Part shown: piece by piece, positions 1 through 64,000 of the stretch | Layout: each line of letters begins with the position of its first letter | Numbering within the stretch: position 1 is the stretch's first letter | NCBI GenBank assembly: GCA_025462755.1 | Contig: JAOAPF010000088.1 | Location: 1-64,000 of the forward strand | Direction of reading: 5' to 3' | DNA length: 64,000 nt | From: Edaphobacter sp. | GTDB lineage: Bacteria > Acidobacteriota > Terriglobia > Terriglobales > Acidobacteriaceae | Position numbers and translations under genes: made by a program | The notes under the pieces: generated by a model | Seen by the model: the letters and a program-made list of their open reading frames with translations, nothing else | What the model was told of the DNA's origin: nothing | Database searches by the model: none

Positions 1-2
1 TA

Positions 3-587
3 GACGCAGGCCTGGACCTTTTGAGCGCTTCCGGTTTTGCCGGCGTAACCATCGGTGTATTGGCCAATCAGGTCGGGATGTCCAAGAGCGGTCTCTTCGC
101 CCATTTCAAGTCGAAAGAAGATATTGATATAGCACTCCTGGAGCGGATGGTAGATGTTGCGCACAAGCATGTCGTCGTTCCAGCAATGCGTGCTCAGGAG
201 GGTTTGTCTCGCTTGACAGCACTCGTAGAGAACTGGTTTGGCTGGTCTACTAAAGCCGGCCTCGTCGGCGGTTGCCCGGCTGCGGCTGGGATGTTCGAAC
301 TTGATGATGTGGAGGGGCCAGTACGAGATAAATTGCTAGAGCTAGAGAAACAATGGGACAAGATACTCAAGCAATTCATCGTCGAGTCGATTGCTGTTGG
401 AGATCTCCATAAAGATCTTGATGTCGACCAGTTCATCTGGGAGCTGATGGGAATCTACCTGAACCACCATGCGAGCCGTCGCTTTATGCGTAATCGCGAT
501 GCAAACATGCGAGCAAAGAAGGCCTTTCAAGGATTGGTTGAGAGGTCGATCCCTGTGGGGTTCAAACGAGCTGTCAAGGCACGATAG
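3..587 (+). CDS. TetR/AcrR-family transcriptional regulator (5' end outside window)
   Basis: The frame is open from base 3, so the start codon lies left of the window; the first possible start inside is a TTG at 21, which would cut into the DNA-binding domain. The visible N-terminus reads as a TetR helix-turn-helix (FAGVTIGVLANQVGMSKSGL, then FAHFKSKEDI), the recognition helix and following helix of this family. The remaining 150 residues would be the ligand-binding domain, containing the GGCPAAAGMFELDD patch common in TetR_C domains. It would be a ligand-responsive repressor, but the target is unknown because the upstream neighbours are not visible. The gene ends in a TAG at 585-587 and is followed by transposon debris. 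Confidence 0.85.
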   Translation, partial: DAGLDLLSASGFAGVTIGVLANQVGMSKSGLFAHFKSKEDIDIALLERMVDVAHKHVVVPAMRAQEGLSRLTALVENWFGWSTKAGLVGGCPAAAGMFELDDVEGPVRDKLLELEKQWDKILKQFIVESIAVGDLHKDLDVDQFIWELMGIYLNHHASRRFMRNRDANMRAKKAFQGLVERSIPVGFKRAVKAR

Positions 588-644
588 GCCTGTTGCCTGG
601 AAGCCGGGATCTTTGGAACAAATGGACGGAAAGTGAGGTTAACC

Positions 645-905
645 GTTTCCATCTCCGGGATCGCGTAGGAGGCGCTGTCCTCCTTTGGCCACGATGTCCA
701 GCATTGCGAAGGAATAGCGTTCCAAGCATATTGACGTGCTCGTGAATGAGGAGCAAAAGGAGCGCAACATTTTCGTCCCGGACGGTTAAACCCTCCTTTT
801 GCAACTGCTCAAGCGCCGCTTCGATGTAAATCGTATTCCAGAGGACGATCATGTTGACCACAAGTCCGATGGCTCCAAGCTGGGTCCTCCTTGCCCTTCG
901 CGGTA
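645..905 (-). pseudogene. Tn3-family transposase, C-terminal remnant
   Basis: Read on the minus strand, about 55 residues match the C-terminal region of Tn3-family transposases (LGAIGLVVNMIVLWNTIY, then AALEQLQKEGLTVRDENVA and HEHVNMLG). After HVNML the expected continuation (ERYSFAMLD) lies in another frame, so there is at least one frameshift near 705. No start codon, catalytic DDE region or terminal repeats are visible. This is a short relic of a Tn3-type transposon and may explain the fragmentary state of the surrounding 0.6-1.4 kb. Confidence 0.75.
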
Positions 906-1176
906 GCGTTGGAGCAGTTCGCCCCGTTTCCAGTATTACTGGGAGGTAGAAAGGGTTCCCGCACGTGGAGCGAGAAGCCGTGCGGGTCTTTTCAAATGGC
1001 ATTGTTGCAATTAACAAGCAGAGTTGCAGTTTGCCTGCGTGGTTCTGGATTTATGCAACAGCGCCGGAATAAATGTACCTTCACGAGTGTTTATATTTGG
1101 AAACAGATGCCAAATATCAATGGAGCAGGGCAATTTACCGTCAATCCAGCTAAAGAAGCCAAAACGGCCATCTACG

Positions 1177-1320
1177 ATGAAACACGGAACAGATGACTTC
1201 ATTGAGCGAGTACGTGACAATCAGCAGAAGCTCACGGCGGAGCTGAAGCCGCATTACGACTTCATCGTCTGCGGGTCAGGCTCCTCCGGCGGTTTCTGGC
1301 CTCGGAGTTCTGGCAGGAAA
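1177..1320 (+). pseudogene. GMC oxidoreductase, 5' fragment
   Basis: An ATG at 1177 opens a frame whose first 45 residues look like the start of a glucose-methanol-choline oxidoreductase: a short leader, then a beta strand running into the FAD-binding dinucleotide motif (YDFIVCGSGSSGG). The homology stops after GG and the frame terminates at 1332, so nearly all of the roughly 550-residue enzyme is missing. There is no sign of the remainder in the next kilobase. It is a non-functional relic beside the Tn3 remnant. Confidence 0.6.
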
Positions 1321-1501
1321 CTAAAAGAATAGGAAGTGGTGTTGCAAGGCGCCATACAGATTCACGATCAGAAAGCCTCACATGACGGCTCGCACTGAGA
1401 GGGCCATCACGAGCTCCTGAGCCGTTGGCAATTGGCATCGGTCCGGTCGGCTGACAGAACCTGCGATGCCACCACCAGGAACCACGCTTAAAGGAGATAG
1501 C

Positions 1502-2359
1502 ATGCTGTTTGTCACTTCGGCTACGCTCGCCGTCACACTTATCCTGCAGCCTAAAAGGAGCAATGTTTCTTCGACTCCAACATGGGAAACTCTGCCAGTG
1601 GAGCAACCCCTTCCCCCGCTGGCAAAGGAGGGTTATGTTGACCACAATGGAGCGCGGATCTGGTACGGAACGGCCGGTAAGGGCGAGCCAGTTATTCTAT
1701 TACATGGAGGGATGGAGAGCAGCTTGAGTTGGGGGAATCAGGTTCCAGCTTTGATCAAAACCCACCATGAGGTCATCTTGATCGATAGTCGTGGACACGG
1801 GCGGAGTACGCTAGGACCTTATCCGCTTTCCTATGAGAGAATGCAGAGCGACGTCGTGGCTGTAATGGATACGCTACATCTCAAGAGAGCGTCCTTCGTT
1901 GGCTGGAGCGACGGAGCAAACATCAGCCTGATCATGGCAATGAAGAATCCAGAACGAGTCAACCGCGTGTACGCTTTTGGCGCAAATATGAATACTGATG
2001 CCATCGTGCCAGGCACTTTCACTTCTCACATCCTTTCTGAAGCGGCAGCAAGGTTGGCGAAAGATTATGCTCGCATCTCGCCCACCCCCGACGGGTTCAA
2101 CACTCTTCACCGAGCGCTCGAAGCGATGCAGAATAAAGAGCCTAACTACACAACGAAAGAACTCGCTGCTATCAAAGTGTCTAAGATCGCCATCGCCGAG
2201 GGCGACCATGAGGAGTTCATTATTCGCGCTCACACAGACTATCTTGCAGCCACTATTTCTGGCGCAAAGCTAATCATCCTTCCCAACGTGAGCCACTTTG
2301 CCCCTTGGCAGGCCCCCACAACATTCAACAAGTCAATCCTTCACTTTCTCCACAATTGA
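1502..2359 (+). CDS. alpha/beta-hydrolase fold protein
   Basis: A 285-residue alpha/beta hydrolase. The ATG at 1502 is preferred over one 36 bases upstream because AAGGAG sits five bases in front of it. A short hydrophobic stretch at residues 1-15 suggests export or membrane anchoring. Family features are visible in order: oxyanion-hole HGG (HGGMESSLSW), the strand ending in DSRGHGRS, the nucleophile elbow GWSDGA (Ser), an acidic residue in EGDHEE, and the catalytic His in NVSHFAPW. Substrate cannot be deduced; the family includes esterases, haloperoxidase-like enzymes and lactonases. It stands alone between transposon debris and a regulator, and its stop codon lies inside a perfect palindrome. 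Confidence 0.85.
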   Translation: MLFVTSATLAVTLILQPKRSNVSSTPTWETLPVEQPLPPLAKEGYVDHNGARIWYGTAGKGEPVILLHGGMESSLSWGNQVPALIKTHHEVILIDSRGHGRSTLGPYPLSYERMQSDVVAVMDTLHLKRASFVGWSDGANISLIMAMKNPERVNRVYAFGANMNTDAIVPGTFTSHILSEAAARLAKDYARISPTPDGFNTLHRALEAMQNKEPNYTTKELAAIKVSKIAIAEGDHEEFIIRAHTDYLAATISGAKLIILPNVSHFAPWQAPTTFNKSILHFLHN

Positions 2360-2374
2360 CCCGGTCAATTGTGG
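2350..2374. terminator. Perfect 12-bp inverted repeat overlapping the hydrolase stop codon
   Basis: Arms ccacaattgacc (2350-2361) and ggtcaattgtgg (2363-2374) are exact reverse complements around a single central base, and the TGA stop (2357-2359) lies in the left arm. It could act as a factor-dependent terminator or mRNA 3' stabiliser. No T-run follows, so it is not a standard intrinsic terminator. A cruciform or protein site cannot be excluded. Confidence 0.4.
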
Positions 2375-3012
2375 CTCACCAGAAATCAGGTGAGTCCCCA
2401 ATTGGGGTAGACCTTGTCGAGGAGCCCGACCGCACGGTCCGGAAGAAGATATTTGTACACACTGGGTGGGGCATCGTTCATAGCTGTGTTCTCTTTTCGC
2501 TCGACTTATGGGAGCCTGTCAGCTTCCGGGATAACTGACCCTTCCGGCTAGTGGCTTGAATTGAGTCGAGTCGCGGATGACCGTAGGGTTGAAGTCGAGG
2601 GCTCCAATACGTCCCTTGCTCGGCGAAACCCTCCGGCAAAGAAGCCTCCAAATAGGGTTTTGGTAACGTTACCTTCTGCTCGAGGAATACGGCGGTGAGC
2701 ACTGGACTGCGCGGTAGAACACGTTGGTGAGAATCGGGCTTAGGTCCGTCCCCGAGCAAAGAAAACAAGGATGAGAAGAGCTTCTTGAACTTCACTTTTT
2801 CCCTCCAGATCTGAGGGCGTTCGAATACTTATCGACCGTCTGGGTGAAGTTCGAAGGTTCGAAGGCAAGCATCCGCTTCCAGAGGTGTTCCGCGATGACA
2901 GGGCTCATGCTGAGGCGCAATAGGTCGAGAGTCTCGCTTTCATTCAGCACCTTTGCGATGAAGCGCTCCCAGTCCGACTCAAACAAGATGGCCGGTCTCG
3001 TTTCAAATTCAC
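2375..3012. other. Gene-poor stretch with one unassigned small frame
   Basis: No protein family is recognised here. On the minus strand a frame beginning inside the end of the TetR gene runs to 2792; its last 64 codons (from a TTG at 2986) read like a plausible protein (FESDWERFIAKVLNESETL... ending SNALRSGGKK). It has no good start and no recognised domain. It may be a small coupled gene behind the regulator or a gene tail. The 2375-2790 part shows nothing interpretable. Confidence 0.3.
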
Positions 3013-3624
3013 TCAGCCCTTCAAGATCTGTCCCGCGCTTACCGGTTGGAGAAGTGGAAAGACGATCTGGGTGACGTTATTGGCGATAGCATCCGCGGGC
3101 ACTCTGTTCGGAGTTCTCAGCCATTCCTTGGCCGCTCCATAGAGCGCCCAACTCACCGTCGCAGCGACGATCTCCTCTGAGATTGCACCTATCCAGGGAT
3201 GCTTCTTGAGGCCAAGGAGGATCATTTGCCTTACGACTCCTGTGATGGCGGATTCTACATGCGGGTCCATGGCTCGTTCTTTGTCGGATTGTGTTTCAAG
3301 GGTCGTCTCGAGGTAATCACAGATGCCTAACAGGATCAGCCTTAGCGCGGTGTTGCAAGTGCCGTCAAAGGTCACACCCCGCTCATCCAGCAGCTCCTGA
3401 AAACGGGACGCGGTCATGCATTCAAGAAGCGCGTACTTGTCAGGGTAGTGAGCATAAAACGTCGCTCGGTTAACCGTAGCTTCTTCAGCCACGTCCTGAA
3501 TCGACACTTCTTCAAAGGTTTTCTTTGTCAACAACCGCGCGAGCGCTTCCTGCAAGAGGATACGGCTACGCCTAACGCGGGGGTCAACGCCTTTGGAGTC
3601 CGATTCGACCATGATCACCCTCAA
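3013..3624 (-). CDS. TetR/AcrR-family transcriptional regulator
   Basis: A 203-residue regulator. After a short basic leader, residues 20-65 form the TetR DNA-binding domain: a helix, then FEEVSIQDVAEEATVNRATF and YAHYPDKYALLECM. The C-terminal 130 residues are helical and would form the ligand pocket and dimer interface; the effector is not predictable. ATG at 3624 or the internal ATG at 3612 could be the start. It is divergent from the yceI-like gene with about 170 bases between them, and a 20-bp inverted repeat in that gap is a likely operator. By the usual logic of such pairs it may repress itself and the YceI/CDGSH genes. That is inference. Confidence 0.85.
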   Translation of the reverse strand: MRVIMVESDSKGVDPRVRRSRILLQEALARLLTKKTFEEVSIQDVAEEATVNRATFYAHYPDKYALLECMTASRFQELLDERGVTFDGTCNTALRLILLGICDYLETTLETQSDKERAMDPHVESAITGVVRQMILLGLKKHPWIGAISEEIVAATVSWALYGAAKEWLRTPNRVPADAIANNVTQIVFPLLQPVSAGQILKG

Positions 3625-3696
3625 TTGTAGAGGAAAACGATATTTGTTGCATAGTTGACGTTTGTTGTGTTATTAGTAGACGAATGATGCTTAACA

Positions 3697-3716
3697 GTCA
3701 TTTGTTGATAAATGAC
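3697..3716. promoter_or_regulatory. Candidate TetR operator between divergent genes
   Basis: Inverted repeat gtcattt-N6-aaatgac in the intergenic space between the TetR regulator (start 3624) and the YceI-like gene (start 3798). Size and symmetry fit a TetR-type dimer site. A second tttgttg motif occurs nearby at 3661, so more than one half-site may be used. Confidence 0.5.
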
Positions 3717-3797
3717 ATAGCTCTCTCTCAAAACACAGAAGAAATAGTCGGTTGAGTGATGAAACCATCTGTCTTAAAGATGACCAATGAGGAGTTT

Positions 3798-4379
3798 ATG
3801 AAGATTACGTTGCATGTCACATTCTTCGCTTTTCTAGCGGTGCTGGCGTCACCCGCATTCGCCCAGAGCAATACTTGGACGATTGATCCCATTCATTCGC
3901 AAGCAAATTTTGAGGTTCGCCATCTCTCCGTGAGCAACGTTCGAGGCGCGATTACGAACGTCACCGGGACCGTAGTTTTGGACCCCAAGAACCCCTCCAA
4001 GGACAACGTGGACGCCGTACTGGACGCGACCACCATCAACTCAGGCAATTCTTATCGCGATAAGGATGTGAAAGGCGAAAGCCTCTTCAACGTCGAAAAG
4101 TTCCCTACCCTCACGTTCAAGTCGACTTCCGTGGCGCGTTCTGGAAAAGGATTGAAGGTCACCGGGCAATTGACGCTGGCTGGAGTGACCAAGACGGTTG
4201 TCCTCGATGTCGTGGGACCGGCCGCACCGCAGAAAGGGATGCAGGGAGGCCTCGTCACCGGCCTTGAAGCTACGACAACCATCAAGCGAGCGGACTTCAA
4301 TTTCGGGAGCAAATACCCGAATGCCGTGGTCAGCGACGACGTGAAGATCACACTCGACATTGAAATGGACCAGAAGTAG
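3798..4379 (+). CDS. YceI-family periplasmic lipid-binding protein
   Basis: The ATG at 3798 is chosen because GAGGAG lies 4-9 bases upstream and because it opens directly into a signal peptide (hydrophobic core residues 6-17, cleavage after SPAFA). The mature part is a YceI domain: it starts WTIDPIHSQANFEVRHL, continues with the SYRDKDVKGESLFNVEKFPTL block, and ends with KRADFNFG and a terminal KITLDIEM strand. YceI proteins are periplasmic antiparallel beta barrels that bind isoprenoid or other lipids. About 193 residues, normal for the family. It lies divergent from the TetR regulator and upstream of a CDGSH protein. Confidence 0.93.
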   Translation: MKITLHVTFFAFLAVLASPAFAQSNTWTIDPIHSQANFEVRHLSVSNVRGAITNVTGTVVLDPKNPSKDNVDAVLDATTINSGNSYRDKDVKGESLFNVEKFPTLTFKSTSVARSGKGLKVTGQLTLAGVTKTVVLDVVGPAAPQKGMQGGLVTGLEATTTIKRADFNFGSKYPNAVVSDDVKITLDIEMDQK

Positions 4380-4521
4380 CCATGGCGAATTTCTTTGATC
4401 GGGTTTTCTCACGGAACTCGCGCAGCCCTCAACCCCAATCGATAACCAATGCAGCTGGATCTCTGCACAACGAATGACGAACCGCCACCTAATTCCAACA
4501 GCTTCCAAAGGAGAACCACAC

Positions 4522-4761
4522 ATGTCAGAACCGATCATCGCGCAAAGAGGTCCCTATCCTCTTCCAGTTGAGGCAGGGAAGAGCTACTACTGGTGCTCTT
4601 GCGGAGGAAGTAAAAATCAGCCCTTCTGCGACGGCAGCCACCAGGGCACTGACCACACTCCGGTGAAGTATGACGCAATGGAATCCAAGACGCTCTATTT
4701 TTGTGGCTGTAAACACAGCGGGAATCCCGTTCTCTGCGATGGGAGCCATTCCGCACTCTGA
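4522..4761 (+). CDS. Tandem CDGSH-type iron-sulphur protein
   Basis: A 79-residue protein with two CDGSH zinc-finger-like [2Fe-2S] motifs: [16 protein letters not shown] and [16 protein letters not shown]. Each supplies the three Cys and one His that bind a [2Fe-2S] cluster in mitoNEET-type proteins. The start at 4522 follows AAAGGAG at a good distance; an upstream in-frame ATG at 4474 lacks one. Small bacterial tandem-CDGSH proteins are cytoplasmic and proposed to transfer electrons or clusters; the partner is unknown. It follows the YceI gene by 142 bases on the same strand. Confidence 0.92.
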
Positions 4762-5416
4762 CGTGGGATCATCGCAGTTCATCGCTATGGTATGCCGTGC
4801 CAATAGAGAGGCATGTTTGCGAGGCGGCCGGAGTTCCCAATTCGGCCCCTCCCGCACACCAAAGACCTCGCTCATGGCCCTATAGCTTCTGCTCTGCGAC
4901 TGTCGCGAGTATCTTACGAATCAACGGAGGAGAAATCTTCCAGTAGGAGAGAGTAAACAAACGGCCATCAGGAGAACCGGCAGCGGGGCTCACGAAGCAT
5001 TCAGGAGACTGTCTGCCCATGGATGGAACCGGAGGACGCTCTTGCAGCGAGTGTGATGACGGAAGTGTTTGCGAAAGCGCGGGCTACGCTCGCAGGTACT
5101 AACCAATTTTGAAATGGCAATCAGCTGTAATCCGGATGCCGAACCGGGTCTTCGAGAAAAGTCGGAAAGCAGGGGCGAGATCTCGAAAGAGAAATCGCCC
5201 TCTCGCTTTTGTGAATCCAAGGATCGATTGTTTCTTTCGCCGTCTGCCCCACTGGCCATTCTTAAGGCAAGGAGCGGGTTTCTGCGCAATCTGTGCTTAG
5301 TGGATCCTGAGAATGTCCACAGCCGCCTCGGGTCGGCTCATGAACAACCGCGACTCCAGCGCTTCTACATCGCCTCGATGACGCGAGTCTGCGCACAGTT
5401 CGAGGACGGAGCAGCG
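4762..5416. other. 655-base stretch without a recognisable gene
   Basis: No family, RNA or repeat recognised. The only coding-like signal is on the minus strand at 5310-5416: a 36-codon frame (VLELCADSRHRGD... ending ILRIH) that is in phase with the gene at 5417-5761 but separated from it by its TAG stop. Confidence 0.4.
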
Positions 5417-5761
5417 CTATGAGATATATTTTGAGGTGTTATAGACGATGGACTCCAGCACCTCGGACCATCTCCCATTGATGACCCCGTCCGTCTTGAG
5501 CCGGCTGATTCCGCTTCCTCTCCAAGTGTCTTCAATAGTGGGGGAGTAGATGCTGATCTCGAACATGCTCAACTTCTTTTGAACGCCTTCAGGCAACATT
5601 CGCTCGTATTCAGTCTGAAGCTCCACTTTCAAAAGTTCGGTTAGATCTCGTATTTCTCTATCAGACTCTGAGGTACGAGGAACTGTTTCAAGTAAGCGGA
5701 GGACTCGAAGGCTATTGCTCTTGATTGTCTCCAGCTTCTGGAGTGCTTCCTGGCGAGTCAT
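5417..5761 (-). CDS. Conserved small protein of unknown function (paralogue broken at 47.3 kb)
   Basis: A 114-residue soluble, helix-rich protein. The ATG at 5761 is chosen because AGGGAG lies just upstream and because the second copy begins at the same MTR position. It starts MTRQEALQKLETIKSN and ends NTSKYIS. The central part (VELQTEYERMLPEGVQKK, then FEISIYSPTIEDTWRGSGI) is matched closely by the decayed copy at 47302-47647, so two copies exist 42 kb apart. Such conservation argues that it is a real gene and perhaps a cargo gene of a mobile island. No domain is recognised and no function is proposed. Confidence 0.7.
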   Translation of the reverse strand: MTRQEALQKLETIKSNSLRVLRLLETVPRTSESDREIRDLTELLKVELQTEYERMLPEGVQKKLSMFEISIYSPTIEDTWRGSGISRLKTDGVINGRWSEVLESIVYNTSKYIS

Positions 5762-5842
5762 GCGACTCCCTGCCCCGATTCGGTCCGAGCGTGGGCGCTG
5801 CACCACAATGGTGCCGCGACAAGAGATGCAGTAGATTGTCTT

Positions 5843-6223
5843 CTATAGTTCAAGCGGTCTTCCCCCGAATAGCATTGAGGCATCTGAGGCTTTGATTTCC
5901 GAATCGAATGCAGTCTTGCAGTTCGGGCATCGATCATCGCCTGCGAGATACTCTCCGATAGTAGATTCCGTACGGCAGATTCCACACAGCACTCCCAGCG
6001 TCTCGTAATCCGTCTTGCCCCAGATCGCGATTTCGTGTCCCGCCAGAACCTCATGGCATTTCACGCAAGCGTAGTACAGATCGCAGCACTTGTAACGAAA
6101 GGCGACAACGTCGAGAGGCGAAGTGCAATGCTCGCACCGATTCTGCCAGTCCACATCCATCCCAAGCACACTAAACGTCCGGGCCTTCTTCGCTGCTTGT
6201 TCTTCGATTTTCACCGTTTCCAT
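5843..6223 (-). CDS. CHY-type zinc-finger protein
   Basis: About 126 residues. The C-terminal 95 residues form a CHY zinc finger: CEHCTSPLDVVAFRYKCC, then YYACVKCHE, CGICRTE and CPNCKTAF supply the paired Cys/His ligands. The domain binds several zinc ions; bacterial single-domain versions have no settled role. Start choice is uncertain: ATG at 6223 has a weak GAGG ahead, while an in-frame ATG at 6310 would add 29 residues and nearly touch the divergent dinB remnant. No operon partner is evident. Confidence 0.8.
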   Translation of the reverse strand: METVKIEEQAAKKARTFSVLGMDVDWQNRCEHCTSPLDVVAFRYKCCDLYYACVKCHEVLAGHEIAIWGKTDYETLGVLCGICRTESTIGEYLAGDDRCPNCKTAFDSEIKASDASMLFGGRPLEL

Positions 6224-6330
6224 TTTATGGCCTCGCAGGCTGGCTGGTTTTAGATAAGCGGACTTGGGAAGCAAACGCTGTTTGGCCGGAACCGCTTCCT
6301 GCAAGGTCATAAAATGGTTGCGAGACGGCC

Positions 6331-6785
6331 ATGCGAAAGATTGTCCACATCGATATGGACGCATTCTATATGTCTGTCGAACAGCGCGACGATCCCCGAC
6401 TGCGTGGCAAGCCCGTCGTCGTCGCCTGGCGTGGCAATCGATCAGTCGTTTGCGCAGCGTCCTATGAAGCAAGGCGCTTTGGCATTCGCTCGGCCATGCC
6501 TGCAGTGCGTGCGGAACGATTGTGCCCTGAAGCGATATTCATTCCACCGGATTTTCCGCGGTATCGCGCCGTCTCGCGTAGTGTCCGGGAGATCTTCACC
6601 CAGCACACGGAGTTGATCGAACCCCTGTCTTTGGACGAGGCATATCTGGACGTGACCGAGCAAGTCTGGCCTGCCCACTGCAACTCGTGTGGCACGGCCA
6701 TTCGGGCCCAGATCCGGGAGCAATTGAGCCTCGCCGCCTCTGCGGGAGTAGCGCCGAATAAATTCCTGGCGAAGATTCGGAGCCC
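6331..6785 (+). pseudogene. dinB: DNA polymerase IV (dinB), 5' fragment
   Basis: The frame starts as a Y-family polymerase: [18 protein letters not shown] contains the first metal-binding Asp, followed by GKPVVVAW, the [14 protein letters not shown] fingers motif and the catalytic [10 protein letters not shown]. Homology ends abruptly at NKFLAKI (about residue 150 of the usual 350-400), so the rest of the thumb and the little-finger domain are missing. The following frame to 6984 is unrelated. The ends of two other genes follow immediately, indicating deletion or rearrangement. It cannot be an active translesion polymerase. Confidence 0.9.
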
Positions 6786-6879
6786 GGTCGTTAGTTCAAG
6801 TTCCCGAGAGTCGGGACGATCTTCGGACGGCAGGCAAATTGGAGGGCGGACAGAAGCCTTGCGGGTGAGTGACTCAGGG

Positions 6880-7065
6880 CTGTACGCAACAGTTGGTCTC
6901 CCAAGTTACGGCAGATCGCTGGACCGTAGCTCGTGGAATGGGCTATTGCGCCTGGCAAGCTGGGACCGACCGAAAAACCCCTGATCGATCCGCCAGCAGG
7001 TTTCGTCCGGATCAAGATCGAGGCATGCGGCGTCTGTCATTCGGACTCTTCGACTGTCGAAGTGT
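6880..7065 (+). pseudogene. Zinc-dependent alcohol dehydrogenase, N-terminal fragment
   Basis: About 55 residues matching the start of medium-chain zinc alcohol dehydrogenases. The GroES-like part PPAGFVRIKIEACGVCHSDS carries the catalytic zinc Cys and following His. The preceding strand is in a different frame (around [14 protein letters not shown]), so there is a frameshift near 6940. Homology ends after HSDSSTVE and nothing of the cofactor domain follows. A relic wedged between the dinB and TolC fragments. Confidence 0.6.
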
Positions 7066-7319
7066 CGAAGGTGCATTTTCGGTCGACAAGCGCATTCGGC
7101 CGGAAGTCCTTCGAACTGTTGCTAGTCTCTGGCGCTACAGGATTATTCGATAGTCGATCAAAACAGTCGCCAGCAATTCTCGGAACGCTCGCGCCGCCAG
7201 GGTCTCGTAAGCGCATGCGGTTTGAGGATCTGTTGCAGGTGCAACTGCTGGATCGCTCCGGACGGACCGTACGCCCCACCGATGTGGGAGAGGTCTATCT
7301 GCAATACGCCGCATGGGAA

Positions 7320-8135
7320 CGAACTCGAGTGGCAGCTGCATCTGTCAGCATCGCAAAAAGTGAACTCTATCGGACCGTATTGGCGGCAGCTGGAGGAAGA
7401 ACCTTCAAGAACCCTCCTCTTCTATATCAATCGTTTGTACTTCAGGACATCGGCACCTTCGAAACTGCTCTGACTCTCAACTACACTCTAGTGGATTTTG
7501 GTGCGCGCAGAGATGAAATCTCGTCAGCTCAAGCTCATCTGCTTGCAGCGAATCTGAACTTCAACAATGAACACTTGATCCTGATCCAGCAAGTCAGTTC
7601 GGCATACTACAACCTTCTCAACGCGTCGGGCTTGAGAAAAGCGGCGGAAGTGAATCTGAATGATGCCCGGGCAATTGAAGATGCAGCAAGCGAGCGAAAA
7701 GCGAATGGTCTAGCCACGCTCCCAGACGTACTGGAGGCACGTGCCGCTACCGCGAAGGCGGACTACGATCTGCAAAGTGCGCTCGGGGCCAAGCAAACTG
7801 CATTTGGTGACTTGGCAACGATTATGACTACTTCTCCGACCAAGTCTTTCAAGGTGCAGGAACTGGACGAGATTCATATCCGCGAGGCTTTGGATCAAAG
7901 CGTTGAGGATGCAATCGCAAGCGCATACAAGACCTGGCCTGACCTTCTAGCCGATATAGAGCGAGTCCGAGCAGCAGACGCAGAGGTCAAGTACGCGCGG
8001 TCTGCCTATTTCCCAAAACTTGCGTTTGACGGGTCGAAGGGATGGCTTCGCGCGTGGGGACAGCAAGAACAATTCGCCGGAACCTACGCAAAGACATACA
8101 CGTACGATGCTCGGCTAAGCCTCACCTGGGTGGCG
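7320..8135 (+). pseudogene. TolC-like outer-membrane efflux protein, internal fragment
   Basis: A continuous frame of about 270 residues typical of outer-membrane efflux proteins: AAASVSIAKSELYRTVLAAA, the beta-barrel strand FETALTLNYTLVDFGARRDE, then the long coiled-coil helices with ASERKANGLATLPDVLEARA and the start of the second repeat (ARSAYFPKLAFDGSKG, YDARLSLTW). The signal peptide and the end of the second repeat are absent, so the protein is truncated at both ends. The frame is open upstream only because it runs through unrelated sequence. It ends 8 bases before the terminator hairpin of the facing glycosidase gene. Confidence 0.8.
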
Positions 8136-8142
8136 CAATTGC

Positions 8143-8186
8143 CAGGTAACAGGAGCCGCGCAGAACAACGCGGCTCCTGTTACCTG
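8143..8186 (-). terminator. 18-bp perfect hairpin downstream of the giant glycosidase
   Basis: Arms caggtaacaggagccgcg (8143-8160) and its exact complement (8169-8186) with an 8-base loop, starting 5 bases after the stop of the minus-strand gene. The very stable GC-rich stem lacks a strong T-run on the minus side, so it is a probable but not classical intrinsic terminator; it would also block facing transcription from the plus strand. Confidence 0.7.
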
Positions 8187-8191
8187 TGGGG

Positions 8192-11100
8192 CTACCAGCC
8201 GATGCCGAATGCCATATGTTCCGGTTGTGGCGTGGCAATTGTGGTGCTCTGGTTGTTGTTGTCGTCGTAAGAGAAGCCGTATGCCAGCCCCCCAATGGAG
8301 TGGTTGTGCCAAAATTCCGAGTAGAAGTTAGCCGGCGCCGCGCCATAGTAGGCTGAGGCACTGGCCCAGTTCGCCGGAGTGAGCAGGACGTGACGGTTGA
8401 TTGCCGAACAGATCTGATTTTGTAGTTGCAGTTGCACGGCGTTCTCATCCTGCAGTTGAGGGGTGGTGCCAGGGACGCCAGTTGCCATGGTGCCGGCACA
8501 TCCAAGGATGTCCTGGGTGGAAGGCTGTTGCACGACGAAGGTCTCGCCGACGTGAGCCGAGGAAGGATTTACTTCGTTGAATGTGAGGTTCGTACCTGAG
8601 GCCGTACCCGTAAACTGGCGGCCGTTGAGGGTAATGGACACCGGCGTTGTGGCATAGCTGGACCATGCGCCCGCGACATAGCTGTCGAAGTAGTTGCCGT
8701 TGGCAGCCCCTGCGGCCAACGAGAGTTTGGCCGGCGAGAAGATGCGGAGATTGGACATGGTTGGCGGTTGGAACTGTGCAGGCACCTCGTTGGCGAACTC
8801 GCTGTCGAGCTGGGCGATCGATTCTGTGATGCCGACCTGCTGGTGGAACGTGCCGGCCGAGCCCCACACGTCGAGGGTAAGGGGCAACCCGAACTCGTCG
8901 ACCTGCGTGGTGTTGATGTAGATGGAGCCATTGCCAGCGACGTTGAATTCGTACCAATCGAAGTACGTGTTGATGTTGGGATCGGTGCCGTTCTGCGGAT
9001 TGGGCCCCGCATAACCTGTCACGTTCCCGCTCGCATCTCCATTGACCTGGATGTAGAGGGGCGCGCCAAGTGATATGTAGGCACGCGCCGAACCGAACGG
9101 CGGGATTTTGAGCAGCGTGCTTTGCGCAAGCGTGAAGGAATAGTTCCCGTAGTTCTTCCCGCCGTGAGTCAGGTGGTTCGCGGCGCTGCTGTCGTTGAGG
9201 GTGAAGTCGACGATGGTCCCATCAGCTGTGAGATAAGCAAACTTATTAGTGCTGGGATCGATCCCGATCACCGTTACGAAGACTTGGTCGTTGGTCCAGC
9301 GGCCTTTTGTGTTGTTGTTGAGATCGACCCCGATGAATCCAGGATAGATCGTATAGCTGCCGACCGAGAGGGTTGCGGACGACGACGTAACGGTGCCAGT
9401 ACCGGCCGCATTTCCCACAGTTACGCTGTACAGCCCGCCATTGTCGCTTGATGCGAGCACCGGGGTGGTGTAACTCGCGGACGTGGCGCCGGGAATCAAG
9501 ACTTGGTTTTTGAACCACTGATAGGTGAAGGGACCCGTGCCACCGGCTACAACAGTAAAGGTGGCTGTCGATCCCACATTGGCACTTTGGTTTGCTGGTT
9601 GAGTGGTGATGGTTAGGGCCGTGGCCGGGCCATAGACCTCAAACTCATACAGCGAGTAGCCGTACGGCGTTCCACGGACCGTTCCGTACATGCGCACGAA
9701 GCGGGCGCTAACGGGCGCAAACGAGATGTTCTCCACCCCGCCCTGACCTGCGGTCTGGGTGAACACAGGCGTCCAGGTCTGTGCGTCATTCGAAACCTGG
9801 ATCTGGTAAGCCTTACCGTAAGCTGCCTCCCAGCGCAGGATGACCTGGTTGACCGTCTTGGCTGTCCCAAGATCCACGTATATCCAGGATGGATCGGCGG
9901 AAGCCGAAGCCCAGCGGGTTGCCAAGTTGCCGTCTACCGCAAGAGCTTGACCCAACGTGGCATCATTTTGACTGGCACTTTCCTTCGCCGGTTGGTTGAG
10001 GGCAAGATTTGGCCCCGTGGGAGCAGTAGACTGGACCGTCAGAAGCGCCTTGGCGGAGGTCGTTGTGCCGGTGCTGTTTGTGACACTGACTGTGAAGGTG
10101 CTGCCGCTGTCGCCGGACATCAGCACCGGTGTGGTGTAGCCGGTTGCCGTCGCTCCGGCAATGGCAACGCCATTGCGCAGCCACTGGTAGGTAAAGGGAC
10201 CATCCCCACCCGCTACAACATTGAAGGTGGCGGTCGATCCCGCGTTCACCGCCTGACTCGCCGGCTGAGTGACGATGCTCGGCACGTCGGCTCCGTAGAC
10301 CTGGAACTCGTAAAGCGAGTATCCATACTGCGTTGCCTTGGCCGTACCGTACATACGGATGTAACGGTCGATAACGGCTGGGAACGTCAGTGTGTCGACA
10401 CCTCCCTTCCCTGCGGTTTGCGTGTAGACCGGAGTCCAGGTTTGTTCGTCATTCGAGACCTGGATCTGGTAAGCCGCACCGTAGGACGCTTCCCAGTAGA
10501 GAACGACCTTGTTGATGAGCAGGGGCGAACCGAGATCGATCTCGATCCAGGAGGGATCGACGAATGCCGATGACCAGCGCGTGGTAAGGTTGCCATCCAC
10601 GGCGTTCAGAGCAGCGAGATTGGCGTTCTCGTTGGGGCTCGAGGTTGCGGATTTATTGAGTGCAAGGTTAGCGACGCCGGGTGTCGGGTTCGTGACCGTG
10701 ACCGATACGCTCGAAGAGGTCACAGAACCGCCGGCATTGCTCACGACTACGCTGAAAACACTGCTGCTGTCGATGGACGAGAGTGCGGCCGTGGTGTAGG
10801 TTGCGCTGGTCGCTCCGGGGATGGCGACTCCGCCACGAAGCCACTGATACGTGAAGGGCCCGGTGCCGCCCGCCACTACCGTGAACTGCGCCTGCGCACC
10901 TGCGACCACCGTCTGGCTGACCGGTTGAGTCGCGATCGCGGGTCCTACAGGTCCATACACCTCAAACTCCCAGAGGGAATAGCCGTAGTTCGATGCACGC
11001 AGCACTCCGTTCATGCGGACGTAGCGCCCAATCACAGCGGGGAAGACAAGGTTTTCAGACCCGCCCTGACCGTTGGTCTGGTTGCATGCCGTTGTCCAGG

Positions 11101-14100
11101 TCTGCCCATCGGTTGATACCTGTATCTGGTACTGAGAGCCATAGCCGCGCTCCCAGCGCAGGACAACCTGTCCGATGGATTGCACGGAACCAAGGTCCAG
11201 TTGAATCCATTCGGCATCAGCGAAGGCGGAAGACCAACGAGTGGTGAGGTTCCCGTCGTTCGCAGCGCTCGGAGGATAGACCTGGGTGTTCTCGTCTGCC
11301 AAAGAGGTAGCCTTTGCGCCCAAGGCAAGGTTCGGACCTGCCGGAACCGGACCGGTTCCGAAGCCTGGGACCGCCGTGTCGTTGGGGCCGGTATTGCCGT
11401 TACCCGGGTTGGGGTTCGGGTTGGGAGGAGGCGGCACGGGGTTAGTCGAGACGGTGAGCCCGGCCGAGGTGCTGTTGATGGCGCTCTCACCGTTCGAAAC
11501 GATGACGTTAAAGGTAGCCCCATTGTCAGTGGATGCGGTCGGTGGCGTGATGTAGGTTGCCGACGTTGCGCCGGGAATGTTAATGCCGTTTTCGAGCCAC
11601 TGGTAGCTCGGTGCGGGCGTTCCCGTGGCGGCGACCGTGAACATCGCCGACTGGCCCACCGTTGCGGTGTGGGCCTGCGGTTGTGCCTGGATGACAGCCG
11701 CCTGGGCCGAGGAGGTTCCCAGGGTGCACAGGGTTTCGCCAGGCCAGTTGACAGTTACTTTTTCTGCCACACTGCCGTCGAAACCGACGATTGCGGTTTG
11801 GTTCGCATCGTTCGGATCCACCGTCGAGGTCCAGGTATTCCAGGGGCCGGGAAACGCATTCGATGAGTTATTGATTCCGCTTATGTCAAGCGCTTCAGCC
11901 TGCGTTGGAAGGCGCATGCCAATGCTTGAGCAATAAGCGGCGGCATCCACTCCGGTGAACTGCGACCCTATGGCGGTGTTGGTCTTGATGCTGCTGGTCC
12001 AGGTTAGGCCAAGCAGGTTATCCCGAACCAGCGAGGCGTTGGTGGGACTGGGGCTGTAGCGCTCGGTCGAGGCGCCAAGCTGTGCGATGTTATAGACCTG
12101 GAACTCAAAGAGAGAGTATCCATACTGAGTGTTTCGCTGCGTGCCGTACAGGCGCACATATCTAGCCTGGACGGTTGGGAAGGTAAGCGTCTCCGTTCCG
12201 CCCGCGCCGGCGTTGTTTGTGGTCGCAATGCTCCAAACCGTGTTGGCTGTGGGAGTCTCGCTCGTGTACTGGATCTGGTACTGAGCCGCGGAGGCGTTTT
12301 CCCAGGTGATGACGACCGTGTTGAACGACTGCACCGATCCAAGGTCGACCTGCAACCAGGACGGGTCGACACCCGGTACGAGGGTCGTGGGAGGTGCACC
12401 TGCCGTGGCGGATCCCCAACGGCTGGTAAGATTGCCATCCACAGCGTCCTCTGCACCAAGGCATCCCACGCCGCTGTAGGGCGGAGCTGTCGTTCCGTCA
12501 TTGCAGGCGTTTTGCGTGCTGCTTGACGTGGCCGATCGACCGAGCGCGAGGTTATTGCCCGGAGGGGCCAGAGTGAGCTGCGCCGCGGCGCTGGTAACGG
12601 GGACGTTAGCCGCGTTATTGACCGTGACGGTGTATGCGCCGACGTTGGCCGCATTCATCGCTGGGATGAGGTAGCTGATGGTGTTGGAGAGCTGAGTGTT
12701 GCTCGCAACAATAGTGGTCGAGCCGCCCTTGGGGGTGAACTGCCACTGGTAGGTGTAGGGTGCGGAGCCGGCGACGACCGCGGTCAACTGCACCGGCTGG
12801 TTGGTCGCAGCAATCAGGCTTGCGGGTTGGGTGACGAAGCTTACCGGCGTTGCGGCATTGACGGTGAGCACCGCGTTCGAGGACTGCACGCTGTTAAGAG
12901 GGTTACTGACGACGACGTAGAAGGTGTGCGTTCCCGCTGCCGTCAGCACGGGCGTGGTGAAGGTGTTCTGCGCGCCGTATGCAACCAGCACGTTCTCTTC
13001 GTACCACGCGTAATTGAGCTGGGGCGAACCGGATGCAACCACACTGAGCGTTGCCGTCTGACCCACGACAGCCGTCTGCGACGCAGGCTGCGTCGTGATT
13101 GCGGCGTTTACCGGCGCGACTACGGAGAGTGTGGCGGGGTTGGAGGTGACTGCACCGTAGCCGCCCGCACTTGTAACCGTAACCATGAAGGTTTCGTTAT
13201 TGTCCGCGAGAGTGGTTGCGGGCGTGGTGTAGCTGGTGCCGGTGGCGCCCGCGATGGCTGTCGTACCCATGTACCACTGGTAGTTCAGCGCTCCAGAGCC
13301 GCTGGCCGCCACGGTAAAGGTTGCCGACTTACCCGCTGTGACCGACGTGCTGACCGGCGGAACGATAATGGCGGGGGCCTGCGACTGCACCGGTGCCGGT
13401 GGAGCGACGGAGCTCAGTTGGACACTACCGCTCGCGAGACCAGGGGCGGATGCCGTGACGGTGACGGTGCCGGGGGTGAAGGTGCTGCGAAGAGCGATCT
13501 TTTGCAGGCCGCCTTCGAAGTTGAGCTCGGGGTCGCCAGGAGAGTGGAAGAAGGCGTACGGCACACCGTTGATGACGTTGCTGTTTGCCTGGGAAAAGGC
13601 GTCCTGGTAATAGTTCGTAAATAAGGGGCTGGCAACACGCTGCTGCGTACCGCCCATGTAGGTGGCCGGGCCGGTAACAGTGAAGGTGACGTTGTCGGCC
13701 GCCGTAGGAACAATATTGCCCTGCGCGTCCTGTACCTGAGCGACGACAAAGGCCGCGTCTGAGCCATTGGAAGTCCACTGGAAGCTGGTCCCATCTGGCT
13801 TCTGCAACTCCGGAACGACGGTCAGCACGATCTTGTTTTCTGTTCCGGCCGTAGTGCGCGAATCGGCGACGTTGGAGACTGCGTTGCCGTTGGCATCGAT
13901 GCACTGTGCCATGACGGTACCGGGGGCCCAGTTCACCATCCAATGGACCTGGCCAGGCATGACGGTGGTGTTTTGTGTAAGGTCGCCTACCTGGATGTTC
14001 CAGGGGTTAGGTGTCTGGTCGGCCAGGATTGCGCCAGTGAGCGGGTCTTTGTTGACGCCATTGATCAGCAAGCGGACCGCGGGACAGTTGCTAAAGGCGT

Positions 14101-16327
14101 TCTCCTGGATCGGAATGCCATTCTGATACTCATATGCGCGGTTCCAGTGATGCGCGAGCTCCACGACCGGCTTGACCGAGTAGGGCGTCCAGTTCGCCTC
14201 GTAGATGTAGTAAAGCAGCTTGGGGAAGCGGTTCTGGTCGACCATCGAGTAGCCGAGCGAACGAACGTAGTTGGCGAGGTCCACCTGTTTGCTGGTTGTC
14301 GGATCGATCCGTGTATCGACGGTTTTCTGATCCTCCGAGAAGAGACTCACCTCGCCTGGGGTGTCGGCGAAGTACCACTGCGCCATACCGAAAGTGTTGT
14401 TAGCGCGGCCCTCGCGCCAGGCTTTCAGGTAGGGCGCAGCAAAGGCTAGCTCGTTATCCCACGCGAGACCGCGCCCGGTGCCGATGTTATCCCAGTATTC
14501 GGCTCCAAACGCCGGCTTGCTGGGGTACGTCTGCTTGATGCCTGACTCGCAACCGACGCCGTCGCACTCGTCGATGCCGACGTAGTTGGAATAAGACGGC
14601 AGATAGGCACGGGTGGCCTGTTCACGCGGGTTGATGTTGTCCCACTGCGCTTCGAGGCTGGCAAGGGTACTTACGAGGCTCAGGTTATTGCCGCCGTTGT
14701 CCTCTTCCCAGTCAAGGATCGAAGGATGGCTACGATCGCGAATAATCATGTCGCGGTGAATTTCGGTCTTCAGTGTCGTATTGTCCGCCGAAGGATTGGT
14801 GAAGCTGCCTTCGCCATCGCCGCTTGGCTGGTCGATCATGATGCCGTAAGCATCCGCCGCTTCAACAAACTCTTCGCTGCTGGTGGAGTGGCCGGGACGC
14901 CAGATGTTGCCGCCGCTTGCCGCGAACTGGGCCAGGTCACGCCACACCTGCTCGTCTGGAACGGCAGATCCGAGGGCCGGGTAGTCATAGCGTCCAGACG
15001 CACCCCACAGGTGCATGGGATGGCCGTTGAAGGAGGGAAAGTTACTGTCCCAGGTGATGATGCGGATACCCAGCGGGCTCTGCACCGAGTCGACCACCAC
15101 TCCACTGACGCTGACGATGTGGTAGACCTTGTACATATAAGGCTTGCCGTAGTTCGAGTTATTCGGATACCACAGGGTTGGATTTGGGACGGTGATCTGC
15201 TGCTGAAACATCGGGGTCGCCGTGGACGGAAAGGTGGCCGCTGTCATCGGCGGCACCGATTGTGTGACAGGCGGTGCGGTGACCACGACATCTCCGTTCG
15301 CATCTACAATCTGCGTTGTCAACGTCACTTGTTGCGCCGTCGCGCTCTCATTCAGAACATTCGTTTGCACTTCGACGACCGCCGAGGCGGCAGTTGCGGT
15401 TCCGCCTGCCGCGGGAGTGATCGAGACCGTTCCAACATAGGTGCCCCAGGTCTTCTGATTGGAGTACACATTGATCGGAATATGGACGGGATTAGTTACA
15501 AATAACTTGACGTTGCGGAACAAGCCGGCCATGGCCTGGCCAAAGCGGAAGGCGCCGGAGAAGCTGGGCTGCTCGAACCACGTACTGCCACGGGAGACGT
15601 CGATGGCGATGACATTGTCTGTTCTGCCGTCCGCATGGAGATAAGGCGTAAGGTCAACGGCGACGGGAACGAAACCCACGACGTGAGTCGCATTCGCGTT
15701 GGCAGCAACCGCACTGATGCCCGGAAGCAAAGTGCCATTGATATAGACCTGCACGCCGGTGTGCGAGCCTTCGATCTCGAGCATGAACTTCTGACTCGCA
15801 TATTTCGGGTCCACCTTGAAGTGGAGCCGGTACCAGTTTTGGTTTCCGGTCAAAGAACCTTGTCCGCCGCCGGACGTCTGATTGATGAAGGTTCTTGGTA
15901 TGTTCGCGTCATAGGGCAGGCCAACCTGCTGCCAGTTGGCGCTCCCGTCCGAACTCTCCGTGAAATTGGCGATCGAATACGTCGCCGAATCCCTCGTATT
16001 CTCGTACCACCACTGGCTCTGCGGCGCATTGGAGGTAGAGGTGGCATCCCCAATGTACTCGGGAACTCCCGCCGCCAGGTTGATCGTAAACCGCTGCGAG
16101 AGAGGGAGCGAGGTCTCCACCTGTTGTGCCCGAGCCTCGCTCGAGTAAAGGGCCGCAAACAGGAGCAGGAGCACCGCAATGCGGGTCTGCTTTTCGCCGC
16201 CCTTCAAGGGACGTGAGACGAGACGTCCCATCTGGTAGAACCCAAAACGGAGTTGCCGAACGACACCCGCCAACCAAAGCGTGTCCCTATTGATTTTGTT
16301 TTGCGGAGTGGAGATAACAACGTACAT
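8192..16327 (-). CDS. Giant secreted multidomain glycoside hydrolase (GH2-like + GH64 with Ig-like and F5/8C modules)
   Basis: A 2711-residue exported enzyme; ATG at 16327 follows AAAAGGAG. A long N-terminal leader has its hydrophobic core near residues 48-60 and a cleavage site after SSEARA. Domains: GH2 sugar-binding jelly roll (about 155-250), GH2 Ig-like (about 285-410), GH2 barrel (about 420-790) and a C-terminal tail to about 975. Then Ig-like 1-3 (980-1254), F5/8-type-C 1 (1255-1412), a DUF1566/Lcl-like domain (1422-1534), Ig4, a PN-rich linker (1630-1663), F5/8C 2, Ig5, F5/8C 3, Ig6, F5/8C 4 and Ig7 (to 2324). Last is a GH64 beta-1,3-glucanase (2326-2711), with DWYEFNV and TTQVDEFGLPL supplying likely catalytic Glu (about 2460) and Asp (about 2477). 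Family knowledge suggests beta-glycan breakdown; the F5/8C modules likely bind sugars. In the GH2 barrel the usual NE acid/base motif reads NG. Confidence 0.9.
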   Translation of the reverse strand: MYVVISTPQNKINRDTLWLAGVVRQLRFGFYQMGRLVSRPLKGGEKQTRIAVLLLLFAALYSSEARAQQVETSLPLSQRFTINLAAGVPEYIGDATSTSNAPQSQWWYENTRDSATYSIANFTESSDGSANWQQVGLPYDANIPRTFINQTSGGGQGSLTGNQNWYRLHFKVDPKYASQKFMLEIEGSHTGVQVYINGTLLPGISAVAANANATHVVGFVPVAVDLTPYLHADGRTDNVIAIDVSRGSTWFEQPSFSGAFRFGQAMAGLFRNVKLFVTNPVHIPINVYSNQKTWGTYVGTVSITPAAGGTATAASAVVEVQTNVLNESATAQQVTLTTQIVDANGDVVVTAPPVTQSVPPMTAATFPSTATPMFQQQITVPNPTLWYPNNSNYGKPYMYKVYHIVSVSGVVVDSVQSPLGIRIITWDSNFPSFNGHPMHLWGASGRYDYPALGSAVPDEQVWRDLAQFAASGGNIWRPGHSTSSEEFVEAADAYGIMIDQPSGDGEGSFTNPSADNTTLKTEIHRDMIIRDRSHPSILDWEEDNGGNNLSLVSTLASLEAQWDNINPREQATRAYLPSYSNYVGIDECDGVGCESGIKQTYPSKPAFGAEYWDNIGTGRGLAWDNELAFAAPYLKAWREGRANNTFGMAQWYFADTPGEVSLFSEDQKTVDTRIDPTTSKQVDLANYVRSLGYSMVDQNRFPKLLYYIYEANWTPYSVKPVVELAHHWNRAYEYQNGIPIQENAFSNCPAVRLLINGVNKDPLTGAILADQTPNPWNIQVGDLTQNTTVMPGQVHWMVNWAPGTVMAQCIDANGNAVSNVADSRTTAGTENKIVLTVVPELQKPDGTSFQWTSNGSDAAFVVAQVQDAQGNIVPTAADNVTFTVTGPATYMGGTQQRVASPLFTNYYQDAFSQANSNVINGVPYAFFHSPGDPELNFEGGLQKIALRSTFTPGTVTVTASAPGLASGSVQLSSVAPPAPVQSQAPAIIVPPVSTSVTAGKSATFTVAASGSGALNYQWYMGTTAIAGATGTSYTTPATTLADNNETFMVTVTSAGGYGAVTSNPATLSVVAPVNAAITTQPASQTAVVGQTATLSVVASGSPQLNYAWYEENVLVAYGAQNTFTTPVLTAAGTHTFYVVVSNPLNSVQSSNAVLTVNAATPVSFVTQPASLIAATNQPVQLTAVVAGSAPYTYQWQFTPKGGSTTIVASNTQLSNTISYLIPAMNAANVGAYTVTVNNAANVPVTSAAAQLTLAPPGNNLALGRSATSSSTQNACNDGTTAPPYSGVGCLGAEDAVDGNLTSRWGSATAGAPPTTLVPGVDPSWLQVDLGSVQSFNTVVITWENASAAQYQIQYTSETPTANTVWSIATTNNAGAGGTETLTFPTVQARYVRLYGTQRNTQYGYSLFEFQVYNIAQLGASTERYSPSPTNASLVRDNLLGLTWTSSIKTNTAIGSQFTGVDAAAYCSSIGMRLPTQAEALDISGINNSSNAFPGPWNTWTSTVDPNDANQTAIVGFDGSVAEKVTVNWPGETLCTLGTSSAQAAVIQAQPQAHTATVGQSAMFTVAATGTPAPSYQWLENGINIPGATSATYITPPTASTDNGATFNVIVSNGESAINSTSAGLTVSTNPVPPPPNPNPNPGNGNTGPNDTAVPGFGTGPVPAGPNLALGAKATSLADENTQVYPPSAANDGNLTTRWSSAFADAEWIQLDLGSVQSIGQVVLRWERGYGSQYQIQVSTDGQTWTTACNQTNGQGGSENLVFPAVIGRYVRMNGVLRASNYGYSLWEFEVYGPVGPAIATQPVSQTVVAGAQAQFTVVAGGTGPFTYQWLRGGVAIPGATSATYTTAALSSIDSSSVFSVVVSNAGGSVTSSSVSVTVTNPTPGVANLALNKSATSSPNENANLAALNAVDGNLTTRWSSAFVDPSWIEIDLGSPLLINKVVLYWEASYGAAYQIQVSNDEQTWTPVYTQTAGKGGVDTLTFPAVIDRYIRMYGTAKATQYGYSLYEFQVYGADVPSIVTQPASQAVNAGSTATFNVVAGGDGPFTYQWLRNGVAIAGATATGYTTPVLMSGDSGSTFTVSVTNSTGTTTSAKALLTVQSTAPTGPNLALNQPAKESASQNDATLGQALAVDGNLATRWASASADPSWIYVDLGTAKTVNQVILRWEAAYGKAYQIQVSNDAQTWTPVFTQTAGQGGVENISFAPVSARFVRMYGTVRGTPYGYSLYEFEVYGPATALTITTQPANQSANVGSTATFTVVAGGTGPFTYQWFKNQVLIPGATSASYTTPVLASSDNGGLYSVTVGNAAGTGTVTSSSATLSVGSYTIYPGFIGVDLNNNTKGRWTNDQVFVTVIGIDPSTNKFAYLTADGTIVDFTLNDSSAANHLTHGGKNYGNYSFTLAQSTLLKIPPFGSARAYISLGAPLYIQVNGDASGNVTGYAGPNPQNGTDPNINTYFDWYEFNVAGNGSIYINTTQVDEFGLPLTLDVWGSAGTFHQQVGITESIAQLDSEFANEVPAQFQPPTMSNLRIFSPAKLSLAAGAANGNYFDSYVAGAWSSYATTPVSITLNGRQFTGTASGTNLTFNEVNPSSAHVGETFVVQQPSTQDILGCAGTMATGVPGTTPQLQDENAVQLQLQNQICSAINRHVLLTPANWASASAYYGAAPANFYSEFWHNHSIGGLAYGFSYDDNNNQSTTIATPQPEHMAFGIGW

Positions 16328-16382
16328 GATGCTCCTTTTTATTGACAGAAATAATCACAATGACATATCGAGGCCGAGGCTA

Positions 16383-16400
16383 AGTTACTATGACGTAACT
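16383..16400. promoter_or_regulatory. Inverted repeat upstream of the giant glycosidase
   Basis: agttac-N6-gtaact, centred about 65 bases upstream of the glycosidase ATG. A second pair, tactatg (16386-16392) and catagta (16414-16420), overlaps it. The position suits an operator or promoter-proximal regulator site. No specific regulator is indicated; no convincing -35/-10 pair was identified. Confidence 0.35.
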
Positions 16401-16420
16401 ATAGTCACCGATTCATAGTA

Positions 16421-16789
16421 CTTAAGTTGTAGAGCGATAGGCCGACCATTTCCTGATCGAGCCTGCAATTGGACCAGGAGTCGCCAAACCCCCAAGCGCC
16501 AGGCTTAATCCTTAATGAACTGCCACGGGGTTTCACCCAGATTGACGACGACTCACTTCGAAGGCGCAAGAGTGGGTTCCCTGTGCAACGGCGGAGTGAG
16601 TAAAGTTGAAAAGGCAGAAGAAAATCAGGCAAACGAAAGATAGAACACAACGTGCGTGCTTTTTCAAAGATTGTTCCTCAAAGGTTATGCTGCACAGGCG
16701 GAACCACCGAAACAGGCAAGAATCACTAAGAGAGGCTCCGTTCTTCGGCGGGACCATCACCGACGCCGATGCCTCCAATTGGGAGTGGC
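16421..16789. other. Intergenic stretch without recognisable features
   Basis: No coding similarity, RNA gene or repeat was recognised between the glycosidase promoter region and the receptor remnant. Confidence 0.4.
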
Positions 16790-16987
16790 CTAAAAGTATC
16801 CCTTGAAGCCGAACTGCAACACTCGCGGCTCCGTTCCAGTACGAAGAGTCGTGATTTGACCAAAATTGTTGTCGTTAATGTTGCTGTCGGGACTCCCAAA
16901 GGTCGTGCTGTTGAAAACGAGAGAGGTGTCTCTTAGTCTTACCTCGAGTGAGCTGGAGATATGCTTCCACTCCGGCGAGAAAGACAA
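16790..16987 (-). pseudogene. TonB-dependent receptor, C-terminal fragment
   Basis: The last 40 residues read as the end of an Oar/CarboxypepD-type TonB-dependent receptor: NDNNFGQITTLRTGTEPRVL, then QFGFKGYF and stop. The NFG-I-PR-QF pattern and terminal aromatic Phe are the closing beta strands of the barrel. Everything upstream of about 65 residues is missing, replaced at about 17040 by the start of an unrelated gene. These receptors usually import glycan fragments, fitting the neighbouring glycosidase, but this copy is dead. Confidence 0.7.
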
Positions 16988-17039
16988 AGACCGGTGCGCA
17001 AAAAATCAGGGATCCAGCGAGTAACGAACTCGAACAACC

Positions 17040-17242
17040 CGAAGCTTTGAAGCGGATGAATCCCCGAAGATCTGTGGGGAGAAAGAGATTTGCGTATGAT
17101 TGAGCGCCATAAAAATCATGGCGGCTCCTCTCAGCACATCTATCGATGCAACACGCTCAGGCTTGGTCATCTCTTGATACAACTGAAGTTTCGCGGAAAC
17201 AGTGGTCTGCTCGTGATGACGCAGGGTAGTCGTTACGTCCAT
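17040..17242 (-). pseudogene. DUF1624/HGSNAT-like acyltransferase, 5' fragment
   Basis: An ATG at 17242 with AAAGGA upstream opens a frame that reaches [20 protein letters not shown], the first transmembrane segment and signature of DUF1624 / heparan-alpha-glucosaminide N-acetyltransferase-like membrane proteins. Homology ends after about 55 residues of an expected 350-400, and the frame stops at 17006. The break lies next to the receptor tail, suggesting one deletion removed the 3' part of this gene and the 5' part of the receptor. Relic. Confidence 0.65.
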
Positions 17243-17327
17243 GCATTCCTTTCCATTCCTGCTGATTATTTAAGAAAATTTTGTAGATGGAATCTCTCTC
17301 TGAGAGATAAACACAAGACGAACGAAA

Positions 17328-18533
17328 TTAATTTAGGCTGGCTACGGATGGTTGAACGCAATTCTGGGTTGAGAGAGCTGGGGGCGCGTTGGGTTTCAGG
17401 TGCAGCAACGGTGTCCGGTCAGCCAGGCTGCGTATGTACGCGTCGGTGAAGACAGTTGCGCAGGCACGGGTAAGATGAGAACTGTCCGGCAGAGTGAGGT
17501 TCTTCGCGGCGGGAAGATCGTCAATGTGAATGCCGTTCGTGTACGTGTAGGCGAGGAGGGCGTCCCATCCCTTGGCTCTGGGTAAGTGCTTGTCTTCCAC
17601 CGCGCGCAAATCGGGCGCGGAGGACGGGCGCACGAAGACCACATCGCCACCGCGAGCACGGATCTTGTCGACAGCGATCTTTGTTCTGACAAGAACCGCT
17701 TTGATGCTTTTGTCGTCGAGCGGCTTGGGCGAAAAGAGCTGATGCCAGACGTTTCGGGTATGTTCGCTCATGCGTTGATCGTGTTCGAGTCTGCGCCAGA
17801 TCCAGGCTTGCCCGTCCGCGGCCGTCTCCTGGACCTTCCAAGGGCCATCGTGAGGGCCTTGCACTCCAGGCCTCCAATCCCGATCGAGGCGGAAGACAAG
17901 TGTGCTGAGTTGATAGTCGTCGTCGAGCATCGCCAAGCCACGAGAGATTACGCGCTGGATCAGGAAGGATCCGCGTTTGGACGGCGACTCCCAGCGGCTC
18001 AACTCAAGCGCCTTGTGCGGCCGCACGGCCGCAAATTGTGTGTCGAAGTACGCGGTTTCGGCCATTCCAACGATGGTCAGGCCCCTGAAGTGAGGATCGT
18101 CGGCCAGGTTCTCGAGGATGGGCAATCCACTCCCGCCCTGAATCGCAAGTTGTAGCGGGCGAAGCCCGGTGAGTTGCGCGGCGCGATCCAGGTCAGTGTC
18201 GAACCAGATACGCGAGTCGCCGATGATGGCCACGGGCACGTCGCGCTTATCCACCTGCCTTCGCAATTCAGCCCAGCGATCATAATTATCGCCAAGATCG
18301 CCTGGGAAGAGCTCAAGAGTGCGCATCTTCCACTCCCAGAGGGACGCGAGCACGATCACGAGGACCATAACGATGAGCGCCATAGCGCGCCAGGGCTGGT
18401 CGGGAATGTCGCGTTCCGGGACCGGCTGCGCGATACCTGGACGGTCGGCTGCGGTATGCCGCAGGCCGGAGGGCAGGGCATGCCGGCTTGTGTCGCGGCC
18501 GATGTCCTCAGAACTGGAAATAGATGAAGCCAT
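17328..18533 (-). CDS. Membrane-anchored SGNH-like hydrolase/acetyltransferase partner of the MBOAT protein
   Basis: 401 residues: a cytoplasmic N-terminus of about 50 residues, one transmembrane helix (MALIVMVLVIVLASLWEW), then an extracytoplasmic domain. AIIGDSRIWFDTDL carries the GDS nucleophile block, and LPDSSHLTRACA near residue 355 supplies the Asp-x-x-His pair of SGNH/GDSL enzymes. Arrangement and neighbourhood match AlgJ/AlgX- or PatB-type proteins that take acetyl groups delivered across the membrane by an MBOAT protein and place them on an extracellular polymer. It overlaps the upstream MBOAT gene by 26 bases, so translation is probably coupled. The polymer is not identified; O-acetylation of an exopolysaccharide is inferred. 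Confidence 0.8.
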   Translation of the reverse strand: MASSISSSEDIGRDTSRHALPSGLRHTAADRPGIAQPVPERDIPDQPWRAMALIVMVLVIVLASLWEWKMRTLELFPGDLGDNYDRWAELRRQVDKRDVPVAIIGDSRIWFDTDLDRAAQLTGLRPLQLAIQGGSGLPILENLADDPHFRGLTIVGMAETAYFDTQFAAVRPHKALELSRWESPSKRGSFLIQRVISRGLAMLDDDYQLSTLVFRLDRDWRPGVQGPHDGPWKVQETAADGQAWIWRRLEHDQRMSEHTRNVWHQLFSPKPLDDKSIKAVLVRTKIAVDKIRARGGDVVFVRPSSAPDLRAVEDKHLPRAKGWDALLAYTYTNGIHIDDLPAAKNLTLPDSSHLTRACATVFTDAYIRSLADRTPLLHLKPNAPPALSTQNCVQPSVASLN

Positions 18534-19923
18534 TGCTCTCTCCGTGTTGAATTACCACTGCGAAGGCCATGATCGTCCACAAGGCGGTCAGCGCTGCGGG
18601 GTGTGCGCGCGCGATCGCCTCCTCAAGCGTCTGGTTGCGCATGGAGCAGTGTGCAAGCACCAGGCCGGCGATGATGACCGTCGTGGTCAGAAGGTAGACA
18701 GCGGCCAGCACGGGTTCGACATGCGCGTTTCTGCCGAACATACCGCCGAGGATCAGGGTAGCTTGGTGAACGGTCTTTGCTCGAAAGAAGACCCAGGCGA
18801 TGTTGACGAGGACGAAGGTCAGCAGCCCGAGTCCCGCAGCCGCGGCGCGTCCCGGCTGATACCCAGAGAACTGCTTGCGGAGCCGTCTTTCGACTGCGAG
18901 ATAGAGGCCGTGCAGCCCGCCCCAGACCACGAAGGTCCAGCTCGCGCCGTGCCAGAGCCCGCCGATGAGCATAGTGGCCATAAGGGAGAAGTAGGTGCGC
19001 ACGTTTCCGTGGCGGTTGCCACCGAGGGGGATGTAGACGTAGTCGCGCAGCCAGGCGGAAAGGGTGATGTGCCACCGGCGCCAGAAGTCGGTGAAGCCGA
19101 TGGCCGCGTACGGAAAGCGGAAGTTGTCCGAGAGAGCAAAGCCCAGACAGAGGGCCGCTCCGATCGCGGTGATCGAGTAGCCGGCGAAGTCGCAGAAGAT
19201 CTGTCCACTGAAGGCCAGCGTCGCGACCCAGGAATCGACAAAGCCGGGGATGGCCTTGCCGTCATAGACCTTTTCTACGACCGGGCTGAGGAAGCCGTCG
19301 GCCAACACTGCCTTCTCAAACAGACCCAGGGTCATCAGGGCTAAGCCGAAACGCAGCTTATCCGCTGTTGCTTTATGGGGGACCTCAAATTGCGGAACCA
19401 ATTCGGTTGGCCGCATGATCGGTCCGGCCACCAGATGAGGAAAGAACGTAACAAAGAGGGCGTAGTCGAGGAAGCTGTGCGCCGGCGTCGCACGGCGCAG
19501 ATAAATGTCCAGGGTGTAAGACATGGTGGCGAAGGTGTAGAACGAGATGCCGACGGGCAGGACAATACTCGATTGCGGAGGGGTGTATTTGAATCCCGCC
19601 AGCGCTGCCAGGTGGGAGAAGTTCTCGACGAGGAAGTGGCCGTATCTGAAGTAACAAAGTAGCCCAAGGCTGACGACGACCGAGAGTAGCATCCAGGCGC
19701 GGCGCTTCCATTGCTGCTCTGCCTGCGCGAGTCCACGAGCGGCAAACCAGTCGATCACTGTCGATAACCAGAGCAAGATCACAAAGGGCGGATTCCAAGC
19801 TGCATAGAAGATGTAGCTGGCAATGAGAAGGTTGATTTTCTTCGCCCTCCATGGGAAGGGCATAGCGTGCAGGATAAGAACGATGGCAAAGAAAACAACG
19901 AAGATTAGTGAATTAAAGATCAT
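18508..19923 (-). CDS. MBOAT-family membrane O-acyltransferase (AlgI/PatA-like)
   Basis: About 471 residues, rich in transmembrane helices. ATG at 19923 (MIFNSLIF) follows GGAGGG and begins as AlgI proteins do; an upstream in-frame start at 19962 would add 13 residues. Signature elements: SYIFYAAWNP, PVGISFYTFATMSYTLDIY, the FPHLVAGPIMRP motif, FWRRWHITLSAWLRDYVYIP, and the catalytic His in GGLWHGASWTF. The family transfers acetyl groups from a cytoplasmic donor across the inner membrane. With the overlapping SGNH gene it forms a two-gene acetylation operon. No polysaccharide polymerase genes are visible nearby, so the acceptor may be made elsewhere. Confidence 0.93.
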   Translation of the reverse strand: MIFNSLIFVVFFAIVLILHAMPFPWRAKKINLLIASYIFYAAWNPPFVILLWLSTVIDWFAARGLAQAEQQWKRRAWMLLSVVVSLGLLCYFRYGHFLVENFSHLAALAGFKYTPPQSSIVLPVGISFYTFATMSYTLDIYLRRATPAHSFLDYALFVTFFPHLVAGPIMRPTELVPQFEVPHKATADKLRFGLALMTLGLFEKAVLADGFLSPVVEKVYDGKAIPGFVDSWVATLAFSGQIFCDFAGYSITAIGAALCLGFALSDNFRFPYAAIGFTDFWRRWHITLSAWLRDYVYIPLGGNRHGNVRTYFSLMATMLIGGLWHGASWTFVVWGGLHGLYLAVERRLRKQFSGYQPGRAAAAGLGLLTFVLVNIAWVFFRAKTVHQATLILGGMFGRNAHVEPVLAAVYLLTTTVIIAGLVLAHCSMRNQTLEEAIARAHPAALTALWTIMAFAVVIQHGESNGFIYFQF

Positions 19924-19969
19924 GCCCACTCCCTCCGATGCGGAGTGGAATACCGGAACCACGTTCCGA

Positions 19970-20165
19970 ATGTTTTTAACGTGCGCCGTCCGATCGCCGG
20001 TGTCTGGTTGGGGTGCCGACCCGCTCCATAAGGCCGATCTTGTAATCCGTTTAGCCCGTCCGATGCGTTACGATCCACCCACAGGTAGCCCGCCTTGCGC
20101 ACAATCCCACGCTGCCTGCATAGTTCAGCCATCGTCCACAAACCGCTGTTGTACTCCAAAACGAA
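19970..20165 (-). pseudogene. IS481-type transposase, N-terminal helix-turn-helix remnant
   Basis: The minus strand encodes about 50 residues resembling the N-terminal HTH of IS481-family transposases: MAELCRQRGIVRKAGYLWVD, then ASDGLNGLQDRP and a HPNQTP segment. The integrase core is absent and no start codon in a good context is visible. Relic just upstream of the MBOAT gene. Confidence 0.65.
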
Positions 20166-20274
20166 TCACATCCTCTCGTAGCAAGAAGTCTCTTTACACC
20201 GTCGACTAAGAACCGACCACTCGACGATCCTCTGCAACTCCGAGGACATTACCTGGCCAATCATAAGAGATCTC

Positions 20275-20466
20275 GAGAACAATCAATGTCTGCTGCTCGT
20301 ACCTGTCTTTGTTGCAGATGTCATGTTCATCAAGAAGTCCCCGTATGTAGTTCAAGTGCCTGCAAGTCAATTACAACGCAAAAGTGAATGAGCGACGTGT
20401 CACATCCTTCGCTTTTGTATCCAATCGTTCGCTTCTTCGCACGGCGGAAAGGCGTCTGCAGTCATA
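20275..20466 (+). repeat. Diverged duplicate of the cupin/AraC divergent promoter region
   Basis: This stretch matches 22548-22745 along its length with scattered differences and small gaps. Both contain aatg(a)tctgctgctcg, a cat(g)ttcat start region, gtagttcaagtg/gtggttcaagtg, then ttcgcttttgtatccaatcg/ttcgcttctgtatccaatcg and gttcgcttcttcgcacggc. In the intact copy it spans the first codons of the cupin gene, the intergenic promoter and the start of the AraC gene; here neither gene follows. A truncated segmental duplication. Confidence 0.8.
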
Positions 20467-20918
20467 ATTATTTCTGGTCCATCTCGGCATCGATGGCGAT
20501 CTTCACTTCATAGCCCACAACAGCGCTCGGGTACCCGGCGTCACGTCCTCGGTAAGATCGCCGAACATCCGATCAACCACATAGACGTCGCCGCAAGCCT
20601 GGACCGCGTACAAGAGCAAGCCGCATAGATGTCCCGGACGGCGAGGAACACACGTTCGACGTCTCGTCTCTGCTCCACATCGAAAACTTCATCAACTACG
20701 GCCAGATCGTCCTCGGCATCATGGAACCGTCTCAGACTTCGGCGACAGTTTACCCAGAGACCCCCGGAGCAATGTTCGCATGGAATCCAGTGTTCCGCGT
20801 CAACTACTCTTTCCGACACGGAACATTAATTGTCGCTGATCAGAGTCGAGCGAGGGTCTGGCACGTGCGTTCTTCCGGAGGACGACCTCTGATCTCTTTT
20901 TCGATCATATATATATAG
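20467..20918. other. Unassigned stretch with an open plus-strand frame
   Basis: A plus-strand frame open from about 20580 to 20918 reads like genuine protein in its middle (HTFDVSSLLHIENFINYGQ, MFAWNPVFRVNYSF) but has no convincing start, ends in low-complexity ATATAT sequence, and matches no family that I recognise. Probably the debris of a gene between the duplicated promoter and the IS66 remnant. Confidence 0.3.
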
Positions 20919-21224
20919 CTATAGCGCTGCGATGCGCTCCACAGCCTCGGTCGCGATCGGCGACTGATGTGCGTCCATCAGTTCGAAGAACTTGCAATGG
21001 ATATGGGCCATGCACGGCGCCTCCTGAATGGTTTCCTTCATAGAGCTTGCTGACACCCGCAGAGGCGTCCGCATGCAGGATGCCGTGGAACTTCGCCAGA
21101 TGCCGTTGCGGATGCTTGCCCTTATGATCTGGGTAGTAGGAGAACCAGACAGCCGGAGGAGCAGTATCGCCGGCTGGTCGGCCATCGCGAACATACGTCC
21201 TATCGCGCCAGCGCCTTTTTCGTA
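20919..21224 (-). pseudogene. IS66-family transposase fragment (frameshifted)
   Basis: The minus strand encodes a middle part of an IS66 transposase: RTYVRDGRPAGDTAPPAVWF, YYPDHKGKHPQRHLAKF, HGILHADASAG. After a frameshift near 21055 it continues as CMAHIHCKFFELMDAHQSPI and ATEAVERIAAL. These are the conserved DDE-domain blocks of IS66. The piece abuts the last codons of the cupin gene, whose C-terminus may have been altered by the insertion. Confidence 0.85.
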
Positions 21225-21710
21225 TCACTCGCGGAGTGAGCCATCTGGCCCCAGATGCGTGCTTTCTACCAGGAAAGTCGCTCCTACCTGTCGCGCGGCG
21301 TCGTGCAGATGTTCCAGGAAGTTTTCTGAAGTCAGCCCATCGGCGAGTAAGCCGAAGAACCTCTCAAAGCCTGCAGGGTAAAACCATGCCGCGATCTGTC
21401 CCGGCTCAGTGCCCGCGTTACGAAAGGTGTGAACAGACCTCTTCGGTACCAGCGCGCTTTCTCCAGTGTTTAGCGACTGCCAGTCAGTGCCACACAAGAT
21501 CTCGAAACGTCCGCGCAACACCATAAGCACCTCGTCTTCGTTCTCATGAATGTGAGGCGGTGGTCCTCCTCCCGGAGGGCTAGTCTCTAAAACAAGAGAT
21601 ACCTTGTTGTCGGTTACAGCGCCGGTCAATATGATCTCTACTTGCTCACCCATCAGTTCATAGGTCTGCAGTGGCTTCAGGATTGTGGCAGACAGTTCGC
21701 TTTGTTTCAC
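21225..21710 (-). CDS. Cupin-domain protein
   Basis: 161 residues starting with GTG at 21710 after AAGGA. The conserved cupin motif 1 is PPGGGPPPHIHENEDEVLMV (two His and the Glu that bind a metal) and motif 2 is GESALVPKRSVHTFRNAG. It is a single-domain cupin of the quercetinase/mannose-6-phosphate-isomerase-like type; the substrate is not predictable. The stop codon lies at the junction with the IS66 remnant, so the original C-terminus may have been slightly longer or different. A second cupin with a comparable layout lies 380 bases upstream. Confidence 0.85.
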   Translation of the reverse strand: MKQSELSATILKPLQTYELMGEQVEIILTGAVTDNKVSLVLETSPPGGGPPPHIHENEDEVLMVLRGRFEILCGTDWQSLNTGESALVPKRSVHTFRNAGTEPGQIAAWFYPAGFERFFGLLADGLTSENFLEHLHDAARQVGATFLVESTHLGPDGSLRE

Positions 21711-22089
21711 ATCTTCCTTCTCGGATAAATTGACTTCACATGTGCTACAAGGTTCCTATTCCGACTATAACCGTGGGTAAGGACGGCAAGAAGGCGAGTA
21801 ATTTCTTACTGCGACAGAATCCTAAAACAGATTTGTATTCCCGTTTCGCGTACTTATTCAATTTGCCGAAGTCTCCGGCCTTATCTCATCGTCATTGTCC
21901 GCTTCGAACCTGAGATCAGGTTGGTTGTACAACACTGCGGCCAAGCAAATATTCCAAAATGCTGGGCAAAAGCTCTATCGCTGTTGCCGCTCCAAGTTCG
22001 TCACGAATGAAATCACTGATCGCCTGAGTGGTTCAAAAATCAGTTTAGGCTACCGCCGAGTTTGCACTACAGTCGCTTTGGAAGGCGAC
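21711..22089. other. Intergenic stretch without recognisable features
   Basis: Space between the two cupin genes. It must contain the promoter of the downstream cupin (21710) if that gene is transcribed separately, but no clear -35/-10 pair or operator stands out. Confidence 0.4.
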
Positions 22090-22611
22090 CTACCGGAGTG
22101 AAATGCCAATCGCCGCATTCTCATCAGGTGAGCCAAGCCAGTATTTATACTTCGCCGTGACCTGGAAGAGTTGCTGCATCTCTTCTAAGGTTGGCGGCAC
22201 GGGAGGCTTGTTCGGATCGAACGGTTGTGCAAGTTCGCGGAAGAAGCTGTAGAGTTCCTGCTTGCTCACGGTGATTAAAGTTATCGGGCTGGGAAAAGTA
22301 TTTCGAAGTGCGTGCCTGAAGTTTCCGGGGATAGAAACGACTTCGCCGGCATTCACTGTCTGCCAGCCCGCGGACGGCCCCTCGGCCTGGAATACTTCAA
22401 GCGAACCATCCAGCACATAAAATATCTCGGGATCGGCGTGGCTATGGAGTGGAATCACAACTCCTGGGGGAACTGTCCCGCGCATGACGCTGATCTGGTC
22501 GTTGATCTGCTCGGGCGTACATAGAAACTGGAGCAAGACGCCGAGAACAATGAATGTCTGCTGCTCGGTTCTGCTGCTCGTACCCGTCTTTGTTTCAGAT
22601 GCCATGTTCAT
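22090..22611 (-). CDS. Cupin-domain protein divergent from an AraC regulator
   Basis: 173 residues, ATG at 22611 preceded by GGAG. Cupin motif 1 is PPGVVIPLHSHADPEIFYVL and motif 2 GEVVSIPGNFRHALRN, supplying three His and one Glu for metal binding. The C-terminal 45 residues are helical (PPTLEEMQQLFQVTAKYKYW). Single cupins next to AraC-type regulators are often stress- or detoxification-related, but no substrate can be named. Divergently arranged with the AraC gene 22747-23556 over a 135-base intergenic region, part of which is duplicated at 20275-20466; regulation by that AraC protein is likely. Confidence 0.85.
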   Translation of the reverse strand: MNMASETKTGTSSRTEQQTFIVLGVLLQFLCTPEQINDQISVMRGTVPPGVVIPLHSHADPEIFYVLDGSLEVFQAEGPSAGWQTVNAGEVVSIPGNFRHALRNTFPSPITLITVSKQELYSFFRELAQPFDPNKPPVPPTLEEMQQLFQVTAKYKYWLGSPDENAAIGISLR

Positions 22612-22746
22612 TAGGAAATCTCCTTATGTGGTTCAAGTGACTGCAATTCAATGAAAACGCAAAAGTAAATGAGCGAAGTGTCAAATTCTTCGCTTCTGTA
22701 TCCAATCGTTCGCTTCTTCGCACGGCAGAAAGGCATCTAAAATCAT

Positions 22747-23556
22747 GTGGTGAATGCCGAACTCCTTGTTCATAAGATCGCCAACGAAATCTCCCCTGAG
22801 CCGATACGTCAGATTTTCGAAAAACAGGTGTTAGCGAAGGTTCTGACTTCGGGCGAGTTTGAGTTCGGTCTTGGATCGAACCGTCTGTCGAGATACCGCT
22901 ACGCACCTGGAGAGATGATTCTCTGCCGGAAGAACACCGAGGAGTGGGTGCGTTGGCGCAGTCCAATTCAAATGTTGCTGATCATGGTGCCGGACCAGAC
23001 GTTGCATTCTGTCGCAGAGGAGATGGGTGGTAGAGCGCCGGAATTGAACGGAACGCCTCTCCTGAAAGACGACCGAATTCGCGCGTTGATGGCGGCAGCT
23101 GAAGCAGACCATGCTAATGGATCTCCAGCCGGGAGAATCTACATGGACTCGATCGGGCGCGCTCTGGCAGCCGCCCTGCTGCATTCACAGGGAGTATTGC
23201 GGAGCCCGATGCGTCACTATCGTGGAGGTCTCTCCCCAGTGCAACTCCGCCGGGTGACCAGCTTTGTTCATGAATACCTCCATGAAGACGTGAGCTTGAG
23301 ACAGATGGCCGAGGAAGCAAAGCTGAGCCCGGCATACTTCTCTCAAATGTTCCGTCAATCGACGGGAGTTGCTCCGCACCAATTTGTTTTGAGGGCACGG
23401 GTGGAGCGAGCCAGGGAGCTGCTGGTAAAAGAAGATGCACGCGTCCTCGATGTAGCCATTGCATGTGGATTCCAAACCCAACAGCACTTCGCAAGAGTGT
23501 TCCGTGCTTTCTGCAAGATGAGTCCCACACAGTTTCGTCAAGCGAGACTCGCCTAA
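22747..23556 (+). CDS. AraC-family transcriptional regulator
   Basis: 269 residues starting with GTG (22747 or 22750; an in-frame TAA lies just upstream). The N-terminal 150 residues are a compact sensor resembling the cupin-like AraC_N part. The last 100 residues are the double helix-turn-helix AraC domain: VHEYLHEDVSLRQMAEEAKL with SPAYFSQMFRQSTGVAPHQF, then DVAIACGFQTQQHFARVFRA and MSPTQFRQ. It would activate or repress the divergent cupin gene. An ATG-TGG-TGA triplet overlaps the start region. Confidence 0.92.
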   Translation: MVNAELLVHKIANEISPEPIRQIFEKQVLAKVLTSGEFEFGLGSNRLSRYRYAPGEMILCRKNTEEWVRWRSPIQMLLIMVPDQTLHSVAEEMGGRAPELNGTPLLKDDRIRALMAAAEADHANGSPAGRIYMDSIGRALAAALLHSQGVLRSPMRHYRGGLSPVQLRRVTSFVHEYLHEDVSLRQMAEEAKLSPAYFSQMFRQSTGVAPHQFVLRARVERARELLVKEDARVLDVAIACGFQTQQHFARVFRAFCKMSPTQFRQARLA

Positions 23557-23742
23557 TTCTTCACTTCCCAACGAGAGGGTGATGCTTAGGGCAGCAGAAT
23601 TAGACGCCGACGCTTTTCTGCTCGACGCGGAGTATACGCAGGCATGGAGGGCATTCTAGAGTGAGACTGTCGCGGTAGGGACGATCATCACTGATCGGCC
23701 CACCGGGTGGCCGGAGGCAGTTGCCCACCTCCGGTTCCCACA

Positions 23743-23775
23743 GAACGTAGCGTGCGGATTTGCCACACTACGCTC
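23743..23775 (-). ncRNA. Group II intron domain V (remnant ribozyme 3' end)
   Basis: On the minus strand, just behind the maturase remnant, a 33-base element begins gagcgtagtgtgg, has a caaa tetraloop and closes ccgcacgctacgttc. This is the length, the GAGC...GUUC ends and the loop expected of group II intron domain V, the catalytic core. A GC-rich hairpin (ccggagg...cctccgg) follows at about 23708-23735 and would be domain VI. The 5' part of the ribozyme is not present. Confidence 0.65.
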
Positions 23776-23788
23776 TTCAGAAGTTGCT

Positions 23789-24196
23789 TCACAGTATGGC
23801 GATAGCTTGCAGCTCCCTGTAGGGGAGATAGAGCTTTGGTCGTAGCAGCGGGAACTGTTCCTTGATCCGCTGGAATTGCTCCCACCGGATCGCACCGTCC
23901 CAACTCCGACTGCTCAACATTTTGCGCCAGTAGCGCTCCACGGCCCGATGGACCCGTTGCAGTGCCCTAAGATTTCCGGCAATGCCATAGTATGCATAGT
24001 GACCACGGAGCATTTGATTGAAATGATTCACCTGTTCCTGGAGCGACGAGTGCCGCATCTGCCGCATTTGGTCTTGCAACCGCGTCAGCGCGCGTCGCAG
24101 TCGTGACTTTTCCGTAAGCAATCCAATCCGAAAGTTGCCTTTCTGATTGCGAGTGCAGTACAGGGTAAAGCCCAAGAAGACGTATGGCGTGAACAC
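23789..24196 (-). pseudogene. Group II intron maturase/reverse transcriptase, C-terminal fragment
   Basis: About 130 residues matching the end of the reverse-transcriptase thumb and maturase domain of bacterial group II intron proteins: FLGFTLYCTRNQKGNFRIGL, TEKSRLRRALTRLQDQMRQM, the maturase block QMLRGHYAYYGIAGNLRALQ and RVHRAVERYWRKMLSSRSW. The fingers/palm with the YADD active site are missing. Domain V lies just downstream on the same strand, so this is the 3' end of a degraded intron. Confidence 0.9.
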
Positions 24197-24505
24197 AAAG
24201 AGACTTGATCAAGCCATCGTAGCTAGAAGAAATGCCGTAATCTCTTTGGCCGCTAAGGCCGGGGATGCGGTGGCGCGCGGAGAGCCGGCAGTTCTTCTGA
24301 AGACCTGTTCGAGCAGAGCAAAGACAAGTCTTCCGAAGGCTTCTGGAGAGGCCATTTTGGCCGTCAGCTTTCCAGCTCGCCGGAGAGGGACGCATATTTG
24401 CGCTATCTTGAGAGTCTTCCGCGGCCTCCTGCGTTCTACGCCTGCCGGAGTACAGACTAACTCGTAGAAGCACTTGTCACTCGCCAAAATAGCAATCTAC
24501 CGTTA
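24197..24505. other. Unassigned stretch between intron remnant and IS element
   Basis: Open frames exist on both strands, but neither shows a recognisable family, a good start or a typical codon pattern. Perhaps debris of the gene into which the intron or IS inserted. Confidence 0.3.
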
Positions 24506-25654
24506 GGGAGACTCTGCGCAAGTTCTGCGTCCACAGCCTGATTGATTAATCTGATAGGTGTGGGGTGGATTGCGATGAAGCAGCAGAGCTTGGCGTCTCA
24601 GGGAGTGTTTGAGAAGTATGGCCGGAAGTCTCGCCGGGAGCAGTTTCTGGACGAGATGGAGACGGTGGTTCCGTGGTCTGCGATGGAGTCTCTGGTGCGT
24701 CCTCAGTATGCGAAGGCGGGCAACGGGCGTCAGCCGGTGGGTCTGTCGATCATGCTGCGGACGTACTTCGTGCAGCAATGGTTCAACCTATCGGACCCCG
24801 GCGTGGAAGAGGCGCTTTACGAGTCTGCCGCGCTGCGCCGGTTCGTGGGCGTTGACCTTGGCGTGGCTCCTGCGCCGGACGAGACGACCGTGCTGCGCTT
24901 CCGCCACCTGCTCGAGAAGCACGACCTGCGCGGGCTGATGCTGGAGGCGGTGAATATCCACCTGGAGGCGAAGCGCATCCGCATCCAGACCGGCACGATC
25001 GTTGACGCGACCATCATCCATGCGTCATCGTCGACCAAGAACTAAGCTGGGAAGCGCGATCCGGAGATGCACCAGACGAAGAAGGGCAACCAGTGGTCCT
25101 TCGGGCTGAAGGCGCACATCGGGGTGGACGCGAAGGAGGGCACGGTGCATACGGTCGCGACGACTCCGGCCAACGTGGCGGACATGCATATGCTGCCCGA
25201 CCTGCTGCATGGCGAGGAGCGCAAGGTATGTGGCGATGCGGGCTATCAGGGCCAGACCGAGGCGATCCGGGAGGCCGCTCCGAAGGCCCAGGACATGACG
25301 TGCAAGAGGACGAAGTTCAAGCACTGTGGACGAGTTACAAAAGAAGAAGAACCGGAGTAAGTCGAGTGTGCGAGCGAAGGTGGAATATCCGTTCCGCATC
25401 CTGAAGCGCGTCTTCGGCCTCGACAAGGTGCGATACCGGGCATCGCCAAGAACCACCACCGGCTGTGCGCCAACTTCGCCCTGGTGAATCTCTACATCCA
25501 TCGCAAACGGCTGGCCGTGCTCGGGTAAGACTGCGTCTGGAGGCCAGGAAATCGCCCTCTGGAGCCTGCGGACCGCCACAAAAGCAAACAAAACCAGCCA
25601 ACCTCAATCGTCACTTGCCGCCGTCAGCAAATCAGAGCCCTGCGCAGAGGTTCC
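24506..25654 (+). mobile_element. IS5-family insertion sequence (about 1.15 kb, inactive)
   Basis: The transposase remnant is bracketed by imperfect terminal inverted repeats: gggagactctgcgca at 24506-24520 and tgcgcagaggttcc at 25641-25654 (reverse complement ggaacctctgcgca). Including the adjoining bases, 15 of 18 positions match. TTA occurs immediately outside both ends (24503-24505 and 25655-25657), consistent with the 3-bp TNA duplications made by several IS5 subgroups, although the two ends then differ by one base in length. Confidence 0.7.
24575..25529 (+). pseudogene. IS5-family transposase (stop codon plus frameshifts)
   Basis: The N-terminal 157 residues are intact from ATG 24575 (MKQQSLASQGVFEKYGRKSR; YAKAGNGRQPVGLSIMLRTY; DETTVLRFRHLLEKHDL; IQTGTIVDATIIHASSSTKN). 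A TAA at 25043 interrupts the frame just before [17 protein letters not shown], which continues in phase with [14 protein letters not shown] and GDAGYQGQ. A frameshift near 25330 moves the next block (KSSVRAKVEYPFRILKRVFG) to another frame, and another near 25435 precedes the tail NHHRLCANFALVNLY. DDE residues are recognisable but the gene cannot be translated as one protein. Confidence 0.88.
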
Positions 25655-25715
25655 TTAAATCGAGCAGATGAGTTGTGTATCTAGTTTTCGACGGTCCCTG
25701 TGTAAGCATGGTTTC

Positions 25716-26205
25716 ATGCAACGCCTGCTGAGCCTTTTATCTGTTCTAACTGCTCGCTTTCTCGTTCCCGCCGCGATTTGCTTCTGGAAAATCTGGCCTC
25801 CGGCAACAGCTTGCTGTCTTTAAAGTACGGCATCCGCAGCCCCGGTTTGCCACTTCCGACAGATTGTTCTGGGTGATGTTATGTCGGCTTTGGCCGGGAT
25901 GGAAGCAGGCGTTGATCCCTGTCCAACCGGAGACCGTTGTCGGCTGGCATCGCGCTGGATTCAAGTTGTATTGGAAGTGGCTCTCGCGGCACCGCACTCG
26001 TGCGGGGAGAAGATGTGTAAGCAAAGAATTGCGCGAGCTGATCTTCCGCATCGTAGCCGAGAACCTGACCTGGGGCGCGCCGCGTATTCATGGAGAACTG
26101 AGAATGCTCGGTTTCGAAATATAGGAGCGAACGGTGTCGCGTTGAATGCGGAGGGCTCCGAGGAGTCCCGAGCCAGCGAAGCGTTGGGCGGCTTTCTTGG
26201 ACAAC
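25716..26205 (+). pseudogene. Integrase-type (DDE) transposase, 5' half, frameshifted
   Basis: From an ATG at 25716 the reading runs MQRLLSLLSVLTARF. It shifts frame to give RDLLLENLALRQQLAVFKVR, and another frame carries LFWVMLCRLWPGWKQALIPV, QPETVVGWHRAGFKLYWKWL and AENLTWGAPRIHGELRMLGF. A stop follows, then MRRAPRSPEPAKRWAAFLDN in a third frame. These are the N-terminal HTH and linker blocks of an IS481-like/integrase-core transposase; the catalytic core is missing. At least three disabling mutations. Confidence 0.82.
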
Positions 26206-26430
26206 CGTTTGAAATTTTGGCGTGGCACAGCTTGTTCGCTGAGTTGCCGCCGAAACGAGGCTCTGGCTCGGTCTGATCGGGGAGATGCGAGTATCTACGT
26301 AATGACCTTCAGGCTGCTCGGACCAATTCCTTTGCAGAGCATTAGCACGAGTCTTCCAATGCGCTCATTGTTTTCCTTCGAACGAATCACTGACGGAAGA
26401 TCGTTGCTAACTGCTCGAAGTCGTCTGCCG

Positions 26431-27246
26431 TTACAAATCGTTGTGATCGCAGGAAGTGCCGGTGCGAGGAACTCTAGCTTGAGCGGCTCTGTTTGGTTTG
26501 CTAAGCAGATACGTGTCCATAATCCACCCGTTTCTCTGTCTCTTCTCGTGGCGAACTTTTTCAATCATGCCCGCAATTTCACTGAGCTTTCCAGATAGGA
26601 GGATCTCTTCTTCCATTCCCAGATAAGCACCCCAGAAAATGTCAAGCTCCTCATCGAGCAGACTGTTGAAGGAGCATTGTCCATCCAGCATCACGATTGT
26701 TCTCTCTGCAGTGCCACTCAGGCCGGCAGAGAGTTGGCGGCCTGTCGTAATGACGATTGATTCACCTATCCCATTTAGAGAGATCTTGTGGCGGGCGGCC
26801 AAGACTTGAATACTGGTGATGCCTGGGATCACTTCGAACTCAAAACAAAGCCTTCCACAAGCAATGATGTGTTCGATCACTCTGAGGGTGCTGTCGTAGA
26901 GTGATGGGTCACCCCAGACGAGGAAACCGCCGCACTGATTCTCTTCCAGTTGCTGTGCGATCATCTCTTCATAGACCAAGGCTCTTTGCCGATGCCAGAG
27001 TTCAACGCGAGTAGTGTAATCCGATATGGTCGTGTCACGAACAGGATCATCTGCCTCGACCACACGATATGATGTTTTCTCGATATAGCGTTCACATATC
27101 TGTTTTCTGAGGTTGACGAGGTCTTGCTTCGCTTTGCCCTTGTCCATGAAGAAGAATACGTCTACGAGGTTCAGTGCTTTGATCGCCTGCACTGTGATGT
27201 ATTCTGGATTGCCGGCACCAATGCCGATCAGATAGAGCTTTCTCAT
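26431..27246 (-). CDS. cobF: Precorrin-6A synthase (deacetylating), CobF
   Basis: 271 residues of the tetrapyrrole (corrin/porphyrin) methylase fold. It opens KLYLIGIGAGNPEYITVQAI and has GGFLVWGDPSLYDSTLRVIE, the SAM-site glycine loop, and FEVIPGITSIQVLAARHKI. CobF methylates C1 of precorrin-5 and removes the acetyl unit, giving precorrin-6A; it belongs only to the aerobic route. The residues YRVVEADDPVRD and the overall length separate it from other methylases. The last 20 residues are unusual and run towards the IS debris; the true C-terminus may have been altered there. It is the last gene of the minus-strand operon, 45 bases behind cobK. Confidence 0.92.
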   Translation of the reverse strand: MRKLYLIGIGAGNPEYITVQAIKALNLVDVFFFMDKGKAKQDLVNLRKQICERYIEKTSYRVVEADDPVRDTTISDYTTRVELWHRQRALVYEEMIAQQLEENQCGGFLVWGDPSLYDSTLRVIEHIIACGRLCFEFEVIPGITSIQVLAARHKISLNGIGESIVITTGRQLSAGLSGTAERTIVMLDGQCSFNSLLDEELDIFWGAYLGMEEEILLSGKLSEIAGMIEKVRHEKRQRNGWIMDTYLLSKPNRAAQARVPRTGTSCDHNDL

Positions 27247-27291
27247 AAGGGACCATCACTCCGTGGGATACAACATCGCAGTCGGGGACAT

Positions 27292-28086
27292 TCACAGCAG
27301 TTGTGCAAGTTTTTGAAGCACGTCATCTGGTTGGGGTACAGTCGGGACGTTGTGTTTCCGTGGGCGATCGATCATGACGACTGGAATCCGGAGGGCTCTC
27401 GCCGCCTCGATCTTTGAATAGGTTGCTGTGCCACCACTATTTTTGGACACGATGTGGCTGATGGACTCAGAGCGAAGCATCTGCAGTTCATCGTTGAGAT
27501 GAAACGGGCCACGCTTCAGAATCAGTTTTGAGTTGGCGGACAACATTTCGCTGGGGGCATCGATGGCACGCACCAGAAACCATGCGTCTTCGCAGTTGGA
27601 AAATGCGCCAAGCGCCTGCCGTCCAACGGAGAGAAACACACGGTTGCGTTGATGGTTCACCATTGACGCAGCGGCAAGTGCATCGGGTACCGTGCACCAG
27701 CAATCGTGCTCGTTTGGCTCCCACGGTGGGCGTTCCAACGCGATGAGCGGAAGGCTTAAGGTATTGCAGGCCAACTCGGCGTTGCCACTTATCTTCGAGG
27801 CGAAGGGATGAGTCGCATCGATGACCACTCCGATATTTTCATCGACCAAATAAGAGATCAATCCGGCAACCCCGCCGAAGCCTCCAACTCGAACAATCCC
27901 GTCGGGCAGCCTGGGCTGGCTCACTCGGCCGGCGAGGGATGAGATCACGGTCACATCGGATCTGGCTGCCAAGTGCGTGGCAAGCTCCGATGCTTCGCTT
28001 GTTCCACCCAGAATGAGAACTCGTGGCGCATGAGTTCGAGTTGGGGTTGTAACGGATTGCATCTCGATAACCTTGTCTGTGTCCAT
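27292..28086 (-). CDS. cobK: Precorrin-6A reductase CobK
   Basis: About 264 residues. The NADPH-dependent reductase domain starts VLILGGTSEASELATHLAAR and includes RVGGFGGVAGLISYLVDENI, the DATHPFA motif typical of CobK/CbiJ, RVFLSVGRQALGAF, and a closing KNSGGTATYSKIEAARALRI. It reduces precorrin-6A to precorrin-6B. Start: ATG 28086 lies four bases after the cobM stop and would be coupled to it; ATG 28062, with AAGG ahead, is also possible. In the operon it sits between cobM and cobF. Confidence 0.92.
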   Translation of the reverse strand: MDTDKVIEMQSVTTPTRTHAPRVLILGGTSEASELATHLAARSDVTVISSLAGRVSQPRLPDGIVRVGGFGGVAGLISYLVDENIGVVIDATHPFASKISGNAELACNTLSLPLIALERPPWEPNEHDCWCTVPDALAAASMVNHQRNRVFLSVGRQALGAFSNCEDAWFLVRAIDAPSEMLSANSKLILKRGPFHLNDELQMLRSESISHIVSKNSGGTATYSKIEAARALRIPVVMIDRPRKHNVPTVPQPDDVLQKLAQLL

Positions 28087-28090
28087 AGCG

Positions 28091-28849
28091 CTATTGATCG
28101 GAAGTATCCGTACGATCCCTTGCCGCGGAGTAGAGGTAGCTCTCGCCGAAGGGCGACTGGTCGAGAGACCGCCCAACCAGAATGAGGGCATTGCGATCGA
28201 TACCGGATGGCTTGACTATCCCATGAATGGTCGACAGCGTGCCGCGCAGGATGCGCTGGTCGGGCCAACTGGCCCTGAAGACGACGATGACGGGACAGTC
28301 TTCGCCGTAGAGGGGTAACAACTGGGAGGATACCTGGTCGAGGTTCATGATGGAGAGGTGAATGGCGAGTGTCGCGCCAGTGCGGCCCAGGGTTACGAGA
28401 TCTTCTCCGGCAGGCATCGGTGTGGATCTTGTCGAGGTGCGAGTGAGAATGAGCGTCTGCGCTATGTTTGGCAACGTGAGTTCCTGATTGAGTGCCGCGG
28501 CTGCGGCGGCGAAAGCAGGAACACCCGGAGTGACATCGTAAGGAATACCAAGCACCTTTAGGCGGCGGATCTGCTCTGCCATCGTGCTCCAGATGGAAAG
28601 ATCGCCGGAGTGGATGCGAGCGACATCGAGTTCCTTCGCGTGTGCCTCGGCGATCTCCGCGATGATCTCATCAAGGTTCATCTGAGCCGTATCGACGATT
28701 CGGGCGCCGAGTGGTGCATGGGCAAGTATTTCCCTGGGCACGAGCGAGCCGGCATAGAGGCAGACCGCTGAGTTGTGGATGTGATCGCGGCCGCGAAGGG
28801 TGAGGAGGTCGGCGGCTCCTGGGCCTGCGCCGATGAAGTGGACGATCAT
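28091..28849 (-). CDS. cobM: Precorrin-4 C11-methyltransferase CobM
   Basis: 252 residues, a corrin methylase that adds the C11 methyl group to precorrin-4. The start [20 protein letters not shown] contains the family glycine loop; CLYAGSLVP, the [14 protein letters not shown] segment and [15 protein letters not shown] are typical of CobM/CbiF, as is the late block [20 protein letters not shown]. Its ATG overlaps the cobE stop by four bases (ATGA), and cobK follows four bases after its stop, so the three are translationally coupled. Confidence 0.95.
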
Positions 28850-29241
28850 GGACGCACCGTTATGGGAAGAGCCGCGACGGCACAGGTACAGAAGCGGCCT
28901 TTCGTTTGCGGTACGATGAGACGCGCAGAGGGACCAAGCGAGGCTAGTGCGGATGCTTCTGCAACGTTGGCGGTGCGTGTTTTCGAGAGGGCAAATGAGG
29001 AGTGCGTGGTGATTCCTGCGACGCCTGCAAGGGCGCTCGCCGGGAAGAGCACAAGGCGGAGCGACAGCTTCGAGGCTACGATCTCGCCTATGGAAGCGCG
29101 ACGGTCGACGGTTGCAATGACGGTGCCCGATGGTATTGAGCCGACGGATGACTCGATGAGACGGATTACATCATCGCTGGTAGCGCGGGACGAGCAGCCG
29201 ATGCCGATGGAGAGATGCTGGTTCTGGATGATTTCAGTCAC
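28846..29241 (-). CDS. cobE: CobE / CbiG C-terminal domain protein
   Basis: About 131 residues from GTG 29241, which overlaps the cobL stop as GTGA; an upstream ATG at 29259 would overlap cobL by 22 bases. The CbiG_C fold is recognisable: [20 protein letters not shown] near the start, then [18 protein letters not shown] and [19 protein letters not shown], ending [11 protein letters not shown]. In aerobic organisms CobE is required for normal cobalamin yield, but its reaction is unsettled. Being inside a strictly overlapping cob operon supports the call. Confidence 0.85.
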
Positions 29242-30464
29242 GGCTTGGTCACCGTCCATTGAGTAATCGGCATCATAGGCCGCCATACGTGCGATTCGCC
29301 GATGAGATCGGCACGGGATACCATCATCCGTGTCAGATCGCCTCCGTGCAGTGTATGCCGTTCAGCAAGGCAGGCTTCGCTCTGGAGCGTGACTGCGTTT
29401 GCGACGAGACGGCCGCCGGGGGGAAGCACGGCCCAGCAAGCGTCGAAGAGATCGTCGTTGGCGACGCCTCCTCCTATGAATATCGTATCGGGTGGGCGCA
29501 AACTTACAAAGGTTGCGGGCACAGTTCCCTGTATGACCCTCAAGGTGGGTACACCGAGACGCACGGCATTCTTCCGGATTCGAACTGCCCTGTCCTCTCG
29601 CGCTTCAAAGGCAATGCAGGAGCACGATGGATGAACACGCATCCACTCGATACCGATCGATCCGGTGCCGGCTCCGACATCCCAGAGGGTTTGGTTTGGT
29701 AGCGGGGCGAGCCGGGCGAGCGTCACCGCGCGAACCTCCCGCTTGGTCAACTGCCCATCTGTATCAAAGGTATCGTCCGGTAAACCCGGAGCGAGGGACA
29801 GCGGCCTGGCCGTCGTGTCGGGAGCGCAGAGTACTGCCATGAGATTCAGCTTGCCGCACTGCTTGTTCAGCCAGCATTCCGCTAGTTCCCTAATGTTGCG
29901 CTCTGAGGAACCACCCAGATTTTCGAAGACATCAATCTTGCTTGATCCGTATCCAGATTCCGTCAGGAGCCGAGCGACGGTCGCCGGCGTGCTGCCGTCT
30001 TCGGAGAAGATTACAAGTCGTTGATCAGGATAGAGATGGCGAAGCAACTGCTCTACCGGTCGGTTGACAAGCGTAATCAGGGTCGTCTCCGCCATCGGCC
30101 AACCAAGTCGCGCACAGGCGAGAGAGAAAGCGGAGACCTGCGGAATAACGCGAAACTCGGTTGCGACAAGGTCGCGGGTGAGAGGTACTCCCACACCGTG
30201 GAGCATCGGATCGCCACTGGCGAGCACAGTCACTCTCTTCTTCCCGCGATACTCCGTTTGGATTTGCTGCACGGCTGGGGTCATCGGAGAAGGCCAAGGG
30301 ATACGGGTTGCAGAAGAACCGGCAGTTGGTACGAGGGCAAGGTGGCGAGCTCCTCCGTACACCAACTCAGCGGACTCGACTGCTCGTTTGGCCTCATCGT
30401 TCAGTCCATCCCAGCCATCTTCGCCGATGCCTACGATCGACAACCAATGCTCAGCGGCAGTCAT
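29238..30464 (-). CDS. cobL: Precorrin-6Y C5,15-methyltransferase (decarboxylating) CobL
   Basis: 408 residues, the usual CbiE+CbiT fusion. Residues 1-200 are the corrin methylase part (LSIVGIGEDGWDGLNDEAKR; VLASGDPMLHGVG; IPQVSAFSLACARLGWPM). Residues 215-408 are a class I SAM methyltransferase (LTKREVRAVTLARLAPLPN; DVGAGTGSIGIEWMRVHP; the FIGGG loop; VLPPGGRLVANAVTL). It methylates C5 and C15 of precorrin-6B and decarboxylates ring C, giving precorrin-8X. ATG overlaps the stop of cobIJ (ATGA) and its own stop overlaps cobE. Confidence 0.96.
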   Translation of the reverse strand: MTAAEHWLSIVGIGEDGWDGLNDEAKRAVESAELVYGGARHLALVPTAGSSATRIPWPSPMTPAVQQIQTEYRGKKRVTVLASGDPMLHGVGVPLTRDLVATEFRVIPQVSAFSLACARLGWPMAETTLITLVNRPVEQLLRHLYPDQRLVIFSEDGSTPATVARLLTESGYGSSKIDVFENLGGSSERNIRELAECWLNKQCGKLNLMAVLCAPDTTARPLSLAPGLPDDTFDTDGQLTKREVRAVTLARLAPLPNQTLWDVGAGTGSIGIEWMRVHPSCSCIAFEAREDRAVRIRKNAVRLGVPTLRVIQGTVPATFVSLRPPDTIFIGGGVANDDLFDACWAVLPPGGRLVANAVTLQSEACLAERHTLHGGDLTRMMVSRADLIGESHVWRPMMPITQWTVTKP

Positions 30465-31987
30465 GCGCCATAACTCCTGTCGCCATAGCTCCGGGGAGTG
30501 TAGATGAGCTTCCTGGCGTCCGACAATGCAATCGCCCGAGTTGTTGAGGAGCCAATGAGGACGATGGTTTGCATATCGGCCAGCGAAGGATCGAAGTGCT
30601 CAAGATCGGTAATAATAGTTCGTTCGTCGGACCTGCCGATGCTGCGTGCAAGGACAACAGGCGTCTCAGGGCCTCGGTGTTTGGCGATGATCGTCCGCGC
30701 CTCGGCGAGCTGCCATAGCCGTTCCGATGAGATCGGGTTGTAGATTGCGATCGCGAAGTCGGCGGATGCCCCGGCTTCCAGTCGCTTCACCACGATTTCC
30801 CAAGGTTTGAGCCGGTCGGAAAGCGAGATGACGCAGAAGTCGTGCCCTAGAGGAGCTCCCACTCTCGAAGCAGCTACCTGCATAGCCGACAATCCGGGAA
30901 TGATGCGAATGTCCAGCGAGCGCCAGGCTGGCGGTCCCTGGTCCACACATTCCAGAACAGCCGACGCCATGGCGAAGATGCCCGGGTCTCCAGATGAGAC
31001 GACGCAAACGCGACGGCCTGATTCGGCAAGCGAAAGAGCGTGTCGTGCGCGGTCCGCCTCAACCTTGTTGTCGGAGCCGAAGCGGCGCTGACCGGATCTC
31101 ACGGGGATTCGATCGAGATAGGTGTGATAACCCACGAGGTCGGTCGCCTCGGTCAGCGCTTGCTGAGCTTCGGGCGTGATCCAGCCAGCAGCACCCGGGC
31201 CAAGACCAAGGACGGAGATCCAACCACGACTCCGAATGGTTTCTTCCCGCTGGGACTGACTTGCATCGGGAATCAGGATGAGCGAAAAGTAAGGGACATG
31301 GATCGGGTCGACTTCGCGGAGCGAGATGATGCGTTCGGCAGCCATGGTCGCTCGTTCGATGAAGAGTGCTTTGTCCGCGAGGCCGGCCTTATCGATGGCC
31401 CGCTTTACCTTCGCGAAGTTTCGGCCGAGCTTCATGATGGCAAAGGCGCCCTGCTGGCTTAGCTTTGCGATCAATACGTCTTCCGAGAGAGTTCCGGGTA
31501 GCACCGTGAACTCGGCGTCCCTGCGGACGAGCGGCGTTCCAAGCTGTGCGGCTGCGCCCATAATCGAGGCAACTCCAGGAATTACCTGCGTGGAAAAACG
31601 ATGAGCGAGACGGTCATGAAGATACATATACGACCCGTAAAAGAACGGGTCGCCCTCGCACAAGATGGCCACATCTCGGCCGTTTGCAAGGTGGTCCGCG
31701 ATCTGTTCGGCCATCTCGTCATAGAACTGCGACAGCGCGACCTCGTATCCTCCGGGATGGTCAGTCTGCTCTGTCGTAACTGGGTACATCATCGGGAGCT
31801 CGACTTGGCCATGAATCAGTTCTGAGCAAACGATCGAACGAGCGTTGCTCTGTCCATGTCTGGCACACGGATAGGCAATGACCTGCGCCTGCCTGAGCAC
31901 ACGCTGCGCTTTGACTGTAATCAGTTCCGGATCGCCGGGACCGACACCGACTCCGAAGAGACGTCCGCTTCGTGCGTCTGCGCTCAT
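30461..31987 (-). CDS. cobIJ: Fused precorrin-2 C20- and precorrin-3B C17-methyltransferase (CobI-CobJ)
   Basis: 508 residues made of two complete corrin methylases. Residues 8-240 are CobI (GVGVGPGDPELITVKAQRVL; ILCEGDPFFYGSYMYLHDRL; VIPGVASIMGAAAQLGTPLV). Residues 253-500 are CobJ (ISVLGLGPGAAGWITPEAQQ; CVVSSGDPGIFAMASAVLE; IIPGLSAMQVAASRVGAPLG; FAIAIYNPISSERLWQLAEA). The first half makes precorrin-3A, the substrate of CobG; the second performs ring contraction of precorrin-3B to precorrin-4, the product of CobG. CobI-CobJ fusions are known in other phyla. It overlaps cobH and cobL by four bases each. Confidence 0.95.
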   Translation of the reverse strand: MSADARSGRLFGVGVGPGDPELITVKAQRVLRQAQVIAYPCARHGQSNARSIVCSELIHGQVELPMMYPVTTEQTDHPGGYEVALSQFYDEMAEQIADHLANGRDVAILCEGDPFFYGSYMYLHDRLAHRFSTQVIPGVASIMGAAAQLGTPLVRRDAEFTVLPGTLSEDVLIAKLSQQGAFAIMKLGRNFAKVKRAIDKAGLADKALFIERATMAAERIISLREVDPIHVPYFSLILIPDASQSQREETIRSRGWISVLGLGPGAAGWITPEAQQALTEATDLVGYHTYLDRIPVRSGQRRFGSDNKVEADRARHALSLAESGRRVCVVSSGDPGIFAMASAVLECVDQGPPAWRSLDIRIIPGLSAMQVAASRVGAPLGHDFCVISLSDRLKPWEIVVKRLEAGASADFAIAIYNPISSERLWQLAEARTIIAKHRGPETPVVLARSIGRSDERTIITDLEHFDPSLADMQTIVLIGSSTTRAIALSDARKLIYTPRSYGDRSYGA

Positions 31988-32607
31988 TCCTCCTCACTCG
32001 CGAGCGCATTGACTGCTGCCGCGGCAATGGCGCTCCCGCCGCGGCGTCCTCGAACCGTCAGGAAGGGTATTCCAAGCCGATTGGCGGCAAGTGCGGCCTT
32101 GGATTCGGCCGCGCCTACAAATCCGACAGGAATGCCAATGATAAGTGCTGGTCGCGGCGCTCCATCCTCGAGCATGCAGAGCAGATGGAAGAGCGCTGTC
32201 GGAGCGTTCCCGATCACAACAATCGAGCCAGCGAGTGTATCCCGCCATAACTCGACTGCTGCGGCACTTCGAGTTGTGTGGAGTTTCGCGGCGAGATCTG
32301 CGGTTCGCGCATCGCTCAATGTGCAGATGACCTCGTTATTCCGTGGGAGCCTGGAACGCGTGATTCCATTCGCCACCATCGTCGCGTCGCAAAACAGGGG
32401 CGCACCCGCGAGCAGCGCAGTGACACCCGCCGAGGCGGCATCCGGCGACGCCTGGACATCCTGTGGCAGGTCGGTCATGCCGCACGCATGGATCATGCGG
32501 ACGACGACGCGAGCAAGCTCGGGCTGAAGAGCAGATAGATCGGCCTCTCTTCTGATGATGGAAAAAGACTCGCGATAAATGGCCGCGCCATCCTTGACGT
32601 AGTTCAT
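31984..32607 (-). CDS. cobH: Precorrin-8X methylmutase CobH
   Basis: 207 residues. CobH/CbiC moves the C11 methyl to C12, forming hydrogenobyrinic acid. Family marks: an early YRESFSIIRREADLSALQ, then VRMIHACGMTDLP with the catalytic His, the block GAPLFCDATMVANGITRSRL, and the C-terminal NAPTALFHLLCMLEDGAPRP followed by GIPVGFVGAAESKAAL. Normal length. ATG overlaps the cobG stop by four bases; the stop overlaps the cobIJ start. Confidence 0.96.
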   Translation of the reverse strand: MNYVKDGAAIYRESFSIIRREADLSALQPELARVVVRMIHACGMTDLPQDVQASPDAASAGVTALLAGAPLFCDATMVANGITRSRLPRNNEVICTLSDARTADLAAKLHTTRSAAAVELWRDTLAGSIVVIGNAPTALFHLLCMLEDGAPRPALIIGIPVGFVGAAESKAALAANRLGIPFLTVRGRRGGSAIAAAAVNALASEEE

Positions 32608-33887
32608 CGAGCAGCAACCTCGGACAGCAAATTTTCGTGCAGTGCGGCGACCGCATCGAGCGCGAATTCACGAGAACAGTCGGACGCCACACGACGTCCC
32701 TTGACATTGAGGGTGTAGCCCAACGGGCCGGCGACAAGTTCGGCGGTCGCGCCGTGCCGACGGGCGCATTGCTTGTCGCATCCGGATAGGTTCACCGTCC
32801 ATCCTGAAGGCACAGCGTGGCCTAAAAGGCGCTGCGCGAGCGAAGCTGCGTCGCCCCGCACATCGGCCAGCGACGCATCGCACCCAGTGATTCCTGCGCA
32901 AGCCGCAATTCCTTGAAATCCGTCTCGTCCTTCACAGGACAGTCCTATGGCGCGAAGCTGGGCAACGATATTGTCCGCCGCGCTCTTCGGGATAGAACCG
33001 AGGACGACACCGCGCCATGGAGCAAGTCGAAGATCACCCTGCCACTCGTTCGACGTATCGGCGAGATAACGTGCCTGTTCCGGGTTGAGCCGACCGAGTG
33101 GGACGGATGGGATGATGCTCACTCGGCCATCTTGAGATGTAGGACAGATACCCAGAAGGGCTTCGTTGACTGTGCTCGCGGGCAGCGAAAGAGGCGACGG
33201 CTGTAACATTTGCGAGAGGGCATCGAGGATACGTTCCATCGCTCCGGGGATCGCCACGACTGCTTTCCCGCGAACGGGCAGGCTGGACTCCTTCGCCAAT
33301 TCGATACACATCCTTGCCGTTGCCAACATGCAGTCGACGGCGTCACCTGGCTTTACTACGAAGCCCGAAGAGACTCCACCCAGGGACAAGCGAAGATAGG
33401 GTGCGGCGCCCAGATTCAATGCATCGAGAGAGACATCGTCGGTGTCGCGGCCGAACCGTTTGGGGCCGCCGTGAATCGCGAAGCTGAATTTGGAGTGGAG
33501 GCTTACAAAGGCTGTGTCGGCCTGCAAACGACGATCGAGCTGACGGATGAGGGGTCGCGGATCGATAAGTTCCCCGGGGTCGAGCCCCGCGATGGGGCTG
33601 GTGACGATATTGCGGACGCGGTCATGCAGTTGGGAGGGCAGGAGACCGGCAGAAGAAATGCCGTGAACGATCTGGCTGAGGTCTTCGGTCCGAATTCCGC
33701 GCAATTGAAGGTTTGCCCGCGAGGTGATTTCAATGGCGCCGTCGGCAAAGCTACGGGATAGATTGGCGATGGTCCTGAGTTGATTTGCCTCGATCAAACC
33801 TCCCGGCACCCTGATTCGAATGAGTAGACCGTCTTTTGCCTGGACTTCATGAAGGACGCCTGGACAGAAGTGTTCACCAACTCTCAT
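32604..33887 (-). CDS. cobG: Precorrin-3B synthase CobG
   Basis: 427 residues of the nitrite/sulphite-reductase-like family. Residues 12-90 hold the ferredoxin-like half (CPGVLHEVQAKDGLLIRIRV; ITSRANLQLRGI). The siroheme/4Fe-4S signature lies at about 329-378: CAGITGC gives Cys-x5-Cys and SGCDKQC gives Cys-x3-Cys. CobG is an oxygen-dependent monooxygenase that hydroxylates C20 and forms the lactone before ring contraction, so the gene marks the aerobic cobalamin route. It is the first gene of the minus-strand operon, about 145 bases downstream of a cobalamin riboswitch. Confidence 0.94.
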   Translation of the reverse strand: MRVGEHFCPGVLHEVQAKDGLLIRIRVPGGLIEANQLRTIANLSRSFADGAIEITSRANLQLRGIRTEDLSQIVHGISSAGLLPSQLHDRVRNIVTSPIAGLDPGELIDPRPLIRQLDRRLQADTAFVSLHSKFSFAIHGGPKRFGRDTDDVSLDALNLGAAPYLRLSLGGVSSGFVVKPGDAVDCMLATARMCIELAKESSLPVRGKAVVAIPGAMERILDALSQMLQPSPLSLPASTVNEALLGICPTSQDGRVSIIPSVPLGRLNPEQARYLADTSNEWQGDLRLAPWRGVVLGSIPKSAADNIVAQLRAIGLSCEGRDGFQGIAACAGITGCDASLADVRGDAASLAQRLLGHAVPSGWTVNLSGCDKQCARRHGATAELVAGPLGYTLNVKGRRVASDCSREFALDAVAALHENLLSEVAAR

Positions 33888-34029
33888 GGAGCACCTACTT
33901 CCTGAGCGATAGCGGGGGAGATCGACCTCGGTCTGAACAAGTGCACCTCACCAAAAAGCGGGAAAAGAGGCACAAAGCTCAAAGACCTATGAGCGATTGC
34001 TTCCCGTTTCCACGCGGAGAAGAATCAAG

Positions 34030-34210
34030 CCTATCTGAGGTAGGTCTCCTGATTGACAGGCTGAGCGCTTTATCCATAACGCTCTGGAGTCTTCGCCTTC
34101 CTCGGTGATCGAGTGGCTTACGAAGAGTCCGTCTCCTGAACACAGTGGCGGGACCATGCCGGAGTCACACCGGCTTCCCTGTTATGCCCTCGCGAGCACC
34201 CCAGAATCTT
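34030..34210 (-). promoter_or_regulatory. Cobalamin riboswitch upstream of cobG operon
   Basis: Minus-strand leader with the consensus blocks in order: gggaagccggtgtgactccg followed by gcatggtcccgccactgtg, then the downstream B12 box tcaggagacctacctcag at about 34035-34053. This matches the adenosylcobalamin riboswitch core. It lies between the phosphatase gene and cobG and should shut off the cobG-cobF operon when cobalamin is abundant. The expression platform is not clear from the sequence. Confidence 0.92.
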
Positions 34211-34243
34211 TACCTAATCTACCAGACTGATTCTCGCCGCGCT

Positions 34244-34837
34244 CTAATTTTCGTGTCGGAAAAGCGGGCAGCCGCTGTTCCGCAGGCTCCAGAATCTGCC
34301 GTTCCATCTAAAATCCGTGATCGACAAGGGAGAGACGTCGATACGCCAGAATGATTGCGCGGGAGCCTGCAACGCGAGAATTACAGCCGCGCGAATCACT
34401 GCGGGATGAGTGACAGCAAGAGTGTGCCCGGAGCTACGCTGCCCCGCTACCCAATGCTCGATGCGCTCAAGGAGGCGAGCGATGGATTCTCCTCCATGCG
34501 GAGCGGCATCCACATCGGTGAGCCATCGACGCACGCCCTCTGGATCAGCTGATTGAACCTTCTCCAGAGATTTGCCACGCCACGCATGGCAATCCAAATC
34601 TTTCAATTCTTCGCAGTGCGTGGGCTCGAACCCGAGAGCTTCGGCAGTTTGTACTGCCCTCTGTTCGGGTCCAGCATAAACCTGATGCACTCGTGGTCGT
34701 ATCCAACTGATCGACTCAAATTTTTCAAGTTCGCGCGCGTCAACAGGTTCATCGAGAGGAAAGATGGCTTTCCGCACAGCCAAAGTCGGCGCATGACTGA
34801 GAAGCGTGATCCGTCCCGGTATATCAGAATCTTTCAA
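34244..34837 (-). CDS. Histidine-phosphatase-family protein (CobC-like, variant motif)
   Basis: 197 residues starting with TTG at 34837 after GAGGTG. The fold of the histidine phosphatase superfamily is recognisable: LLSHAPTLAVRKAIFP in place of the usual RHG-x-T loop, AGPEQRAVQTAEALGF, then APHGGES and the second catalytic His in TLAVTHPAVIRAA. The phospho-acceptor His is present but the preceding Arg is Ser. Position beside cbtB and upstream of the cob riboswitch suggests a role like CobC (alpha-ribazole-phosphate phosphatase), but the altered motif leaves catalysis uncertain. Similar variants appear to accompany cobalt/cobalamin genes elsewhere, as far as I recall. Confidence 0.75.
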   Translation of the reverse strand: MKDSDIPGRITLLSHAPTLAVRKAIFPLDEPVDARELEKFESISWIRPRVHQVYAGPEQRAVQTAEALGFEPTHCEELKDLDCHAWRGKSLEKVQSADPEGVRRWLTDVDAAPHGGESIARLLERIEHWVAGQRSSGHTLAVTHPAVIRAAVILALQAPAQSFWRIDVSPLSITDFRWNGRFWSLRNSGCPLFRHEN

Positions 34838-34880
34838 GGTGTCACCTCAAGAGAGCCTACCATCGTGTGATGGCGAAGCC

Positions 34881-34909
34881 TTGACACCCTTTGGGTGGTT
34901 CAATACGCT
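34881..34909 (+). promoter_or_regulatory. Candidate sigma-70 promoter of cbtBA
   Basis: TTGACA at 34881-34886, 17 bases, then TACGCT at 34904-34909, 31 bases before the cbtB start codon. The -35 is perfect, the -10 weak. There is no complete cobalamin riboswitch in this 100-base gap, unlike the two neighbouring transcription units. Confidence 0.45.
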
Positions 34910-34939
34910 CGGAGTCAAGTAATGTTTAGGAGACCTGTA

Positions 34940-35158
34940 ATGACTCAGCCCTACGCCGGCTCGATCCCTCAGCCTTTATCCATACCGGTTATTCCGCTGC
35001 GCGAGTTCTTGCCTTGGGCTTTATTCGGCGGTTTGCTGATGCTGCTTCTGATCTATTTCGTCGGCGTAGAACAGGGCGCCACTTCCTTTATTCATGGGCG
35101 TGTCGTTCATGAGTTTGTTCACGACGGCCGCCATCTTCTTGGCTTCCCCTGCCACTAA
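34940..35158 (+). CDS. cbtB: CbtB-type cobalt transporter subunit
   Basis: 72 residues with one transmembrane helix (WALFGGLLMLLLIYFVGV) and the C-terminal HEFVHDGRHLLGFPCH, a His-rich metal-binding tail that identifies CbtB. ATG 34940 follows AGGAGA. CbtA and CbtB are predicted cobalt permease components often controlled by B12 and located beside cobalamin genes. cbtA starts 10 bases downstream, so the two form one unit. Confidence 0.93.
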   Translation: MTQPYAGSIPQPLSIPVIPLREFLPWALFGGLLMLLLIYFVGVEQGATSFIHGRVVHEFVHDGRHLLGFPCH

Positions 35159-35168
35159 CCAGTCGCTC

Positions 35169-35891
35169 GTGACCCGCACGCTGCTTCTTCGAGGAATGTT
35201 GGTCGGCCTTATCGCCGGCCTTATCGTATTTGCGTTCGCACGATGGATCGGTGAACCACAGGTTGAAAGTGCAATCGCAATTGAAAACGTGTCGGACCAG
35301 GAAAAGGGCGAGGCTACTGATCCGGAGCTGGTCAGTCGCGGGATTCAACGAGGCATTGGACTCCTAACCGGCTCGGTCGTTTACAGCTCTGCTCTAGGAG
35401 GCATCTTCGGGCTGGTCTTCGCCTTTTCTCAGGGCCGCTTCGGTTTCAGCAGTCCGCGTTCTCTGGCGTTATGGATTGCGGGACTGGGATTTGTCTCTGT
35501 AGCATTGGTCCCTTCTCTCAAATACCCGGCAAGTCCTCCATCTGTCGGCAATCCAGAGACAATAGGCATACGGACGACGGCATTTTTTCTCGCGATTGCT
35601 CTGTGCCTAGCGTCCATGATTTTTTCGCTGCAACTCGCCCGTCGCTTTATTCGGCGATTCGGAGTTTGGAATGGGTCTTTGCTGGCTGTGTTCCTTTTCG
35701 TCTTGCTAACGGTCACGTTTTCGAGCTTTCTGCCTGCGATCGATGAAGTACCACCAGCCTTCCCCGCCAGTTTGCTCTGGAAGTTCCGGATCGCGTCCTT
35801 GGAGATGCAGTTACTGCTTTGGGGCACGCTTGGTGCCCTGTTCGGCTGGTTGACCGAACGCGACCGGAACGTGCACACGCTGATCCGTTAA
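35169..35891 (+). CDS. cbtA: CbtA-type cobalt transporter subunit
   Basis: About 240 residues if started at GTG 35169, where the protein begins TRTLLLRGMLVGLIAGLIVF as CbtA proteins do; the longer frame from 35094 overlaps cbtB. Five or six transmembrane helices, with the family segment FARWIGEPQVESAIAIEN after the first helix and SSALGGIFGLVFAF after the second. CbtA is the membrane core of the proposed cobalt uptake pair. Downstream a cobalamin riboswitch begins a new transcription unit. Confidence 0.92.
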   Translation: MTRTLLLRGMLVGLIAGLIVFAFARWIGEPQVESAIAIENVSDQEKGEATDPELVSRGIQRGIGLLTGSVVYSSALGGIFGLVFAFSQGRFGFSSPRSLALWIAGLGFVSVALVPSLKYPASPPSVGNPETIGIRTTAFFLAIALCLASMIFSLQLARRFIRRFGVWNGSLLAVFLFVLLTVTFSSFLPAIDEVPPAFPASLLWKFRIASLEMQLLLWGTLGALFGWLTERDRNVHTLIR

Positions 35892-35939
35892 AGCAGCCTG
35901 CGGCTGAGTAACTGAACAACGTGTTACAACTATATTCAG

Positions 35940-36115
35940 ACCCAAGGTGCCCGCAAGGGCTGAAAAGGGAAGTCCGGTGCAATCCCGGTGCGGTCCCGCC
36001 ACTGTAAACGAAGATGAGTCGCCAAACATCCACTCGGCATTGAAGCTGGGGAAGGAGGAGACTCGGCACCAGGAAGAAGGTGCCACTTCGAAGCCAGGAA
36101 ACCTGCCCGGGGTAC
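35940..36115 (+). promoter_or_regulatory. Cobalamin riboswitch upstream of cobN operon
   Basis: Canonical core: aagggaagtccggtgcaatc then ccggtgcggtcccgccactg at about 35967-36005, a variable hairpin region, and the B12 box gaagccaggaaacctgcccg at about 36090-36110. It precedes the GTG of cobN by about 110 bases, so it should control the whole cobN-chelatase-cobU-cobB-cobT unit. Confidence 0.95.
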
Positions 36116-36223
36116 ATAGCAATTTCTGCGGAGAACAGAAACCATGCGCCTGACCCCGGCACCCTCAACCCGTCATCTTCCCATCATCAGTTCCGACCAC
36201 GCGCCAGAGAATGAGGCGTAGCC

Positions 36224-39200
36224 GTGGCCGACTCTTTTCGACAACGTGTGATCCGCGCCGACGGTCGTGCCTTCAACATCGTCCAGCATCGGGCGCATTT
36301 GACCTATTGCTACACGGGCTGTTGCTGTGGCATCACCGAGCGCGGATACGCCGCCGTCCCGGCCGACGTTTATCGGCAGGAGTGGCTCGATCGCAAAATT
36401 CGCAATCATGTTCATCTCACCAAGGGCGGTTGCCTTGGCCCTTGTGCGCTCGCAAATGTGGTGAGCCTCGTCTTCGATGGAAGGTCAATCTGGTTCCATT
36501 CAGTGAACAGCGCCTGGCAGGTACGCCAGATCTATGACTACATCGATGCGATGCTCGCGGCTGACCGCTTTCTGCAACCCCCGTCCGAGTTGAGCGAGTT
36601 CGTCTTCAACTACTACGACTGGGATGTACGCAAGCCTAGTGAGATCGTGCCTGCGCCGGCGCTTGCCAAGACCAGTCCCGACGCAAACGGGGCCATCATG
36701 CTGCTCTCTCACGCGGACACAGACCTGCTTACGTTGATAAAGGCATCGGAGATGCTTCCCGACGGTCTGCGGGTCAGTGCATTTTCATTGAATGCTTTGC
36801 GCAACGAAGACCAGTTGAGTGTCCTGATCAACGGTGAGATGGTCAAGGCTCGCGTGATCATCGTTCGGTGTCATGGGCCACTGAGTTGCATTCCCGGCTT
36901 CGGGCGGCTGCGGGCGGCTTGCATCGAGCGTGGACAGTCGCTGGTGCTGGTGAGTGGCTGCGGAGAGAATAGCTCGGAGTTTTCGGAGACCATCAACGTG
37001 CCGGCGGATGTAATGCACAGTGCCGCCGGGTATCTGGCGCTTGGAGGCGTGCAAAACTTCGCTGAGTTGTTCCGCTTCCTTTCCGATCGCCTGATGCTGA
37101 CGGGCTATGGCTACGCGCCGGCCAACCCGATGCCGGAGCACGGCATTTATCTGCCGAACCCATCCGGAGAAAGCGGGGACGTTGCCACAGCAAAGGACTG
37201 GGAGCGGCAGGCCAATCCTCTGCGTCCAACCGTCGCCGTGCTGTTTTACCGCGCACACCGAATGAGCGGTAATACGGGTTTCATCGACACGATTGCACAG
37301 GCGCTGGAGGCTAAGGGGGTGAATCCGCTCTGCATCTTCACCTCAAGCCTGAAGGCGAAGGAAGATGGACGTCCGGCGGTATTCAAACTGATTGAAGGCC
37401 GTGCCAACGTGCTGATTACGACCCTGTCGTTTGCGCTGGGCGAGGTCAATACGGGCTCCGTCGCTCAGCCCGGAGAAGCGATGTTGTTGTTCGAAAGACT
37501 CGGCATTCCGGTTGTTCAGGCAATTGCGTGCCAGATGCCGCAAGGCGCCTGGGAGGGTTCGCGCCGCGGCCTGAATGCGATCGACATCGCGGTCAACGTC
37601 GCGATTCCGGAGTTCGATGGACGCATTATTTCCGTGCCGGTGTCGTTCAAGGAACGCAGGAAGAACGGTGCGGAGAGTTTGTATGTTGTGAACGAGGACC
37701 GGGCTGCTCGCGTAGCTGGAATAGCGAGTCGGCTTGCCGGACTTCGTAGGAAGGCGAACTGCGACCGCCGCATAGCTTTTGTACTGACGAACTCCGCCGC
37801 CAAAGCATCACAGGTCGGCGGAGCGGTTGGCCTCGATACTCCCGCCAGCCTTCTCACGACGTTGCATGCGATGCGGGCACGTCGCTATGCCATCGCCGAG
37901 CTACCCGAAACCTCTGATGAACTGATGCAGGATTTGCTTGGGCGCGGAACTTACGATAGCAACTACCCGCTCGATCCGGCGCGGGCTATGCGGTTTTCGC
38001 GAGCGGCCTATCGGAAGATATATTCAGTCTTCCCTGCCCGTCCGGCGCGTCGGATGCAGGATTTCTGGGGCCAGCCACAGGACCACGGCCCCAGCGTAAA
38101 GCCTGCCAAAAAAACTGATAAGAAACTCCTCCCGACGATCGCAGGAAAGGTCGTCTCGATTGAAGAGACCGAGCCCTGGGGCGATGAGCGCGATTATCTG
38201 TTTGCCGCGATGGATCTTGGCAATGCGATGATCGCATTGCAGCCGCCGCGCGGCTACGGCATCAACCCTGATGCGATCTATCACACCCCCGACCTACCCC
38301 CAACGCACCACTACACGGCCTTCTATCGATGGCTCGGAACTCCGCAAGCAGAAGGCGGCTGGGGCGCAGATGCCATCGTCCACATGGGCAAGCATGGCAC
38401 GCTCGAATGGCTGCCTGGCAAGGGCATCGGGCTTTCCGGCGAGTGTTTTCCGGACCTTCTACTCGGCGACATGCCACTCGTCTATCCGTTCATCATCAAC
38501 GATCCCGGCGAGGGAAGCCAATCCAAGCGCCGTGCGCACGCCGTGATTGTCGACCACCTGACGCCGCCGATGACTTCTGCGGAGACCTATGGTCCGCTGG
38601 CTGAGTTGAACCAATTAGTCAACGAATACTATGCCGTCGAAAAGCTCGACCCGGTGAAGCTGCCCTACCTTCAGCAGCAGATATGGCAATTGGTTGAGAG
38701 CACAAACCTGAAGGCCGATCTGGACCTGAAGACGATGATGACCCGCGAACGCGGCGATCACGGCCACGAGTGGGACGACACGCTGACGCCCGAGGGCATT
38801 CCGACGCAACTCGCCTCGATGAACGGCAACGAGGTGGCCCACCTGATCGAAGATCTTGACGGCTATCTCTGCGAATTAGGCATGGCACAGATTCGCGATG
38901 GCCTACACATTCTTGGGCAGATGCCTCCGCTGCCGGAGATGCTGCGGTCTCTGACGCGGTTGGCAAATGCCGGCGCACCGAGTCTGCAGGCGAGCCTTGC
39001 AACGGCGTTCGGGTTCGAATTGACCGAACTTCTTGACAAGCCGGGCGAACGTCTTGAGCGTTCGCTCGAGCTGTTGGGCCAGCCGTGCCATACCCGCGCC
39101 GATGCTCTTGAGATTCTCGACCGCGCCTCACTCGACCTTTACAAGATGCTCGACACGCTCGGCTTTCGGAGTCCCGTCATCGGCGAAGTGCAGCGCGCGG

Positions 39201-40609
39201 TGCTCGGCCTTGAATCGGCGGAGATCGAAGCTGCACTCACCTTCGCCTGTGACGAACTTGTGCCGAAGCTTGAACAGTCCGGCGATGAGATCGAGCACCT
39301 GCTCGATGCGCTTGAAGGCAAATATGTTCCCGCAGGGCCGGCCGGCGCACCGACCCGCGGTATGGCGCACATTCTGCCGACCGGCCGCAACTTCTATGCG
39401 GTCGATCCACGGGCCCTGCCCTCACAGGCGGCGTGGCGAGTAGGCCAGCAGCTTGCCCGTGAAGCTGTTGCGCGCTTTTACAAGGAAGAGGGCAAGTATC
39501 CGCAGATGATGGGACTAAGCGTGTGGGGAACCTCGCAGATGCGGACCCACGGCGAGGATATCGCTCAGGCGTTTGCGCTACTCGGTGTCAAACCCTTGTG
39601 GAACGCGCAGTCGCGACGGCTCGACGGCGTGGAAGTTATTCCTCTGGAGCAACTCGGCCGACCTCGCGTCGACGTGACGCTGCGCATCAGCGGCTTCTTC
39701 CGCGACGCATTCCCACACCTGATCGACACGTTCGACCAGGCCATTTCGATGTTGGTCGAACTGGATGAACCGCTCGATCAGAACTTCCCGCGCAAACACT
39801 ATCTTGCGGAGCTTGAGACGAAGAAGGACTTACCGAAGCACGAGGCCGAGGCTCAGGCGCGCTATCGCATCTTCGGTTCGAAGCCAGGTTCTTATGGCGC
39901 GGGTATTCTGACACTTATCGAGACCGGAAACTGGCAAGGAGACGACGACTTTGCCCGCGCATTCCTCGCCTGGGGAGGCTATGCGTACGGCAAGGGTACC
40001 GATGGAGTCGACGCGCAGCCCATCTTCGCCCAGCGCCTCAAATCCATCGAGGTAGCACTGCACAACCAGGACAATCGCGAGCACGACATCTTCGATTCAG
40101 ACGATTATTTCCAGTTTCACGGCGGCATGATCGCCTCGATTCGTGCGCTCACCGGCACGCAGCCCAAGGCTTACTTTGGTGATAGCTCGCGCCCGGAATC
40201 GGCAAAGGTTCGCGACCTGCGCGAAGAAGCCCTGCGAGTCTATCGTTCGCGCGTTGTGAACCCAAAGTGGATCGAATCGATCAAGCGACACGGCTATAAG
40301 GGCGGGCTTGAGCTTGCGGCAACGGTGGACTACATCTTCGGATTCGATGCCACGGCGCAGATGGCCCCGGACTTCATCTACGAGGGTCTTGCTCAGCACT
40401 ATGCGTTAGACCAAAACATGCGGGATTTCCTTGGGGCTTCCAATCCATGGGCATTGAACGCGATCGCCGAACGATTGCTTGAAGCGGCAAAACGGGAGCT
40501 CTGGGAGAATCCCGCGCCGGGGACTCTCAATGCACTGCGCGGCGTTCTGCTTGAGGCAGAAACGCTGCTGGAAGCCCAAGGCGAGCAGAAGCGGGAGCCT
40601 GTTTCGTGA
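36224..40609 (+). CDS. cobN: Cobaltochelatase large subunit CobN with N-terminal [2Fe-2S] thioredoxin-like domain
   Basis: 1461 residues from GTG 36224 (GAGG eight bases upstream). Residues 1-125 are not CobN: they form a thioredoxin-like [2Fe-2S] ferredoxin domain with Cys in CYTGCCCG and in KGGCLGPCALANV. The CobN/magnesium-chelatase H-type subunit follows from about residue 150 to the end, with AIMLLSHADTDLLTL at its start, FGRLRAACIERGQS, GKHGTLEWLPGKGIGLS, IINDPGEGSQSKRRAHAVIV, NFYAVDPRALPSQAAW and SVWGTSQMRTHGEDIAQA. CobN binds hydrogenobyrinic acid a,c-diamide and inserts cobalt with an ATPase partner, here the overlapping next gene. The ferredoxin domain may sense redox or deliver electrons; that is inference. 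Confidence 0.95.
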   Translation: MADSFRQRVIRADGRAFNIVQHRAHLTYCYTGCCCGITERGYAAVPADVYRQEWLDRKIRNHVHLTKGGCLGPCALANVVSLVFDGRSIWFHSVNSAWQVRQIYDYIDAMLAADRFLQPPSELSEFVFNYYDWDVRKPSEIVPAPALAKTSPDANGAIMLLSHADTDLLTLIKASEMLPDGLRVSAFSLNALRNEDQLSVLINGEMVKARVIIVRCHGPLSCIPGFGRLRAACIERGQSLVLVSGCGENSSEFSETINVPADVMHSAAGYLALGGVQNFAELFRFLSDRLMLTGYGYAPANPMPEHGIYLPNPSGESGDVATAKDWERQANPLRPTVAVLFYRAHRMSGNTGFIDTIAQALEAKGVNPLCIFTSSLKAKEDGRPAVFKLIEGRANVLITTLSFALGEVNTGSVAQPGEAMLLFERLGIPVVQAIACQMPQGAWEGSRRGLNAIDIAVNVAIPEFDGRIISVPVSFKERRKNGAESLYVVNEDRAARVAGIASRLAGLRRKANCDRRIAFVLTNSAAKASQVGGAVGLDTPASLLTTLHAMRARRYAIAELPETSDELMQDLLGRGTYDSNYPLDPARAMRFSRAAYRKIYSVFPARPARRMQDFWGQPQDHGPSVKPAKKTDKKLLPTIAGKVVSIEETEPWGDERDYLFAAMDLGNAMIALQPPRGYGINPDAIYHTPDLPPTHHYTAFYRWLGTPQAEGGWGADAIVHMGKHGTLEWLPGKGIGLSGECFPDLLLGDMPLVYPFIINDPGEGSQSKRRAHAVIVDHLTPPMTSAETYGPLAELNQLVNEYYAVEKLDPVKLPYLQQQIWQLVESTNLKADLDLKTMMTRERGDHGHEWDDTLTPEGIPTQLASMNGNEVAHLIEDLDGYLCELGMAQIRDGLHILGQMPPLPEMLRSLTRLANAGAPSLQASLATAFGFELTELLDKPGERLERSLELLGQPCHTRADALEILDRASLDLYKMLDTLGFRSPVIGEVQRAVLGLESAEIEAALTFACDELVPKLEQSGDEIEHLLDALEGKYVPAGPAGAPTRGMAHILPTGRNFYAVDPRALPSQAAWRVGQQLAREAVARFYKEEGKYPQMMGLSVWGTSQMRTHGEDIAQAFALLGVKPLWNAQSRRLDGVEVIPLEQLGRPRVDVTLRISGFFRDAFPHLIDTFDQAISMLVELDEPLDQNFPRKHYLAELETKKDLPKHEAEAQARYRIFGSKPGSYGAGILTLIETGNWQGDDDFARAFLAWGGYAYGKGTDGVDAQPIFAQRLKSIEVALHNQDNREHDIFDSDDYFQFHGGMIASIRALTGTQPKAYFGDSSRPESAKVRDLREEALRVYRSRVVNPKWIESIKRHGYKGGLELAATVDYIFGFDATAQMAPDFIYEGLAQHYALDQNMRDFLGASNPWALNAIAERLLEAAKRELWENPAPGTLNALRGVLLEAETLLEAQGEQKREPVS

Positions 40610-42336
40610 GACCGGCTGCCTATCCCTTCTCCGCAATTGTTGGCCAGAGCGAGATGAAGCTCGCGCTGCTACTCGCTGCTGTCGATTGGCGGCTGGGAGT
40701 TTTGCTGCGCGGCGACAAGGGCTCCGGCAAGACCACGACCGCACGAGGCCTCGCCGCCCTGCTTCCTGCGCCCGCTCCCTTCATAAATCTGCCGATCGGC
40801 GCTACGGAAGACCGTCTTCTCGGGGGGCTTCATCTGGAGCGCACGTTGAAGGGCGATCCCATCTTGAAGCCGGGACTGCTCGTCGAGGCACATGGCGGCG
40901 TGCTTTATGTGGACGAGGTGAACCTCCTCCCAGCACACCTCGGCGATGCTTTGTTGGACGCGGCTGCCAGCGGGGTTCATGTGGTGGAACGTGAAGGCTT
41001 GAGCGCCACCCATCCCGCCGAGTTTGTGCTGCTTGGCAGCATGAACCCGGAAGAGGGTTCGCTGCGCCCGCAGCTGCTGGACCGTTTCGCATTATCAGTG
41101 ACGGTTTGTGCTCCACTCGACCCGGCCGAACGCCAGCTCGTGATGCAGCGAAGGATGGGATTCGAACGCGACTCAGTTCGCTTTTCCAGTGAGTGGTCAC
41201 AAGCCCAACAGGCTTTGCAGTCGCAGATTGCTTCGGCTCGAGTTTCTCTCGGCGATATCACCTGTTCGAGCAATATGATGGGCCACATTAGTTTGACGAT
41301 TTGCGAACATGGGGTTCGATCCTTGCGGGCCGATCTAGCGGTCGTAAGGGCTGCAATCGCATATGCAGCTCTCGTCGCTGATGCGTGCGTTGAAGCACAC
41401 CATGTTAACGCCGTGCTACCGCTTGTCCTTGCCCACCGGACAAGCGAGGGGAGACGTCCCTCAGTTCCTCCGCCGCCACCTCCAACCCCACCGCAACAGA
41501 CCAAGCCCGATTCTCAATCTGACCCAGGCGGACAACAAACCGCGGAGCGTGTTCACGAGCGTGTCTTTAGTCCATCAGAAGCCAACGCCCCTGCCCTCAA
41601 CGTCCGGTTCAGTGCAGTAGCGACGGGAGGCGGCAGTTCTTCTGCAAATAGCTGTGATTGCGGTCCAATCATAGGCAATCGTCAGGCAGATTTCCCGGTC
41701 GAGCTTGATTTAAGGGCCACGCTCAGTCATGCCCTGCGGGAAACTGGTGATTTGCGACCTCGTGTCGAGGATTTGCACGAACGGGTGCGCGAGCCGAGGT
41801 CCGGAACTCGCTATCTCTTCATCATTGATTCCAGCGGTTCGCACGCTGCTCAGCAGAGAATGCGTCTAGTAAAAGGCGCTATTTCAAGCCTGCTTTCCCG
41901 CTCCTTCAAACGAAGGGATGAGGTGGCCATGATAGTCTTCCGCGGAACGTCCGCCCAGGTCGTTCTCGAGCCAACGCAAGTTCTTCCCGACGCACTGGCC
42001 GCGCTCGAATATCTTCCCACGGGTGGTCGAACGCCGTTGGCGGCCGCTCTCGATCAGGCGCGCGATTACCTGACGCCCACTACGCTTCTCATTCTACTCA
42101 CGGACGGTCGAGCAAATATCCCTCTGCATGGAGGTGACCCGTGGCAAGAGGCTCTTGATGCAGCGCAGGTGATGAGTTGCAATGCAATCGTCGTCGATAC
42201 GGAGACGGCCGCACAGCGGCTAGGCCAATGCGAGGAATTAGCGAAGATCCTCGGGGCGCGCTACCTCTCGTTGGAACAGCTTGGGGAGATCGAGCACGTG
42301 TCGATTGATGCCCAAGGGCAAAGGCAGGGAGCGTAG
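40606..42336 (+). CDS. Fused ChlI/ChlD-like chelatase ATPase (cobaltochelatase partner)
   Basis: 576 residues from GTG 40606, overlapping the cobN stop as GTGA. Residues 1-300 are an AAA+ ATPase of the magnesium-chelatase I type: Walker A GDKGSGKTT at 36-44, GATEDRLLGGLHLERTL, Walker B VLYVDEVN near 101, GSMNPEEGSLRPQLLDRFAL. A Pro-rich linker (PPPPPPTPP near 288) leads to a C-terminal vWA domain with the MIDAS motif DSSGSHA near 407 and TGGRTPLA. It should drive CobN in place of the CobS/CobT pair of proteobacteria. Downstream cobU starts directly after its stop. Confidence 0.93.
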   Translation: MRPAAYPFSAIVGQSEMKLALLLAAVDWRLGVLLRGDKGSGKTTTARGLAALLPAPAPFINLPIGATEDRLLGGLHLERTLKGDPILKPGLLVEAHGGVLYVDEVNLLPAHLGDALLDAAASGVHVVEREGLSATHPAEFVLLGSMNPEEGSLRPQLLDRFALSVTVCAPLDPAERQLVMQRRMGFERDSVRFSSEWSQAQQALQSQIASARVSLGDITCSSNMMGHISLTICEHGVRSLRADLAVVRAAIAYAALVADACVEAHHVNAVLPLVLAHRTSEGRRPSVPPPPPPTPPQQTKPDSQSDPGGQQTAERVHERVFSPSEANAPALNVRFSAVATGGGSSSANSCDCGPIIGNRQADFPVELDLRATLSHALRETGDLRPRVEDLHERVREPRSGTRYLFIIDSSGSHAAQQRMRLVKGAISSLLSRSFKRRDEVAMIVFRGTSAQVVLEPTQVLPDALAALEYLPTGGRTPLAAALDQARDYLTPTTLLILLTDGRANIPLHGGDPWQEALDAAQVMSCNAIVVDTETAAQRLGQCEELAKILGARYLSLEQLGEIEHVSIDAQGQRQGA

Positions 42337-42337
42337 C

Positions 42338-42899
42338 GTGCACGAGAGCGATGGCAATGCGGTGATCCTCGTCCTGGGCGGCGTGCGAAGTGGCAAGAGC
42401 GGCTACGCGCAGCAGTTAGCCGAGAAGTCCAGCCGGGTTACGTTCGTTGCGACGGCCGAGCGTCGCGGTGACGAGGAGATGCACCGAAAGATCGAACGCC
42501 ACCGCGCAGACCGGCCCGCACACTGGACAACCGTGGAAGAACCTATCGCATTGGGCCGCGTCGTTCGATCCAGTGGAGACAACTCCGATACCATTCTTAT
42601 CGACTGCCTCACGCTCTTCGGCGCCAATCTTATGGAAACATATGAGAGCAATGAAGCGGCTTTGGAAGCATGCGTCGAAGACCTTTGCGTCGCTTTGAAA
42701 AAGAAGTCCTGCAAGGTTATTTTTGGTCTCGAATGAGGTCGGCAGCGGTGTCGTCCCGGCCTATGCCCTGGGACGCCGCTTTCGCGACCTGGTGGGCGAG
42801 ATCAATCAGCGCGTTGCGGCTGTGGCCGATACCGTAGTTCTGATGGTCGCCGGACTTCCGCTTCCCCTCAAGGGTTCGTTCGAAGGAGGGCATCGATGA
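42338..42899 (+). pseudogene. cobU: Adenosylcobinamide kinase/guanylyltransferase CobU (CobP), one-base frameshift
   Basis: GTG 42338 opens with VILVLGGVRSGKSGYAQQLA (P-loop) and FVATAERRGDEEMHRKIERH, then LIDCLTLFGANL. The frame ends at 42736. The expected continuation [20 protein letters not shown] and [16 protein letters not shown] lies one base over and ends at a TGA (42897-42899) that overlaps the cobB ATG as ATGA, the spacing of the rest of the operon. The shift fits one extra T in a TTTTT run at 42720-42724. CobU phosphorylates and then guanylylates adenosylcobinamide. As read, the guanylyltransferase end is lost; sequencing error or transcript slippage are alternatives. Confidence 0.88.
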
Positions 42900-44287
42900 A
42901 AGGATTCCTGATCGCCGGAACGGCCAGCGGAGTCGGCAAGACCACCGTGACCCTAGCGATTACTGCTGCCTTGCGCCGTCGCGGCTATACGGTGCAGCCG
43001 TTCAAGGGAGGACCTGATTTTCTCGACACCGGGCACCATACCCGCATCGCAGGCCGCACAGCACGTAACCTCGACACATGGATGCTTTCTGCAGAAGCAA
43101 ACCGTGACGTTATTCGGCACGCATCGCATGGTGCTGATGTCCTGCTGGTAGAAGGCATGATGGGGCTATTCGACGGTAAGGGCGGCGCGAGCGAGTCGGG
43201 TAGCAGCGCGGAGATCGCAAAGCTTCTAAAGCTGCCGGTGGTGCTTGTGCTGGATGCAGGAAAAACCGCCAGGAGCATCGCAGCCATGGTGCTAGGATTT
43301 GAACTCTTTGATCCTGAACTTCCGTTAGCCGGAGTCATCCTGAATCGTGTCGCAGGCGATCGTCACTTTCGCATGTTGGAAGCTTCGATCAAATCTGCCT
43401 GTAAGACTCCAGTCCTCGGTTGGCTGCCCCGAGAGCCCACAATTGCGATCCCGGAGAGACACCTCGGTTTGCAGACGGCGGAAGAAGGCGAGACCGGCGA
43501 AGGGCTTGATCGCTTGATCGATACTCTTTCCGACCTTGCGAATAAGCACCTGGACATTCCCCTTCTTATGGATTTGGAATGTGGACTGGAGATGAAACTT
43601 GAAGCTCTTCCAGTGCTTCGCCAAACGAGAGAACAGATTCGCATCGGAATAGCGCGCGATCAGGCATTTTCCTTCTATTACGAAGACAACCTCGATCTCC
43701 TTCAGGAGAACGGTGCCGCCCTTGTGCCGTTCAGCCCGATCCACGACGAATGTCTGCCACCGGATCTCGATGCTCTTTATCTCGCCGGCGGCTACCCTGA
43801 GCTTCATGCAGTTCGAGTCAGCGAGAACGCCGCAATGCTCTCGGCGATTCGAGAATTTGTCGCAACCGGCCGTCCTGTCTACGCCGAATGCGGAGGCATG
43901 ATCTTCCTGTCGCAGCAACTCACGACGCGCGACGGAACCATATATCCGATGGCAGATGTACTGCCCTTCGAAATCGAGATGACCGGAAGACTCGTCGGCT
44001 TCGGATACGTCAATGTGGAATTGACCAACGATTGCCTGCTCGGTAAAGCAGGTACAGTGCTGCGCGGACATAGCTTCCATTACTCTCGCATCTCGAATGA
44101 ATTTCACGTCGCGACGAATTATCACCTCCAATACTCACTTTCGGGCCGTACGGAGAGTGAAGGCTATCGCCTGGGCAATATGCTTGCGAGTTACGTGCAT
44201 CTGCACTTTCGCGCGGAGCCAACCATCGCTCGCAGTTTCGTCGAGGCAGCCATCGCCAGTCGAACTTCGAATTTGGTGCCCCAATGA
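42896..44287 (+). CDS. cobB: Cobyrinic acid a,c-diamide synthase CobB
   Basis: 463 residues. The N-terminal P-loop is [40 protein letters not shown] and NLDTWML follow, with [10 protein letters not shown] as the Mg/acid region. The C-terminal third is a class I glutamine amidotransferase with its nucleophile in [10 protein letters not shown] (Cys about 331) and a late RGHSFHYSR. It amidates the a and c side chains of hydrogenobyrinic acid using glutamine and ATP. It overlaps cobU upstream and the cobT fragment downstream, both by ATGA, so it belongs to the cobN operon. Confidence 0.96.
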
Positions 44288-44531
44288 CGCCGCTCAGTGC
44301 AAGGGTAGTGACAGAATTGATCCGCGGAATTGAGCCTCCGGACGAGACCTGGCGAACTCGCGCTCGTGCACGTCTGGATACGCTCACCAAACCCCTAGGC
44401 AGTCTTGGCAGGCTAGAAGACCTCGCCGCTCAGTTGGTGGCGATCCGACACGAACATCTTGCGTTGCCTCGCAACAAAGCTGCCTATATCTTCGCCGCGG
44501 ATCATGGCATCACCGCCGAAGGCGTGAGCGC
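44284..44531 (+). pseudogene. cobT: Nicotinate-nucleotide:DMB phosphoribosyltransferase CobT, 5' fragment
   Basis: The ATG overlaps the cobB stop. The 82 residues visible are the start of CobT: PPDETWRTRARARLDTLTKP, LGSLGRLEDLAAQLVAIRHE, then AYIFAADHGITAEGVSA, the last containing the substrate-binding DHG motif. A stop follows at 44533. The remaining 260-280 residues, including the catalytic Glu region, are gone; the sequence changes at about 44532 into an inverted piece of an AbiEii gene. Without another copy the cell could not attach the lower ligand base by this route. Confidence 0.92.
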
Positions 44532-44532
44532 A

Positions 44533-44785
44533 TAGCTTAACTTCGCTGTTATCGCTTGCGTTCCAAGCGTGTGCGTATGTAGGGTTCGCTCCCCAGGAGA
44601 GCCCATCCTGCGTTTGGTAGTAATCTTCCATTCCCAACGAAAACTGGATGCCATGGAACGGCTGATCGAAGGCGTGCATCATTTCGAGGATGACATCTTC
44701 GTGGTGGTGCTCTTCAAGGCCGGTGAAATCAAGGTCGGTTGAGAACCTGCCTTGGCTCCCGAGGATCATCTTCCGCAGACAGGTA
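44533..44785 (-). pseudogene. AbiEii-type nucleotidyltransferase toxin, inverted middle segment
   Basis: On the minus strand this stretch encodes the nucleotidyltransferase core of AbiEii/AbiGii toxins: TCLRKMILGSQGRFSTDLDF (the S-x-D-x-D metal motif), HHHEDVILEMMHAFDQPFHG, then YYQTQDGLSWGANPTYAHAW and NSEVKL. It directly faces the rest of the same gene at 44786-45289, so the segment has been inverted relative to its own downstream half. No start codon or N-terminal 40-50 residues are present. Non-functional. Confidence 0.85.
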
Positions 44786-45289
44786 CAGGTCAGTGTCCGG
44801 GAGACTCCCACGCTGCCTACCGCAATGATGGCGCAAGTACCGCAAAGCTATTTTCAGCACCTTCCATTTGCGCCCGCGGAAATCCGCTGTCTTTCTCTCG
44901 ACGAAATCCTGGCAGAAAAGCTCCGCTCCTGCTATCAGCGCAACAAGGCCCGCGACATTTACGATCTCGGCATGTTTGCCGCTCGTCCGCACAACCAAGC
45001 GAAAATCCGCCGGCTTCTGATTGTCAAGCTTTGGCAAGCGCATGATGCGTTCGATCCCGCCAAGTTGAATCGAAAGTTTGTTGGCGGAAACGACTTTGAC
45101 TGGGACGATCTTCGTCAGCTCACCCGTCGAACCACCGAGATCGATAAAGAAAGAATCACCCGTGACTGTGTTCGTGGGTTCTCATTCCTCAACGAGCTGT
45201 CACCTGAAGAGAAAATTCTCGCCGCTGATCCTTATCAACGGGAGCGCAACCTTTGCGAGCAGCTTGTCGCATCGTTGCCAACCCTTTAG
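44786..45289 (+). pseudogene. AbiEii-type nucleotidyltransferase toxin, C-terminal part
   Basis: 168 residues in frame from about QVSVRETPTLPT to SLPTL and a TAG. Family blocks: SYFQHLPFAPAEIRCLSLDE, ILAEKLRSCYQRNKARDIYD, LGMFAARP, LIVKLWQAHDAFDPAKLNRK, DFDWDDLRQLTRRT and the tail QRERNLCEQLVASLPTL. This is the helical C-terminal half of the AbiE toxin, which acts with an AbiEi antitoxin as a type IV system in phage abortive infection. The upstream half lies in inverted orientation next door and no AbiEi gene is present. Confidence 0.85.
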
Positions 45290-45322
45290 CGTCCAAATCG
45301 AAGGTAAGCGCACCCAACCAAA

Positions 45323-46025
45323 TCAATTCGTCTGTCGATCAACAAGCATCTGCCGAAAGTTCCGACCGACCTGCAGAGTCACTGTCTCTACAGAACACTC
45401 CCAAAGGGTAGCAAGTCCTCTGGCAACCCCAGCGACGTCCCAAGGCCCCGCAGGGGTCTTTGCGACTCTGCAATATGGTCCGTCCGTCTCAAAAAGAACT
45501 CGATCCCTGGGGATCCTTTCGATGATGCCTCGCCCCTTGTTCGAAGAAAGCATGGCGGGATTGATGGAAAGATAGTGTCCAGGATCAATCACCTGTTGGA
45601 GTGCGGGGGTGTCGCCTGTAAACCAGTGAAAGGTAGCTGCACGTACATTGTGCTCATCGAGAAGATTGAGAGTCTCGCGCTCGGCTTTCCTAGAATGTAT
45701 GGAAAGGACCTTTCCCGAGTTTCCGACGTGTTTGAGAACAAAACCGAAGGATGCGAGTTGGGCGTTCCTTGTCGCAGACCCTTCTTTGCTAAAGTCGAGG
45801 TCGATTTCACCGACATAAGAAGTCTTGGGTAGTAGCTCACAAAAGAGTCGACACTCGAACTCGGAGTGAGGAGCCAGCAACGGGTGGAGGCCAAGCGAAA
45901 GCCTAACATTCGGCAACTGAGAGGCTGGGAGAAACCCGTCTCTGAAATGGCTTGGCAGATTCGTAACTGCAATAACGGTCACACCCGCTCGTTTCGCTTT
46001 ACCAGCGATCAGCTTCGGATTTGGG
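45323..46025 (-). pseudogene. QatD-like TatD-family nuclease lacking its N-terminus
   Basis: About 230 codons of a TatD-like hydrolase. In frame from YPNPKLIAGKAKRAGV just inside the junction, it continues TVIAVTNLPSHFRDG, RLSLGLHPLL, the metal-binding Glu in SYVGEIDLDFS, His in LSIHSRKA, FHWFTGDTPALQQVI and the Asp in FETDGPY. The first residues, which would hold the HxH motif, are missing because the sequence merges into the KAP ATPase gene at about 46025. Qat anti-phage systems consist of qatA (KAP-like ATPase), qatB, qatC (QueC-like) and qatD (TatD-like); here only the two outer genes remain. Confidence 0.75.
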
Positions 46026-46802
46026 TACCGGTCGCATGTTCCACAATCCTCGGGTCGGCGCCAATGATGAACGCGGTACCAGATACGCTGAGGAAGAGCT
46101 TGATGGCTTCCAGATTCTCAATAACGCGCTCTGGGCTACAGCGGTCTAGATCGTCAATCAGAATAATCAGCTTGTCGATGTCGCTATCCTTGAGCATCTT
46201 CTCGAATCGCTCACGGAATGTCCTCACATCGATGGCATGTTCATTCTCCTTGCTTTTGAACCAGCGCCTTCGCCCTTCTCCTCCGCTCCCGCTTTTTCGC
46301 TACCTTTCGGCTGGCTAAGTCCAGTCGCAACACCAAGGACTGCAGGGATAGCGGCCACACCCCCCGTTGCAAAGGCCGCTGCTGCGGGGAGAGCGATGTG
46401 CTTAAATCCGAACCGCGCCACCCTCATCCATTCGACGGACTTCAAAAGGTCTAGCGCCTTGTCGCGGACTTTTGGCCCAAATCGTTTGTGGTCGCCCAAC
46501 GAAAGCAGGACTGACGAGAGAATGGCTGCCTTGGCATCGTCATAGCCCTCGAACTGCCAGCCATTGAAGTAGATGACGGCTGCTCTCTCGTAGTTCAGAC
46601 GTTCAGAACTGCCCTCCGCCCAATGCTCTGGATCGAGGTCGCGCTCCAGCATCTTCATGATGCTGGTCTTCCCGCCACCCCAATCGCCGAAAACGCCGAT
46701 GGTTACGGGCAGCATCTTGGCATCAGTGACCACCGAGCGGATAAGATCCGCGTGGACCTGAAAGCCTAATAAATCATCGGCAGTCTCGTTATCTGACCAC
46801 AT
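46026..46802 (-). pseudogene. QatA-like KAP P-loop ATPase, N-terminal part, frameshifted
   Basis: Likely start ATG 46802 (MWSDNETADDLLGF). Walker A is GVFGDWGGGKTSIMKML, followed by the KAP block VIYFNGWQFEGYDDAKAAIL. Two hydrophobic segments near 46320-46410 are the KAP membrane-associated insertion. A frameshift between 46260 and 46300 moves the sequel RTFRERFEKMLKDSDIDKLI and Walker B IILIDDLDRC to another frame. FIIGADPRIVEHATG is the last KAP sequence before it fuses into the TatD-type gene. The C-terminal half is absent. Relic of a defence ATPase. Confidence 0.8.
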
Positions 46803-46869
46803 GAATCGCACCCGAGGCAGAGCTACGGCAAATGGACTTTCGAAGTCTTCCGCGCGAAAGCGCAGCAAT

Positions 46870-47301
46870 TGGATAAACTTGTGTCATCCATTGTCGCCTC
46901 CACGGAATCATGGAAGGGCAAAAAAGATACATGTGGAGCTTGGAACAACATTGGAAGGGATTCAAAGGTGAGGTTCCTAGCGTGAATACGCAGAAAACCC
47001 TGTGGCAGATTTGTACCGCCGATACGCGTTTTGGGCCATTCTCGCCGTTCTAGCGACTTTTGGAATCAGCACGTTACTGAAAAATCGTCTGGCGTCTGGG
47101 TTCGACTCCATCTGCCTCCAGCCAAATCTCCGACTGGCCATAATTGATCTGACGTGCGTACAGCTTAGCGCCTTCCTTCATAGTGCAAGTTTACCGCTAC
47201 ACCCGCTTTGGTCTTCGTCGCCTGGCGATTTTCATAGCGGTTACGTGGTTTTGCATGAACGGCTTTCTCAGAAGGGATAATAGGAGCAGAGCGAACCGAT
47301 C
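46870..47301. other. Unassigned intergenic stretch
   Basis: No gene recognised. A segment at 47097-47124 resembles a tRNA T-loop and 3' end (gggttcgactcc ... gcctcca), but its stem does not pair, so it is not called. A plus-strand frame from 47002 is hydrophobic for 20 residues and then patternless. Confidence 0.3.
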
Positions 47302-47647
47302 ATGACCCGACACGAGGGGCTCCAACGCCTCCAGAAAATCAGCAGTAACGGCCTCCGGATCCTGCAGCACCTTTAGGTACTTCCAAGCACAGCGGCCAAC
47401 GAAACAGAGCTCCACCTACTCGCGGCAGCGTTAAAGACAGAGCTTCAGGAGGAGTACGAGCGGACCCTTCCGGAGAGCTCTCAGAAGGGTATGACACTCT
47501 TCGAACTCACCGTCTACTCCCCAACGATCGACGAGGCCTGGAAACAGACCGGCATCAGGCAGATTGAAGCTCGATGGGGCGATCAGTGACCGGTGGCGAG
47601 AGACCTTCGAAGCCGTCGTCTACAAGACGTCGAAGTACGTCTCATGA
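47302..47647 (+). pseudogene. Broken paralogue of the 114-residue protein at 5417-5761
   Basis: From ATG 47302 the translation MTRHEGLQRLQKISSNGLRI parallels MTRQEALQKLETIKSN-SLRV of the intact copy. A TAG at about 47365 interrupts it, then ALKTELQEEYERTLPESSQK and FELTVYSPTIDEAWKQTGI follow in phase. A frameshift near 47575 restores the ending RWRETFEAVVYKTSKYVS and a TGA at 47645-47647. Clear homology end to end with two disabling mutations. Its presence in the defence-remnant island suggests that this unknown family travels with mobile DNA. Confidence 0.85.
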
Positions 47648-47900
47648 GGAATTTGACCGAGAGGACGGGTGGATGCATGATGCATCCGTTGGCACGACCC
47701 ATCGAGCCGACACCAGATAGATCGGGGGTGATTGATCACAATCGAGAAGCGGGTGAATCGCCAAAATGTTCATTCGGGGGCACGAACTGTGGTTGTCAAA
47801 ATGGTTGTCAATAAGGCGAAAAACCATGGAAAACTTGGCCAATTTCGGTGCTGCATTCGACGGAATTGGCGAGCTTTTTCAATGGTTTAGGCGACGGGGA

Positions 47901-47950
47901 GAGGTCTGCAAAACCTTTATGCGTCGGTTCGATCCCGACCCGCGCCTCCA
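47901..47950 (+). pseudogene. 3' half of a tRNA-Cys gene (attachment-site-like fragment)
   Basis: Reads gaggtctgcaaaacctt (anticodon stem with GCA loop), a short variable region, a paired T-arm (gtcgg-ttcgatc-ccgac) and ccgcgcctcca, the acceptor 3' strand with CCA. Upstream, no matching 5' acceptor (ggcgcgg) or properly spaced D-arm exists, so only the 3' two-thirds is tRNA-like. A 3' tRNA fragment of this kind is what remains at one end of an integrated element that used the tRNA as its target. No partner copy was found in the window. Confidence 0.65.
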
Positions 47951-48097
47951 ACTCCTCAACAACATATCTGGAGGGTCAGCAATGGACTGTGGGGACTTTT
48001 GTGGGGACTCTATACGCCTTTGAAATCATATTTGGTGCCTGAATCGCGAGCGTCGGTCGAATTGGACTATCCGCGCGCGAGATATGTCGAGGTCTAT

Positions 48098-48400
48098 TTA
48101 CCAGCGCAGGTCATCGGGCTCATTCAGCATGTCAGGTCCGTTATTCTCCACATTGCCGACTTTAGGGTTGGCAGGAATCTTCATCTTGTCTGAATCGTAA
48201 GGGTACAGTATATCGACAACTGGACGCGGGTCGCCTCCACGGTTGTCAATCCCAACCCAACAATCGTAGTCCTTCAGGTGGAGGATGAGAGCTAATCGTT
48301 CGTGTAGCGCGCCTGCTACCGAACCTCCATAGAAATCAAATGGTCTTGTTGAGATTGTCTTATTCGACTTCTTTCCATAAGGTCGAACATGACACGCCTG
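48098..48400 (-). pseudogene. Protein-coding fragment without a start codon, unknown family
   Basis: A minus-strand frame open for about 100 codons with strong protein character (TRPFDFYGGSVAGALHERLA, LILHLKDYDCWVGIDNRGGD, PRPVVDILYPYDSDKMKI) ends at a TAA at 48098. A stop lies just upstream and no ATG, GTG or TTG is usable in the first 70 codons, so it is probably a 5'-truncated or frameshifted gene. No domain recognised. It is divergent from the secreted-protein frame at 48389. Confidence 0.5.
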
Positions 48401-48770
48401 GCAACCATATTAGCTACGATCCTGCTGCTTCTGGTAGAGGGCTCAGCGCATGCTAATCCCATTTTCATGATTCGCGAAGGCATAAACGAAGACATTCAGT
48501 TCTTAGGTATGGCTGACACAGATTCGGAGAAACTTGATTTTCTCCCAATACCTCCTGAAGTGCGTGGGGCAAGCTACAAGATATCTAAAGGTTGCATGAT
48601 ATGTCTCGACTCTACTTCAATAGCACGGACGACCCCGGGGCGGACCGGTTCACCCTGAGAGTCGTTCCGGGAACCGGAGACGTCTTCCTGGAGGGCTTCA
48701 CGTCACCCGGTGAGGACGCATCACTTCTACAGGTGGACGAACAAGTCTCGATACCGATCTTTGGTTTCGG
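48389..48770 (+). pseudogene. Small secreted protein of unknown function, probably frameshifted
   Basis: ATG 48389 opens a clear signal peptide (MTRLATILATILLLLVEGSA with cleavage after AHA) followed by NPIFMIREGINEDIQFLGMA. The frame ends at 48658, but an overlapping frame from 48592 continues with equally protein-like sequence (STDDPGADRFTLRVVPGTGD, EGFTSPGEDASLLQVDE) until it runs into the IS110 remnant. A single frameshift between 48592 and 48658 would join them. The 3' end was probably removed by the IS. No family assigned. Confidence 0.45.
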
Positions 48771-49030
48771 GCACATGCGCCGCGTGCTCAACCAGGCCGC
48801 TCATGCTGCTGCCCGCTGCCGCGTCTGGTTATCAGTCCGCTGTCTGGGCCATCGCACATCGCCTATCCCGCTTGGTCTGGAAGATTCTTCCTCAGGGAAT
48901 CCGCTACATCGAGCAAGGCATCGAATCCGAACCAAAGCTCCTCATCTATCGTGCCAAATACCTGGCGAAACAACTTCGTAAATTTGGCTACAACGTCCAG
49001 ATCACTTATGCAAACGAAGCTCCAGCATAA
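48769..49030 (+). pseudogene. IS110-family transposase, C-terminal remnant
   Basis: Begins HMRRVLNQAAHAAARC in one frame and, after a frameshift near 48825, continues GYQSAVWAIAHRLSRLVWKI, LPQGIRYIEQGIESEPKLLI and RAKYLAKQLRKFGYNVQIT, ending in a TAA at 49028-49030. This is the terminal part of the Transposase_20 domain of IS110 elements. The DEDD N-terminal domain is missing. It marks the right side of the decayed island. Confidence 0.82.
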
Positions 49031-49197
49031 AACTCGCGGATCCAACTCTGGAGGAGGTGATTTTCGACGGAATTGCCGACGATCCACCCACTGACATTGG
49101 GGGCGGGCCGCGCAAAGTTCACGTTCATCAACAAAAAGGGTGCACACGATCATGCGTGAGAGACGTTCCCAGAAATGCAGACTGCCGGTCCAACCCG

Positions 49198-49704
49198 TTA
49201 GGAGCCCCTACGGTCTGTCTCTCCAGACAGTTCTCCAAACAACCAAGCCTTGGCCGTCTTCCAATCGCGCTTAGCGGTTTCCGGCGAAATTCCCAGGACC
49301 TCCGCAGTTTCCTCAACACTCAATCCGCCGAAGTAACGCAACTCTACCACTCGGGCTTTGCGAGGATCGAACTCAAACAATGATGTCAGAGCTTCATCAA
49401 GAGCCAGGACGTCGACCTGGTGTGTCTCGGCGGCAATCACTTCCTCATCCAACGGTATCTGCACGGCCCCTCCACCTCGCTTGGCATACCCGCGACTGCG
49501 CGCGTGGTCCACGAGAATGCGCCGGATGATTTGGGAACAGAGTGCGAGAAAGTGCACGCGGCTTTCGCAGTGCACACCCCCTGCGCGAACCAATTTGAGA
49601 TAAGCCTCATTAGCCAAAGCGGCCGACTCCAAGGTCTGGCCGGGCGGACGACATCCCAAGTGCCGCCTGGCAATTCGCCGCAGCTCGGAGTAAACGAGGG
49701 GCAT
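49198..49704 (-). CDS. ECF-type RNA polymerase sigma factor (5' end probably frameshifted)
   Basis: The continuous frame from ATG 49704 gives 168 residues with sigma region 2 (MPLVYSELRRIARRHLG; LESAALANEAYLKLVRAGGV; CSQIIRRILVDHARSRGYAK) and region 4 (LTSLFEFDPRKARVVELRYF; GLSVEETAEVLGISPETAKR DWKTAKAWL with a break here for length). It is of the sigma-70 ECF type common in acidobacteria and planctomycetes. The protein should start earlier: LVAAWGRGEEQALNSL is in phase upstream, but a well-placed ATG with GAGG at 49786 is one base out of phase. So either a frameshift near 49770 disables it or an atypical start is used. Target genes unknown. Confidence 0.75.
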   Translation of the reverse strand: MPLVYSELRRIARRHLGCRPPGQTLESAALANEAYLKLVRAGGVHCESRVHFLALCSQIIRRILVDHARSRGYAKRGGGAVQIPLDEEVIAAETHQVDVLALDEALTSLFEFDPRKARVVELRYFGGLSVEETAEVLGISPETAKRDWKTAKAWLFGELSGETDRRGS

Positions 49705-49967
49705 CAGGCTGTTGAGCGCCTGTTCCTCTCCTCTGCCCCACGCAGCAACCAGCCCGCTGATATCCCGTGGACCCCTCGACGGTCATGGCGCTGCCTCGCT
49801 AGCCATAAAAGACTCCGTTCGGTGACCCTTTTTCCCTCCCGCTCACGGAATAACAGGTAGGAGGAAACTGATTTTAGTCCTTGGCCCACAGAGTCGCATC
49901 AGCGCTTACCCGTTGTCCAGGGTGGTGCTTGATTTTCACGCCGCCACCCGTCACTTAAAGGAGACTT

Positions 49968-50483
49968 ATGAAACCTATTCGTAATCGGAAACTCTTCGCG
50001 TCGTTCGTGATCGCGATTTTACTCCTACTCAACATCCCCCCTGCCCTGGCCGGCAGTCAGCTTGCAACATCCGGAGGTAAAGGAAAATTTCGTGGCCGCG
50101 TCGAAGTCATCTTCACGAAATCGGTAACTAACTTTCCGAACATGGCGGGCGTTGTCAGTGGCGATGCTGGCGCCGGTCTTTTTGCCGGGGAAGTTCTTAA
50201 CGTCAAGCTTACGACCAATGGTGATATTATCGATGCTCTTTACCACATCAACGGCGGGGCTTTCCAATTTACCGCGCACAACTATGTGACGGAAGACTTC
50301 CTGACGGGCACAGCCGTGATTCGCGGCGTCGTCACGGATGGGCCTATGAAGGGAGCACAAGTGCGTGGGCAATACCAGATAATCAGCCCCTGCGGCGTCA
50401 TTAACGCACAAAAAGGCGATGGCGGCGATTTCTGTTACCAGGGCACTCTTACTATTGGGTCAGGTTCTCAAGGCCAGGACTAG
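49968..50483 (+). CDS. Secreted protein of unknown function
   Basis: 171 residues; ATG 49968 follows AAAGGAG. A Sec signal peptide (basic MKPIRNRK, hydrophobic core to PPALA) is cleaved before GSQLATSGG. The mature part is beta-rich and Gly-rich (KGKFRGRVEVIFTKSV, GEVLNVKLTTNGDIIDALYH, DFLTGTAVIRGVVTDGPMKG) with two Cys near the end (PCGVINAQ, DFCYQGTL) that could form a disulphide. No family is recognised. It lies between the sigma factor and the kinase on the opposite strand, with no operon partner. Confidence 0.75.
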   Translation: MKPIRNRKLFASFVIAILLLLNIPPALAGSQLATSGGKGKFRGRVEVIFTKSVTNFPNMAGVVSGDAGAGLFAGEVLNVKLTTNGDIIDALYHINGGAFQFTAHNYVTEDFLTGTAVIRGVVTDGPMKGAQVRGQYQIISPCGVINAQKGDGGDFCYQGTLTIGSGSQGQD

Positions 50484-50556
50484 ACGTCCAGCAAGCTGTT
50501 TAAGCCACCAAGAGATAAACCCGTTCAGCCTTGGGCTGAGCGGGGTTTCAAATGTC

Positions 50557-53049
50557 TTAAGCCTTTGCGTCAGTTGGCCTATCGGGAACGGTGTACAGCG
50601 TGAGGATGGGTTGTTCGAGAGCTCTCCGCATTCCCGTCCCATCCGGCCGAACTCGGTAAACAAAGCCGTCGATCCCATCGGTGCCACGGAAGAAGATCTC
50701 GCCGGGACCAAAGCTGGGTTGTCGGCCCTCCACATTCGGAATCGGGTGGGGCGGCTCCTGCCGTTCAAACGACGTTAGCCAGAGCCGCGGTTTTCCTTCG
50801 CGATCCTCTGCCTCCATCACAACTTGTCCGCCGTCCCCGGAGATGTCATATGCGGCCGCCTGGAATCCAGGTGCCAGTGGCGCGGAACGTCCGGATTCCA
50901 GGTCGGCTACCCACACTTCACCTGCCTCTCTACTAAACTGAAATTCATTCGGGGTCTTGGTTACTATGCGGTAGCATAGCTTTTTACCATCCGGTGTGAA
51001 TTTAGGGTCAGCCGCGTTCCCTTCCAGCGAAATCTGCCGCTGGCCGCGCGCATCGCTAATCCACACTGAAACGTTCTCCAGCGCCACCGCGGTGACAAAG
51101 GAGCGGCCGTCCGGTGCCATGGCCAGGCCTTCTTCCTCGGTTGGCCCGGAGGTCACTTGCTGTGGTTGGCCGTCAGGAAAACGCTGCCGCCAGATGTGAT
51201 ACAGTCCTCCGGCTTCGGACGAGAAATACATCCATCTCCCGTCGGGCGACCACGCGCCAGAGGTGCAGGAAGCCTTGGGCGGCCCGACCGGACGGCCATT
51301 CGAAGAGCCGTCCATAGGAAACAGGCGGCAAGGGACCCAAACATGGTCACGGTTCATTTCGACTAGAAGCACCCATTTCCCATCGGGTGACGGGTAGGAC
51401 CGGTGCGCCATGCCGGGGGCATCGACGGGAAAGTAAACTTTACGCTCTCCGAGCCGGCTCTCCTCGGCCGCTACGATCCCCATGTGGGGGCCTTTCCCTA
51501 TCTCCATCTCCGAAAAGAGCACCTGGTGCGGGCCCGACCAAACCAATCCGGAGGCGTTGCGCAGCCATTGTCGCGGCTCACCGCCCTGAGTGGGAACCAC
51601 CCAGGTGTCCCAACTAAACTGGAGGTCCTCGGCTGTATACGCGACGCGTGAGCCATCCGGTGAAAACACCGGACTCATTTTATGCATGCTGTCGTGCGTC
51701 AGCTGTACCGGCTGACCATCGGGAAGTCTCTTGACGTAGACCTGGCCTATTCCAAGGAACGTAGAGTCGCCGCGAATGAATGCCAGCGTCCGGCCATCCG
51801 GTGAAAGCGCTGGCTCGACTACCGAATCGGGCAACTTCGTAAGGAGATCCCACTGCGAGCGGCCAGGCAAGTGTGTCGCGTTCCGCAGCCATAAGGCAGC
51901 GCCGCCAATGGCAAGCATCGCTAACGCGGCTGCCGCAATCGCGGTGACTCGCCAGCGGTTCCATCCACGCTGCGCTTTCTCGATCGTTCTTCGAGCGTCC
52001 GCGACATTGTGTAACCGCCGCGCGGGATCCTTTTGAAGACACTGCCGCAACAGTTCGCGGACAAGCGCGGGGGTTTTCGCCGGTAGGCCCTGCCAGTTCG
52101 GCTCGCCTTCCAGCACCGACGCAATCGTATCCTGTAGAGTCTCGCCCGGAAATGCCCGCTTGCCCGTGAGCAACTCATATAACAGACATCCAAAAGCCCA
52201 GATGTCCGTCCGCTTGTCGACGTCTCTTCCGCGCGCCTGCTCCGGACTCATGTACCCAGGCGTACCGACAATCTGCCCGGCGACGGAGTCCACGTCCCTC
52301 ACGGCCGCCAACCGCGAGAGCTCCCGGCTCCCCTCCGGCCACCAGATCGCTTTTGCCAGCCCGAAGTCCAGCACTTTCACGGTCCCTTGGGGAGTGACCT
52401 TCACATTACCCGGTTCAAATCTCGGTGAATGATTCCTTTGTCGTGCGCCGCTTCCAGTGCCGACGCCACCTGGCATGCACGGTTGAGCGCGGTTCCAACA
52501 GGGAGGGGACCGCGCAACATCTCCCCCTCGACCAACTCCATAATCAGACAGTCCGCCTCCTCGGACTCCTCCAGGCCATAAATCGCGGCAATGTTGGGGT
52601 GATTCAGGGAAGCCAGCGTGCGAGCTTCGCGACGGAGACGAGATAGCCGCTCCGGGTCGCGTGCGAACTCATGAGGCAGTGTCTTGATGGCGACGTCGCG
52701 GCCGAGCTTACGATCATGCGCCCGATATACCTCGCCCATTCCGCCGGCACCTATCGCAGACACGATCTGGTCCGAATTGCTGGCCAACCAGAGACCCCGC
52801 GACCGTCAGTATGGCAGTCACGGTCTCAATTGCAGGTCGTTCCAGGAAACTTCCGGCTTGTTTTTCTTTCGCCAGTAGTAGATCGACCTGTCGTCGCAGG
52901 TCGATGTCTCCATTGCAAGTCCCGTCGAGAAATGTTTGCCGCGCACCCGGCGCCCGCTCCAGCGCCGCGTGAAAGAGTTCCTCGACTCTTCGCCAAAGGT
53001 CCTGTTCCAGGCCGAGTCCTGTCGAGCGGACGATATACAACAATCTCAA
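50557..53049 (-). pseudogene. Ser/Thr protein kinase with PD40 beta-propeller, two frameshifts
   Basis: Three overlapping frames together make one typical acidobacterial kinase. An N-terminal linker (LEQDLWRRVEELFHAALERA) runs to about 52768, where the frame breaks. The kinase N-lobe follows (IGAGGMGEVYRAHDRKLGRD, catalytic Lys in VAIKTLP). A one-base loss at HRDL (about 52413-52417) shifts it to PGNVKVTPQGTVKVLDFGLA, then GTPGYMSPEQARG. A transmembrane helix (AAAALAMLAIGGAALWL) and a C-terminal propeller of PDG-type repeats (SPDGRTLAF, FSPDGSRVAYTA, SPDGRWMYFSS) complete it. As sequenced it cannot make active kinase. Confidence 0.88.
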
Positions 53050-53330
53050 TCAGTACCAACCAGCCGTGCCGCAAATGCTGCGGAGCATGTCAATTGCAAA
53101 GAGACACACTCCAAATCCGGATGGTCCTCGCCACAAATGGCCATCCCCATCATTGGTCGGAATTATAGGCCCAAACCCCAATTGGCCGAGAGTTGACAAC
53201 GAACTGCAATTCTTGGCCGGCGCCAATGCACCAATGACCACCAATATTGCCACGAACAGGAAGGCTGGAAAGTCAGGGCTTCCTCGTCTTTCCGTTCATG
53301 TGAGTAAAGTGCCAGATATTCTCCGGCTTC
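53050..53330 (-). pseudogene. Membrane-protein fragment, unknown family
   Basis: A minus-strand frame (PAFLFVAILVVIGALAPA, then LGQLGFGPIIPTNDGDGH and FGVCLFAIDMLRSICGTA) has a hydrophobic helix and ends in a TAG near 53050. No suitable start or family is found, and neighbouring sequence is patternless. Probably another gene relic upstream of the broken kinase. Confidence 0.35.
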
Positions 53331-53834
53331 CAAAATGAGAGCGCGAGCAGCCGGTGGCCAGGCAGGTCCCGTGGTGATCTTGGAGGCTTGCAGTTCTCCA
53401 GATAAGCAAGGCTAGCGACAAGCTGATGCCCGTACGTTAGGATCTTGCCCCCCAACGAGTGCCGAATCCTCGAGTTCGCCTACCCTGAACGACAGGTCTA
53501 CGAGAGATCGATTCTGCCACTTATCGGTCGACCCCAAAGGTCAAGTCGGCTTCGCCGTCATCGGAACACGCTGTGGGCGCAACCCTCAGGAACCTCTGCT
53601 GTTCAAGCCAGCTTGAGCTTCACAGAAGGGCATATAGGGCTGTTTCGTACCCAGAGCGGAGTTTGATTTCGCAGCCAGCCTCAGTTCTTGAAAATCGCCG
53701 AGGCACTCGGCGAGCGCTCCAGCGCATCCGAGGAACTCCAATCTATGGGCTCCGCACGTATAACGGGCCACCTTACCGACACCAGCTAATGGGTCATAGA
53801 AGTCATTGAACTCGCCGGACTACTGACGTTGCTA
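53331..53834. other. Intergenic stretch without recognisable features
   Basis: No gene, RNA or repeat recognised between the membrane-protein fragment and the lipocalin stop codon. Confidence 0.4.
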
Positions 53835-54353
53835 TCAATTGATAACCAGTTTGGCCATATCGAAACCTTGCGCTGCCGCTCTTTTCTCGATCTCATAGAG
53901 CAGTTCCGAGCTCACTTTGCTTGTTCTTGAGAGTACCCAAAGAGATTTGTGATTCGGGTCGCCGACAAGCGCCCAGTCATATGCCCCTCCAACCGCTAGG
54001 ACCCAGTATTTCTTCGCAAATGGCCGGGTGTAAGTGATCTTCAGCTTCCCGCCGCCACTCTTATCAATTTTGCCGTCAGCATTCTTAGCATCCGGAATGC
54101 CATCGCTCGTCTGACAAGACGTAACGATTTGGAACCGATCCGACTTGTCTCCGGGCGCGAGCAATACCACTGGACTACCCACACACTTCCTCTCGACTTT
54201 GTTGGGAAAACGCGCTATTTCGTGCCAAGTGCCAATATAGCGGCTCAATTCCAAACTTGGCACAGCGCTGACAGTCTGTCCGGGTGCAGCTCGGGTTAGG
54301 GAAGACAAGAGGCAGAGCGACCATGCTCCACCGACGAGAAGAACGCGATTCAC
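53835..54353 (-). CDS. Lipocalin-family protein (Blc-like)
   Basis: 172 residues from GTG 54353, which follows GGAGGAGG closely; a longer frame to 54380 would start inside that binding site. Signal peptide with core VLLVGGAWSLCLLSSL. The lipocalin SCR1 block is LELSRYIGTWHEIARFPNKV and the later YDWALVGDPNHKSLWVLSR is typical of bacterial lipocalins such as Blc. The fold is an eight-stranded barrel that binds lipids. No lipobox is clear, so it is probably periplasmic. No operon partner. Confidence 0.9.
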   Translation of the reverse strand: MNRVLLVGGAWSLCLLSSLTRAAPGQTVSAVPSLELSRYIGTWHEIARFPNKVERKCVGSPVVLLAPGDKSDRFQIVTSCQTSDGIPDAKNADGKIDKSGGGKLKITYTRPFAKKYWVLAVGGAYDWALVGDPNHKSLWVLSRTSKVSSELLYEIEKRAAAQGFDMAKLVIN

Positions 54354-54614
54354 CGTTCCTCCTCCTTCCGCGCGCGACACTCCATTAGATGCAGGGCGGT
54401 CTTGCGTGAAAGCCTCGTGAATTTAGCAATAGAGGCACAGTGGCAGCGTGCAGCGTACCCGACGAAATTCACACTCTCAACGCTGCGACTTACCGTTTTT
54501 GAGTGGTCGAAATTCTGTTGTCCGCCCGAGGCTCGTTAGTGGCGGTCAGGCGACGTGCACGCTATCCGAAGGTTCTGTTTAAAATCACGAGATCCGTTGC
54601 CACGAACTACTCTT

Positions 54615-56084
54615 CTATTGTGTGTGAAAACTCTGCGCCATCGCTGAATAGAGTGGCTTCAATATAGCGAAATCCGCCTCCGGAGATACAAAAACCATGT
54701 AAGTCAAGTCCCCATCTGGCCTAGCCACCGTCACCAGCCAATCGCGTTCCGCGAGCGCCGAACCACCTTCCACTACAGGAGACCGTCCCCGCAGTTCCAC
54801 TGCATTTGCAGCCTGTCCGCCGAGACGCAAAGACGTCATCTGCCCTACCTGCTGCAACCCGGCATTCTGCTGACTAAGCTGTTGGACGAGCGCCGCGGTA
54901 GCCCGCGCCAAAGAAGCCTCATCCGGAACCCCATTCTGCGGCCGCACTGTATCAATCAGAACCCCATAAGACATTCCCGCCTCTCCCGCGCCGTTCGGTG
55001 GCACAAAGGCCACACCGCCGTCCTTCCCCTCACCCTTCTGCCAACTCGCCGGGTAGTTAATTGAGAACCTACGCCCCTGATAAACCGCCATGGGGGCGTC
55101 AATCCCCAGCGCACTCCGGCTCAACCGCACTGAACCGCCTGCCTGCACAACTGCCGGCGCACTGATCACCTGCGCTGGCCCGCCAACGGCAGCAGCATAG
55201 TGTCCCGTCTGCCTCCAGACTCCGGCCTGCACATCTTTTGCTGTATAGGTCTTTTCCTTGATTGCGAGCTCATGAACCCTCGCAAACTCGGGCGATGTTA
55301 CCTTCGCACCGGTACGCGGCGGCAGGGTGGCAATCTCCGCATTCACATACTCGGTCCGGTTCCCCGGATTGGGATGGTCGCTCAAGAACTGTGCCCCGCC
55401 CGCGCCATACTTAGCCTGAATCGACTCGAAGAACTGCGGCAGCCCGCGTGGATCGTACCCGGCGTCATAAAGAATCCCCGCGCCCAGCAGGTCCGCCTGC
55501 TTCTCGTAATCACGCGACATCTTTAGAAATCCAAGACCCGCGCCGATTCCGATTCCCTGCGAAACAGCCGATCCGAGCGCACCATTGCCCAATAGAATCG
55601 CCGCCCCAAGCTGTCCGAGACCGGCAAACGTCCCATACTTCTGTTGCTTTGTAAGATTGCACGTCGAGTGCCTCATCACAACGTGCGATATCTCATGCGC
55701 CATCACTCCTGCCAACTGCGCCTCTGTCTCAGCCGCCTGTATCGTGCCGAGATTTACGAAGATCGACCCGCCGGGCAGTGCGAACGCATTGATATCCTCC
55801 GCCGCCACCACGTGAAAGCTATAAGGCCACTTATACCCCGGCGCGTAATTCGCCAGCCGCCCTCCAAGCTGTCGTACGTACTGTGACACGGGCGCACTAT
55901 CTGGCAGTACCGGCATCTGCGAATACACCAGCGCCGCCACTTTGCCCCCTTCGGCGATCTCCTGCTCTTCGGTGAACGCGTTCTTGCAGCTTACCGGCTG
56001 GAAACGTGCCCATACCGGAGAACACACCCCAATCAATATGCAGCCAAGCAGAATCCGTCTCCCCGTATCAGTAGAAACGCGCAT
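54615..56084 (-). CDS. M48-family metalloprotease, exported
   Basis: 489 residues from ATG 56084, preceded by GGAGGAG; the open frame extends 105 codons further upstream but is not protein-like there. Signal peptide core ILLGCILIGVCSPVWA. The peptidase M48 domain has the zinc motif VMAHEISHVVMRHS (HExxH about residue 128) and the third ligand in SRDYEKQADLLGA. SDHPNPGNRTEYV is typical of BepA/LoiP-like members. The C-terminal 200 residues are a second, beta-rich domain with FSINYPASWQKGEGKDG, a DUF-like module seen on acidobacterial M48 proteins. Likely role: periplasmic quality control. It is transcribed alone. Confidence 0.92.
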   Translation of the reverse strand: MRVSTDTGRRILLGCILIGVCSPVWARFQPVSCKNAFTEEQEIAEGGKVAALVYSQMPVLPDSAPVSQYVRQLGGRLANYAPGYKWPYSFHVVAAEDINAFALPGGSIFVNLGTIQAAETEAQLAGVMAHEISHVVMRHSTCNLTKQQKYGTFAGLGQLGAAILLGNGALGSAVSQGIGIGAGLGFLKMSRDYEKQADLLGAGILYDAGYDPRGLPQFFESIQAKYGAGGAQFLSDHPNPGNRTEYVNAEIATLPPRTGAKVTSPEFARVHELAIKEKTYTAKDVQAGVWRQTGHYAAAVGGPAQVISAPAVVQAGGSVRLSRSALGIDAPMAVYQGRRFSINYPASWQKGEGKDGGVAFVPPNGAGEAGMSYGVLIDTVRPQNGVPDEASLARATAALVQQLSQQNAGLQQVGQMTSLRLGGQAANAVELRGRSPVVEGGSALAERDWLVTVARPDGDLTYMVFVSPEADFAILKPLYSAMAQSFHTQ

Positions 56085-56949
56085 GTCGTTCTCCTCCTGC
56101 CTGTATCGGATGCCCCCGTTCAGAAAATGGCAACCCAAGGACGTGCATCCATTCAGAGTGCATAACCGCCAGAGAGGATACCTTCTCAATTCAAAAAGCA
56201 CGGAATCAGCTCTCCAACCTGCGATCCCAGCAAAGCACTCCAGTAGCTCGCCTTCCTGATGGCTTCCATGCTTGCACGCTACTAAGAACGCACTGTCGCC
56301 AATCTCGACACCATGGATCCTCCGTTGCTCATCACCTGCGTCGATCCCAAACGACCAAAGGTCAATTCTCCAGCCGCACTGAGGAAACTCCCTCCTCAAT
56401 TCCGCCTTTCCAAGGGCGTATTCTGAATCGCGTCAATCTAATTTGATTGGCCGCCGCGGTCGAGAAGGCAAACCGGGTCGCTTCCGACTAAGCCGCTCGC
56501 GACCCAACAACAACGATAGCGCTTATGCGCACCTCTTGCCCGTGATTGAATTGATCCCTACCGTGATTGCAGGTTTCGGCGGGTTGCAAGACTCTTGGCA
56601 ATGCTGACAAGTGGATCGCCGTCGCAAAAGGGCAAAAATAAGGAGGCGGTTAAGAGATGCTCCCGAATAAGAGCCTACGCAACTTCACTCCGGGTCCTCC
56701 CCAGACGGATCCATCTCAACGCCCAACGGAAGCAGGTCAGGCTGCAACATTCCATGCTGAAGCGCGCCGCAAGCAGGACAAGCTTCAGCTCTCAACGTAA
56801 TCTCTGCTCCACAGCATTCGCAAAAGGCAGCCACCGCGTTAGGTCTCCATAATCGCTATCGTCCGTTAGATGAATCCGTGAACTGCGGGGATTCGGGACA
56901 AATCAGCAGGAATTCTCTTTAGCCCACCGGCTTGAATCGCTTCTTTGCC
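56085..56949. other. Long intergenic region without a gene
   Basis: No coding similarity, tRNA or repeat recognised. The M48 promoter should lie in the left part, but no clear promoter hexamers or operator stand out. Confidence 0.4.
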
Positions 56950-56952
56950 GAT

Positions 56953-57138
56953 TCAGAGCTATTGAGTTATGAAAAAAGTCCTGTGTTTTCCACTCATATC
57001 AAACACTTGCGTGATGCAGCTACAAACCCGCCGGCAACCATCCCACGGTAGAGTCTCTCTAACTTTGCAGTAGTAACCGATCGCAATTCACTCATCAAGT
57101 GAGCAACGGATTAGCCCCCATCCTCGGGGGCTTTTTTT
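56953..57138 (+). ncRNA. Candidate small RNA ending in an orphan intrinsic terminator
   Basis: A promoter-like pair, TTGCCG (56953-56958) and TATGAA with 17-base spacing, lies 150 bases upstream of a strong plus-strand intrinsic terminator (57113-57138). There is no plus-strand protein gene between or before them, and the facing genes are on the minus strand. A transcript from about 56990 to 57138 would carry another small hairpin (ctca-tcaag-tgag near 57091). Purely inferred; it could instead be a relic terminator. Confidence 0.35.
57113..57138 (+). terminator. Intrinsic terminator (plus strand)
   Basis: Stem agccccc / gggggct with loop atcctc, followed by a run of seven T. Textbook rho-independent layout on the plus strand only; on the minus strand no T-run follows, so it is a poor match as terminator for the NiCoT gene that ends at 57187. 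Confidence 0.85.
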
Positions 57139-57186
57139 CTTGAAGAGCTGATCGCGAAGAACGCTTTTGCGAAATGGAAGACTTGC

Positions 57187-58242
57187 CTAAGTCTCCAGCT
57201 CAAGATCATCAAATCGCCGCCACTTATAGATCCAGATGGAAACGCACCAGCACAGCGCGAACAGCGCAACAATGCAGTATCCCAGCGTCCCGAAGTTCTT
57301 GTTGAGCTTGCCGACCAGATCCCAGAACATTCCTTGACGATGAAACTGTCCGGCCAGCAGGCCAAGCGCTTCAATACCACCAACCACTAGGGCCACAAGC
57401 GCCGAAACCAGAGTAATGGTCATGTTGTAGTAGAGCTTCCGAATTGGCTTGACGAACGCCCACCCATACGCCCCGAGCATCAGGATGTTGTCCGTCGTGT
57501 CGACCAGCGACATGCCTGCCGCAAACAGCGTCGGAAACACCAGAATGGACCACAGCGACAAACCCTTCGAGGCTTCAGCAGCCGAGATCCCCAGAAGTCC
57601 GATCTCCGTCGCCGTGTCGAAACCGAGACCGAACAGCAGACCAAGCGGATACATATGCCAGCTTCGGCTGATAGCCCCAAACATCGGCCGAAATAACCGA
57701 GAGAGAAAGCCGCGGCTGCCAAGCAGCAGGTCAAAGTCCTCCTCAACGTAGGGTTCACCGCGGCGAACTCGCCGGAACGCCAGATAGACAGAACGCAGCA
57801 CAACCAGATTCACCGTCGCGATTCCAAACAGAAACAGCGTCGACGCTAGCGTGCCCACCACGCCGCCAATGTGCCTCACCGCGTCCATCCGATGCTGCAG
57901 CGAAAGCGCCGTGGCGGCAATAGCCGCAGACCCCAGCACAACCACAGTCGAGTGGCCGAGCGAAAACATAAATCCCACCGCAACTGGCCGCTTGCCCTCC
58001 TGCATCAGCTTTCGAGTCACATTATCGATCGCCGCGATATGGTCGGCATCCACCGCATGCCGAAGACCAAGGCTGTAGGCAAGAAATGCAGTGCCCAACA
58101 ACGCCGGATAGTGACGGAACGCAACGAAGGCCCAAACCCACGCCAACAGATTGAAGGCAAGAAGCACGCCATAAACTCCACCAATCTTCCTGCGAGTGTG
58201 GCCGGCGGCGTCGTTGAACAGTCCTTCGATAGTGCTTCGCAT
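57187..58242 (-). CDS. NiCoT-family nickel/cobalt permease
   Basis: 351 residues from ATG 58242 (the frame is open 42 codons further up, into the gap). Eight predicted helices. The NiCoT signature RHAVDADHIAAIDNVTR is in helix 2 at about residue 60; FMFSLGHSTVVVLGSA and LGFDTATEIGLLGISA are the other conserved motifs, with a charged loop (RRGEPYVEEDFDLLLGSRG) in the middle as usual. It takes up Ni2+ or Co2+; ion choice cannot be read from sequence. It is the last gene of the respiratory operon strand, 38 bases after ctaG. Cobalt supply for the cobalamin genes in this window is a possible role. Confidence 0.93.
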   Translation of the reverse strand: MRSTIEGLFNDAAGHTRRKIGGVYGVLLAFNLLAWVWAFVAFRHYPALLGTAFLAYSLGLRHAVDADHIAAIDNVTRKLMQEGKRPVAVGFMFSLGHSTVVVLGSAAIAATALSLQHRMDAVRHIGGVVGTLASTLFLFGIATVNLVVLRSVYLAFRRVRRGEPYVEEDFDLLLGSRGFLSRLFRPMFGAISRSWHMYPLGLLFGLGFDTATEIGLLGISAAEASKGLSLWSILVFPTLFAAGMSLVDTTDNILMLGAYGWAFVKPIRKLYYNMTITLVSALVALVVGGIEALGLLAGQFHRQGMFWDLVGKLNKNFGTLGYCIVALFALCWCVSIWIYKWRRFDDLELET

Positions 58243-58280
58243 GCCTGAATCCTGAGTAAACCCTGAATAATACCCGCAAG

Positions 58281-59111
58281 CTAAATCAGATGCCGCTCTC
58301 TCGGTTGCAGAAGCTTGAAAGTGAGGACTATAGCAGGCACAAGAAAGATCAGCGAACCGATCACCCACATCACAACCGCACCGGCTCTCTGGTCGGAGAG
58401 AGGCGAGATGTGGAACGCATTCGGCTCTTTAAGATAGTAGCCGTAAACTGGCCGATCGCAGAAGGCGAGGAACGCGGAAAGCACCGTATTCACAATATCC
58501 GCCATCACCAGGTACAGCAGCAGCCACCATCCGGCAAAGTTCTGGCGCGTAGGCCATGGATGGATCACCGGCCACCAAAACAGAATCGACGTCCCGAGAA
58601 AACACAGATGCTCAAACTCATGCCACCGTTCATGCTCGAGTGCGAAATCATAGGCAGCCGGCACATGCCAGCCAAGGAAAACCAGATTCATCGCCAGCCA
58701 CGCAACCAGCGGCGTAATCAGGAAGTGGCCCAGATTGCGAAGCCCCTTGATACGGATGAGCGGGCCGAGGAGGTAAATCCTAACTATGCGAGGAAGGCCG
58801 CGCAACAACGGAACCACCGGGTAACCCAGAAGAAGAAGCGGCGGAGCAAAGGACATAAGGAGAAGATGCTCGACCATGTGCGCACTCAGCAGCGCATCGG
58901 CAAACCCATCCAGCGGTGAAGCAATCGCAACCCAGATCATAACGAGCCCAAGCAAAAAAGCTCCAAGCCGCCAGGCTGGAAATTGAACCGGACGAGTCTT
59001 GCGGATCGCGAACCACCCTCGCACATAGATGACGCCGCAGAGGATCAGCGCTCCCGTCAGAACAATCGGCGGAGACCACTCGGCAAAGATATCTCGATAC
59101 GCAGGAGGCAT
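58281..59111 (-). CDS. ctaG: Cytochrome c oxidase assembly protein, CtaG (caa3) type
   Basis: 276 residues with about seven transmembrane helices, matching the caa3_CtaG family. Motifs: FADALLSAHMVEHLLLMSFA (conserved His), PPLLLLGYPVVPLLRGLP, FLGWHVPAAYDFALEHERWH, LGTSILFWWPVI, and DIVNTVLSAFLAFCDRPVYG. These proteins help build the copper centres of caa3 oxidases. It follows the cytochrome b-c gene by 20 bases on the same strand, consistent with membership of the oxidase operon. ATG 59111. Confidence 0.92.
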   Translation of the reverse strand: MPPAYRDIFAEWSPPIVLTGALILCGVIYVRGWFAIRKTRPVQFPAWRLGAFLLGLVMIWVAIASPLDGFADALLSAHMVEHLLLMSFAPPLLLLGYPVVPLLRGLPRIVRIYLLGPLIRIKGLRNLGHFLITPLVAWLAMNLVFLGWHVPAAYDFALEHERWHEFEHLCFLGTSILFWWPVIHPWPTRQNFAGWWLLLYLVMADIVNTVLSAFLAFCDRPVYGYYLKEPNAFHISPLSDQRAGAVVMWVIGSLIFLVPAIVLTFKLLQPRERHLI

Positions 59112-59131
59112 GGGATCAGAGTAAACGCGAG

Positions 59132-60628
59132 CTAGCGCTCCCTGGGCGACGACGCCGGCGTCTCGCTGGAAAGAACCAGGCGTCTCGACGCATCAGTCGC
59201 AGGAGGCAGGTCTCTACCCCGCAGCGTGGTGAGAAAACGCACCAGCGCAGTCGTCTCCGAAGGATTCAGTGCATTGCCATACGCCGGCATATTGCCGCCG
59301 CCCTGCAGCACCTGGCGAATCATCTGGTCCTCTGTCATGCGAGCCGCGATAGCATCGAGCGCCGGCCCACGAAGCCCCCCGGCTCCGCCAATGGAATGGC
59401 AGTTCCGGCACTGCTTGTTCTGCAACACGATCGCGCCCTGCCTCTCCAGCGGTGTGCGATCGTGCAGGTAAGTCACCGGAATCGCATCGCTCGTCCACGC
59501 ATCCATAATCGGACTCCAAGGCGTATACGTGCCAAGCCGCGTGAAGACACCAAGCGTGACGGCAATCACCGCAAGCATCAGAACCGCGACCGGACGACGC
59601 GACCAATGCTTTTCTCCTTCTCCGGCGACCAGTGGCAAAAGCAGCATCGCCCCGATAGCCAGCATCGGAGCGATAAACATTACCGGGGTTTCAAGATTTG
59701 GAGGAAGATAGGCGAGAACAGCGTAGATCCAGAGAAACGCGAAGTCAGGCTTTGGCGCCGTCTGGATGATGGTCGGGTCCGGCTGCCCCGTGGGACCAAA
59801 GGGTCCGAAGAGGAGAGCGCAGGCAATAACCGACAACATGATCGCCGCCGCGAAGATCGCATCCTTCCACGCAGCGTCCGGGACAAAAGGAATACCGGTT
59901 TGCTTCGTGAGTTCGTGATACTCGCGAACATAAGTGCTCTTCCGCACAATCCGCCCCGGCATCGGCCAGTCATTAATGCCGAGCCGCAAAACCATCCAGA
60001 GGTGCAAGCCTACCAACGCCAGCAGAGCACCTGGAATGACGAACACGTGCAACGCAAAGAAACGAGTAAGCGTAGGTCCGGCAATGATTGGCCCACCCAG
60101 CATCATGTCCACCAGCCAGCCGCCAATCAGCGGCACCCGGCTGGCGATAGACGCCCCAATGCCAAGCCCCCAATACGCATCCTGATCGAAGCGCAGCACC
60201 TGCCCGGTGAACGCCATGCCCAGCGTCATTAGAAGCAGAAACACCCCGACAATCCAGGTCAGCTCGCGCGGAAATTTATAAGCTCCAAAGATGAAGACCT
60301 GTGCCATGTGGATCAGCACGACGGCGACCATAAAGTCCGATCCCCAGCCATGCATGGCGCGCAGGAACCATCCCAACTTCACATTGTGGTCGAGAAACTC
60401 AAGGCTGTTCCACGCATGGCTGGCCGAAGGCGTATAAACCAGCGCGAGAAGAATTCCGGTCATCACCTGCAGCACGAGAAGCACCGTCGCCGCGCTACCG
60501 AAGACGTACCACCAGCTCGAGGTGTTCTCCGGAACCTCATGCTCAACGGCTTCGAGGATGGGCGTAGCAAGCCCAAGCCGCTGCTCGAACCAGTTGTAGA
60601 TCTCGATGCCTCTCTGTTTCAGCCCTGG
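59132..60628 (-). CDS. Cytochrome b fused to a C-terminal cytochrome c domain
   Basis: 498 residues; ATG 60628 has GAGG eight bases upstream, while an upstream GTG at 60640 is less likely. Residues 1-215 are cytochrome b N-terminal helices with the haem His pairs (LRAMHGWGSDFMVAVVLIHM; RFFALHVFVIPGALLALVGL followed by HLW). Residues 235-380 form the cytochrome b C-terminal/subunit IV part with PDPTIIQTAPKPDFAFLWIY. A c-type haem domain follows, with CRNCH at about 406 and a Met ligand candidate in GGGNMPAYGN. With the Rieske protein, it forms a quinol:cytochrome c reductase in which electrons can pass to an attached haem c. It overlaps the Rieske stop by 10 bases. Confidence 0.93.
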   Translation of the reverse strand, partial: PGLKQRGIEIYNWFEQRLGLATPILEAVEHEVPENTSSWWYVFGSAATVLLVLQVMTGILLALVYTPSASHAWNSLEFLDHNVKLGWFLRAMHGWGSDFMVAVVLIHMAQVFIFGAYKFPRELTWIVGVFLLLMTLGMAFTGQVLRFDQDAYWGLGIGASIASRVPLIGGWLVDMMLGGPIIAGPTLTRFFALHVFVIPGALLALVGLHLWMVLRLGINDWPMPGRIVRKSTYVREYHELTKQTGIPFVPDAAWKDAIFAAAIMLSVIACALLFGPFGPTGQPDPTIIQTAPKPDFAFLWIYAVLAYLPPNLETPVMFIAPMLAIGAMLLLPLVAGEGEKHWSRRPVAVLMLAVIAVTLGVFTRLGTYTPWSPIMDAWTSDAIPVTYLHDRTPLERQGAIVLQNKQCRNCHSIGGAGGLRGPALDAIAARMTEDQMIRQVLQGGGNMPAYGNALNPSETTALVRFLTTLRGRDLPPATDASRRLVLSSETPASSPRER

Positions 60629-61284
60629 CATGATCCACACCTCGGTTCCGGCCGTTCCAATACCGCCAACCGTTCAGCAGAACCAGCTCCTACAATCTGC
60701 GTCAGCGGAGGCTGAACACTCGCCTCATTCGCCAGCGTCGGCATCTTGCCTGCGCTGATCATCAGCGTGTCCCCAACCACCTTATGTTCGTACTCAAACA
60801 TCCCACGCTCCGGCGGCCCGGAGGCGCGAGAACCGTCGGCATAGTAGGCTCCCCCATGGCAGGGACAAAGGAAGAGCTTCGACTGCGCAAACCAACGCAC
60901 CGGACACCCCAGGTGCGCGCAGTTGATCGCGAAGACCTGAAATGTCGTGCCCGAGACTCGCCGCACCCAGCACGGAACGTCCCCTGTCTGCCCATCCCAC
61001 GAGGTCGTCACCGGATTGCGATAGTTCACCAGCCGCGTCTCGCCCTCAGGAAAATTGCTCAGCGGCCCCAGCGTGACCCAGGAGTTATAGCTCGAGCCCT
61101 TCTTCATCGCCGGCCCCAGAAGATAGCCGATGATCGGCACCGCCATCACCGCCCCAACCGCTCCGTTCACCAGCAGGGAGAGCTTGAACAGAAAGGCTCG
61201 CCGGGAGTGTTTAGCACTTCGCACACTCTCCGGTTCGCTCCTTACAGGCTGCGCCTCTTGCGTATTTTGTTCGATCGTGTCCAT
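60619..61284 (-). CDS. Rieske [2Fe-2S] protein of the bc complex
   Basis: 221 residues. An N-terminal twin-arginine-like SRRAFLFKL precedes the single membrane anchor (VGAVMAVPIIGYLLGP). The Rieske cluster ligands are in CAHLGC (about 121-126) and CPCHGG (about 138-143), spaced as in bc1/b6f Rieske proteins. It carries electrons from quinol to cytochrome c. It lies between the dihaem cytochrome c (45 bases upstream) and cytochrome b (overlap). Confidence 0.95.
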   Translation of the reverse strand: MDTIEQNTQEAQPVRSEPESVRSAKHSRRAFLFKLSLLVNGAVGAVMAVPIIGYLLGPAMKKGSSYNSWVTLGPLSNFPEGETRLVNYRNPVTTSWDGQTGDVPCWVRRVSGTTFQVFAINCAHLGCPVRWFAQSKLFLCPCHGGAYYADGSRASGPPERGMFEYEHKVVGDTLMISAGKMPTLANEASVQPPLTQIVGAGSAERLAVLERPEPRCGSCQG

Positions 61285-61329
61285 CGCGTCTGCTCCTGCG
61301 ACCTCTCGCCTTTGTGAATCAAAACGGGT

Positions 61330-62076
61330 TCATGGTTGTGTGGGATACGGCTGACCCGGATTAAGACTGCGCTTCGCTGCAAGCCACGCAACAACGTCCG
61401 TGATCTGCTGGTCCGTCATCGGCTGCGCAGCATCCGAGCGCCAATCCGGCATGCCCTCATCCGGCCGCCCGGCAATCATAATGCTGCGCAAGCCCTGATC
61501 GCTGATCAGCGCAAGATACGAGCCATCGACGATGGAACCAATCTTCCCTGTCTTGCTCTTCGCATCACCAATGGATCCTTCGCCCGCAGCGCCATGGCAT
61601 CGTGCGCAGAAAATGCCAAAGGCCTGCTGCCCACGAGCGCCATCACCCGTCAGCGTAGACCTGTATTGCGGAATACTCAACCCGGCGACAACTTCCTGCT
61701 TGCTCCACTGCTGCATCATGCCATGCGCCAGCACACCGATCTGCTGATCCGTCAACATACCACCCGCACTCCTGGCGAAGGGAGGCATCAGCCTGCCAGA
61801 GACTCCGTTCGCAGTAATGTGGCGCAGGTTGTCTTCTCCGGCAAACGCAAGATACACCGGATTCGCCAGCGAAATCGCCACCCCATCTCTACCATTCTCT
61901 CCATGGCATGCCACGCAGTTCGCCTTATACAGCGTAGGGAAATCGAGTACCTCCTCGGGCCGCACCACCTCGGGCCCCGGCCCCGGCCGTCCAGGAATGC
62001 GACTGCAGCCAACCAGCGCAAGCCCTGCCAGAGCCAAAGCGTACAACGAGGCAAACGATAGAAATGCCAATCTCAT
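61330..62076 (-). CDS. Dihaem cytochrome c lipoprotein
   Basis: 248 residues. Signal peptide ends in the lipobox LALVGC (Cys 24), so the protein is probably lipid-anchored. Two cytochrome c domains follow with haem sites CVACHGENG (about 53) and CARCHGAAG (about 155) and Met-containing loops (GRLMPPFARS; DEGMPDW). It probably carries electrons from the bc complex to the oxidase encoded upstream. ATG overlaps the stop of the preceding membrane-protein gene by four bases. Confidence 0.92.
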   Translation of the reverse strand: MRLAFLSFASLYALALAGLALVGCSRIPGRPGPGPEVVRPEEVLDFPTLYKANCVACHGENGRDGVAISLANPVYLAFAGEDNLRHITANGVSGRLMPPFARSAGGMLTDQQIGVLAHGMMQQWSKQEVVAGLSIPQYRSTLTGDGARGQQAFGIFCARCHGAAGEGSIGDAKSKTGKIGSIVDGSYLALISDQGLRSIMIAGRPDEGMPDWRSDAAQPMTDQQITDVVAWLAAKRSLNPGQPYPTQP

Positions 62077-62942
62077 GGAGCCTTATCCTTGTCCTCTTCC
62101 AGGATGTGAATTCCGGCCCGAACCGTGAATGGCAGAGACTGAAACTGCGGCGTCCTCACCTTCACCTGCAGATTGACGACAAATCCCGCGACCAATCCGA
62201 AGGCAATCTGCGACGCAATAAACCACCACCAGTCGATCCGCTGATCCAGAATCGGGCTGATGATCCCAAGCGCCGAACGGAGGATACCCGTCCACAAAAA
62301 CGGCGCGATAAACCCAAAGGTCAGAATCGGTCGCTTCGGATACATCGGCAGCATCGCACCGTAGAGCAGTCCGATCAACACGGAAGTGAGCCCATGAATC
62401 GCCAACGCGGCCAGCAGACCCCTCAGATGGAACTGCGCCAGAAACGCGTTGCTCTCGCCTGCCCAGCTGACAAAGCCCCCCGCAGCCAGCAGGTTCGCCG
62501 CATACCACACGCTGTGATAACGGATGAGGCCATACAGCGCCGCCGGCACAATCATCGCCAGTCCACCCGCAATGCCGCCCTTCACTCCCGACATCACGCT
62601 GAACGTCTCAACTGGCAGCAGCTTGCGATGACGCTCATCGATCGGCAGGTACGCAAGCGTCTCGCGTGTGCTCTTGATCTCGACAACATCGGCATGCACG
62701 TCGACATAAATATGATGCTCCTCTGGAAACACCTCGAAGAACCACCCTACAATCGCCGGCACAGCCATCACCAACCCCAGCAAACTGATCGCCCAATGGG
62801 TCACCATTCCGGCAAGCATCAGCGAGATTCCCAGGGCAAGCACCATCGGCCACGCCGTCGGCGCAGGAAGTTGGATAGTGCCGGTTGGCTGCGAGTGATC
62901 GTGCATCGTTCCCTGGTCGTGTGTAGCGCCGATCTCTTCCAT
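62073..62942 (-). CDS. Membrane protein of unknown function in the oxidase operon (subunit-IV-like N-terminus)
   Basis: 289 residues with about seven helices. The first 70 residues (MVLALGISLMLAGMVTHWAI, LLGLVMAVPAIVGWFFEVFP) are a two-helix unit like the small subunit IV of some caa3 oxidases. The rest has a hydrophilic loop (DVHADVVEIKSTRETLAYLP) and a Gly-rich bundle (GVKGGIAGGLAMIVPAALYG; HGLTSVLIGLLYGAMLP). No full-length family recognised. It sits between subunit III and the cytochrome c, overlapping the latter, so it is probably a structural or assembly component of the reductase/oxidase chain. Confidence 0.75.
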   Translation of the reverse strand: MEEIGATHDQGTMHDHSQPTGTIQLPAPTAWPMVLALGISLMLAGMVTHWAISLLGLVMAVPAIVGWFFEVFPEEHHIYVDVHADVVEIKSTRETLAYLPIDERHRKLLPVETFSVMSGVKGGIAGGLAMIVPAALYGLIRYHSVWYAANLLAAGGFVSWAGESNAFLAQFHLRGLLAALAIHGLTSVLIGLLYGAMLPMYPKRPILTFGFIAPFLWTGILRSALGIISPILDQRIDWWWFIASQIAFGLVAGFVVNLQVKVRTPQFQSLPFTVRAGIHILEEDKDKAP

Positions 62943-62998
62943 CCAATTCCCTCCTCTCTCAGTCCGTTAGAATCTCGAAAACCTATCTGCCCAGAACC

Positions 62999-63604
62999 CT
63001 ATCTCCCCAGAACATAGACAACCAGAAACACCACAACCCAAACGCCGTCCACAAAGTGCCAATAGAGCGACAACACCTCCAGCCGCTCCGCGTGTTTCTC
63101 GTTCACAAACCCACTCAGCAGCAGGGCAAGCGCGGTCGTCAGCATGATCAGCCCAATCACAACGTGAGTCGCGTGCAGGCCCACCAGCGAATAAAACGTC
63201 GTGCCAAACAGATTCGTGCGAATCGTCAACCCGAAATCATGGATCAGGTGATACCACTCCCGCGCCGTCGACATCAGGAAGACCGCTCCCAGCAGAACCG
63301 TCCCTGCCAGCCACAGCGTGCAGTTCCGAATATTGTTTTTGCGCAACGCACTCACCGCGAAGTGAACCGTGGCGCTGCTCGAAAGCAGACAGATGGTGCC
63401 GAGAATCGGCAACTCCAGCACCTGTGCGGGCGTCGGTCCACTCAGGCTCTTGCCGATGTAGTAGATGTAGGCGACGACAAAAATAATAAAGATCGCCGAC
63501 TCTGCAACAATCAGGCACGCCATCCCGGCGATACCGCGAGGCGGCAGCACCCAAGGCGTCTCAACCTGCGCACTGAATGGAATCGTACTGGTCGTCTGCG
63601 TCAT
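62999..63604 (-). CDS. ctaE: Cytochrome c oxidase subunit III
   Basis: 201 residues, five helices, the shorter form of subunit III found in caa3-type oxidases. Motifs: GMACLIVAESAIFIIFVVAY, LLSSSATVHFAVSAL, GTTFYSLVGLHATHVVIGL and the closing SLYWHFVDGVWVVVFLVVYV. ATG overlaps the stop of subunit I by four bases. The gap to the next gene is 56 bases. Confidence 0.95.
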   Translation of the reverse strand: MTQTTSTIPFSAQVETPWVLPPRGIAGMACLIVAESAIFIIFVVAYIYYIGKSLSGPTPAQVLELPILGTICLLSSSATVHFAVSALRKNNIRNCTLWLAGTVLLGAVFLMSTAREWYHLIHDFGLTIRTNLFGTTFYSLVGLHATHVVIGLIMLTTALALLLSGFVNEKHAERLEVLSLYWHFVDGVWVVVFLVVYVLGR

Positions 63605-64000
63605 TCGTAGTTCTCGTCCTGATCTTCAGGATGTTTAAGATCCCACAGCGGCCGGCGGCTGCGGACAGTTGGCTCCACGGCGAAGTTATAAGCCGGTGGC
63701 GGAGAAGGCGTAGCCCACTCCAGCGTCCAGGCGTCCCACGGATCATGGCCGGCGATCTCGCCGTGATAGTACGACCGCACTAGGTTGTAGACGAAGATCA
63801 GAGTGCCCACTGTCTGAAACAGCGCCCCAATCCCAACGATCAGGTTCCACCCATCCCATCCCCGGCCAGCCTCATACGTATAAATCCTTCGCGGCATGCC
63901 AAGCAGCCCCGGAATATGCATGAAGTCGAAGGTCAAATGAAATCCAATAAGGAAAAGCCAGAAGTGCCACTTCCCCAGCGTCTCGCTCATCATCCGGCCC
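63601..64000 (-). CDS. ctaD: Cytochrome c oxidase subunit I, C-terminal part (gene continues past the window)
   Basis: The frame is open from the right edge (GRMMSETLGKWHFWL) and covers the last 132 codons of subunit I: LGKWHFWLFLIGFHLTFDFM, HIPGLLGMPRRIYTYEAG, the final helix GIGALFQTVGTLIFVYNLV, and a cytoplasmic tail ending DLKHPEDQDENYE. The GMPRR-Y motif is characteristic. The haem- and copper-binding helices lie outside the window. First visible gene of the operon that runs leftwards to the NiCoT permease. Confidence 0.93.
   Translation of the reverse strand, partial: GRMMSETLGKWHFWLFLIGFHLTFDFMHIPGLLGMPRRIYTYEAGRGWDGWNLIVGIGALFQTVGTLIFVYNLVRSYYHGEIAGHDPWDAWTLEWATPSPPPAYNFAVEPTVRSRRPLWDLKHPEDQDENYE

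Follow-up and report, generated by a model that had tools for sequence, protein, structure and literature searches.

A 2,711-residue Edaphobacter protein that pairs a GH2 module lacking the canonical acid/base with a GH64 module

Architecture of the protein

The window analysed here is a 64,000-nucleotide stretch of DNA from an Edaphobacter species (Acidobacteriota). A single reading frame of 2,711 residues occupies positions 8192-16327 on the minus strand, a strand that the preliminary description of the protein had left unnamed; all coordinates below refer to features on that strand. The opposite (plus) strand of the interval is riddled with stops. Orthologues in long frames, 44-73% identical to the window protein, are present at 11 same-genus loci (at one of them, L052, the frame enters an assembly gap), and a chance open reading frame is therefore ruled out. 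Pfam matches define three parts, in order from the amino terminus: a GH2 module; an arm that combines seven Ig-like with four F5/8C modules; and a GH64 module. Two glycosidase folds thus do share one polypeptide with modules of carbohydrate-binding type, as had been proposed.

Residues 33-67 (16127-16231), counted from a later start at M33, form a hydrophobic stretch ending in ARA-QQ, which reads as a probable signal peptide. On the basis of this amino-terminal stretch, the protein is probably secreted. Its Pfam matches include no anchor, so the earlier picture of a cell-surface machine is not borne out.

The GH2 module spans residues 105-975 (13403-16015). Pfam recognizes its parts: Glyco_hydro_2 (E 1.3e-11); Glyco_hydro2_C5 (E 6.6e-13); the N domain (E 2e-6); and the TIM barrel, which is borderline (E 1.1e-4; 21.9 bits, the cut-off being 21). 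Firmer evidence for the barrel comes from the NCBIfam model GalA (below), from GH2 enzymes matched among PDB sequences at E 4e-55, and from an AlphaFold model (pLDDT 84.6) that matches structures of the family with Z reaching 33.6. In the PDB, 6hpd ranks first by sequence as well as by fold; it aligns with the model at Z 33.6 and rmsd 2.3 Å over 722 residues and is titled "The structure of a beta-glucuronidase from glycoside hydrolase family 2". Both its sequence and its fold, with sugar-binding, Ig-like, and TIM-barrel domains, make the module a GH2 member, and the predicted structure agrees with the family first assigned to this region.

The NCBIfam model GalA also matches the module (E 2e-66), but its 224.5 bits fall so far under the cut-off of 900 that the module is not a GalA. 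An ordinary beta-galactosidase was rejected for GalB as well, with 192.5 bits against the same cut-off. (The nearest named models do call the module a beta-galactosidase, a name that the active site does not support.)

The arm (9344-13402) contains the modules originally counted: seven Ig_3 matches (E 2e-40) and four F5/8C stretches (E 5e-92 with PF00754; E 4e-98 with PF22633). The limits of the first three F5/8C modules were judged by eye: module 1, at about residues 1259-1414 (12086-12553); module 2, at about residues 1666-1792 (10952-11332); and module 3, at about residues 1887-2012 (10292-10669). Module 4 lies at about residues 2107-2233 (9629-10009). It is the one module that was compared alone, and its closest relatives in the PDB are the glucanase/chitosanase modules 4zy9 and 4zz5, with which it aligns over its whole length (E 4e-42).

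The domain first described as DUF1566-like is placed at residues 1416-1546 (11690-12082). In the window protein this segment has no Lcl_C/DUF1566 match in Pfam at E <= 1, but the relative L052 has a sub-threshold Lcl_C match (26.9 bits against 34.9). A phmmer match to the segment (E <= 1e-5) occurs in at most 74 of the 84 family reading frames, an upper figure because some of the matches fall in the GH2 part. A structural model whose input was the window sequence plus 23 of the 69 rows listed (pLDDT 81.6) gives weak C-type-lectin-like Foldseek matches, the best at E 4e-3 and none at 0.001; the top five rows, including one intimin and one Bdellovibrio domain, have query TM-scores of 0.38-0.51. 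A DUF1566-like or C-type-lectin-like identity is thus plausible only.

The GH64 module, residues 2332-2707 (8207-9334), matches Pfam PF16483 at E 4.9e-82, scoring 276.6 bits where the cut-off is 27 and covering positions 3-368 of 370. It aligns from end to end with solved GH64 enzymes, 9vp9 among them (E 1e-75). Both catalytic residues are kept: E2460 in YEF (8948-8950), equivalent to the proton donor, which aligns with a residue that 5h9x has as Glu and 5h9y as Ala; and D2477 (8897-8899), equivalent to the nucleophile/base, which aligns with the Asp of TTxVD. These roles of Glu and Asp are those given for GH64 in PMC8394091. The full-length alignment and the retained pair indicate that this complete-looking carboxyl-terminal module is very probably an active endo-beta-1,3-glucanase.

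A polysaccharide-utilization operon in the 64-kb window was considered but not seen: the 11 other reading frames tested there (encoding an efflux protein, an MBOAT acyltransferase, cobalamin-type enzymes, and others) include no glycosidase. Nor is there one among the nine flanking reading frames tested at L043, L045-L048, L050, and L053, whose contents are mixed.

A GH2 active site without the canonical acid/base

The active site was compared across 84 GH2 rows: the window's own, four from same-genus loci, and 79 from loci in named genomes, these last drawn from the best 80 of 88 relatives. Position 545 (G545 in the window; 14693-14695), the site of the acid/base Glu in the canonical GH2 NE motif, holds Gly in 82 of these rows, Ala in two, and Glu in none. 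The motif reads W-E-x-x-N-G here, versus W-S/G-x-x-N-E in ordinary GH2, and NE is present in 20 of the 20 ordinary GH2 relatives compared. Because no row has Glu at position 545, the module is not filed as a canonical GH2; and because the canonical acid/base is absent, there is no ground for assuming ordinary beta-galactosidase or glucuronidase activity.

Three glutamates are invariant. E506 in QPSGDGE (14810-14812) follows strand 3, and E541 in WE (14705-14707) ends strand 4; each is found in 84/84 rows (again from the best 80 of 88 relatives plus the added loci), as is N544. The presumed nucleophile, E610 in GAEYW (14498-14500), is kept in all 83 rows that cover it, the remaining row being truncated. 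R446, R477, H480, W651, and E659 likewise show no substitution wherever a row includes them.

The invariance of E506 among the 79 loci is inflated, because part of them were picked with the peptide QPSGDGE[GN], one of two patterns used in the locus search. The copies on Fibrobacteres contigs were found by profile. All 16 of the 21 copies that were read retain the three glutamates and have NG or NA, and the peptide is absent from 12 of the 16. (Two of these copies, L134 and L137, duplicate rows counted as L121 and L127.)

Loss of the acid/base in GH2 is already published. For the GH2_21 beta-glucuronidase T2KN75 (UniProt), from an ulvan-degrading cascade, PMC12243196 reports activity without the canonical Glu, with Trp in place of the acid/base and E402 as the proposed substitute; Lys, Arg, or Asn also are frequent at this position in the subfamily. 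The structure 6hpd shares with the present clade the fold, the loop-3 Glu, the strand-4 WE, and the lost NE, which there reads NW. Judged from this Trp, 6hpd is probably T2KN75, and the numbering suggests that E402 would be the loop-3 Glu, E506 here. The GH2 tree groups 6hpd with the clade (SH-aLRT 100), a placement that is unsure because the branch is long, 47% of the columns are filled, and the tree contains no other solved GH2.

A replaced acid/base and a conserved loop-3 Glu are seen in the clade, which makes it a candidate relative of GH2_21, but the replacing residue is Gly or Ala rather than Trp, Lys, Arg, or Asn. The enzyme of 6hpd is at most 34% identical to the clade, and its 990-residue chain is not joined to GH64. 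It is reasonably likely that the GH2 module is active with a displaced proton donor, for which E506 would be the best candidate and E541 the second.

Distribution and history of the GH2-GH64 pairing

The 79 loci (from the best 80 of 88 relatives) are not species counts, since some genomes hold more than one. They span Acidobacteriota, Pseudomonadota, Myxococcota, and Fibrobacterota. Among this same best 80 of 88, the hosts include Acidobacteriaceae, Dyella, Rhodanobacter, Luteibacter, Burkholderiaceae, Chitinibacteraceae, Janthinobacterium, Nitrospirillum, Hyalangium, the Fibrobacteres contigs of one metagenome-assembled genome (MAG), and others. A search for further proteins with both modules found a carboxyl-terminal GH64 in the same frame at 59 of the 79 loci (or 64 of 84 once the five extra rows are counted). 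The GH2-GH64 architecture is widespread rather than singular, and the two enzymes turn up together in soil bacteria that are not related to one another.

GH64 had been called normally a small stand-alone enzyme. In the window's phylum this is not the rule: among 396 genomes sampled, nine have GH64 over the cut-off (11 at E <= 0.001), and in seven of the nine it lies in frames of 2,644-3,059 residues, all seven with the clade GH2. (A GH64 enzyme in an acidobacterium is mentioned, with no architecture given, in passages of PMC6252331.) In the order of Dyella, GH64 occurs in 26 of 299 genomes, and 16 of 28 matches, judged by frame length, are in frames of 2,146-2,826 residues.

The other 20 of the 79 loci have no GH64 in the frame. 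Three of them (L059, L076, and L116) run off a contig end and a fourth, L090, has a gap with GH64 beyond it, leaving 16 that are complete. (E. aggregans, represented by L052 and L090, was accordingly dropped as a GH64-less case: its reading frame enters a run of N with a GH64 frame on the far side.) At six of the 16 complete unfused loci (from the best 80 of 88 relatives), a GH64 gene is nearby on the same strand: directly downstream by about 95, 80, and 110 bases at L073, L079, and L081, respectively; about 3 kb downstream at L113; about 160 bases upstream at L127; and 2.8 kb upstream at L125, with a BT_1002-like gene in between. Around the other ten, the DNA examined has no GH64 match.

Several neighbourhoods are richer. 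At L081, four genes run in one direction: one whose amino-terminal part matches 4pew (514 bits), GH16, the clade GH2, and GH64. The 4pew entry is titled "putative secreted protein"; it is presumably a GH55 beta-1,3-glucanase, which would make the first gene GH55-like. At L123, three tandem GH2 genes lie beside a thaumatin gene and a sub-threshold GH64-like gene on the other strand, and at the fused locus L083 a second GH64 gene is divergently adjacent. A GH18 gene lies near the Fibrobacteres copy L128. Together with the retained GH64 residues, the GH16, GH55-like, and thaumatin genes at single loci uphold the beta-1,3-glucan connection suggested at the outset.

Searches of 21 whole genomes found GH64 somewhere in 19; the other two (G449, with L091, and G456, with L108) have the clade GH2 and no GH64 match. 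The Fibrobacteres MAG has 21 GH2 copies and 16 GH64 match rows. Its GH2 frames, of 935-1057 residues, are too short for GH64 in the same chain.

The trees bear on how the pairing arose. The fused GH64 of L053 and L070 clusters with the GH64 encoded separately downstream at L073, L079, and L081 (support 99 and 97), and the GH2 of L053 and L070 falls among the ordinary fused rows. A second GH64 tree, made from trimmed domains with another program (35 rows), gave the same two lineages. Forcing the fused GH64 rows together (28 rows versus seven) is rejected at AU p ~6e-100, with long branches present. Because the GH64 of these two loci groups apart while their GH2 does not, the trees indicate either two separate joinings or one joining followed by a replacement. 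The downstream GH64 genes carry malectin and fn3 modules, as L053 does, which is as expected of gene fusion.

Transfer between phyla is indicated as well. Dyella and Rhodanobacter rows nest inside Acidobacteriaceae in both the GH2 and the GH64 trees, and forcing the 13 Acidobacteriaceae GH2 rows together is rejected (AU p = 0.0006; 31 rows, with the group named after the tree was seen). By these phylogenies, the whole gene passed from Acidobacteriaceae to Dyella/Rhodanobacter. (The nearest rows to the window in the GH2 tree are Granulicella aggregans and a same-genus genome, which places the window in the Acidobacteriaceae.)

Proposed function and alternatives

These features suggest a secreted, two-enzyme degrader of beta-1,3-glucan, a reading given a probability of about 0.5. 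The Ig-like, F5/8C, and lectin-like modules would keep the protein attached to a composite wall, which is most likely that of a fungus; the GH64 module would cut the beta-1,3-glucan backbone through its Glu/Asp pair; and the GH2 module, with E610 as nucleophile and a displaced donor, would remove a terminal or side-chain beta-linked sugar. Removal by one module would then expose substrate for the other. Counting against this reading are the two genomes with the clade GH2 and no GH64 match, the ten complete unfused loci where the DNA examined gave no GH64 match, and the absence of a glycosidase among the 11 other frames tested in the window. The parts of this model differ in strength. The sequences themselves show the architecture, the fold, the lost NE, the three invariant glutamates, and the recurrent pairing with GH64; secretion, GH2 catalysis and its sugar, the identity of the donor, cooperation, and the fungal target are deduced from them. 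Activity of GH64 is very probable, and beta-1,3-glucan is a likely common context. The fungal wall is somewhat favoured as the natural target, and side-chain removal and product trimming by GH2 have about even chances. More tentative is a fuller version, which falls a little short of even odds: that a Gly/Ala GH2 clade, using a Glu from another loop (E506) as donor, strips an unrecognized substituent of beta-1,3-glucan, and that selection fused it with GH64 on at least two occasions and carried the fused gene between phyla.

The GH2 module might instead work from the non-reducing end, as an exo-enzyme trimming the oligosaccharides that GH64 releases, like an exo-beta-1,3-glucosidase, and leave side chains alone. 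The product fits, since a GH64 enzyme releases laminaripentaose (PMC8394091), and so does the shape of GH2 active sites, which the GH2 section of PMC12243196 describes as pockets suited to exo action; the products of neighbouring GH64, GH16, and GH55-like genes also attack that backbone. The first part of that section, however, mentions no GH2 exo-beta-1,3-glucosidase, and the nearest characterized kind, GH2_21, is a beta-glucuronidase there. Pure trimming is rather unlikely. Less probable still is a catalytically dead GH2 that serves GH64 as a binding module. It would explain the Gly or Ala at the canonical acid/base position in 84/84 rows, but not why the nucleophile, the loop-3 Glu, and R446, R477, H480, W651, and E659 are without substitutions in the rows covering them, nor why the Fibrobacteres MAG has 21 copies in frames without room for GH64; moreover, the GH2_21 enzyme is reported to be active without the Glu (PMC12243196).

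The two-enzyme degrader also assumes a shared substrate and a fungal one. The long arms, which vary among the scanned relatives (F5/8C, malectin, and fn3), and the two of 21 genomes that have GH2 without any GH64 would suit modules that attack different polymers of one material, with fusion providing common targeting through the arm instead of stepwise action. Repeated fusion or adjacency with two GH64 lineages, and the beta-1,3-glucan gene cluster at L081, point rather to one substrate, and separate targets seem improbable. A somewhat better case, though still a rather unlikely one, can be made for plant callose, algal or bacterial beta-1,3-glucan, or lichen material in place of the fungal wall: soil, peat, and fen, along with lichen-related sources or species names, appear in the record titles. 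Against it stand the closeness of F5/8C module 4 to glucanase/chitosanase modules; the GH18 gene near L128; the chitin in some host names (Andreprevotia chitinilytica, Amantichitinum); and another Luteibacter species that is an endohyphal symbiont (PMC11165876).

Each module of the protein is already known. The laminaripentaose-producing GH64 beta-1,3-glucanases (3gd0, 5h9x, 5h4e, and 9vp9; GluY in PMC8394091) have the same full-length module and Glu/Asp pair; those covered by the part of PMC8394091 seen have a single catalytic module and are non-modular or carry RICIN, whereas GH64 here ends a 2,711-residue GH2 protein. LamA, a 190-kDa beta-1,3-glucanase of Paenibacillus, likewise is large and modular with F5/8C (discoidin), but its catalytic module is GH16, and its abstract names neither GH2 nor GH64; its discoidin module binds chitin > lichenan > Avicel and raises antifungal action (PMC2789033, sections 13 and 14).

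The relatives of F5/8C module 4 are discoidin (CBM32) modules too. Structures 4zy9 and 4zz5 presumably are DD1 and DD2 of Paenibacillus sp. IK-5. DD1 and DD2 are described as chitosan-binding in PMC12154041, a property not claimed here for the F5/8C modules of the window protein.

No characterized member of this exact GH2 clade was found in the literature surveyed, and no description of the GH2-GH64 combination or of the Gly/Ala clade was recognized in the open-licence literature searched. Judged against that literature, what appears to be new is the Gly/Ala clade, its association with GH64, and the fusion of both modules in one protein.

If the proposal is right, one of the best-studied glycosidase families would gain a clade of enzymes whose proton donor has shifted, and that clade would gain a testable substrate: whatever hangs on beta-1,3-glucan in fungal walls. 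The protein itself would be a tool that may carry two activities against the fungal wall. Moreover, the trees imply that an entire 8-kb enzyme gene moved from Acidobacteriaceae to Gammaproteobacteria.

Neighbours of the fusion gene in the window

Upstream of the GH2-GH64 gene and on the same strand, an MBOAT O-acyltransferase lies beside a 401-aa partner (17328-19962). The partner had no Pfam match in the search of window ORFs; together the two could be a polysaccharide O-acetylation pair. Farther along, tetrapyrrole methylases, a sulfite-reductase-like protein, and CobN occur in a run (26431-42336) that looks like a cobalamin biosynthesis cluster.

Gene arrangements and doubtful loci

Silvibacterium bohemicum S15 carries both forms in one genome: at L056 GH2 and GH64 are fused in one gene, and at L079 the GH2 gene stands apart, with GH64 encoded by a second gene after it. 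Two Burkholderiaceae loci (L091 and L108) are without GH64; in both, the GH2 gene has a gspF-like gene (Type II secretion) on its downstream side.

In the GH2 tree, loci L080 and L076, from MAGs labelled Eremiobacteraeota and Melainabacteria, group amid Dyella and Acidobacteriaceae rows; these contigs are possibly mis-binned. Opposite the Hyalangium GH2 gene (L082), an antisense open frame of 2343 aa (9866-16897, minus strand) probably is a base-composition artefact.

Expansion in a Fibrobacteres genome

In the Fibrobacteres MAG fen_1185 (G459), this GH2 clade is present as 21 stand-alone copies (L121, L123, L125, L127, L128, and L133-L148), some of them in tandem, along with 16 GH64 match rows. 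Such an expansion within a single genome is striking.
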